Positions 1 to 34,430 of a DNA stretch of 34,430 nt are shown here, piece after piece. Position numbers and translations under genes: made by a program. The notes below the pieces were generated by a model, which did not search any database, was not told where the DNA came from, and saw only the letters and a program-made list of their open reading frames with translations. Source of the stretch: Betaproteobacteria bacterium (GTDB lineage Bacteria; Pseudomonadota; Gammaproteobacteria; Burkholderiales; Burkholderiaceae_C); the NCBI GenBank assembly GCA_025358155.1, contig JANYKR010000105.1, positions 1-34,430 on the forward strand. The letters run 5' to 3'. Position 1 is the first letter of the stretch. Each line of letters begins with the position of its first letter.

Positions 1-153
1 GCAGGCAAGCCACTGCAATTGCCGACCCTGTGCCTGTTCAGCCAACCCGGCCATCACCCGACCTTGCCGGAAGTCGCGCCCGCTCAGCACGCTCCAAGGG
101 CGAGCCCTCGCAGCGCCCGCAGCCCAACCCCCATGCAGGCCGATGGGCGTTGA
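1..153 (+). other. Possible 3' end of an unidentified upstream gene
   Basis: Frame 1 is open from the window edge to a TGA at 151-153 (about 50 residues, beginning AGKPLQLPTLCLF). It is proline- and alanine-rich and I recognise no family. The other frames here are also open because the DNA is GC-rich, so this may be chance. Nothing else is seen before the nirS promoter region. Confidence 0.18.
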
Positions 154-196
154 CTCGTCACGGGGCGCTCAGAAAGACAACCCCAGCGCACGCCGC

Positions 197-2048
<1,852 letters not shown>

Positions 2049-2065
2049 AAGCCCGAGGCCCAGCC

Positions 2066-2389
2066 ATGCGAACCTTCACCCCATCCCTGCTTGCCGCCGG
2101 CCTGGCGCTGAGTCTGACCGCACCGGCCTGGGCCGAAGCCAACGCGCAGGAGGCCATGAACAAGGCAGGCTGCCTGGCCTGCCACAGCGCCGACAAGAAG
2201 ATCGTCGGCCCGTCCTTCAAGGACATCGCGGCCAAGTACAAGGGTCAGGATGTCGTGGCCACCTTGATGCAGAAGGTGCGCACCGGCGGCAAGGGCAATT
2301 TCGGCCCGGTACCGATGGCGCCCAACGGGCCCGAGAAGATCAGCGACCCCGACCTGAGGGCCGCCGTCGAATTCATCCTGAAGCGCTGA
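2066..2389 (+). CDS. nirM: Cytochrome c551-type electron donor NirM
   Basis: Small periplasmic class I cytochrome c, 107 residues, the likely electron donor to NirS. A cleavable signal peptide ends near AWA at residues 21-23. The haem-binding motif CLACH is at C36, C39 and H40, and the probable axial methionine is M84 (GPVPMAPNG). Size and motif spacing fit the c551/c8 family. It begins 17 bp after the nirS stop and its own stop overlaps the nirC start (TGATG), so it is co-transcribed and translationally coupled. Another c8-type cytochrome role is possible, but position directly after nirS favours NirM. Confidence 0.9.
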   Translation: MRTFTPSLLAAGLALSLTAPAWAEANAQEAMNKAGCLACHSADKKIVGPSFKDIAAKYKGQDVVATLMQKVRTGGKGNFGPVPMAPNGPEKISDPDLRAAVEFILKR

Positions 2390-2751
2390 TGCCGTTTACG
2401 CACCATGGGCAGCGGCAGGTCGCGTGGCGCGGGGCGATCACCGCCGCATTGGGCTTGTGGCTGGCGGTTGCAGCCGTGGCGGCACAGCCCGATATCAGCC
2501 GCCAGCAGCAGCTGTTGCGAATGGTGCGGCAGGACTGTGGCTCCTGTCACGGCATGAAGCTGACGGGCGGCCTGGGGCCGGCCTTGACGCGCGAAGCACT
2601 GGCCGACCGCAGCGCCGAGACCTTGGTCGCCGCCATCCTCCACGGCCGCCCGGGCACGCCGATGCCGCCCTGGAGCAGCATGCTCAGCGCAGTCGATGCG
2701 AAATGGATCGCCGAATGGCTGCTGGCCGGGTTCCCGCAGGAGGCGCAATGA
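2389..2751 (+). CDS. nirC: Small c-type cytochrome NirC
   Basis: A 120-residue periplasmic monohaem cytochrome c. An N-terminal hydrophobic signal (about residues 15-32, AITAALGLWLAVAAVAAQ) precedes the haem motif CGSCH at C50-H54, and a candidate methionine ligand lies in GTPMPPW. NirC homologues are encoded in nir clusters; they can pass electrons to NirS and have been proposed to act in haem d1 maturation. The start ATG overlaps the nirM stop by one base, and the stop overlaps the nirF start (ATGA). Start codons further upstream in this frame would run through nirM and are not credible. Confidence 0.85.
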   Translation: MPFTHHGQRQVAWRGAITAALGLWLAVAAVAAQPDISRQQQLLRMVRQDCGSCHGMKLTGGLGPALTREALADRSAETLVAAILHGRPGTPMPPWSSMLSAVDAKWIAEWLLAGFPQEAQ

Positions 2752-3998
2752 GGCACTGGCACCTGTTGGCTGCGGCGCTGCTGTCCGGCCTGACTACCGT
2801 GCTGGTTGGTTGCGTCAGCCTGGGGTCTGCGCCTGCATCCGCACCTGCATCCGCATCCGCATCTAAATCCGCATCTGCACTTGCATTCGTGCGCACGGGC
2901 ACCGGCGACCTCGGCGTGGTGGTGGAACGCGCCAGCGGCACACTGGCTGTGGTCAACACCAGCCGCCGCACGGTGCTGGGCGAGGTGGCGGGGCTGGGCG
3001 ATTTGTCGCATGCCTCGGTGGTGTTTTCACGCGATGGCGCCAGCGCTTTTGTCTTTGGCCGCGACGGCGCGCTGACCCGGGTCAACCTGCTCACCCAGCG
3101 CATCGAGCAGCGGGTGCAACAGGCTGGCAATTCGATCGGCGGCGCCATCTCGCAGGACGGCACGCTGGTGGCAGCGCAGAACTACCAGCCCGGCGGCATC
3201 AAGGTTTTCGACGCGGCGACGCTCACGTTGGTGGCTGACATTCCGGCCGAGTACGCACCCGGCAAGTTGTCGCGTGTGGTCGGGCTGGCCGACCTGCCGG
3301 GACGGCGTTTCATCTTCTCGCTATTCGATGCCGGCCAGATCTGGATCGCCGACCTGTCCGGTACCGGCGCACCGGCGCTCACCAAGTTCGAGAACGTCGG
3401 TAGCCAGCCCTACGACGCCCTGCTCACGCCCGACGGCCGCCACTACATCGCCGGCCTGTTCGGTGAAGACGGCCTGGCGATGATCGACCTTTGGGCGAAG
3501 CGGCCGGTGGTGCGCCGCATCCTGGCCGGTTACGGGCGCGGCCAGGAGCCGCTGCCGGTGTTCAAGATGCCGCACTTGCGAGGCTGGGCGGTAGCCGGTC
3601 GGCTGGCGTACCTGCCCGCCATCGGCCGCCATGAGGTGCTGGTGGTCGACACCGACAGCTGGCTCGAAGTCGGGCGCATTGCGGTCGCTGGCCAGCCGGT
3701 GTTCGTCATTGCGCAACCCGACGGTCGCCAGGTGTGGGTCAACTTCGCGGTGCCGAACTACGACCAGGTGCAGGTCATCGACACGCTCTCGCGGCAGGTG
3801 GTGCGCACGCTGCAGCCGGGCAAGGCCGTGCTGCACATGGAGTTCACGCCGCGTGGCGAAGCGGTGTGGATCAGTTCGCGTGACGCCAACCATGTCTCGG
3901 TCATCGACACCGCAAATTTCAACACGCTCGCAACGCTGCCACTGGCCGCGCCGAGCGGCGTCTTCTTCACCAGCCGCGCGGCGCGCGTGGGGTTCTGA
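2748..3998 (+). CDS. nirF: Haem d1 biosynthesis protein NirF (lipoprotein)
   Basis: NirF is needed for haem d1 synthesis and resembles the d1 propeller of NirS without the cytochrome c domain. The 416-residue product has a lipoprotein-type signal ending in LVGC (C22), so it is probably lipid-anchored on the periplasmic side, as reported for P. aeruginosa NirF. A low-complexity Ala/Ser linker (about residues 28-46), encoded by a hexanucleotide repeat, separates the anchor from the folded domain. Propeller-like repeats then follow (for example FSRDGASAFVFGRDG and TPDGRHYIAGLFGEDG). Its start overlaps the nirC stop by four bases; nirDL begins three bases after its stop. Confidence 0.93.
   Translation: MRHWHLLAAALLSGLTTVLVGCVSLGSAPASAPASASASKSASALAFVRTGTGDLGVVVERASGTLAVVNTSRRTVLGEVAGLGDLSHASVVFSRDGASAFVFGRDGALTRVNLLTQRIEQRVQQAGNSIGGAISQDGTLVAAQNYQPGGIKVFDAATLTLVADIPAEYAPGKLSRVVGLADLPGRRFIFSLFDAGQIWIADLSGTGAPALTKFENVGSQPYDALLTPDGRHYIAGLFGEDGLAMIDLWAKRPVVRRILAGYGRGQEPLPVFKMPHLRGWAVAGRLAYLPAIGRHEVLVVDTDSWLEVGRIAVAGQPVFVIAQPDGRQVWVNFAVPNYDQVQVIDTLSRQVVRTLQPGKAVLHMEFTPRGEAVWISSRDANHVSVIDTANFNTLATLPLAAPSGVFFTSRAARVGF
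2829..2886 (+). repeat. Hexanucleotide microsatellite in nirF
   Basis: About nine imperfect copies of a GCATCC-like unit (variants GCACCT, GCATCT, AAATCC) lie in tandem. Because the unit is 6 bp, gain or loss of copies leaves the frame intact and only changes the length of the Ala/Ser/Pro linker behind the NirF lipid anchor. Confidence 0.8.
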
Positions 3999-4001
3999 GC
4001 G

Positions 4002-5039
4002 ATGCAGACCCTGCCGGCACACACGCTGGACCTGCTGAACCGCTGGCAGCACGGGTTTCCGCTGCTGCCGGCACCGTTCGCCGCAATCGCGTCTGCCGCC
4101 GGCTTGAGCGAGGCGCAGGTACTCGACACCTACCGGCACGCCGCCTGCAGCGGCGCGCTGAGCCGCATCGGCGGCGTCTGGGCGGCCGGCGCCGGCGGTG
4201 CGGCACTGCTGTGCGCGCTGGCCGTGCCAGCCGACCGCTTGCTGGCAGTGGCGGCGCAGGTGGACGCGCTGCACGGCGTCAACCACAACTACGAACGCGA
4301 GCACCACCGCAACTTGTGGTTCGTCATCACCGGGCGCGACAGGCCCGCGCTGCACCGTCAGCTTGACCAGCTCGAAATCGACACCGGGCTCAGCGCGCTG
4401 CGCCTGCCGATGGTCCGTGTCTACCGCATCGACCTCGGCTTTGACCTGCGCGGCGCGGCGGCCGAGAACCGGCCGGCCGCGCCCTGCGCTTCGACCCGTC
4501 CGACGATGACGCCGGCCGTGGCGCCGGCGGATGCGGCACTGGCCGCACGGGTCGAGGACGGCCTGCCGCTGGAGCCGGCGCCCTTTGCGCAGTGGGCGCG
4601 GCAGCTCGGCAGCACCGAGGCGGCGGTGCTGGCCCGGCTGCGGGGCTGGCTGGCGCAAGGCAGCTTGCGGCGCTTCGGCGTCATCGTGCGCCACCATGAA
4701 CTGGGCTACGACCAGAACGCGATGACGGTGTTCGACGTGCCCGATGCCGAGGTCGATGCCTGCGGCGCACTGCTGGCACAGCAGCCCGGCGTCACGCTGT
4801 GCTACCAGCGCGCCCGCGCGGCGGGCTGGCCCTACAACCTGTACTGCATGGTGCATGGCCGGCAGGCCGAGGCCGTGCGCACCCTGGTGGCTGCGGCGCA
4901 GCAGGCCAGTGGGCTGGGGCATTACCCGCATGCCGTGCTGTTCAGCCGCAGGCGTTTCAAGCAGCAGGGCGCGAGCTACTTCCGCGCTGCCCACCGTCAA
5001 GCCAGTCCCGCTCTGGAGGACGCCCATGACAGCGCCTGA
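4002..5039 (+). CDS. nirDL: Sirohaem decarboxylase, fused NirD-NirL
   Basis: Part of the haem d1 pathway: the NirD/L/G/H proteins convert sirohaem to didecarboxysirohaem. The 345-residue product contains two Lrp/AsnC-like halves. Residues 1 to about 150 are NirD-like, with NHNYEREHHRNLWFV. Residues about 175-330 are NirL-like, with RRFGVIVRHHELGY and WPYNLYCMVHGR. A Pro/Ala linker (about 150-180) joins them. Separate genes exist in P. aeruginosa; fused NirDL is known from other denitrifiers such as Paracoccus. It acts in the cytoplasm. The end overlaps nirG by 14 bp. Although AsnC-like, it is not expected to bind DNA. Confidence 0.9.
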   Translation: MQTLPAHTLDLLNRWQHGFPLLPAPFAAIASAAGLSEAQVLDTYRHAACSGALSRIGGVWAAGAGGAALLCALAVPADRLLAVAAQVDALHGVNHNYEREHHRNLWFVITGRDRPALHRQLDQLEIDTGLSALRLPMVRVYRIDLGFDLRGAAAENRPAAPCASTRPTMTPAVAPADAALAARVEDGLPLEPAPFAQWARQLGSTEAAVLARLRGWLAQGSLRRFGVIVRHHELGYDQNAMTVFDVPDAEVDACGALLAQQPGVTLCYQRARAAGWPYNLYCMVHGRQAEAVRTLVAAAQQASGLGHYPHAVLFSRRRFKQQGASYFRAAHRQASPALEDAHDSA

Positions 5040-5544
5040 CCTGCCATCCGGCGCAGACCTGCCCGATGCCATCGACCGACGGCTGATCGACCGCCTGCAC
5101 GGCGATCTGCCACTGACCGAGCGGCCTTTTGCCGATGTCGGTCACGAGCTCGGTCTGAGTGAAGACGAGACGCTGGAGCGCCTGAGCCGGATGCTCGCCG
5201 GCGGCACGCTGACCCGCTTCGGCCCCTTGTTCCAGATCGAGCGTGCCGGCGGTCAGTTTGTGCTAGCGGCGCTGGAGGTGCCTACAGCCGACTTCGAGCG
5301 CATCACCGCGCTGGTCAATTCACTGCCCGAGGTGGCGCACAACTACCGCCGCGATCACCGGCTGAACATGTGGTTCGTGGTGGCGGCCGAGTCGCAGGCG
5401 GTGGCCGACGCGGCACTGGCCCGTCTCGCGCAGATCACCGGCCTGCAGGTGTTCGCCTTCCCGAAAGAGCGCGAGTATTTCGTCGGCCTGCGCCTCAGCG
5501 CACTGGAGCACGGCGACGCCGAGACCTCTCATGGCACTCACTGA
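5026..5544 (+). CDS. nirG: Sirohaem decarboxylase subunit NirG
   Basis: A 172-residue AsnC-fold protein of the haem d1 pathway. The N-terminal winged-helix-like part (residues about 15-65, ending LTRFGPLFQIERAGG) and the C-terminal motif HNYRRDHRLNMWFVV match NirD/NirG proteins; the end FPKEREYFVGLRL is also typical. The ATG at 5026 was chosen because GGAGG lies 8 bp upstream and because longer versions would run far into nirDL. It overlaps nirDL by 14 bp and nirH by 14 bp, indicating coupled translation and a stoichiometric complex with NirH. Confidence 0.88.
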   Translation: MTAPDLPSGADLPDAIDRRLIDRLHGDLPLTERPFADVGHELGLSEDETLERLSRMLAGGTLTRFGPLFQIERAGGQFVLAALEVPTADFERITALVNSLPEVAHNYRRDHRLNMWFVVAAESQAVADAALARLAQITGLQVFAFPKEREYFVGLRLSALEHGDAETSHGTH

Positions 5545-6013
5545 TTTCGACCGCGAGCTGATCGCCGCCACGCAGACGGGCTTGCCGATGGTCGCGCGCC
5601 CCTACGAGGCCGTGGGTGCGATGCTCGGTGTCAGTGGCCAGCAGGTGTGCGAGCGGCTGGCCGGCATGCTCGAAGAGGGCCTGATCCGCCGCATCGGCGC
5701 CGTGCCCAACCACTACCGGCTGGGCTACGTGGCCAACGGCATGACGGTGTGGAACGTTGATGACAGCCTGGTCGATGCGCTGGGTGAACGCGTGGGTGCG
5801 CTGCCCGCCGTCAGCCACTGCTACCGGCGGCCTCGCCGACTGCCGCTGTGGCCCTACAACCTGTTTGCGATGGTGCACGGCCGCACGCGCGAGCAGGTGG
5901 AGCTGCTGGCGCACGACATCCGCAACCTGCTCGGTGACGCCTGCAGCAGCAGCGACATCCTCTACAGCACCGCCATCCTCAAGAAGACCGGACTCCGGTT
6001 GAACCCGGGTTGA
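5531..6013 (+). CDS. nirH: Sirohaem decarboxylase subunit NirH
   Basis: A 160-residue AsnC-fold partner of NirG in sirohaem decarboxylation. It carries the NirL/NirH signature IRRIGAVPNHYRLGYVANGMTV and, later, CYRRPRRLPLWPYNLFAMVHG. These parallel the second half of NirDL, so this operon has the D, L, G and H modules as one fusion plus two separate genes. It starts inside the end of nirG (14-bp overlap) and is followed by a 38-bp gap before nirJ. Confidence 0.9.
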   Translation: MALTDFDRELIAATQTGLPMVARPYEAVGAMLGVSGQQVCERLAGMLEEGLIRRIGAVPNHYRLGYVANGMTVWNVDDSLVDALGERVGALPAVSHCYRRPRRLPLWPYNLFAMVHGRTREQVELLAHDIRNLLGDACSSSDILYSTAILKKTGLRLNPG

Positions 6014-6051
6014 GCCCCGGTCAAACACAGGCTTGAAGGGCCAAACCCACC

Positions 6052-7314
6052 ATGTTCCGAGTTTCCCAGTACATGCGCGAGCTGGTGCGCGCCGAGCACG
6101 ACGGCGCCTACCCGGCGCAGGCCGCGTTGCGCCATGCCGGCGCGGCAGGCGCCCCAGGCCAGGCCGCAGGCCCGGTCGTGATCTGGAACCTGATCCGCCG
6201 CTGCAACCTGACCTGCAAACACTGCTATTCGATCTCGGCCGACCACGACTACGCGGGCGAGCTGAGTACCGCCGAAGTCTTCACGGTGATGGACGACTTG
6301 AAGGCCTTTCGTGTGCCGGTGCTGATCCTGTCGGGCGGCGAGCCGCTGCTGCGGCCCGACATCTTCCAGATCGCCGAGCGCGCCAAGGCGATGGGCTTCT
6401 ACGTCGGCCTGTCGAGCAACGGCACGCTGATCGACGAGCCGATGGCCGACCGCATCACCGCGCTGGGCTTCGACTACGTCGGCATCAGCCTCGACGGCAT
6501 TGGCGCCACGCACGACCGCTTCCGCCGGCTCGAAGGCGCCTTCGACCGCAGCCTAGCCGCCGTGCGCCTGCTGCATGCACGCGGCGTCAAGGTGGGCCTG
6601 CGCTACACGATGACGGCGATGAACGCGGTGGACCTGGCGCCGCTGCTGCAGCTGATGGAGGACGAGGGCGTCGACAAGTTCTACTTCTCGCATCTCAACT
6701 ACGCTGGCCGCGGCAATATCCACCGCGCACGCGACGCGCAGTTCACCGCCACCCGGCTGGCGCTTGACCTGCTCCTCGACAAGGCCTGGGCTGCCGCGCT
6801 GGCAGGCAGCCCGCATGACTACGTGACGGGCAACAACGACGCCGATGGCGCCTATTTGCTGCAGTGGGTGCAGCAACGCCTGCCGCGCTGGGCCTGCGCG
6901 CTGCGCGAACGGCTGGTGGCCTGGGGCGGCAATTCATCGGGTGTCAACATCGCCAACATCGACAACCTGGGCACCGTGCACCCTGACACCATGTGGTGGC
7001 ACCACGCGCTGGGCAACGTGCGCGAGCGGCCTTTCTCGGCGATCTGGCCCGACACCAGCGACCCGCTGATGCGCGGCCTGAAACAAAAGCCCCGGCCCGT
7101 GGGCGGCCGCTGCGCCGCCTGCCAGCATTTCGCGCTGTGCGGCGGCAACACCCGCGTGCGTGCGCAGCAGGTCACTGGCAACCCCTGGGCCGAAGACCCC
7201 GGCTGCTACCTGAGCGACGAAGAGATCGGCTTGCCGGCATCGGCCGCCGGCTCGAGCGCGCCGCCACGCGTGCTGATGACACCGTTTGCCTACGCCGTGC
7301 GGCAGTCGTCGTGA
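6052..7314 (+). CDS. nirJ: Radical SAM haem d1 biosynthesis protein NirJ
   Basis: NirJ acts on didecarboxysirohaem, replacing propionate side chains with oxo groups by radical SAM chemistry. The 420-residue product has the radical SAM cluster motif CNLTCKHCY (C51, C55, C58) and the glycine-rich SAM site SGGEPLLRPD. A C-terminal cysteine-rich segment (CAACQHFALCGG, later DPGCYLSDEE) probably holds a second iron-sulfur cluster, as in SPASM-type proteins. There is only a weak ribosome site (GAAGGG about 14 bp upstream), after the only sizeable gap inside the operon. Its stop overlaps the nirN start. Confidence 0.94.
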   Translation: MFRVSQYMRELVRAEHDGAYPAQAALRHAGAAGAPGQAAGPVVIWNLIRRCNLTCKHCYSISADHDYAGELSTAEVFTVMDDLKAFRVPVLILSGGEPLLRPDIFQIAERAKAMGFYVGLSSNGTLIDEPMADRITALGFDYVGISLDGIGATHDRFRRLEGAFDRSLAAVRLLHARGVKVGLRYTMTAMNAVDLAPLLQLMEDEGVDKFYFSHLNYAGRGNIHRARDAQFTATRLALDLLLDKAWAAALAGSPHDYVTGNNDADGAYLLQWVQQRLPRWACALRERLVAWGGNSSGVNIANIDNLGTVHPDTMWWHHALGNVRERPFSAIWPDTSDPLMRGLKQKPRPVGGRCAACQHFALCGGNTRVRAQQVTGNPWAEDPGCYLSDEEIGLPASAAGSSAPPRVLMTPFAYAVRQSS

Positions 7315-8960
7315 TGCCATCCTGGTCTTCGTGGTGGCGCTGGGCGCTGGTCATCGGCTGCATCGCGGTGTTGGCCGACCAAGCGCAGGCGCAGCCGGGG
7401 TCGGCTACGTTGTCCACTTCCCAGCCGGCGCCGGTGTCCGCCGCCGAGGCGGCGCCAGGCGCCATCGACGCGTCCGCGCTCTACCAGCAGCATTGCGCCG
7501 CCTGCCACGGCGCGCAGCGCCTGGGCGCGATGGGTCCGGCGTTGCTGCCCGAGAGCCTGCAGCGGCTGCGCCAGGCCGAGGCGCTGGCCGTCATCCGGCA
7601 GGGCCGCAAAGCCACCCAGATGGCCGGCTTTGCTGGCGTGCTCAGCAGCGCGCAGACCGCAGCGCTGGCCGAGTACATCTACACGCCGGTGGCGTCGATC
7701 CTGGCCTGGGGCGAGGCCGAGATACGGGCCTCGCGCAGCGCTTTACCCGGCGCGGCCGAGCTGCCCGCCCGGCCCGGCTGGCGCGCTGACCCGATGAACC
7801 TGTTTGTCGTCGTCGAGGCGGGCGACCACCATGTGTCGCTGCTCGACGGTGACCGCTTCGAGGTCATCCACCGTTTTGCATCGCGCTTTGCGCTGCACGG
7901 CGGGCCAAAGTTCTCGCCCGACGGCCGCTATGTCTATTTCGGCTCACGCGACGGCTGGATCACCAAGTACGACCTGTGGAACCTGGCGGTGGTGGCCGAG
8001 GTACGCGCCGGCCTGAACATGCGCAACCTCGCGCTCTCGGGCGACGGCCGCTGGTTGATGGCAGCCAACTACCTGCCGCACACACTGGTGCTGTTCGACA
8101 GCGATCTGCAGTGGCAGCGCAGCTACGCGGCGACCACGCGGGACGGCAAGCGCAGCTCGCGCGTATCGGCGGTCTACGATGCGTTGCCCAGGCGCAGCTT
8201 CGTGGTGGCGATGAAGGACATCGCCGAAGTCTGGGAGATCTCCTACGACCCGGCGGCCGAGCCGATCCACGACGGGCTGGTACACGACTACAAGATGGGT
8301 GAGGCGATCGCTTCGCCGGGTTATTTCGGGGTGCGCCGCACGCCGCTGGACGAACCGCTCGACGACTTCTTCTTCGACGCCAGCTACCGCCATGTGCTCG
8401 GCGCCACCCGCCCCAAAGGCGACGGCAGCCCGAGCGCGCAAGTCGTCAATCTCGACGTGCGGCGGCGCATCGCCAGCCTGCCGCTGGCCGGCATGCCGCA
8501 CCTGGGATCGGGCATCACCTTCGCCCGGCGCGGCGTCCCGGTGATGGCCAGCCCGAACCTGAAAGACGGTGTGGTGCAGGTCATCGACATGAAGACCTGG
8601 GCGCTGCTCAAGGACATACCCACGCCGGGCCCGGGCTTTTTCATGCGTAGCCACGAGAACACACGCTACGCCTGGGTTGACGCGATGATGAGCCCGAGCG
8701 CCAAGGACACACTGAGCATCATCGACAAGGACACGCTCGAGGTGGTGGCGCAGGTGCGTGAACCGGGCCGCACGCTGGCGCATGTGGAGTTCACCCGCGA
8801 CGGCCGCTACGCGCTGGCCAGCGTGTCGGAGAACGAGGGGGCGATCATCGTGTACGACGCACTGACCTTCAAGGAGGTCAAACGGCTGCCGATGCGCAAG
8901 CCGGTGGGCAAGTACAACGTCTGGAACAAGATCTCGCGCTCGGAGGGAACCTCGCATTGA
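7314..8960 (+). CDS. nirN: Haem d1 dehydrogenase NirN (NirS-like cytochrome)
   Basis: NirN is a periplasmic cytochrome c/d1-type protein that introduces the acrylate double bond in the last step of haem d1 synthesis and interacts with NirS and NirF. The 548-residue product has a signal peptide (about residues 8-27), a haem c motif CAACH (C61, C64, H65), and a d1-binding propeller that ends VGKYNVWNKISRSEG, echoing the NirS terminus. The ATG at 7314 overlaps the nirJ stop by one base; a GTG at 7311 is an equally placed alternative. It closes the nir operon and is convergent with nirE. Confidence 0.92.
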   Translation: MPSWSSWWRWALVIGCIAVLADQAQAQPGSATLSTSQPAPVSAAEAAPGAIDASALYQQHCAACHGAQRLGAMGPALLPESLQRLRQAEALAVIRQGRKATQMAGFAGVLSSAQTAALAEYIYTPVASILAWGEAEIRASRSALPGAAELPARPGWRADPMNLFVVVEAGDHHVSLLDGDRFEVIHRFASRFALHGGPKFSPDGRYVYFGSRDGWITKYDLWNLAVVAEVRAGLNMRNLALSGDGRWLMAANYLPHTLVLFDSDLQWQRSYAATTRDGKRSSRVSAVYDALPRRSFVVAMKDIAEVWEISYDPAAEPIHDGLVHDYKMGEAIASPGYFGVRRTPLDEPLDDFFFDASYRHVLGATRPKGDGSPSAQVVNLDVRRRIASLPLAGMPHLGSGITFARRGVPVMASPNLKDGVVQVIDMKTWALLKDIPTPGPGFFMRSHENTRYAWVDAMMSPSAKDTLSIIDKDTLEVVAQVREPGRTLAHVEFTRDGRYALASVSENEGAIIVYDALTFKEVKRLPMRKPVGKYNVWNKISRSEGTSH

Positions 8961-8982
8961 GGGGCCGCGGGGCCAGGCGTGT

Positions 8983-9005
8983 CCGGAGCGACGGCGCCAC
9001 TCCGG
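8983..9005. terminator. Possible bidirectional terminator between nirN and nirE
   Basis: The 107-bp convergent gap holds a CCGGAG...CTCCGG inverted repeat (8983-8988 and 9000-9005), flanked by further GGGGCC and GGCCCC tracts. No T-run follows, so intrinsic termination is only a guess. Nothing else is seen in this gap. Confidence 0.35.
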
Positions 9006-9067
9006 GCCGGGCCCCAGACCGGTGGCAGCGCAGCCAGCGTGAAGGCGCAAGCAACGCGCCGTAAAGC

Positions 9068-9892
9068 CTAGGCCGCCCGCGCCAGCACGGCCATCGCCCC
9101 CAGTTCGCGGTGCAGTGCGACCACCGTGCCGATCATGATCAGCGCGGGCGAGCGCACGTCGTGTTGGCGGGCCAGTGCCGGCAACGTGGCCAGCGTGCCG
9201 ACCACGGTGCGCTGCTCGGGCAGCGTGGCGCGTTCGATCAGTGCGGCCGGCGTGTCGCCCGCCAAGCCATGCGCCTGCAACTGCGTGCTGATGACCGGCA
9301 GCGTGCCCACGCCCATGTAAATCACCACGGTTTGCCGGGGCCGCGCCAGCATCGTCCAGTCGAGATCGACCATGCGCCCGGGGCCTTCACCGCGCAGGTG
9401 GCCGGTGGCGAAGACCAGCGACTCGGCATGGTCGCGGTGCGTCAGCGGCATGCCGGCGGCGGCGGCGGCGCCCTGCGCGGCGCTGATGCCCGGGATCACC
9501 ACGAAGGGCACACCCGCCACCGCCAGGCCTTGCGCTTCTTCACCGCCTCGGCCGAAGATGTAGGCGTCGCCGCCCTTGAGGCGCAGCACGCGGCGGCCGC
9601 TGCGCGCCAGCCGCACCATCGTCTCGATGATGCCCTTCTGCGGCAGCGTGTGGTGACCGCTCTCCTTGCCGACATAGACCAGATCGGCCTCGGCGCCCAC
9701 CAGCTTCAGCACCTCCTTCGACACCAGGTGGTCGTAGAGCACCAGCCGCGCCGCCTGCAGCGCGCGCGCGGCCTTCACCGTCAGCAGTTCGGGATCGCCG
9801 GGGCCGGCGCCCACCAGGGTCACGCAGGCCGGCAAGGGCCCTTCGTGTTGCGCATCAGGGCGCAAGCGCAGAGGTTCGTTGATCAGCGACAT
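9068..9892 (-). CDS. nirE: Uroporphyrinogen III C-methyltransferase (NirE/CobA type)
   Basis: A SAM-dependent enzyme that methylates uroporphyrinogen III at C-2 and C-7 to give precorrin-2, the first step of the sirohaem/haem d1 branch. The 274-residue protein shows the SUMT signatures VGAGPGDPELLTVKA near the N-terminus, LKGGDAYIFGRGGEEA in the middle, and PGISAAQGAAAAAGMPLTHRD. It lacks the CysG dehydrogenase/ferrochelatase domain. I chose ATG 9892 (MSLINEPL) over the upstream 9937, because the latter would lie upstream of the start site predicted from the Dnr box at 9959-9972. Its own box and place in the nir/nor island argue for NirE rather than a cobalamin CobA. Confidence 0.88.
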   Translation of the reverse strand: MSLINEPLRLRPDAQHEGPLPACVTLVGAGPGDPELLTVKAARALQAARLVLYDHLVSKEVLKLVGAEADLVYVGKESGHHTLPQKGIIETMVRLARSGRRVLRLKGGDAYIFGRGGEEAQGLAVAGVPFVVIPGISAAQGAAAAAGMPLTHRDHAESLVFATGHLRGEGPGRMVDLDWTMLARPRQTVVIYMGVGTLPVISTQLQAHGLAGDTPAALIERATLPEQRTVVGTLATLPALARQHDVRSPALIMIGTVVALHRELGAMAVLARAA

Positions 9893-9958
9893 GGCGGGCT
9901 CGGGTCGGGGTGCGGGTGGGCGACCTCCGCATTTCACGGCCTGCGCGGCGCCGGCGCC

Positions 9959-9972
9959 TTGAAGCAGTTCAA
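9959..9972 (-). promoter_or_regulatory. Dnr/Fnr-type operator upstream of nirE
   Basis: The site TTGAA-GCAG-TTCAA is extended to CTTGAA..TTCAAG and is almost identical to the nirS box. The centre is about 74 bp upstream of the chosen nirE ATG at 9892, matching the geometry at nirS. It lies between the end of dnr and nirE, so nirE can be expressed separately from the nor operon. Confidence 0.78.
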
Positions 9973-10003
9973 GCGGGCGGACTTCTGCGGGTCGGTCTGC
10001 GCG

Positions 10004-10744
10004 TCAGGCCACACGTCCGGTGTAGGCCGCCAGCAGCCGCACGTCGGGGATGTGCACATCGCGCTTGTCGATGCGCACCAGGCCGGCCGCTTCGAGTTCG
10101 TGCAGCACGCGCGAGAAGTACTCGGGCGTCAGCGACAGGCGCGACGCGATGGTGGCCTTGCTGACGGGCAGCGACACCGTGACGGCAGCCCCGTCGGTGG
10201 CGTCATCGGAGGCCTGGTCGCGCAGCAGGTAGCCGATGATGCGCTGCATGCCGCTGTGCAGCGCGTAGGCCTCGACATCGCTGACCAGGCCGTGCAGCCG
10301 GCGCGAGATGCCCGCCAGCATGCGCAGCGCAAAACGCGGGTCACGCTCGATCCCGCCTACCACGGCGTCTTTTTGCACCGTCAGCAACAGGGTGTCGGTC
10401 AGGGCCTGGGCGCTGATGATGTAGGGCCTGCCCATGAACATCAGCGCCTCGGCAAAGCTGTTGCCCGGGCCCACCAGTTCGATGACTTTTTCCTGGCCGT
10501 AGGGCGACAAGGCGAACAGCTTGACCTGCCCGGTGACGGTGACATGAAATTCGTTGCAGGGTTCACCCACGCGGAAGATGCTTTGCCCACGCACCAGCCG
10601 GCGCAGCTGGCAGCCGGTGGCCAGGCGCTCCAGCTCGATCCGGTCGAGGTCACTGAACAGGGGCAGCACCGACAGGTAGCGCGGCAGATCGAAGGCTCGG
10701 ATGTCCAGGGGCGGCTCCTGCAGATGAGACGCCGTTTCCAGCAA
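10004..10744 (-). CDS. dnr: Crp/Fnr-family regulator of Dnr/Nnr type
   Basis: A 246-residue transcription activator: N-terminal cyclic-nucleotide-binding-like domain (about 22-145), dimer helix (about 150-175) and C-terminal winged helix (about 190-235). The recognition helix contains E208-Y-F-S211-R212, the E-x-x-S-R pattern that in Fnr reads TTGA half sites, which fits the three boxes in this window. Only two cysteines (C45, C63) are present, so it has no Fnr-type 4Fe-4S sensor; NO sensing as in Dnr is inferred. No ATG is available; a TTG at 10744 is the likely start. It begins 36 bp after norD and is probably co-transcribed with nor, giving autoregulation. Confidence 0.85.
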   Translation of the reverse strand: MLETASHLQEPPLDIRAFDLPRYLSVLPLFSDLDRIELERLATGCQLRRLVRGQSIFRVGEPCNEFHVTVTGQVKLFALSPYGQEKVIELVGPGNSFAEALMFMGRPYIISAQALTDTLLLTVQKDAVVGGIERDPRFALRMLAGISRRLHGLVSDVEAYALHSGMQRIIGYLLRDQASDDATDGAAVTVSLPVSKATIASRLSLTPEYFSRVLHELEAAGLVRIDKRDVHIPDVRLLAAYTGRVA

Positions 10745-10780
10745 CGGCGATCGTGCCTCGAATTGTCGCAGGTCGAGTTG

Positions 10781-12610
10781 TCAGCGCGTCAGCCGGGCGT
10801 ACACCGCCGCCAGCCGCAGCGGCAGCTCGGCCGGCCGCCGCACATGGGCCCAGCCCTGGCGGCCGAACAGGTAAGGCAGGTAGGCATGTGCTTGCTCGTC
10901 GATGCTCAGGCAGAAGGGCAGCAGGCCGGCGGCGCGCGCTTGCAGCACGGCGTGGCGCGTGTCTTCCAGGCCCCAGCGGCCCTCGTAGACATCGATGTCA
11001 TTGGGCTTGCCATCGGTCAGGATGAGCAGCAGGCGCTGGCGCTCGGCCCGCAAGGCCATGCGCTGGGTTGCCAGCCGCAGCGCGGCGCCCAGCCGGGTGT
11101 AGTAGCCGGGCTTGATGGCCCCTACGCGCGCCGCCACTGCCGCTGACCAGGGTTCGTCAAAACCCTTGAGGTGCTGCATGCGGACATGGCTGCGCCCCAC
11201 CGAGCTGAAACCGAGCATGGCGAACGCGTCGCCGTTGCCGTGCAAGGCCTGGGCGAATACGTAGAGCGCGTCGCGGATGACGTCGATGATGCGTTGCTCG
11301 TCATTGGCGTAAGTGTCAGTCGACAGCGACAGGTCTGCCAGCAGCAGTGTGGCCAGCGAGCGTTCGCCGCGAACAGCGCGGGCGAAAACCGGTGGATCGC
11401 CCGGCACGCGCGCGGCGCGCGACGCGCCGGCATGGCGCACCCAGGCATCGATGTCGAGCTGTTCGCCGTCGGTGCAGCCGCGCAACCAGCGAGGTGCGGC
11501 GCGCTGCACTTCAAGCCGCTGGCGCACGCGCCGGGCCGTAGCACACAAGGCCGGTGGCGGCAGCCAGGGCACGCCCGGACGCGCCACCACGGTCAGCACG
11601 CGGCAGTGGTCGACGCGCAGCCGCTGCTGCTTCCAGTCCCATTCGGGCAAGGCCTCACCGGCGCCTAGCGGCAGGTCGTCGGCGCTGGCGCTGGGCAGGT
11701 CAAGATCGAATTTGACGCGCGACGCCGGCGCGGCACCACCGCGCGAGAGAGTCAGCTGCTCCATGTCGTCGGCGGCCTCGTTGGCCTGACCGTCGTCCTG
11801 GTCGTCGGCGGCGCGGTCCATCGACACATGCTCGCTCCAGCTCTTGAGCGACTCGGCGCGTGAGGGCAGCAGCAAGGGCGCGCGGCCGCTGCTGGGCTCG
11901 GCGCGGCGGGTGCGACGACGTGTGGCGCTCGCCGCAGCGCGTGCCGCAGCGGCGTGGTCTTGCGGCTTGCCGGCCGGCGGTGCTGTCGGGCCCGAGGCTG
12001 CGACCGCTGCGGGCAGCGCCTCCAGCCACAGCCACACTGGCGCCACATCGGTGGGCAGGATGGCGGCGCTGCGCTTGTGCTGGCCAGCCAGCGCGGCCCG
12101 CACGGCGGTCTCTGCCACGGCGGCCTCGCCGCGCAGCGTGTGCAGCGCAGGACGCTGCGCGAGATGCGCGGCGAGCAAACGCTGCCAGCGAGGCCGCAGG
12201 CCCGGGCAGCGCTCCAGCACCTGCGCGGTGGCCGCCAGGTTGCCGTCGATCCAGTCGCCACCCGGCTCGAAGGCCGCCGCCAGCGCAGCCAACCAGAGGT
12301 AGAGGTCGCGGTTCAGCGCGGCGTCGTCGAACAGCGCAATCAGCGGTGGCAGCGCCAGCGTCTCGCCGTCGAGCCGGCTGACGCTTGCCCGCAGGCCGCT
12401 GCCCGCAAGCCGCTGCCACCAGCCACGCGGTCCGCCGATGCGCGCCAGCCCGGCCGGCACCACCCGCACGCCCGGCGCACCGCCCGCTGCGCGGAACAGC
12501 AGGCCGACCGGCCGCAGCACCGAAGCCAGCGTGACGCCCTGCGCCTCGAACGACCGGTCGGCTGCCCGGGTGGCCAGACGGTGCCAGCGCTCGCCTATCC
12601 ACTCTTCCAT
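10781..12610 (-). CDS. norD: Nitric oxide reductase activation protein NorD
   Basis: Accessory protein for activation of cytochrome c-dependent NO reductase, acting with the AAA+ ATPase NorQ. The 609-residue product has a long poorly conserved N-terminal part, an acidic and Arg-rich middle, and a C-terminal von Willebrand factor A domain. That domain has a MIDAS-type DLSLSTDTY motif, LILTDGKPNDIDVYEGRWG and a typical end (LPFCLSIDEQAHAYLPYLFG). It is separated from the upstream ferredoxin-like gene by 77 bp containing a repeat element, and is followed closely by dnr. Confidence 0.9.
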   Translation of the reverse strand: MEEWIGERWHRLATRAADRSFEAQGVTLASVLRPVGLLFRAAGGAPGVRVVPAGLARIGGPRGWWQRLAGSGLRASVSRLDGETLALPPLIALFDDAALNRDLYLWLAALAAAFEPGGDWIDGNLAATAQVLERCPGLRPRWQRLLAAHLAQRPALHTLRGEAAVAETAVRAALAGQHKRSAAILPTDVAPVWLWLEALPAAVAASGPTAPPAGKPQDHAAAARAAASATRRRTRRAEPSSGRAPLLLPSRAESLKSWSEHVSMDRAADDQDDGQANEAADDMEQLTLSRGGAAPASRVKFDLDLPSASADDLPLGAGEALPEWDWKQQRLRVDHCRVLTVVARPGVPWLPPPALCATARRVRQRLEVQRAAPRWLRGCTDGEQLDIDAWVRHAGASRAARVPGDPPVFARAVRGERSLATLLLADLSLSTDTYANDEQRIIDVIRDALYVFAQALHGNGDAFAMLGFSSVGRSHVRMQHLKGFDEPWSAAVAARVGAIKPGYYTRLGAALRLATQRMALRAERQRLLLILTDGKPNDIDVYEGRWGLEDTRHAVLQARAAGLLPFCLSIDEQAHAYLPYLFGRQGWAHVRRPAELPLRLAAVYARLTR

Positions 12611-12612
12611 GC

Positions 12613-12661
12613 CTCAGCCCGCGCTGGGCCGCTCCCGAGCGGGCTGAGCGCCCCTTGGGGG
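12613..12661. repeat. REP-like palindromic element inside the nor operon
   Basis: A perfect 10-bp inverted repeat (CTCAGCCCGC at 12613-12622 and its complement at 12639-12648, 16-nt loop) is followed by CCCCTTGGGG (12651-12660) and a CAGTGAGCTGGGGG tail. This layout resembles an extragenic palindrome that I recall as widespread in Burkholderiales genomes; identity as such is from memory. It fills the 77-bp gap before norD and could act as an RNA-processing or attenuation hairpin. Confidence 0.6.
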
Positions 12662-12687
12662 CCGCGAACACAGTGAGCTGGGGGTGC

Positions 12688-13692
12688 TCATGAGTCCTGC
12701 TGGCGCTGGCGAAGGGTCTCGCGCACGGCATCCAGGCCGACCTTCCACTCCAGGTTGGGCGTTCGGTGTTGCGCCGCATGCGACGTTTCGCATTCGGTGA
12801 TGCACTGTCCGCATTGCACGCAGGCGAACATCTGGCGTTTGATGTTGCGCGGCGTCAGCCGCATCGGGCAGGCGCTGTCGCAGGCTGCGCCGCCGGGCGC
12901 CTTGGTCGTGCTGCAGCTTTTGCAGTCGCGCGCACGACCGCGGTCGAAGGCGATCACCAGGGCCTTGGGGTTGGCCATCCAGGCCAGGCTCTGGAACAGA
13001 CCGACGGCGCAGCCAAAACGGCAGAACAGGTGGCGGGCGAACAAAAATTCCAGCGTGAACACCAGGCTGGCAATGCCGATGAAACGGGCCTGGTTGGGCG
13101 TCAGCGTGCCGTGCACCAGGTTGCCCCAGACCGTGGCCGGCGGCAGCAGGTAGGTCAGCAGGGTTGTCGCCCACAAGAAACCAAACACGGCGCAGGACAG
13201 CACAAAGAGCGGCCACCAGCGGCGGTCGGCTTGGCGGCCGCCGCGCGGCGTCGGACTGCGGTCCCAGAAGCTGAGCTTGCCGCTGGCGCGGTGCAGCAGG
13301 TCGTTCAGCGTCTCGACCAGCGAAAAGTGCGGGCACAGCCAGCCGCAGTACAAGCGCCCGTAGTGGTAGGCCACGGTCAGGAAGCCCACGGCCAGCAGCA
13401 CTACCGGCAAGATGCCGCGCAGCAGGATGTTGAGGGCCGCCTGCGTGGCCGTGGCCTCGCCGCGCACGAAGGCGTCGATGCCGAGTGACCAGCGAAAGCC
13501 CAGCACCCAGAGCTGCGTCTCGGTGAGATCGAAACGCAGCAGGTTGAGCGCCGGCGCCAGCAGGAAGAGCAGGAAAAAGCCGGCCTGCAGGGTGCGCCGC
13601 CAGCGCTGCAGCCGGACCAGGCGCCGGGCTTCGGGTGCGGCGGCGATTGCCGTCGCGCTTGGGCTGGCCAGTGCCGTGCCGCGCTCAGTCAC
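12688..13692 (-). CDS. Membrane-bound polyferredoxin of NapH/NosR/CcoG type in the nor operon
   Basis: A 334-residue integral membrane iron-sulfur protein. Hydrophobic segments are visible near residues 36-54, 88-108, 160-185 and 205-222. It has the paired motifs CGWLCP (C116, C120) and FCRFGC (C224, C228) typical of NapH/NosR/CcoG, then two ferredoxin-like clusters: C257-x2-C260-x10-C271-x3-C275-P and C291-x2-C294-x2-C297-x3-C301. It is shorter than CcoG (about 470 residues) and lacks its C-terminal domain. A GTG start overlaps the norQ stop by 8 bp, so the two are coupled. Its role is unknown; electron delivery or metal maturation for NO reductase is inference. Confidence 0.8.
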   Translation of the reverse strand: MTERGTALASPSATAIAAAPEARRLVRLQRWRRTLQAGFFLLFLLAPALNLLRFDLTETQLWVLGFRWSLGIDAFVRGEATATQAALNILLRGILPVVLLAVGFLTVAYHYGRLYCGWLCPHFSLVETLNDLLHRASGKLSFWDRSPTPRGGRQADRRWWPLFVLSCAVFGFLWATTLLTYLLPPATVWGNLVHGTLTPNQARFIGIASLVFTLEFLFARHLFCRFGCAVGLFQSLAWMANPKALVIAFDRGRARDCKSCSTTKAPGGAACDSACPMRLTPRNIKRQMFACVQCGQCITECETSHAAQHRTPNLEWKVGLDAVRETLRQRQQDS

Positions 13693-14497
13693 TGTCGCCG
13701 ATCATTGCTTCGACCACTTCGGCAAGCGCCGCCGCAGTGTCGCCGTCGTCGGTGAGTGCATCCACGATGGCGGCGTGGCAGGCCTGTCGCAGCGGCAGGC
13801 CGGCGGCGGCAAGCCTGGCAGCCATCACCAGCAGCCGGGTGCTGGCGGTTTCTTCGAGGTCGTGTTCGGTCAGCCGGCGCAGTGCCTGCGCCAGCTGCAC
13901 CAGGCGGGCCGCCACGGCCGGCGTGCACTGGCTTTCGGCCTCGATGATCGAGCGTTCCACGGCGGGCGTCGGGTAGCCCATCGTCAGCGCCACGAACCGC
14001 TGGCGGGTGCTTGGCTTGAGGCCCTTCAACAGATTCTGGTAGCCCGGGTTGTAGGAGATCACCAGCATGAAACCGGGCGCTGCGTGCAGCAACTCGCCGG
14101 TTCGCTCGATCGGCAACACTCGGCGGTCATCGGCCAGCGGGTGCAGCACCACCGTGGTGTCCTTGCGCGCCTCGACCACTTCGTCGAGGTAGCAGATCGC
14201 GCCGCCACGCACGGCGCGGGTCAGCGGGCCGTCGCACCACACGGTGTCGCCACCGCCGATGAGATGGCGGCCCACCAGGTCGGCGGCACTCAGGTCGTCA
14301 TGGCAGCTGACCGTGATCAGCGGGCGACCCAGCCGCGCCGCCATGTGTTCGACAAAACGCGTCTTGCCGCAGCCGGTGGGGCCCTTGATCAGCAGCGGCA
14401 GCCGGCTGGCGTGCACCTGCTCGAACAGCCGGCATTCATCGCCCTGCTCCGCGTAGAACGGGGTCGCGGCCAGTTGCCGCGCGCTGACCTGCTCCAT
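13685..14497 (-). CDS. norQ: MoxR-type AAA+ ATPase NorQ
   Basis: A cytoplasmic ATPase that, with NorD, is needed to make NorCB active, probably for insertion of the non-haem iron FeB. The 270-residue protein has Walker A GPTGCGKT (about 39-46), Walker B AICYLDEVVEARKD, the sensor region VISYNPGYQNLLKGLKPSTRQRF, and the end typical of the NorQ/CbbQ group. It starts 11 bp after norB and overlaps the polyferredoxin gene. The same family includes CbbQ/NirQ, but position directly after norB makes NorQ the best name. Confidence 0.93.
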   Translation of the reverse strand: MEQVSARQLAATPFYAEQGDECRLFEQVHASRLPLLIKGPTGCGKTRFVEHMAARLGRPLITVSCHDDLSAADLVGRHLIGGGDTVWCDGPLTRAVRGGAICYLDEVVEARKDTTVVLHPLADDRRVLPIERTGELLHAAPGFMLVISYNPGYQNLLKGLKPSTRQRFVALTMGYPTPAVERSIIEAESQCTPAVAARLVQLAQALRRLTEHDLEETASTRLLVMAARLAAAGLPLRQACHAAIVDALTDDGDTAAALAEVVEAMIGDSD

Positions 14498-14508
14498 GGG
14501 GGCAGCAA

Positions 14509-16378
<1,870 letters not shown>

Positions 16379-16437
16379 GTTGTTCTCGATGCAGTGGTGT
16401 GGACCCGAGGAGCCTAGGGATTTGCCCAGAAATTTCC

Positions 16438-16451
16438 TTGAAGCGGGTCAA
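16438..16451 (-). promoter_or_regulatory. Dnr/Fnr-type operator upstream of norC
   Basis: Read on the minus strand the site is TTGAC-CCGC-TTCAA, extended to CTTGAC..TTCAAG, with its centre about 66 bp upstream of the norC ATG. It is the third member of the box family at nirS and nirE. The rest of the 164-bp gap between norC and the GntR gene holds no gene that I can support. Confidence 0.78.
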
Positions 16452-16542
16452 GGAAGCGGGCTTTCGCCGGCAGCTCCAATCGGGGTACTGCGGGCGCTGA
16501 TCGCCAGGTGCCGGCGGCGCGGGCGTCACCCCGGCGCTTGCG

Positions 16543-17247
16543 CTACGGATTGGCCTTGCCGCGAGCGCTGGGGGGCCCGGAAGGCGCAAGGGCCTCGGCG
16601 AGCCGGTCTCTTGCACTGCCGGAGCGGGTCAGTCGTTCGTCAAGCCGGGCCGCCAGCGTGTCGATGTGCTGACGCATCAGCGTTTCGGCCTTGTCCAGAT
16701 CGCCCTCAGCCATTGCCGCGACGATTTGAGCGTGCTCGTCATTCGAGTCCTGTGCGGCCGACTGCGACTGGTACAAAGCAGACACCAGCGTGGTGCGGGC
16801 CGACAGGTCGATCATCACCCCTGTCAGGAAGCGGTTGCCGAGGCATTCGGCCAGGCAGACGTGAAAGTCTGCCAACAGCACACTGCGCGCACCGGCATCG
16901 GCGGACGCGATGTGCTTGCGCTCTTCGGCAACGTGGGCGCGCAGCTTGCGGATCACCGACTGCAGCGGCTTGCCGGCGTCGCGCAACATGCCCGGCTCGA
17001 TCACCCGCCTTGCCGCATAGGTCTGGCGCGCCTCTTCGAATGACGGCTCGACCACATACCAGCCGAGGCGGGGCCGAACCTCGACGAATCCGCGCGCCTG
17101 CAATTCCATCAGCGCCTCGCGAATCAGCGTGCGACTCACACCGAACAGGTCGGCGAGAACCCTCTCGCCCAAGCGCTCGCCTGGCCGCAGCTTGCGGTTG
17201 AGGATCGATTGAACGACCTGCTGGGCGATGGTCGATTTGATGAGCAT
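16543..17247 (-). CDS. GntR-family regulator, FadR/FCD subfamily
   Basis: A 234-residue regulator with an N-terminal winged helix (about 5-70; GERVLADLFGVSRTLIREALMELQARGFVEVRP) and a C-terminal all-helical FCD ligand domain (LLADFHVCLAECLGN, SNDEHAQIVAAMAEGD, MRQHIDTL). The histidines in DFH, DEH and RQH fit the usual FCD metal-binding pattern. It starts 55 bp after the NCS1 transporter stop on the same strand, so it probably sits in that operon and controls uptake of the transported nitrogen compound. It is a paralogue of the GntR gene at 29410. The ligand is unknown; a purine breakdown product is a reasonable guess. Confidence 0.85.
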   Translation of the reverse strand: MLIKSTIAQQVVQSILNRKLRPGERLGERVLADLFGVSRTLIREALMELQARGFVEVRPRLGWYVVEPSFEEARQTYAARRVIEPGMLRDAGKPLQSVIRKLRAHVAEERKHIASADAGARSVLLADFHVCLAECLGNRFLTGVMIDLSARTTLVSALYQSQSAAQDSNDEHAQIVAAMAEGDLDKAETLMRQHIDTLAARLDERLTRSGSARDRLAEALAPSGPPSARGKANP

Positions 17248-17302
17248 AGGCGTGCGGCGGCGCGATCTTCGTGGTTGCCGCTCTTGCGGGCGGTGTCCGA
17301 CC

Positions 17303-18763
17303 CTAAGCGCCCGCCGCGCGCACTGGCTGCTGGCGCGGACGAACCAGGGTCATGAGGTAGTAGACACTGCCGCCGATCGCCACCCCAAAGAACCAGCCGT
17401 AGGTGTTCCACCAGGCCGGCAACAGTTTGGTCAGGTTCGGCAGCAGGGTGGAGAACACCGTACCCATGCCAAACGCGATGAGTGCGTTGACGTTCCAGCC
17501 GCCCTCGTAACGGTACTCACCGTGCTCCTCGTAAAGCGCCTGGATGTTCACCTTGCCTTTGGCGACGAGATAGTAGTCGACCAGGATGACACCCAGCAGT
17601 GGGCCCATCGTGGCGCCGATGGCATTGACGAAGTGGGCTGCGTTGCCTTCCCAGGGCGCGAAGGGGTAGAGCACCAGCGCGATGATCGCGGCGATGTAGC
17701 CGCCCTTCTTGAAGCTGATCTGGCGCGGGAAGGTGTTGGAGATGTCGAACGCGGCCGAAACAAAGTTCGCCACGACATTGATACCGAGCGTGGCCACCGC
17801 GAAGGTCAGCGCCGCGATCAGTGCCAGTACCCAGCTGTCGAACTTGGCCGATATCTGCTCGGGGTGCAACAACACCTCACCGTAGACTTTGAAGGCGGCG
17901 ATGGTGGTGACACCGGCGACCAGCGAGAAGGCGATCAGGTTGACCGGCAGGCCCCACAGATTGCCCTTCTTCACCGCGTCCTTGTTCTTTGCGTAGCGCG
18001 AGAAATCGCAGAAGTTGAGGTACAGCGCTGCGAAATAGGTAACCCAGGTTGCGCCGACTGCCATCAGTGCCCAGAACGAGCCAGGCTCCCCGCTGACGCC
18101 GGCGTCCTGTGTCTTCTCGAGCAGCACGTTCATCGGGATGCCGTGGTCGAACGAGAAACCTCCGGCCTTGACACACAGCCCGATCGCCAAGATCAACATC
18201 GCCACCCACACTGCCGGACCGGCCCAGTCCTGGAACTTGCGCACCGTCTCCATGCCCTTCTGGATGATCAGCAACTGCAGCGCCCAGATCACGACGTAGC
18301 ACATCACCTCAAGCCCCGAATGGCCGAGAAAGTGGTTGGTCTTGTGGAACTCGAGAGCGGCATCGTTGCGGATCAGCAGCGCGACCATCGCACCTGATGC
18401 CGCCGCGGTTTGAGCGCCGTACCAGAAACACGCCACGATTGCCCTGATGACCGCTGCCAGATTGGCGCCCCACACGCCAAAAGAGGCGCGAGCCAGCACC
18501 GGGTAAGGCACGCCGGTCTTCTCGCCGGCGTAGCCGATGAGGTTCATCAGGACGAAGATGATCAGCGAACCCAGGCCGATCGCAATCACAAAGTTGAGAA
18601 AGCTGCCGCACAGCAGAAACAAGCTTGCAGCGAGGTAGTAGCCCCACAGGCTGTGCACGTCCGAAGTCCAGACGTTGAAGATGCTGAAGGCCCCCCAGTT
18701 GCGCTCCTTGGCGGGCGCGAGGTCCTCGTTGTACAGGCCGGGTGAAGGATTGCGGATGTCCAT
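17303..18763 (-). CDS. NCS1-family nucleobase/allantoin-type transporter
   Basis: A cation-coupled inner-membrane importer of the NCS1 family (Mhp1, PucI, CodB relatives), 486 residues with about 12 hydrophobic segments. Family features are the N-terminal NEDLAPAKERNWGAFSIFNVW, the helix-1 region DVHSLWGYYLAASLF, GVPYPVLARASFGVWGAN, and the late MGPLLGVILVDYYLV segment. ATG 18763 (MDIRNPSPG) is preferred because GAGGAG lies about 9 bp upstream; the longer version starting at 18808 has no such site. The substrate cannot be read directly; allantoin, hydantoin, uracil or another ring compound are options. The purine cluster nearby favours allantoin or a relative. Confidence 0.85.
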   Translation of the reverse strand: MDIRNPSPGLYNEDLAPAKERNWGAFSIFNVWTSDVHSLWGYYLAASLFLLCGSFLNFVIAIGLGSLIIFVLMNLIGYAGEKTGVPYPVLARASFGVWGANLAAVIRAIVACFWYGAQTAAASGAMVALLIRNDAALEFHKTNHFLGHSGLEVMCYVVIWALQLLIIQKGMETVRKFQDWAGPAVWVAMLILAIGLCVKAGGFSFDHGIPMNVLLEKTQDAGVSGEPGSFWALMAVGATWVTYFAALYLNFCDFSRYAKNKDAVKKGNLWGLPVNLIAFSLVAGVTTIAAFKVYGEVLLHPEQISAKFDSWVLALIAALTFAVATLGINVVANFVSAAFDISNTFPRQISFKKGGYIAAIIALVLYPFAPWEGNAAHFVNAIGATMGPLLGVILVDYYLVAKGKVNIQALYEEHGEYRYEGGWNVNALIAFGMGTVFSTLLPNLTKLLPAWWNTYGWFFGVAIGGSVYYLMTLVRPRQQPVRAAGA

Positions 18764-18802
18764 GGGTTCATCTCCTCGGTTTGGGAAAGCCACCAGCAGC
18801 TT

Positions 18803-18837
18803 TTGCATGCCAACTGGTATGCAAATAGTGTATGCAC
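18803..18837 (-). promoter_or_regulatory. Operator-like inverted repeats upstream of the NCS1 gene
   Basis: A 22-bp imperfect palindrome (18803-18824) has arms TTGCAT and ATGCAA around CCAACTGG. It is followed by GTGTATGCAC (18828-18837). The second element differs at a single base from GTGTATACAC within the palindrome beside the other GntR gene (29363-29372). Both lie 40-75 bp upstream of the transporter start, as expected for a GntR-FCD operator. Binding by either GntR protein is inference. Confidence 0.6.
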
Positions 18838-19141
18838 ATTATTCGGTGCGCAAGTACGGGTTTTCCAGCGGGATTGGGCGACTCAACCGCAACTCGGAAT
18901 TGACTGCACGCGACGCAATGACCTCGGGTGCTGCGATCGAGTGGCGCTGCGGCAGTGGCACGCTTAGTCCACCATGGCTGGCAGGCAGCGCAGGCCCTTG
19001 TGGCGGCCGGGCGAGGCCATCGCGGTCACGCCGCGCGCTGCCTCGGGCGGTACGGTGGAGGCCTGCGGAGGGCGAGCAACTCAATGCCGAGGACTTTGCT
19101 GACCCGGCGCAGGGCCGTCAGCCGTCACTGCGGCATGCGCC
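18838..19141. other. Gap between pyk and the NCS1 promoter, no gene seen
   Basis: About 300 bp without a supportable gene. A weak GGCGCA...TGCGCC inverted repeat (19106-19111 and 19136-19141) lies immediately downstream of the pyk stop and may help end transcription. The short open frames here have no recognisable product or ribosome site. Confidence 0.5.
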
Positions 19142-20560
19142 TCAAACGGTGGCGATGCGGATCAGGTTGGTGGTGCCTGCCGTCCCGAAGGGCATGCCGG
19201 CGATCGCCACGATGTATTGCCCGGCCTGGGCAAAGTGGTCGCGCCGCGCGATGTCGCAAGCGCGCTGCGTCATTTGGTCTACATCGGCCACGTCGGCAAT
19301 GTGCACCGAATGCACTCCCCATACCAGGGCCAGCCGGCGCGCGGTCTGCAGGCGCGGCGTCAGACTCAGGATGGGGGACTCCGGCCTCTCGCGTGCGGCG
19401 CGCAGGCTGGTGTGGCCCGAGCTGGTGTAGCAGACGATGGCCGCCGCATGCAGCAAGGTCACGGCGCGGCGCATGGCGCAGCACACGGCCTCGGCCACAT
19501 CGCCACCCGGGCGCGCCGATGTGTGCGAGGTGTCGATCAACTGACGGTACTGCGGATCGGCCTCGACCTGTTCGATGATGCGGTTCATCATGTCGACCGC
19601 CACGACCGGGTACTTGCCGGAGGCCGATTCGGCCGACAGCATCACCGCATCGGCGCCGTCGTAGATGGCGGTGGCCACGTCGGACGCTTCAGCGCGCGTG
19701 GGAATCGGGCTTTCGATCATCGACTCGAGCATCTGGGTCGCCACGATTACAGGCTTGCCGAGCCTGCGGCAGGTGCGCACGATGCGTTTCTGGATCGCCG
19801 GCACACGCTCGGCGGGCAGCTCGACCCCCAGGTCGCCGCGCGCCACCATCACCGCGTCGGCCAGTGCGACGATCTCGTCCAGCCGCTCCACCGCCGACGG
19901 CTTCTCCAACTTGACGACGATGGCCGCGCGGTCACCGATCAGTTCGCGTGCTTCGCTCACGTCTTCGGGGCGCTGAACGAAGGACAGTGCGATCCAGTCG
20001 GCGCCCAACTCCAGTGCCAGCGCCAGGTCCTTTCGGTCTTTATCGGTCAGGGCGGTGATGGGCAACACGACGCCGGGCACGTTGACGCCCTTGCGCTCGG
20101 ACAGCTTGCCGCCGACCAGCACCCTGGTCTCTGCAAAGTCAGCGCCGCAGCGCTCTACCACCAGGCGCAACTTGCCATCGTCCAGCAACAACTCGGCACC
20201 TGGCACCAGCGCCGCGAAAATCTCCGGGTGCGGCAAGCGGGCGCGCCGCTGGTCGCCCGGTGCGGCATCCAGATCCAGGCGGAACGGCTCGCCAGGCGCC
20301 AGCATGACCGGGCCACCGGCAAAGGTGCCAATGCGCAGCTTGGGGCCCTGCAGATCGGCCAGGATGCCTATCGGTCGACCGGTCTCTTGCTCCAGCGCAC
20401 GCAGCACCTTGAAGCGCTCGCTGTGGTCAGCGTGGCTGCCATGGCTGAAGTTGAGGCGGAACACATCGACGCCCGACATGAACAGCTGGCGGACGACCGC
20501 TGGATCGGAACTGGCAGGGCCCAGCGTGGCAACAATCTTGGCGTTTCGGGTTCTGCGCAT
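19142..20560 (-). CDS. pyk: Pyruvate kinase
   Basis: Converts phosphoenolpyruvate and ADP to pyruvate and ATP. The 472-residue protein has the standard features: N-terminal RRTRNAKIVATLGPASS, FRLNFSHGSHADH, the active-site region VVKLEKPSAVERLDEI, MVARGDLGVELPAERVPAIQKRI and VATQMLESMIESPIPTRAEASDVATAIYDGADAVMLSAESASGKYP, and a C-terminal allosteric-type domain. It is the last gene of the gcl-hyi-glxR-glycerate kinase-pyk series, 36 bp after the kinase gene. Its place suggests it draws the 2-phosphoglycerate made from glyoxylate, via enolase, to pyruvate. It is probably a second, pathway-dedicated isozyme rather than the housekeeping one. Confidence 0.95.
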   Translation of the reverse strand: MRRTRNAKIVATLGPASSDPAVVRQLFMSGVDVFRLNFSHGSHADHSERFKVLRALEQETGRPIGILADLQGPKLRIGTFAGGPVMLAPGEPFRLDLDAAPGDQRRARLPHPEIFAALVPGAELLLDDGKLRLVVERCGADFAETRVLVGGKLSERKGVNVPGVVLPITALTDKDRKDLALALELGADWIALSFVQRPEDVSEARELIGDRAAIVVKLEKPSAVERLDEIVALADAVMVARGDLGVELPAERVPAIQKRIVRTCRRLGKPVIVATQMLESMIESPIPTRAEASDVATAIYDGADAVMLSAESASGKYPVVAVDMMNRIIEQVEADPQYRQLIDTSHTSARPGGDVAEAVCCAMRRAVTLLHAAAIVCYTSSGHTSLRAARERPESPILSLTPRLQTARRLALVWGVHSVHIADVADVDQMTQRACDIARRDHFAQAGQYIVAIAGMPFGTAGTTNLIRIATV

Positions 20561-20596
20561 GGTCAGTCTTGAGCAAATGTCACTGGGTTACTTTGA

Positions 20597-21952
20597 TCAA
20601 CCCCCTCGGGGGGGCGTCGGCAACGCCGCCTGGGGCTGCTCGTTGGTGGGCGCGGCGATGAAGATCGCGCGGAAGTCGTTGACGTTGGTCAGCGTGGGGC
20701 CGGTGATCACCGAGTCACCCAGCGCCTGGAAGAACCCATGGCCGTCGTTGTTGGCCAGGCTGTCCTGGGGTTTGATGCCCAGGGCCCAGGCGCGCGCCAA
20801 CGAGTCAGGCCGGAGCAGGGCGCCTGCAATCTCCTCCTGCCCGTCGACACCATCGGTATCGCCGGCCAGCGCGTGGATGCGCGGGTGGCCGTTCAGGACC
20901 ACGCCCAGTGACAGCAAAAATTCAACATTGCGGCCGCCGCGGCCATCACCGCGAAGGGTGACCGTGGTCTCGCCGCCAGACAGCAGCACGCAGGGTGCCG
21001 GGACGGGCTGGCCGCGCTCTGCAACCTGCAGCGCAATGCCAGCCAGCACCTTGCCCACGTCGCGGGCTTCGCCTTCGATGGCGTCACCCAGGATATGGCA
21101 GGCCACGCCAGCGCCCTGGGCCACAGCCGCCGCCGCCTCCAGCGCCATTTGCGGCGTGGCGATCATGCGTATCCGGGCTCCGGCCAGGCGGGGGTCACCG
21201 GGCTTGATCGACTCGCCGCGGCCGCTTTGCAGCACCTCCAGCACCGGGGGCGGCAGGTCGATGCCATAGCGGCGAACAATGGCCAGCGCATCGGCGCAGG
21301 TTGTGGGGTCGGCCACGGTCGGCCCAGAGGCGATGTCCATCGGGTTGTCGCCAGGCACATCCGAGATCAACAGCGTCAGCACCTGCGCGGGATGGCAGGC
21401 CGCCGCCAGCCGGCCACCCTTGATCGCCGAGAGGTGCCGCCGCACGCAATTCATCTCGCTGATGGTGGCGCCAGATTTCAGCAGGGCGCGGTTGACAGCC
21501 TGCTTGTGTTCCAGCGTCAGCCCCGGCAGTGGCAGCGGCAGCAAGGACGAGCCGCCGCCGGAGATCAGGCACAACACGAGGTCTTCCGCATTCAGCCCTT
21601 GCACCAACCCCAGCAGACGCTCGGCGGCCTGCAGCCCGGACGCATCCGGCACCGGGTGCGCCGCCTCCACGATCTCGATGTGCTGGCAGGGCACGCCGTA
21701 GCCGTAACGCGTGACGACCAGGCCGGCCAGTTGTTCAGGCGCGCCTGACCAATGCGCCTCGACCGCGCTCGCCATCGCTGCCGAAGCCTTGCCGGCGCCG
21801 ATCACGATGAGCCTGCCGCGGCCCAGGCTTTGGGGCGACGGCAGATGCGGCGGAATGCAGCGCGACGGTTGTGCCGAGGCGATGGCTGCGGCAAACATCC
21901 GGGTCAGCAAATCGCTGGGCTGTGCGGTGGCTGGCACTGGGGTAGAGGTCAT
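20597..21952 (-). CDS. Glycerate 2-kinase (MOFRL/TtuD type)
   Basis: Class II glycerate kinase, phosphorylating D-glycerate to 2-phosphoglycerate. The 451-residue product has the N-terminal GK-II domain (GRGRLIVIGAGKASAAMASAVEAHW; LISGGGSSLLPLPLPGLTLEHKQAVNRALLKSGATISEMN) and the C-terminal MOFRL domain (LSGGETTVTLRGDGRGGRNVEFLLSLG; AGDTDGVDGQEEIAGA). It starts 17 bp after glxR. The last residues (PQAALPTPPRGG) are encoded by a GC-rich palindromic stretch just before the stop, so the C-terminus may have been extended by a repeat. Similar genes are named ttuD or garK-like; the operon position supports use in glyoxylate assimilation. Confidence 0.92.
   Translation of the reverse strand: MTSTPVPATAQPSDLLTRMFAAAIASAQPSRCIPPHLPSPQSLGRGRLIVIGAGKASAAMASAVEAHWSGAPEQLAGLVVTRYGYGVPCQHIEIVEAAHPVPDASGLQAAERLLGLVQGLNAEDLVLCLISGGGSSLLPLPLPGLTLEHKQAVNRALLKSGATISEMNCVRRHLSAIKGGRLAAACHPAQVLTLLISDVPGDNPMDIASGPTVADPTTCADALAIVRRYGIDLPPPVLEVLQSGRGESIKPGDPRLAGARIRMIATPQMALEAAAAVAQGAGVACHILGDAIEGEARDVGKVLAGIALQVAERGQPVPAPCVLLSGGETTVTLRGDGRGGRNVEFLLSLGVVLNGHPRIHALAGDTDGVDGQEEIAGALLRPDSLARAWALGIKPQDSLANNDGHGFFQALGDSVITGPTLTNVNDFRAIFIAAPTNEQPQAALPTPPRGG
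20601..20627. repeat. Double hairpin at the glycerate kinase/pyk junction
   Basis: Two palindromes lie in series at the 3' end of the glycerate kinase gene: CCCCCTCGGGGG (20601-20612) and GGCGT-CGGCA-ACGCC (20613-20627). They overlap its last codons. They could reduce read-through into pyk or stabilise the upstream mRNA. The C-rich/G-rich arm is similar in style to the element at 12651-12660. Confidence 0.5.
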
Positions 21953-21969
21953 TCGAGGCCTGGTGCGGG

Positions 21970-22875
21970 TCAGTCAGCCTGCTGGCCAATCTCGAAGTTC
22001 GAGAGCTTCTCCAGCGCGCGCACCATGCCCGAATGGTCCCAGGCGGCACCGCCATGCGAGATGCAGGCGCTGAACAACTGTTGCGCCTGTGACGTGGCGG
22101 GCAAGGCCAGGCCCAAAGACTTGGCGGCGCCCAGCGCGAGGTTCAAATCCTTCTGGTGCAGCGCAATGCGGAACCCGGGGTCGAAGGTCCGCTTGATCAT
22201 GCGGTCGCCCAGGATGTCGAGGATGCGCGATGTGGCGAGCCCTCCCATCAGGGCCTGGCGAACCTTGCTCGGGTCAGCACCGGCCTTGGCAGCGAACAGC
22301 AGGCCTTCGGCCACGGCGTTGATGGTCAGCGCCACCACGATCTGGTTGGCCACCTTGCAGGTCTGCCCGTCACCACTGCCGCCCACCAGGGTGATGTTCT
22401 TGCCCATCAGCTCGAACACCGGCTTGACGCGCTCGAACACCTCGGCCTTGCCGCCGACCATGATCGACAGCGTGGCATTCTTGGCGCCGACATCACCGCC
22501 GGACACCGGAGCGTCCAGGTAATCGCAACCCAGGGCCTCGATACGCTTGGCGAACTGCTTGGTCTCCACGGGCGAGATCGAGGACATGTCCACCACCACC
22601 TTGCCGGCCGACAAGCCCAGGGCAACGCCCGATTCGCCGAACAAGGCGTCAGCCACATCCGGTGTGTCGGGCACCATGGTGATGATGATGTCCGAGCTCT
22701 CCGCCACGGCCCTGGCGCTGAGGCACTTTGTCGCCGGGCCGTTGGCAATTGCCTCGGGCAGCGCGCTGCGGGTGTAGACAAAGAGTTGGTGGCCCGCCTG
22801 GAGCAAATGCCCGGCCATGGGGGTGCCCATGATGCCCAGGCCGATGAAACCGATCTTGAGGGGTTGCGCAGTCAC
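21970..22875 (-). CDS. glxR: 2-hydroxy-3-oxopropionate (tartronate semialdehyde) reductase
   Basis: NAD(P)H-dependent reduction of tartronate semialdehyde to D-glycerate. The 301-residue protein is a 3-hydroxyisobutyrate dehydrogenase-family enzyme: Rossmann motif GFIGLGIMGTPMAGHLLQAGH, substrate loop DAPVSGGDVGAKNATLSIMVGG, and catalytic lysine region GQTCKVANQIVVALTINAVAEG. I chose GTG 22875 (VTAQPLKIGF), which has AAGGA 6-7 bp upstream. The frame is open far upstream, but that stretch overlaps hyi in another frame and is not homologous. The gene follows hyi by 46 bp. The symbol garR is also used for this function. Confidence 0.93.
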   Translation of the reverse strand: MTAQPLKIGFIGLGIMGTPMAGHLLQAGHQLFVYTRSALPEAIANGPATKCLSARAVAESSDIIITMVPDTPDVADALFGESGVALGLSAGKVVVDMSSISPVETKQFAKRIEALGCDYLDAPVSGGDVGAKNATLSIMVGGKAEVFERVKPVFELMGKNITLVGGSGDGQTCKVANQIVVALTINAVAEGLLFAAKAGADPSKVRQALMGGLATSRILDILGDRMIKRTFDPGFRIALHQKDLNLALGAAKSLGLALPATSQAQQLFSACISHGGAAWDHSGMVRALEKLSNFEIGQQAD

Positions 22876-22921
22876 TGAGAGTCCTTGGTGGTGGTGTCGG
22901 GTCGACGGTGTGGTTGACGGC

Positions 22922-23701
22922 TCAGCGCACGAAGGGCTGGTGCCACCCCAGGCCGGCTTCGGTGGTGGTTGCGGGCTTGTATTCACAGCCAACCCAGCCG
23001 CTGTAGCCGATGCGGTCGAGATGGGAGAACAGAAACCCGTAGTTGATCTCGCCCGTGCCGGGTTCGTTGCGGCCCGGGTTGTCGGCGAGCTGGATGTGGC
23101 CGATGCGCGCCAGGTGCTTCTGCATCGTCGCCGCCAACTCACCCTCCATCCGCTGCGCGTGGTAAATGTCGTACTGCACGAAGGCATTGTCAGCCCCCAC
23201 CTCGTCGAGGATCTCGAGCGCCTGGGCCGTTCGGTTCAGGTAGAAGCCCGGTATGTCGCAGGTGTTGATCGGCTCGATCAGCAAGCGCAGGCCGGCCTGC
23301 TTCAGCGCCGTCGCGGCGAACTTGAGGTTTTCGACCACGGTTGTGCGCAGCTGCGCCTCACTGGCCCCCGCAGGCGCCTTGCCGAGCAGGCAATTGAGTT
23401 GCGTGACGCCCAAGGCCTGTGCGTACTCGATGGCCTGGGCGACGCCCGCACGGAACTCGGCTTCGCGCCCGGACAAACAAGCGATGCCACGCTCGCCTGC
23501 GTCCCAATCGCCGGCCGGCAGGTTGTGCAACACCAGCGTCAAACGGTGGGCGTCGAGACGGGCCTTGATGTCACCCACAGCAAACGCGTAGGGAAACAAG
23601 AACTCAACGGCCGTGAAGCCTGCCTTGGCGGCGCGCTCGAAGCGGTCGAGAAAGGCAACCTCGGTGAACAACATCGTGAGGTTCGCAGCGAACTTGGGCA
23701 T
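22922..23701 (-). CDS. hyi: Hydroxypyruvate isomerase
   Basis: Interconverts hydroxypyruvate and tartronate semialdehyde, next to glyoxylate carboligase. The 259-residue TIM-barrel protein starts MPKFAANLTMLFTEVAFLDRFERAAKAGF and carries the AP-endonuclease-2-like/isomerase motifs LIEPINTCDIPGFYL, QYDIYHAQRMEGEL and IGHIQLADNPGRNEPGTGEINY. ATG 23701 has an AGGAG 7 bp upstream. The gene begins 31 bp after the gcl stop, in the usual gcl-hyi-glxR order. Confidence 0.94.
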   Translation of the reverse strand: MPKFAANLTMLFTEVAFLDRFERAAKAGFTAVEFLFPYAFAVGDIKARLDAHRLTLVLHNLPAGDWDAGERGIACLSGREAEFRAGVAQAIEYAQALGVTQLNCLLGKAPAGASEAQLRTTVVENLKFAATALKQAGLRLLIEPINTCDIPGFYLNRTAQALEILDEVGADNAFVQYDIYHAQRMEGELAATMQKHLARIGHIQLADNPGRNEPGTGEINYGFLFSHLDRIGYSGWVGCEYKPATTTEAGLGWHQPFVR

Positions 23702-23732
23702 AGGGTGCTCCTGGTCTGGGTGGGCGTGGGGT

Positions 23733-25523
23733 TCAGTCGAGCATGCCGACGGCAGTGGGCGCATCGGCCTTGCCGGCCGCAAGCTCTTCGAACTCGACGA
23801 CGTTGTCGATCTCGGTGCCCATGGCGATGTTGGTCACACGCTCCAGGATGATCTCGATCACCACGGGCACGCGAAACTCGGCCATCCAGGCTTCGGCTTG
23901 CTTGATGGCCGGCGCGATCTCTTCTTGCTTGTGCACCCGAATGCCCTTGCAGCCCAGGCCCTCGACCACCTTCAGATGGTCGACGCCGTAGCTCTGCGTA
24001 ACCTCATGCGCTGGCGTGTTGATGTTCTCGAAGCCCAACTGCACGCAGTAATCCATCGTGAAGCCGCGCTGCGACTGCCGGATCAGCCCCAGGTAGCTGT
24101 TGTTCACGACCACGTGGATGTAGGGCAGCTTGAACTGCGCACCCACTGCCAGCTCTTCGAGCATGAACTGGAAGTCGTAGTCGCCGGACAGGGCCACCAG
24201 CTTGCGCGTCGGGTCGGCGGCGCGCACGCCCAGCGCTGCCGGAATCGTCCAGCCCAGCGGGCCGGCCTGGCCGCAGTTGATCCAGTGGCGCGGGTGGTAG
24301 ACATGCAGAAACTGTGCGCCGGCGATCTGCGACAGGCCGATCGTCGAGACGTAGGTGACGTCACGGCCGAACGCGTTGTTCATGCACTGGTACACACGCT
24401 GCGGCTTCATCGGAACGCTGTCGAAATTGGTCTTGCGCAGGTACTGCACGTCAGACTTGCGGGCTGAACATTCAGCAGCCCAAGCCGTGCGGTCGCGCAG
24501 TTTGCCAGCGGCCTTCCACTCCTGGGCCACCTCGACAAACAGTTGCAGCGCCGCCTTGGCATCGCTGACGATGCCGTAGTCGGGAGCAAACACACGGCCG
24601 ATCTGCGTTGGCTCGATATCGACGTGGATGAACTTGCGGCCCTTGCAATAGACCTCGGGTGACCCGGTGTGGCGGTTGGCCCAGCGGTTGCCGATGCCCA
24701 GCACAAAGTCGCTGGCCAGCATCGTGGCGTTGCCGTAGCGGTGGCTGGTCTGCAGGCCGCACATGCCCGCCATCAGCGGGTGATCATCAGGGATGCTGCC
24801 CCAGCCCATCAGTGTGGGGATCACCGGGACGCCGGCGATCTCGGCAAACTGTTGCAGCAGGTCGGACGCATCGGCGTTGATGATGCCGCCGCCGGCCACG
24901 ATCAGCGGACGCTCGGCGCCATTGAGCATCTCGATGGCCTTCTCGATCTGCTTGCGCGAGGCGGTGGGCTTGTACACCGACAGCGGTTCGTAGGTGTCGA
25001 TGTCGAACTCGATCTCGGCCATCTGCACGTCGAACGGCAGGTCGATCAATACCGGGCCGGGGCGACCGGAACGCATCAAGTGGAAGGCCTGCTGGAACGC
25101 GCGCGGCACCTGGGCCGGCTCCATCACGGTGGTGGCCCACTTGGTCACCGGCTTGGCGATGGTTGCAATGTCGACCGCCTGAAAGTCTTCCTTGTGCAGA
25201 CGAGCGCGCGGCGCTTGGCCGGTGATGCACAGGATCGGGATCGAGTCGGCCTGTGCGGAATACAAACCCGTGATCATGTCGGTGCCGGCAGGCCCCGAGG
25301 TGCCGATGCACACGCCGATGTTGCCGGCCTTGGCCCGCGTGTAGCCCTCGGCCATGTGGGATGCACCCTCGACATGCCGAGCCAGGATGTGGCCAATCGA
25401 CTGGCGCTCGCGCAGCTGCGCATAGAGCGGGTTGATCGCCGCACCCGGCACGCCGAAGGCCTGGGTTACGCCTTCTTTCTCCATCACCAAAACCGCGGCC
25501 ATTGCGGCCTTCATCTTTGCCAT
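23733..25523 (-). CDS. gcl: Glyoxylate carboligase
   Basis: Thiamine-diphosphate- and FAD-dependent enzyme that joins two glyoxylates into tartronate semialdehyde and CO2. The 596-residue product has an N-terminal Pyr domain ([31 protein letters not shown]), a central FAD-type domain and a C-terminal PP domain ([15 protein letters not shown]...[15 protein letters not shown]). Residue 51 is valine in RHVEG, the hallmark of Gcl, which lacks the usual ThDP-activating glutamate. ATG 25523 has GGAG 8 bp upstream; the upstream open frame is non-homologous. It leads the operon gcl-hyi-glxR-glycerate kinase-pyk and receives glyoxylate from allantoin breakdown. Confidence 0.97.
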
Positions 25524-25886
25524 TGAGGTCTCCTGCTGTCGATAGGAGAATGTTCGTCGCTTGCCCGCGCGCTGAGAAGACCAGTCCGGTGATAAGCAAT
25601 ATTCCAAGGCGCTATAAATGGGCGGTGGCCGAGGAGAAGTGGCTGCCAGATCGACACGAAGGTCCTGCTCGTTTCGCAGGATGCGCAAAGATCGCTTCGT
25701 TGGTCGCACCGGCAGCCAGGCCGTAGTGCACGCGCGGCTGCGATGGGGTGGGCGGTGTGACCTTGAATCGGGGTGGTCTTTCGACAGGTGAAGCGAGTGG
25801 CTCGGCCGAGGCCGCGCCAGAGCGAAGAAAGGGGAGAACGGGTGTGTGGTGCGAGGGCCCCGAGGCCCTGCCAGGCTGAGCGAGCT
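25524..25886. other. Promoter-containing gap upstream of gcl
   Basis: 363 bp with no supportable gene between the NCS2 stop and gcl. An AT-richer block at about 25590-25620 (GATAAGCAATATTCC then CTATAAATG) stands out in GC-rich surroundings. It lies 70-95 bp upstream of gcl, so it is the best place for the gcl promoter or an activator site. I could not assign clear -35 and -10 elements, and no GTATAC palindrome of the GntR type occurs here. Confidence 0.45.
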
Positions 25887-27389
25887 TCAGTGGGCTTCGG
25901 CGGATTTGGCGGCCTCTATCGCGCCGGCTTCATCGCCTCGTGCACCATTGAAGAAGATGTTCAACACAACCGCCGCGACTGCGGTAAGCAGGATCCCTGA
26001 CTCGAGCAACGGGTGCAGGGAGTGCGACATCTGCTGGGTCCAGCGCGGTGCCACCAGCGGGATCAAGCCGAAGCCGATGGCCAGGGCCACGATGTAGAGG
26101 TTGTTTCGGTTGCCCTTGTAATCCACCGTGGACAGGATGCGGATGCCGGTGGCTGCCACCATGCCAAACATCACCAGGCCAGCACCACCCAGCACAAACG
26201 GGGGGATCGCCTCGACGAACGCGGCCATCTTCGGCAGCATGCCCAGCACGACCATGATGATGCCGCCGGCCACGCAGACCCAGCGGCTCTTCACACCGGT
26301 GACACCCACCAGACCGACGTTCTGCGAGAAGCTGGTGTAGGGGAAGGTGTTGAAGATGCCGCCGATCAGCGTGCCCAGGCCGTCGGTGCGCAAGCCTGCC
26401 GCCAGTTCGGGCTGGCTGATCTTCTTGCCGGTGATGTCGGACAACGCCAGGAACATTCCGGTGGATTCGATCATCACCACAACCATCACCAGCACCATGG
26501 TCAGGATCATCACCGGGTCGAAGGTGGGCATGCCAAAGGCGAACGGCGTGACAACGTCGAACCAGTGGGCCTTGCCAACCTTGTCAAAGTTCATCTTGCC
26601 CATGGCCATGGCCACCGCGCAACCCGCCACGATGCCCAGCAACACCGAGATGTTGGCAACAAAGCCACGGGCGTACTTCACCAGCAACAAGATGAAGACC
26701 AGCACCGCGGCAGCAACCGCCATGTTGTCCAGCGCGCCGTAGCTCAGGTTGTCGACCATCGGGATCGGCCCTGTCAACTTGATCGCCGGGGCTGATGCAC
26801 CAGCAGGCATCGACGCCGCCGCCTCCAGCGCTTTTGCCTTGGCACCGTCGACCATCGCCACCAGTTTGGGGACGTCCACACTCTGCGCCAGCGGGGCGGG
26901 GCCGCCCATCGCCCAGCCCACGCCCACCCGCATCAAGCTGATGCCGATGATGGCGATGATGGTGCCGGTGACCACCGGCGGGAAGAACCGCAGCAACTTG
27001 CTGACGATGGGCGCAATGATCATCGAGACAATGCCGGCACCGATGATGGCGCCGAAGATCGCTCTCGCACCGTCAACCCCAGGCACTGCGTTGGCAAACG
27101 CCACCATCGGCCCGACCGCTGCGAAGGTGACGCCCATCATCACCGGCAGCTTGATGCCGAACCATTTTGTGAAGCCCAGCGACTGGATCAGCGTGACGAT
27201 GCCGCAGGCAAACAAGTCGGCCGAGATCAGCAGCGCCACTTGCTCCGGGCTGAGCTTGAGCGCACGGCCGACGATCAGCGGCACCGCGATCGCACCGGCA
27301 TACATCACCAGCACATGCTGCAAGCCAAGTGCGGCAAGGCGGCCGGTGGGCAATTTCTCGTCCACCGGGTGGACATCTGAAGTCGTCAT
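25887..27389 (-). CDS. NCS2-family xanthine/urate permease
   Basis: Proton- or sodium-coupled purine importer of the NCS2/NAT family, 500 residues with about 12-14 hydrophobic segments. The NAT signature QNVGLVGVTG is present, preceded by TFPYTSFS. Early segments (LGLQHVLVMYAGAIAVPLIVG) are typical of UraA/XanQ/UacT proteins. ATG 27389 (MTTSDVHPVDEK) has GGAG about 9 bp upstream. It is encoded directly downstream of puuD on the same strand, with 103 bp between them, so urate or xanthine are the most likely substrates. Uracil cannot be excluded from sequence alone. Confidence 0.9.
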   Translation of the reverse strand: MTTSDVHPVDEKLPTGRLAALGLQHVLVMYAGAIAVPLIVGRALKLSPEQVALLISADLFACGIVTLIQSLGFTKWFGIKLPVMMGVTFAAVGPMVAFANAVPGVDGARAIFGAIIGAGIVSMIIAPIVSKLLRFFPPVVTGTIIAIIGISLMRVGVGWAMGGPAPLAQSVDVPKLVAMVDGAKAKALEAAASMPAGASAPAIKLTGPIPMVDNLSYGALDNMAVAAAVLVFILLLVKYARGFVANISVLLGIVAGCAVAMAMGKMNFDKVGKAHWFDVVTPFAFGMPTFDPVMILTMVLVMVVVMIESTGMFLALSDITGKKISQPELAAGLRTDGLGTLIGGIFNTFPYTSFSQNVGLVGVTGVKSRWVCVAGGIIMVVLGMLPKMAAFVEAIPPFVLGGAGLVMFGMVAATGIRILSTVDYKGNRNNLYIVALAIGFGLIPLVAPRWTQQMSHSLHPLLESGILLTAVAAVVLNIFFNGARGDEAGAIEAAKSAEAH

Positions 27390-27449
27390 GCTTGTCTCCT
27401 GCTTTTTGCGGTTTACGGTCGGGGGATATGGGCCACTTGGCCGAGCCCG

Positions 27450-27485
27450 CCCAGCGTGCTGCGGGCCTGCCGCAGACACGCTGGG
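27450..27485 (-). terminator. Strong hairpin after puuD
   Basis: A nearly perfect 15-bp stem: outer arms CCCAGCGTG/CACGCTGGG, inner arms CTGCGG/CCGCAG, one bulged A and a 5-nt loop. It begins seven bases after the puuD stop. No T-tract follows, so it may be a partial terminator or RNA stabiliser between puuD and the NCS2 gene. A second palindrome, GGCCACTTGGCC, lies at 27431-27442. Confidence 0.55.
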
Positions 27486-27492
27486 TTGAACA

Positions 27493-28689
27493 TCAGTTCA
27501 CGGACGCCCCAGCTTCAAACCACCGCTTGATCAGTGCGCGCTCGTCGTCGGTGATCTGGGTCGCGTTGTTCATCGGCATCACCTTCAGCACCACGGCTTG
27601 CTGGTAGACAGCCTGTGCGTGCTTGGTGAGTTCGGCCGCCGAATCAAGGCGCACGTTCTTGCTCTGCAGGGCCGGGCCGTGGCACATCACGCAACGCTGT
27701 GTGACGATGCCTTGCACCTGCGCGAAGCTGGGTGGGGTCACGACCGAAGAGACGGGCTGCGGATCGGGCTTGGTGGCCCAGACGGTGACCATCAGCAGCA
27801 GCGTGCCGATGACCGCAAAGTGCCACGGCACCGGCTTGCCGTAAGCCAGCGCCTTGTGGCGCAATGCAAACGACAAACGAATCAGCGCCCCGGCCACCAT
27901 GATCGCCACCAGCACCAGCCAGTTGTTCTTGGCCCCATAGGTGAACCCGTAGTGATTGCTCATCATGGAGAACAGCACCGGTAGCGTAAAAAACGTGTTG
28001 TGCACGCTGCGCTGCTTGCCGCGCTGCCCGTGCACCGGGTCGACCGGCTGCCCCGCCTTGATGGCCGCCACCACCGTGCGCTGGCCCGGGATGATCCAGA
28101 AAAAGACGTTGCCACTCATCGTGGTGGCCACCATCGCGCCAACCAGCAGAAAGGCCGCACGACCGGCGAACAAGTGGCAGGACAGCCACGAGGCGAACAC
28201 GATCAACACGAAAACGCAGCCACCCACCACCAGGTCGCCGTTCTTGCCGCGACCCAGGGTACGGCAGATCAGGTCATACAGCACCCAGAACGCCACGAAG
28301 AACGCCAGCGCGGTGGCGATGGCCGCTGTGGGCGACCAGTCGAACAAGGTCTTGTCGATGAGAAAGGTGCTTGCGTTGAACAGGTACAGCACCGTGAACA
28401 GCGCGAAGCCCGTCAACCAGGTGGAGTAGCTCTCCCACATCGACCAGTGCAGCTGATCGGGCACGTAGCCCGGAGAGACCGGGTACTTTTGGTGGCGGTA
28501 AAAGCCGCCGCCGTGCACGCCCCATTGCTCGCCGCCAACGCCTTTGTCGGCATCGGCCTTGTTCTTGGGTGGCGTCAGGCTGTTGTCGAGCGAGACAAAG
28601 TAGAACGACGCGCCAATCCAGGCGATGCCGGTGATGATGTGGGCCCAGCGCAGCAGCAGATTGGCCCAGTCAAGCAGGTAGGCGTCCAT
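27493..28689 (-). CDS. puuD: Urate hydroxylase PuuD, membrane protein with cytochrome c domain
   Basis: Oxidises urate to 5-hydroxyisourate, replacing soluble uricase and passing electrons to the respiratory chain rather than making H2O2. The 398-residue product has a large N-terminal membrane domain with about 8-9 hydrophobic segments (LLLRWAHIITGIAWIGASFYFVSLDNSL; QLHWSMWESYSTWLTGFALF). The C-terminal cytochrome c domain has CVMCHGP, a few tens of residues from the end of a last membrane helix. This fusion is the described PuuD architecture. uraH lies 205 bp upstream on the same strand; the NCS2 permease follows. Confidence 0.94.
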   Translation of the reverse strand: MDAYLLDWANLLLRWAHIITGIAWIGASFYFVSLDNSLTPPKNKADADKGVGGEQWGVHGGGFYRHQKYPVSPGYVPDQLHWSMWESYSTWLTGFALFTVLYLFNASTFLIDKTLFDWSPTAAIATALAFFVAFWVLYDLICRTLGRGKNGDLVVGGCVFVLIVFASWLSCHLFAGRAAFLLVGAMVATTMSGNVFFWIIPGQRTVVAAIKAGQPVDPVHGQRGKQRSVHNTFFTLPVLFSMMSNHYGFTYGAKNNWLVLVAIMVAGALIRLSFALRHKALAYGKPVPWHFAVIGTLLLMVTVWATKPDPQPVSSVVTPPSFAQVQGIVTQRCVMCHGPALQSKNVRLDSAAELTKHAQAVYQQAVVLKVMPMNNATQITDDERALIKRWFEAGASVN

Positions 28690-28894
28690 CGAGTCCTCGC
28701 ACAGGTGGGGCCGCCAGCCGAACGTCTGGCTGAAGGCCCCTCACCACAGCGGGCTCTGTGAGGAAAGACGTCGCAACCAACGGTGTTCACCCTGATGGGC
28801 AAGCACCGTTGTGCACCGCGGCGACGTGAGCAAAACTGTATACGAACAGGTGCGCACCCGGTTATTGGTGCTTACCCTTGACGCACGGCGTTGC
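28690..28894. promoter_or_regulatory. uraH-puuD intergenic region with GTATAC site and hairpin
   Basis: 205 bp without a gene. It contains TGTATAC at 28837-28843, sharing the core of the palindrome beside the GntR gene, about 150 bp upstream of puuD. A CAACGGTG...CACCGTTG inverted repeat (28778-28785 and 28804-28811) lies between this site and puuD. puuD may therefore have its own GntR-controlled promoter besides read-through from uraH. Confidence 0.45.
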
Positions 28895-29251
28895 TCAAGA
28901 ACCCCGGTAGGTTGAATAGGCCCATGGGCTCACGAGCAAGGGGACGTGGTAACGGCCGGTGGCGTCGGCAATGCCGAAGTCGAGTGACACATCGTCGATG
29001 AACGGCGGCTGCGGCAGCTGCACACCTTTGGCACGAAAGTACGGGGCCACCGAGAACACCAGCCGGTAGCAGCCCGCGGCCATGGTCTGCGCGTCGAGCA
29101 GGGCGCCTCCGTCGTTGCGGCCATCCGCGTTGAGGATGAAGCTGTTGATCGTCTCGACCGTCTGGCCATCAACCCGTTGCAGCTTCACTGCCATTCCTGC
29201 GGCCGGGCAGCCGTTCATCGTGTCAAGCACATGGGTGCTGAGGTGTCCCAT
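28895..29251 (-). CDS. uraH: 5-hydroxyisourate hydrolase UraH
   Basis: Hydrolyses 5-hydroxyisourate to OHCU in urate breakdown. The 118-residue protein is transthyretin-like, with N-terminal LSTHVLDTMNGCPAAGM, the middle NADGRNDGGALLD, and the diagnostic C-terminus RYHVPLLVSPWAYSTYRGS. No signal peptide is seen, so it is cytoplasmic. ATG 29251 has AGAGGA about 6 bp upstream; longer starts lack homology. It is divergent from the GntR gene at 29410 and shares a 158-bp control region with it. Confidence 0.95.
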   Translation of the reverse strand: MGHLSTHVLDTMNGCPAAGMAVKLQRVDGQTVETINSFILNADGRNDGGALLDAQTMAAGCYRLVFSVAPYFRAKGVQLPQPPFIDDVSLDFGIADATGRYHVPLLVSPWAYSTYRGS

Positions 29252-29361
29252 AAGATTCCTCTCGGTTGGGTGGGCTGGGAAAGAAGGTAGGCGTTGCAGG
29301 CCCTGCGCTGCGGTTGACGGGCACTGCGGCGGGCACAGGTTCGACTTGCGCAATGCCGTGA

Positions 29362-29373
29362 AGTGTATACACT
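29362..29373. promoter_or_regulatory. Perfect palindrome, likely GntR operator
   Basis: AGTGTATACACT is a perfect 12-bp palindrome in the divergent uraH/gntR promoter region, centred 42 bp before the gntR start and about 116 bp before uraH. Its form matches operators of FCD-type GntR proteins (TGTATACA-like). A TGTATAC core recurs near puuD (28837) and a one-mismatch core upstream of the NCS1 gene (18828). Confidence 0.7.
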
Positions 29374-29409
29374 ACTGAACTCTGGTCAAACCAATTCAGA
29401 AGCTTCAAC

Positions 29410-30189
29410 ATGTCGACAGCCATGCCAGCAGGGCGCGCCAACCTCAAGGTCATACAGCCTGGCGAAGCGCCGACATCGGCGCCGCGGCCGGCGAATCGCA
29501 GCAAGATCAAGAAGCCCGGCAAAGATCCCCTGGTTGGCAACACCCAGCGCATCGTCGCGTCGATCACGGCGGCCATCATCGGGCGGCGGCTGATGCCGGG
29601 CACCAAGTTGTCCGAGCAAAAGATCGCCGACATCTTCAAGGTCTCACGCACCCTGGTTCGTCAAGCCCTCAATCAACTCAGCCGTGATCGGCTGGTGGTG
29701 CTGGAGCCCGCACGCGGCGCGTTTGTGGCAACACCCAGTGTCGAAGAAGCGCGGCAGGTGTTCGAGGTCCGTCAGATCCTGGAGGCGGCGTTGACGCGGC
29801 GCTTGTGCGCGGTCATCAGCGACGCGCAGGTCCTGGAACTGCGGCAGCACCTGAGCGCTGAACGCGAGGCCGTCGCCAATGCCGATGTGTCGGGGCGCAC
29901 GCATTTGCTGGCTGACTTCCATGTGGTGTTGGCACGGATGCTGGGCAACGACGTGCTGGCGCAGTTGTTGACCGATCTGCTGACCCGCTCTTCGCTGATT
30001 GCGCTGATGTACCAGTCATCGCACTCGGCCGAGGCCTCGCTGGCCGAACACGTTGCCATCGTCGATGCGTTCGAGCAGCGCGATGTCAAGGCAGCCGTGC
30101 GCTTGACGCTTGAACACCTGGAGCATGTGGAACAGAACCTCCGGTTGAACCCGCATGAGACCGACCTTGCCCAACTGCTGAATCCGTGA
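29410..30189 (+). CDS. GntR-family regulator (FCD type) of the urate/allantoin cluster
   Basis: A 259-residue regulator. An unusual basic, Ala/Pro-rich N-terminal extension (about residues 1-38) precedes the winged helix (SEQKIADIFKVSRTLVRQALNQLSRDRLVVLEP) and the FCD effector domain (LLADFHVVLARMLGN; LAEHVAIVDAFEQRD; LTLEHLEHVEQ). It is clearly related to the GntR protein at 16543. The start is divergent from uraH across the AGTGTATACACT palindrome, and its stop overlaps the puuE start, so it is co-transcribed with puuE, the fusion gene and the M20 gene. Autoregulation and repression until a purine intermediate appears are inferred. Confidence 0.88.
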   Translation: MSTAMPAGRANLKVIQPGEAPTSAPRPANRSKIKKPGKDPLVGNTQRIVASITAAIIGRRLMPGTKLSEQKIADIFKVSRTLVRQALNQLSRDRLVVLEPARGAFVATPSVEEARQVFEVRQILEAALTRRLCAVISDAQVLELRQHLSAEREAVANADVSGRTHLLADFHVVLARMLGNDVLAQLLTDLLTRSSLIALMYQSSHSAEASLAEHVAIVDAFEQRDVKAAVRLTLEHLEHVEQNLRLNPHETDLAQLLNP

Positions 30190-31139
30190 TGCCCATGAGC
30201 CCTACCTACCCGCGAGACCTGAAGGGCTACGGCCGCCACGGGCTACACGCCAACTGGCCAGGCCAGGCGCGTGTCGCCTTGCAGTTCGTCCTCAACTTTG
30301 AGGAAGGTGGCGAAAACTCGGTGCTGCACGGCGATGCCGGCAGCGAGCAGTTCCTGTCCGAGATGTTCAACCCGGCCGCCTTTGCTGCCCGCCACCTGAG
30401 CATGGAAAGCATCTACGAGTACGGCTCGCGGGTGGGCGTGTGGCGGCTGCTGCGCGAGTTCGAGCGGCGTGGCCTGCCGCTGACGGTGTTCGGCGTCGGC
30501 ATGGCGCTGGAGCGCTGCCCTGAGGTGACGGCGGCGTTTTGCGACCTCGGTCACGAGATCGCCTGCCACGGCTGGCGCTGGATCAACTACCAGACCATCG
30601 ACGAAGCCACCGAGCGCGAGCACATGGCGCTGGGCATGGCTGCGATCCAAGGGCTGACGGGTGATCGGCCCCTGGGCTGGTACACCGGCCGCGACAGCCC
30701 GAACACACGCCGGCTGGTGGCCGACCACGGCGGCTTCGAGTACGACAGCGACTACTACGGCGACGACCTGCCCTTCTGGTTGCAGGTCAAGAAGACAGAC
30801 GGCAACCGCGTCCCGCATCTCGTGGTGCCCTACACCCTGGATTGCAACGACATGCGCTTCGCGCTGCCGCAAGGCTATTCGCACGGCGACGAGTTCTTCG
30901 AGTACCTGCGTGATGCCTTCGATGTCCACTACGCCGAGGGCGACGAGCGGCCATCGATGATGAGCATCGGCATGCATTGCCGGATGCTGGGCCGCCCAGG
31001 TCGCATGCGTGCCTTGCAGCGCTTTCTGGACCACATCGAAAAGCATGACCGGGTCTGGGTCAGCCGGCGCATCGACATTGCACGCCACTGGAGAGCCGCC
31101 CATCCCTTCGACCCCAAGACGGCTTTTGCCTGGGACTGA
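30189..31139 (+). CDS. puuE: Allantoinase PuuE (polysaccharide-deacetylase-like)
   Basis: Opens the hydantoin ring of allantoin to give allantoate. The 316-residue product belongs to the NodB-like family, distinct from the amidohydrolase-type AllB. Family features include YPRDLKGYGRHG near the N-terminus, FVLNFEEGGENSVLHGD, MESIYEYGSRVGVWRLL, EIACHGWRWINYQ, GWYTGRDSPNTRRLV and a C-terminal MSIGMHCRMLGRPGR. ATG 30189 overlaps the gntR stop by one base; a GTG at 30186 and an ATG at 30195 are alternatives. The next gene starts two bases after its stop. Confidence 0.94.
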   Translation: MPMSPTYPRDLKGYGRHGLHANWPGQARVALQFVLNFEEGGENSVLHGDAGSEQFLSEMFNPAAFAARHLSMESIYEYGSRVGVWRLLREFERRGLPLTVFGVGMALERCPEVTAAFCDLGHEIACHGWRWINYQTIDEATEREHMALGMAAIQGLTGDRPLGWYTGRDSPNTRRLVADHGGFEYDSDYYGDDLPFWLQVKKTDGNRVPHLVVPYTLDCNDMRFALPQGYSHGDEFFEYLRDAFDVHYAEGDERPSMMSIGMHCRMLGRPGRMRALQRFLDHIEKHDRVWVSRRIDIARHWRAAHPFDPKTAFAWD

Positions 31140-31141
31140 CC

Positions 31142-32917
31142 ATGATCTCGCTGGAACAACTCAACACGGCATCCGAGGCAGACTTCATCGGCTTGCTTGA
31201 CGGCACCTACGAACACTCGCCCTGGATCGCACAACGGGCCTGGTCGCACCGGCCCTTTAAGAGCCTGGTGCAGCTCAAGCTGGCACTTGCCGAAGTGGTG
31301 CGGAAGTCGGGTCGCGATGCGCAACTGGGGCTGATACGCGCTCACCCTGAGCTGGCGGGCAAGGCGATGGTGGCCAAGACACTGACCGCCGAATCCACCC
31401 ACGAACAAGGCAAGGCAGGCCTCACCGATTGCACGCTTGCAGATTTTGCGCACATCCAGCAACTCAACGCCGACTACCACCTGAAGTTCGGCTTCCCGTT
31501 CATCCTGGCGGTACGCGGCCCGCGCGGCCTGGGCCTGCCCAAGGCCGAAATCATTGCGAGCTTCGAGCGCCGGCTCGACAACCACCCCGACTTTGAACTT
31601 GCCGAGTGCTTGCGCAACATTCACCGCATCGCCGAGATCCGGCTCAACGACAAGTTGGGTCACGAGCCCGTGCTGGGCAATGACGTGTGGGACTGGGCAG
31701 AACGCCTGGCAACCCACAGCGACCCGGGGTACGCCGAAAGGGGCGAGCTGACTGTCACCTACCTGACCGACGCGCACCGCGCTTGCGCGCAGCGGTTGGC
31801 CCACTGGATGCGCACCGATTGCGGATTCGATGAGGTCGAGATCGACGCCGTCGGCAATGTCGTCGGCCTCTACCACGGCACCGACCGCCAAGCCAAGCGC
31901 CTGTTGACAGGTTCGCACTACGACACCGTGCGCAACGGCGGCAAGTACGACGGCAGGCTGGGCATCCTGGTGCCGATGGCCTGCGTTCGAGAACTGCACC
32001 GGCAAGGCCGGCGCCTGCCCTTCTGCTTCGAGGTGGTCGGCTTTGCCGAAGAAGAGGGTCAGCGCTACAAGGCCGTGTTTCTCGGTTCGGGCGCGCTGAC
32101 GGGGCACTTCGATCCGTCCTGGTTCGATCAGAAAGACGCCGACGGCATCACCCTGCGCGCTGCGATGCTGCATGCCGGGCTGTGCCCTGACGACATTCCA
32201 AAACTGAAACGAGATGCCGGCCGCTACCTCGGCTTCGTCGAGGCGCACATCGAACAAGGGCCGGTGCTCAATGAGCTGGACCTGCCGCTGGGCATCGTGA
32301 CCTCGATCAACGGCAGCGTGCGCTATCTCGGCGAGATTGTCGGCATGGCCAGCCACGCCGGCACGACCCCGATGGACCGGCGGCGCGACGCGGCCACCGC
32401 TGCTGCTGAACTGGCGCTCTACGTCGAGAAGCGCGGCGGCGCTGAGCCCAATCTCGTGGCCACGGTGGGCATGCTGGAGGTGCCCAGCGGCTCAATCAAC
32501 GTTGTGCCGGGGCGCTGCAAATTCAGCCTCGACATCCGCGCCACCACCGACCCAGTGCGTGACGCCTGTGCGGCAGACGTTCGCGCCGAACTGGCGGCCA
32601 TCTGCAAACGCCGTGGCCTGCATTTCAAGCTCGAAGAGACGATGCGCGCCGCTGCGGCGCCCAGCGCACCCGCCTGGCAACAGCGCTGGGAGCGTGCGGT
32701 CGAGGCACTCGGCCTGCCGCTGTTGACCATGCCCAGCGGTGCCGGCCACGACGCGATGAAGCTGCATGAGGCCATGCCCCAGGCCATGCTGTTCATGCGT
32801 GGCCTCAACGCCGGCATCAGCCACAACCCGCTGGAAGCGATCACCAACGACGACACCGATCTGTGTGTGCGCGCATTCCAGAACCTTCTTGAACAACTTG
32901 CCACGGAGCTTTCATGA
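31142..32917 (+). CDS. Fused OHCU decarboxylase (UraD) - allantoate amidohydrolase
   Basis: A 591-residue bifunctional enzyme. Residues 1 to about 170 are UraD, converting OHCU to S-allantoin: YEHSPWIAQRAW, QLGLIRAHPELAGKAM with catalytic H68, STHEQGKAGL with E88, and FGFPFILAVRG. Residues about 180-591 are an M20/M28-type allantoate amidohydrolase: GSHYDTV (H259), KYDGRLG (D270), GFAEEEGQRY, AHIEQGPVL, GMASHAGTTPMDRRRDA, MPSGAGHDAM and GLNAGISHNPLE. All metal-ligand motifs look intact. The two activities flank PuuE in the pathway and PuuE is encoded just upstream. The stop overlaps the M20 gene by four bases. It would make ureidoglycine/ureidoglycolate and ammonia. Confidence 0.94.
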   Translation: MISLEQLNTASEADFIGLLDGTYEHSPWIAQRAWSHRPFKSLVQLKLALAEVVRKSGRDAQLGLIRAHPELAGKAMVAKTLTAESTHEQGKAGLTDCTLADFAHIQQLNADYHLKFGFPFILAVRGPRGLGLPKAEIIASFERRLDNHPDFELAECLRNIHRIAEIRLNDKLGHEPVLGNDVWDWAERLATHSDPGYAERGELTVTYLTDAHRACAQRLAHWMRTDCGFDEVEIDAVGNVVGLYHGTDRQAKRLLTGSHYDTVRNGGKYDGRLGILVPMACVRELHRQGRRLPFCFEVVGFAEEEGQRYKAVFLGSGALTGHFDPSWFDQKDADGITLRAAMLHAGLCPDDIPKLKRDAGRYLGFVEAHIEQGPVLNELDLPLGIVTSINGSVRYLGEIVGMASHAGTTPMDRRRDAATAAAELALYVEKRGGAEPNLVATVGMLEVPSGSINVVPGRCKFSLDIRATTDPVRDACAADVRAELAAICKRRGLHFKLEETMRAAAAPSAPAWQQRWERAVEALGLPLLTMPSGAGHDAMKLHEAMPQAMLFMRGLNAGISHNPLEAITNDDTDLCVRAFQNLLEQLATELS

Positions 32918-34164
32918 CTTCAGCCGCCCAATACAGCGCACTCGACGCCTGGGTTGACGCCCACTTCGACGAAGAGGTGCGCTTTCTGCAAGAACTGGTT
33001 CGCGTGCCCACCGACACGCCGCCCGGCAACAACGCGCCGCATGCCGACCTAACGGCCGAACTGCTGGCGCAGATGGGCCTGACCGCCGAGAAGCATGTTG
33101 TGCCGGCCGCTGAGGTCAAGGCAGCCGGGCTCGAGAGCATCACCAACCTGATCGTGCGTCGCCGCTACGGCGAAGGCAAAACAATCGCGCTGAACGCCCA
33201 CGGCGATGTGGTGCCTCCCGGCGAAGGCTGGACCCATGACCCGTACGGCGGCGAGATCGTCGACGGCAAGATCTACGGCCGCGCCACCGCCGTGAGCAAG
33301 TGCGACATGGCCAGCTTCAGCTTTGCGGTGCGCGCGCTGGAGTCGCTGAATGCCAAGCTGGCCGGCAGTGTGGAGCTGCACTTCACCTACGACGAAGAAT
33401 ACGGCGGTGAACTCGGCCCCAACTGGCTGCTGAGCAAGGGCCTGACCAAGCCCGACCTGATGATGGCCGCCGGCTTCAGCTACCAAGTGGTGGTGGCGCA
33501 CAACGGCTGCCTGCAGTTGGAGGTCGTCGTGCATGGCGATATGGCCCATGCGGCCATCCCCGACAGCGGTACCGACGCGATGCAGGGCGCGGTGCAGATC
33601 CTCAATGCGCTGTACGCCTTGAACCACGACTACCTGAAAGTGATGTCCAAGGTCGAAGGCATCACCCATCCGTACCTCAACGTGGGCCAGGTCAATGGCG
33701 GCACCAACACCAATGTGATTCCCGGCAAGGTGGTGCTCAAGCTCGATCGGCGCATGATCCCGGAAGAAGATCCGTCCGAAGTCGAAGCCTCCCTGCGCCG
33801 CACCATCGAGCAAGCGGCCGCTGCGTTCAATCCGCCGCGTGGCGGCAAGAAACTGCGCGTTGAAGTCAAGCGCTTGCTGCTGTCACGCGCAATGAAGCCC
33901 TTGCCCGGCAACCAGCCGTTGGTGCAGGCGATTCAAAAGCACGCGCTGGCGGTCTTCGGCGAGCCGATCCCTGCCTTGGGCACGCCGCTGTACACCGACG
34001 TTCGCCTGTACGTGGAGCGTGGCATACCGGGCGTGATCTACGGCGCCGGGCCGCGCACGGTGCTCGAATCGCACGCCAAGCGCGCCGACGAGCGCCTGGA
34101 CCTGCAAGACCTGCGGCGCGCCACCAAGGTGGTGGCGCGAACCCTGCTCGATCTGTTGCAGTGA
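32914..34164 (+). CDS. M20-family metallohydrolase, candidate for a late ureide step
   Basis: A 416-residue ArgE/DapE-like hydrolase, cytoplasmic, translationally coupled (ATGA overlap) to the UraD-AllC fusion. The first metal motif NAHGDVVPPGEGW (H96, D98) and the TYDEEYGG motif (E161, E162) are clear, and the C-terminal histidine is in LESHAKRADERLD. The usual bridging-aspartate motif is replaced by GRATAVSKCDM (D131 may serve), and the common EP metal-ligand dipeptide is not evident (AAGFSYQVV). HAAIPDSGTDAM matches the lid-domain histidine region. Possible roles are ureidoglycolate or ureidoglycine hydrolysis, N-carbamoyl or N-formyl amino acid cleavage, or a peptidase. Context favours the ureide pathway, but the substrate is not shown by sequence. 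Confidence 0.8.
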   Translation: MTSAAQYSALDAWVDAHFDEEVRFLQELVRVPTDTPPGNNAPHADLTAELLAQMGLTAEKHVVPAAEVKAAGLESITNLIVRRRYGEGKTIALNAHGDVVPPGEGWTHDPYGGEIVDGKIYGRATAVSKCDMASFSFAVRALESLNAKLAGSVELHFTYDEEYGGELGPNWLLSKGLTKPDLMMAAGFSYQVVVAHNGCLQLEVVVHGDMAHAAIPDSGTDAMQGAVQILNALYALNHDYLKVMSKVEGITHPYLNVGQVNGGTNTNVIPGKVVLKLDRRMIPEEDPSEVEASLRRTIEQAAAAFNPPRGGKKLRVEVKRLLLSRAMKPLPGNQPLVQAIQKHALAVFGEPIPALGTPLYTDVRLYVERGIPGVIYGAGPRTVLESHAKRADERLDLQDLRRATKVVARTLLDLLQ

Positions 34165-34194
34165 GGCTGCGGCAGACCCGCATGGCGCGTGTCA

Positions 34195-34211
34195 AGCGCC
34201 GGCCCGGCGCT
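34195..34211. terminator. Possible terminator between convergent genes
   Basis: AGCGCCGG-C-CCGGCGCT is a compact perfect palindrome 31 bp after the M20 stop, in the 124-bp gap before the convergent second uraH. There is no T-run. The remaining gap is GC-rich with no supportable gene. Confidence 0.4.
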
Positions 34212-34288
34212 GCCACCGGCGCCTGCCGCCACGGCGTCCGGCGGCACCTTGAACAGCCCGTCACCCCTGCCGGTGTGCCTCGCCCAGA

Positions 34289-34430
34289 TCAGCTGCCACG
34301 GTAGGTCGCGCAGCTCCACGGCGTGCACAGCATGGGCACGTGGAAATGCTGCTGGGTGTCAAACAGCGCGAAGCGAACCGGCATCACGCGGTCGACGAAC
34401 ATCGCCTCAGGCGCCACCTTCTGCGATGCG
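34289..34430 (-). CDS. uraH: Second 5-hydroxyisourate hydrolase-like gene, 3' part only
   Basis: The minus strand encodes the last 46 residues of a transthyretin-like protein, cut by the window edge. The end reads FALFDTQQHFHVPMLCTPWSCATYRGS followed by TGA at 34291-34289. HFHVP and the terminal YRGS are the diagnostic UraH C-terminal motifs. It differs from the complete copy at 28895 (RYHVPLLVSPWAYSTYRGS), notably in two extra cysteines, so it is a paralogue and not a recent duplicate. It is convergent with the M20 gene. Whether the full gene is intact cannot be seen. Confidence 0.87.
   Translation of the reverse strand, partial: ASQKVAPEAMFVDRVMPVRFALFDTQQHFHVPMLCTPWSCATYRGS

Follow-up and report, generated by a model that had tools for sequence, protein, structure and literature searches.

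A variant M20 hydrolase encoded beside a UraD-AllC fusion is a candidate ureidoglycine-consuming enzyme in a Burkholderiales family

Bacteria that live in soil or in association with plants widely recycle the nitrogen of purines and ureides. The ureidoglycine-glyoxylate aminotransferase UGXT (HpxJ/PucG; PDB 3nnk and 3isl) yields oxalurate and glycine, and AllE/YlbA, a ureidoglycine aminohydrolase, is a cupin (ura-cupin, TIGR03214); both families are unrelated to M20. Plant ureidoglycolate amidohydrolase (UAH) belongs to the M20 superfamily and is grouped with AllC. The canonical two-metal centre of M20 enzymes is built from five ligands: H, a bridging D, E, E/D and H. Plant UAH is an ammonia-releasing ureide hydrolase, acting on ureidoglycolate according to an excerpt of PMC3793230. 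5-Nitroanthranilate aminohydrolase (5k8m/5k8p), which has the M20 fold, carries out hydrolytic deamination of an aromatic substrate (the reaction is taken from the PDB names and an excerpt of PMC10306065). Among the matches listed from the open-licence literature on the ureide step, no title or abstract opening names an M20 protein like the one described here.

The window (the whole stretch of DNA analysed, 34,430 nucleotides) contains the following features:

17303..18808, minus strand: NCS1-type permease (cytosine/purine/allantoin family)
19142..20560, minus strand: pyruvate kinase
20597..21952, minus strand: glycerate 2-kinase (DUF4147/MOFRL)
21970..22875, minus strand: tartronate semialdehyde reductase (TIGR01505 above cut-off; longest ORF to 23187)
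22922..23701, minus strand: xylose-isomerase-like TIM barrel (PF01261), putatively a hydroxypyruvate isomerase from its position
23733..25709, minus strand: glyoxylate carboligase (probable start near 25523)
25887..27479, minus strand: xanthine permease family (TIGR03173 above cut-off)
27493..28689, minus strand: membrane-type urate oxidase (Urate_ox_N)
28895..29353, minus strand: 5-hydroxyisourate hydrolase (HIUase/transthyretin family)
29410..30189, plus strand: GntR/FCD regulator
30186..31139, plus strand: PuuE allantoinase (TIGR03212, 491 bits, above cut-off)
31142..32917, plus strand: UraD-AllC fusion of an OHCU decarboxylase and a hydantoinase/carbamoylase-family amidase half (TIGR03164 and TIGR01879 above cut-off)
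32914..34164, plus strand: variant M20 hydrolase, 416 aa, the proposed ureidoglycine-consuming enzyme
34289..34430, minus strand: C-terminal end of a second HIUase-like gene, cut by the window edge (TYRGS end, family assigned by eye)

The M20 ORF is intact, with no internal stop, and its ATG lies within the TGA of UraD-AllC (ATGA), which bears out the 4-base overlap given in the preliminary description. Both the catalytic and the dimerisation domain of peptidase family M20 were recognised in the protein above the Pfam cut-offs (M20, PF01546, E=8e-26; M20_dimer, PF07687, E=9e-19), and its top Foldseek matches are M20 enzymes. DapE/ArgE-type deacylases (TIGR01910; 7uoi, 5vo3, 3pfo) are its best profile and Foldseek matches and its nearest solved relatives, and share with it the fold, the catalytic Glu pair, the HxD and the dimer-domain His; its TIGR01910 score is 214.7 bits, below the cut-off of 217.6. 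Neither the AllC/UAH-branch profiles (TIGR01879, TIGR03176) nor TIGR03214 appear among the best 25 of its 53 NCBIfam matches, and the domains retrieved are those of M20 instead. The protein thus does not appear to be a ureidoglycine aminohydrolase by homology to the ura-cupins. Unlike plant UAH, it appears to belong to the DapE/ArgE-like branch. Homology to 5-nitroanthranilate aminohydrolase extends over the chain (profile E=2e-17, positions 36-408; Foldseek rank 7) at 20-22% identity. For the last 116 residues this enzyme gives the top PDB match (E=0.004), aligning no His at the C-terminal ligand position, in what is a weak, gapped alignment of the C-terminal part alone.

Ligand positions were mapped by profile alignment to a solved DapE. 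The HxD, the catalytic Glu pair and the lid His of the family are all present, and H96, D98, E161, E162 and H212 are invariant in all 80 aligned close rows (79 loci and the window). In contrast to DapE/ArgE enzymes, three of the five positions of the two-metal centre are changed in the sequence alignment: V127 stands at the bridging Asp, A186-G187 at the EP pair and K389 at the canonical C-terminal His. The preliminary description had already reported SKCD in place of the bridging DxKG motif and no clear EP pair, and the alignment agrees; the Lys at the C-terminal position, conserved in 80/80 rows, is a feature that it had missed. It had also asked whether D131 might bridge two metals. Since K129 keeps its register with the K of DxK, which leaves D131 four residues beyond the bridging position, a simple register shift of the bridging Asp to D131 was rejected. 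D131 and D181 are invariant alongside H96, E162 and D98. The predicted model has a mean pLDDT of 76.5, with values below 50 at 188-196, 354-361 and 377-385, and is too uncertain around D131. Considering that three of the five ligand positions are changed, the protein probably uses one metal or a rearranged site.

On balance, we consider it probable that the M20 protein is the enzyme removing (S)-ureidoglycine, linking the allantoate genes to the glyoxylate genes on an M20 scaffold without the usual two-metal centre. We infer its substrate, product and metal number from linkage, co-occurrence, missing alternatives and altered ligand positions. The AllC half of the fusion encoded just upstream would make the unstable (S)-ureidoglycine, and the M20 protein would take it up with E161 as general base and H212, N267 and R279/R280 holding the carboxylate, roles that we presume from other M20 enzymes. 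The metal site left would comprise H96 and E162 with the invariant D98, D131 and D181. The protein would most likely hydrolyse the remaining ureido group, and the resulting gem-diamine would decay to glyoxylate and ammonia, so that one enzyme would complete the pathway. Our best reading is that this M20-fold protein, its two-metal site dismantled, is a third enzyme that consumes ureidoglycine, homologous to neither AllE nor UGXT. More tentatively, and with some doubt on our part, such an M20 enzyme may have evolved independently and turn ureidoglycine directly, in a single step, into glyoxylate, ammonia and CO2; much of this Burkholderiales family, as well as several Alphaproteobacteria, would then have no need of AllE, AllA, UAH or UGXT. 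If the ureidoglycine assignment is true, the gap would be closed by a single, easily expressed protein with clear candidate substrates, and an M20 enzyme would appear to work without the usual two-metal centre.

The genome of the window is 98% complete. Within the sensitivity of our searches, no AllA-type ureidoglycolate lyase, AllE or close UGXT was found anywhere in it, in line with the absence of AllA and UGXT noted earlier from the cluster. The six Aminotran_5 proteins typed in this genome are IscS, SerC, PhnW, kynureninase and two nearest to a serine-glyoxylate aminotransferase, at 24-28% identity to UGXT; since both AGT-like proteins are closest to serine-glyoxylate aminotransferase, a UGXT elsewhere in the genome was rejected. 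The UraD-AllC query gave one further match besides the fusion (counted only), so an AllC-branch hydrolase may be encoded elsewhere.

Co-occurrence was assessed in 150 genomes of the same family, with a limited number of first-look candidates scored per genome. The M20 gene and the fusion were both detected in 124 genomes, neither in 24, the fusion alone in two and the M20 gene alone in none, a linkage far beyond chance (Fisher p 8e-26, shared ancestry ignored). In 121 of the 124 carriers, where the ureidoglycine step is without an assigned enzyme, the two genes lie at most 600 bp apart, and in the three genera from which one carrier and one non-carrier were included, the two genes vary as a pair. 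In one of the two genomes with the fusion alone (G105), the contig breaks off within the fusion gene; the other, G006, is a real exception. The 4-base overlap recurs in 37/77 rows, a soft count, as start codons come from our own caller. ORFs in unannotated loci were predicted with this codon-score caller, which overlooked the greater part of an allantoate amidohydrolase (AAH) gene in L138; tblastn recovered it. AllE exceeded its cut-off in one genome, which lacks both M20 and the fusion; ura-cupin matches at 1e-3 occurred in 29/150 genomes, and those of the remaining 28 were treated as unrelated cupins. Allantoicase was likewise found in a single genome, which has AllA and lacks M20 and the fusion. 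In 39/124 carriers, all first-look candidates were scored and the UraD-AllC query hit nothing but the fusion; these genomes thus gave no AllC-branch UAH, and 34 of them are without AllA as well. None of the 44 stretches matched by pattern in a scan of viral contigs encodes a relative.

A strong urease is absent in 24 of the 124 carriers, 23 of which also lack a urea carboxylase over the cut-off, which favours the release of ammonia over that of urea. AllA was detected in 25/124 carriers, on the same contig in seven (at least 149 kb away) and on other contigs in 18. It is confined to urease-positive carriers (25/100 vs 0/24, p=0.004, Fisher, shared ancestry ignored). Three of the 24 urease-poor carriers have weak partial urease matches that were left uncounted; with the two that exceed the Pfam cut-off counted as urease, the figures become 25/102 vs 0/22 (p=0.007, same test and reservation). 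A urea-releasing lyase activity for the M20 protein was set aside, given the 23 carriers without strong urease or urea carboxylase and the restriction of AllA to urease-positive ones.

The linkage of M20 to AAH extends to other families and to Alphaproteobacteria. An unfused AAH lies directly upstream of 10 of the 19 more distant M20 genes examined, and all seven scanned (the partners in L126, L138 and L140 were left out) exceed the NF006775 allantoate amidohydrolase cut-off. In Aminobacter and in genome G238, puuE, AAH and M20 follow one another, and urea-transport and urease genes lie downstream in Aminobacter. The preliminary description had proposed to follow the AVSK[SC]D-type motif through M20 phylogeny and gene neighbourhoods: many motif-bearing relatives are tightly linked to AAH, but eight of the 19 distant ones lie elsewhere and the AAH-linked rows form no single supported clade. 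Neighbours typed for four non-AAH relatives include amidohydrolases, D-Glu cyclase, an Asp/Glu/hydantoin racemase, kynureninase and a sarcosine-oxidase-like protein. The motif alone is therefore no predictor of a ureide substrate, and was rejected as a ureide signature, being common to relatives in other contexts. Eight hand-picked plasmid AAH loci without M20 served as a slot test. AllE (Deinococcus) or UGXT (Zymomonas, Pseudoalteromonas, Serratia) adjoins AAH in four of them, so the M20 gene seems to occupy the slot of a ureidoglycine-consuming enzyme; these UGXT and AllE proteins had no tblastn match at 1e-5 in the M20-bearing stretches examined. The slot is not always filled, since the other four loci (Skermanella, two Rhizobium, C. 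gilardii) have no adjoining ureidoglycine enzyme. With no AllA found elsewhere in the genome and tight linkage to AAH also in other families, the combination of genomic findings named beforehand as contrary was not encountered, and the earlier proposal that the M20 protein supplies the missing ureidoglycolate or ureidoglycine step gains support as an inference, pointing to ureidoglycine rather than ureidoglycolate because of the AllE and UGXT genes in those four loci.

A ureidoglycolate amidohydrolase would account for the same missing genes: ureidoglycine would turn into ureidoglycolate non-enzymatically and the M20 protein would then free ammonia and glyoxylate, as plant UAH frees ammonia from ureidoglycolate (PMC3793230, excerpt), which also fits the urease-poor carriers. 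We nevertheless consider this unlikely, given that the M20 gene is linked to AAH, whose product is ureidoglycine, that at loci lacking M20 the genes observed next to AAH were AllE or UGXT and not AllA, that the sole allantoicase genome has AllA and no M20, and that AllA and M20 occur together in 25 genomes. Less probable still is action on another compound handled alongside purine nitrogen, such as an opine-like compound or an amino acid bearing an N-acyl or N-carbamoyl group. Near-perfect co-occurrence and adjacency with the fusion in its own family and a pathway step without an assigned enzyme speak against it; the eight motif-bearing relatives away from AAH and the DapE/ArgE-type nearest solved relatives speak for it.

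The M20 protein could also be a pseudo-enzyme that partners or stabilises AAH without catalysing a reaction. The apparent translational coupling (the soft count of 37/77) and the three lost metal-ligand positions, one of them by a change of His to Lys, would agree with such a role, which we regard as very improbable: the five residues H96, D98, E161, E162 and H212 are invariant, relatives exist without a nearby AAH, and in G102 the M20 gene adjoins urate oxidase on a different contig from the fusion. Several observations count against the ureidoglycine reading itself. The AllC half of the fusion is below both allantoate-named cut-offs (NF010373, 993 of 1087 bits; NF006775, 457 of 479 bits), AllA coexists in 25/124 carriers, G006 has the fusion without M20 and Aminobacter has urease genes; eight of 19 distant relatives are off AAH, the AAH-linked rows form no single clade, four of eight slots are empty, and the three lost ligand positions could mean that catalysis is lost. 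Relatives of the M20 protein currently carry the vague annotation 'ArgE/DapE family deacylase', which the ureidoglycine assignment, if true, would correct.

The M20 protein is encoded by an intact ORF that, at its ATG, overlaps the end of the UraD-AllC fusion gene (OHCU decarboxylase plus AllC-type amidase half) by four bases, as the preliminary description stated. Two HIUase-type genes belong to the same ureide cluster.

32914-34164, + strand: M20 protein, intact, 416 residues (ORF and profile match)
28895-29353: first of two HIUase-type genes
34289-34430: second HIUase-type gene, cut by the window edge

The protein matches the Pfam M20 domain (E=8e-26) and its dimer domain (E=9e-19). An ArgE/DapE profile scored 214.7 bits, just under its cut-off of 217.6, and no cut-off was reached among the best 25 of 53 NCBIfam matches. 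Other genes around it are those for PuuE allantoinase, a GntR regulator, urate oxidase, a xanthine permease, glyoxylate carboligase, tartronate semialdehyde reductase, glycerate kinase, pyruvate kinase and an NCS1 permease, together with a hydroxypyruvate isomerase-like gene. Between them the window genes take urate as far as allantoate and glyoxylate on to pyruvate; the part between ureidoglycine and glyoxylate has no assigned gene. A denitrification-type block occupies positions 2889-15939 and encodes cytochrome D1 heme-domain, siroheme decarboxylase-like, radical SAM, tetrapyrrole methylase and VWA proteins and a COX1-family subunit, which appears NorB-like from its context.

In line with the report that no known ureidoglycolate or ureidoglycine enzyme was seen in the window, neither ureidoglycolate lyase AllA (PF04115) nor the cupin ureidoglycine aminohydrolase AllE (TIGR03214) had a match in the source genome (5.1 Mb, 98% complete). 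The six strongest of 13 Aminotran_5 matches were typed as IscS, SerC, PhnW, kynureninase and two AGT-like proteins; the other seven scored under 27 bits each. The AGT-like proteins are nearest to serine-glyoxylate aminotransferase and share just 24-28% identity with the ureidoglycine-glyoxylate aminotransferases (UGXTs) that adjoin allantoate amidohydrolase (AAH) genes in other organisms. Besides the window fusion, the UraD-AllC query had a second match in the source genome, which may be an AllC-branch hydrolase.

Each of 150 genomes of the family, evenly drawn and at least 90% complete, was scored for the M20 (E below 1e-100) and for UraD-AllC (E below 1e-80). The M20 was found in 124 and the fusion in 126: both occurred in 124, the M20 alone in none, the fusion alone in two and neither in 24 (Fisher p=8e-26, kinship ignored). 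Three genera were represented by one carrier and one non-carrier each, and in all three the two genes change together. In one fusion-only exception, G105, the contig breaks off within the fusion gene. The other, G006, is real, with a complete UraD-AllC (C16:22795-24561, locus L141) and no M20 match at 1e-3; as the sole such genome of the 150, it is a natural test case for M20 replacement. The two genes lie less than 600 bp apart in 121 of the 124 carriers; the others are G120 (618 bp), G102, where the M20 adjoins urate oxidase on a contig other than that of the fusion, and G045, which is on fragmented contigs.

A public-genome scan confirmed at least 578 relatives, and in the best 80 loci, a set biased to the closest relatives, tblastn found UraD-AllC sequence within ~0.5 kb upstream of the M20 in 79. 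In the remaining locus (L052, 8973-11251), the M20 follows immediately after puuE, and UraD-AllC is missing from the locus. When 79 loci and the window were subjected to our own gene calling, both genes were called in 77 of 80 rows, 37 of them with a 4-base overlap, start codons being the gene caller's choice. A small conserved ORF (family 5; e.g. L057, 244-747) was present in 48 loci, at a median of ~4.5 kb upstream of the M20 and mostly near XdhC and HIUase genes.

Known alternatives were scored in the same 150 genomes. Allantoicase was detected in one, which has AllA and lacks such an M20, and AllE exceeded its cut-off in one genome without the M20, with weak cupin matches only in 28 more. 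AllA was found in 28 genomes, including 25 carriers, in which it lies on the M20 contig at a distance of at least 149 kb (seven) or on a different contig (18). In G062 and G071, AllA is within ~12 kb of a second AAH-like gene (37-38% identical). In 39 of the 124 carriers, all first-look candidates scored, the fusion was the sole match of the UraD-AllC query, so no AllC-branch ureidoglycolate amidohydrolase was found in them; AllA is also absent from 34 of these.

Eight plasmid AAH loci lacking the M20, hand-picked from a list that showed 60 of the 137 AAH records, were used for comparison. The Deinococcus locus reads AAH-allantoinase-AllE (AllE 288 bits, cut-off 200), and in Zymomonas, Pseudoalteromonas and Serratia a UGXT adjoins AAH (55-67% mutual identity; Pseudoalteromonas UGXT against 3nnk, E=7e-190). 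Neither enzyme was next door in the Skermanella, two Rhizobium and C. gilardii loci. Since AllE or UGXT accompanies AAH in four of the eight loci, the M20 seems to occupy the place that a ureidoglycine-consuming enzyme holds there. These UGXT and AllE proteins had no match in the M20 stretches (tblastn, 1e-5; up to ~10 kb each side, often shorter). The observation is borne out, and the earlier proposal that the M20 may supply the missing ureidoglycolate or ureidoglycine step is supported as a hypothesis, ureidoglycine being preferred over ureidoglycolate.

More distant relatives were detected in 25 of 397 genomes of the phylum sample (1e-60 or better) and in 36 plasmid records (1e-30). Nineteen such genes were inspected (seven plasmid and 12 genome loci, two from G238). 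In ten cases an unfused AAH immediately precedes the M20, whose identity to the window protein is 49-58% (Azospirillum twice, Roseomonas, Aminobacter and genomes G501, G238, G242, G358, G353 and G417), and all seven partner AAHs scanned exceeded the NF006775 allantoate amidohydrolase cut-off. In G383 (L130), UraD-AllC is ~2.6 kb from the M20 and urate oxidase is adjacent. On two Azospirillum plasmids (L122, 7698-10212; L126, 7686-10209), AAH and the M20 stand as a pair, and the ~9 kb on each side contains no further annotated ureide gene. The other eight genes lie away from AAH (L124, L127, L128, L129, L134-L137), and neighbours were typed at five of these loci.

L124: amidohydrolases, CN hydrolase, Asp/Glu/hydantoin racemase
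L128: sarcosine-oxidase-like protein, amidohydrolase
L134: amidohydrolases, D-Glu cyclase
L135: kynureninase
L137: bestrophin-like protein

All eight relatives away from AAH share the M20 motif and likely act on other substrates. In a 37-row tree, the window clade groups with G304 and G383 with full support; AAH-linked rows were not recovered as a single clade, the base being poorly split.

Aligned by profile with solved DapE structures, and in a family alignment that includes one ArgE, the protein keeps H96, E161 and E162. The loss of the bridging Asp and the EP pair noted previously is borne out, with V127 and A186-G187 standing there, and K389 replaces the C-terminal His; we take these three DapE positions to be metal ligands. 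Position 389 is Lys in all 80 close-relative rows, and in the family alignment in the window clade, G304 and G383, but His in 17 more distant rows, in which the bridging Asp and EP are absent despite this His. H387 could be mistaken for this ligand, but the position varies among the 80 rows, 44 having His and 36 Asn. The conserved HxD, Glu pair, H212, N267 and DRR segment argue, at the sequence level, that the enzyme is active and its metal site altered. Among PDB entries, 5-nitroanthranilate aminohydrolase matches the last 116 residues best (E=0.004), and it ranks seventh by Foldseek for the protein; this M20-fold deaminase is a precedent for the fold performing C-N chemistry beyond deacylation. 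No such M20 was found by title or displayed abstract among the open-licence papers listed; what is new is a variant M20 hydrolase within a known pathway.

AllA releases urea, according to one study (PMC3793230). A strong urease match is absent from 24 of the 124 carriers, three of which have weak partial matches (two above the Pfam cut-off). AllA occurs in 25 of 100 urease-positive carriers but in none of the 24 that are urease-negative (p=0.004); scoring the two weak matches as urease gives p=0.007. The presence of the M20 is indifferent to urease, which fits the expectation for an ammonia-releasing enzyme. Urea carboxylase exceeded its cut-off in one of the 24 urease-negative carriers and likewise in one of ten comparison genomes (urease-positive ones or the source genome). 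Alternatively, urea may be excreted.
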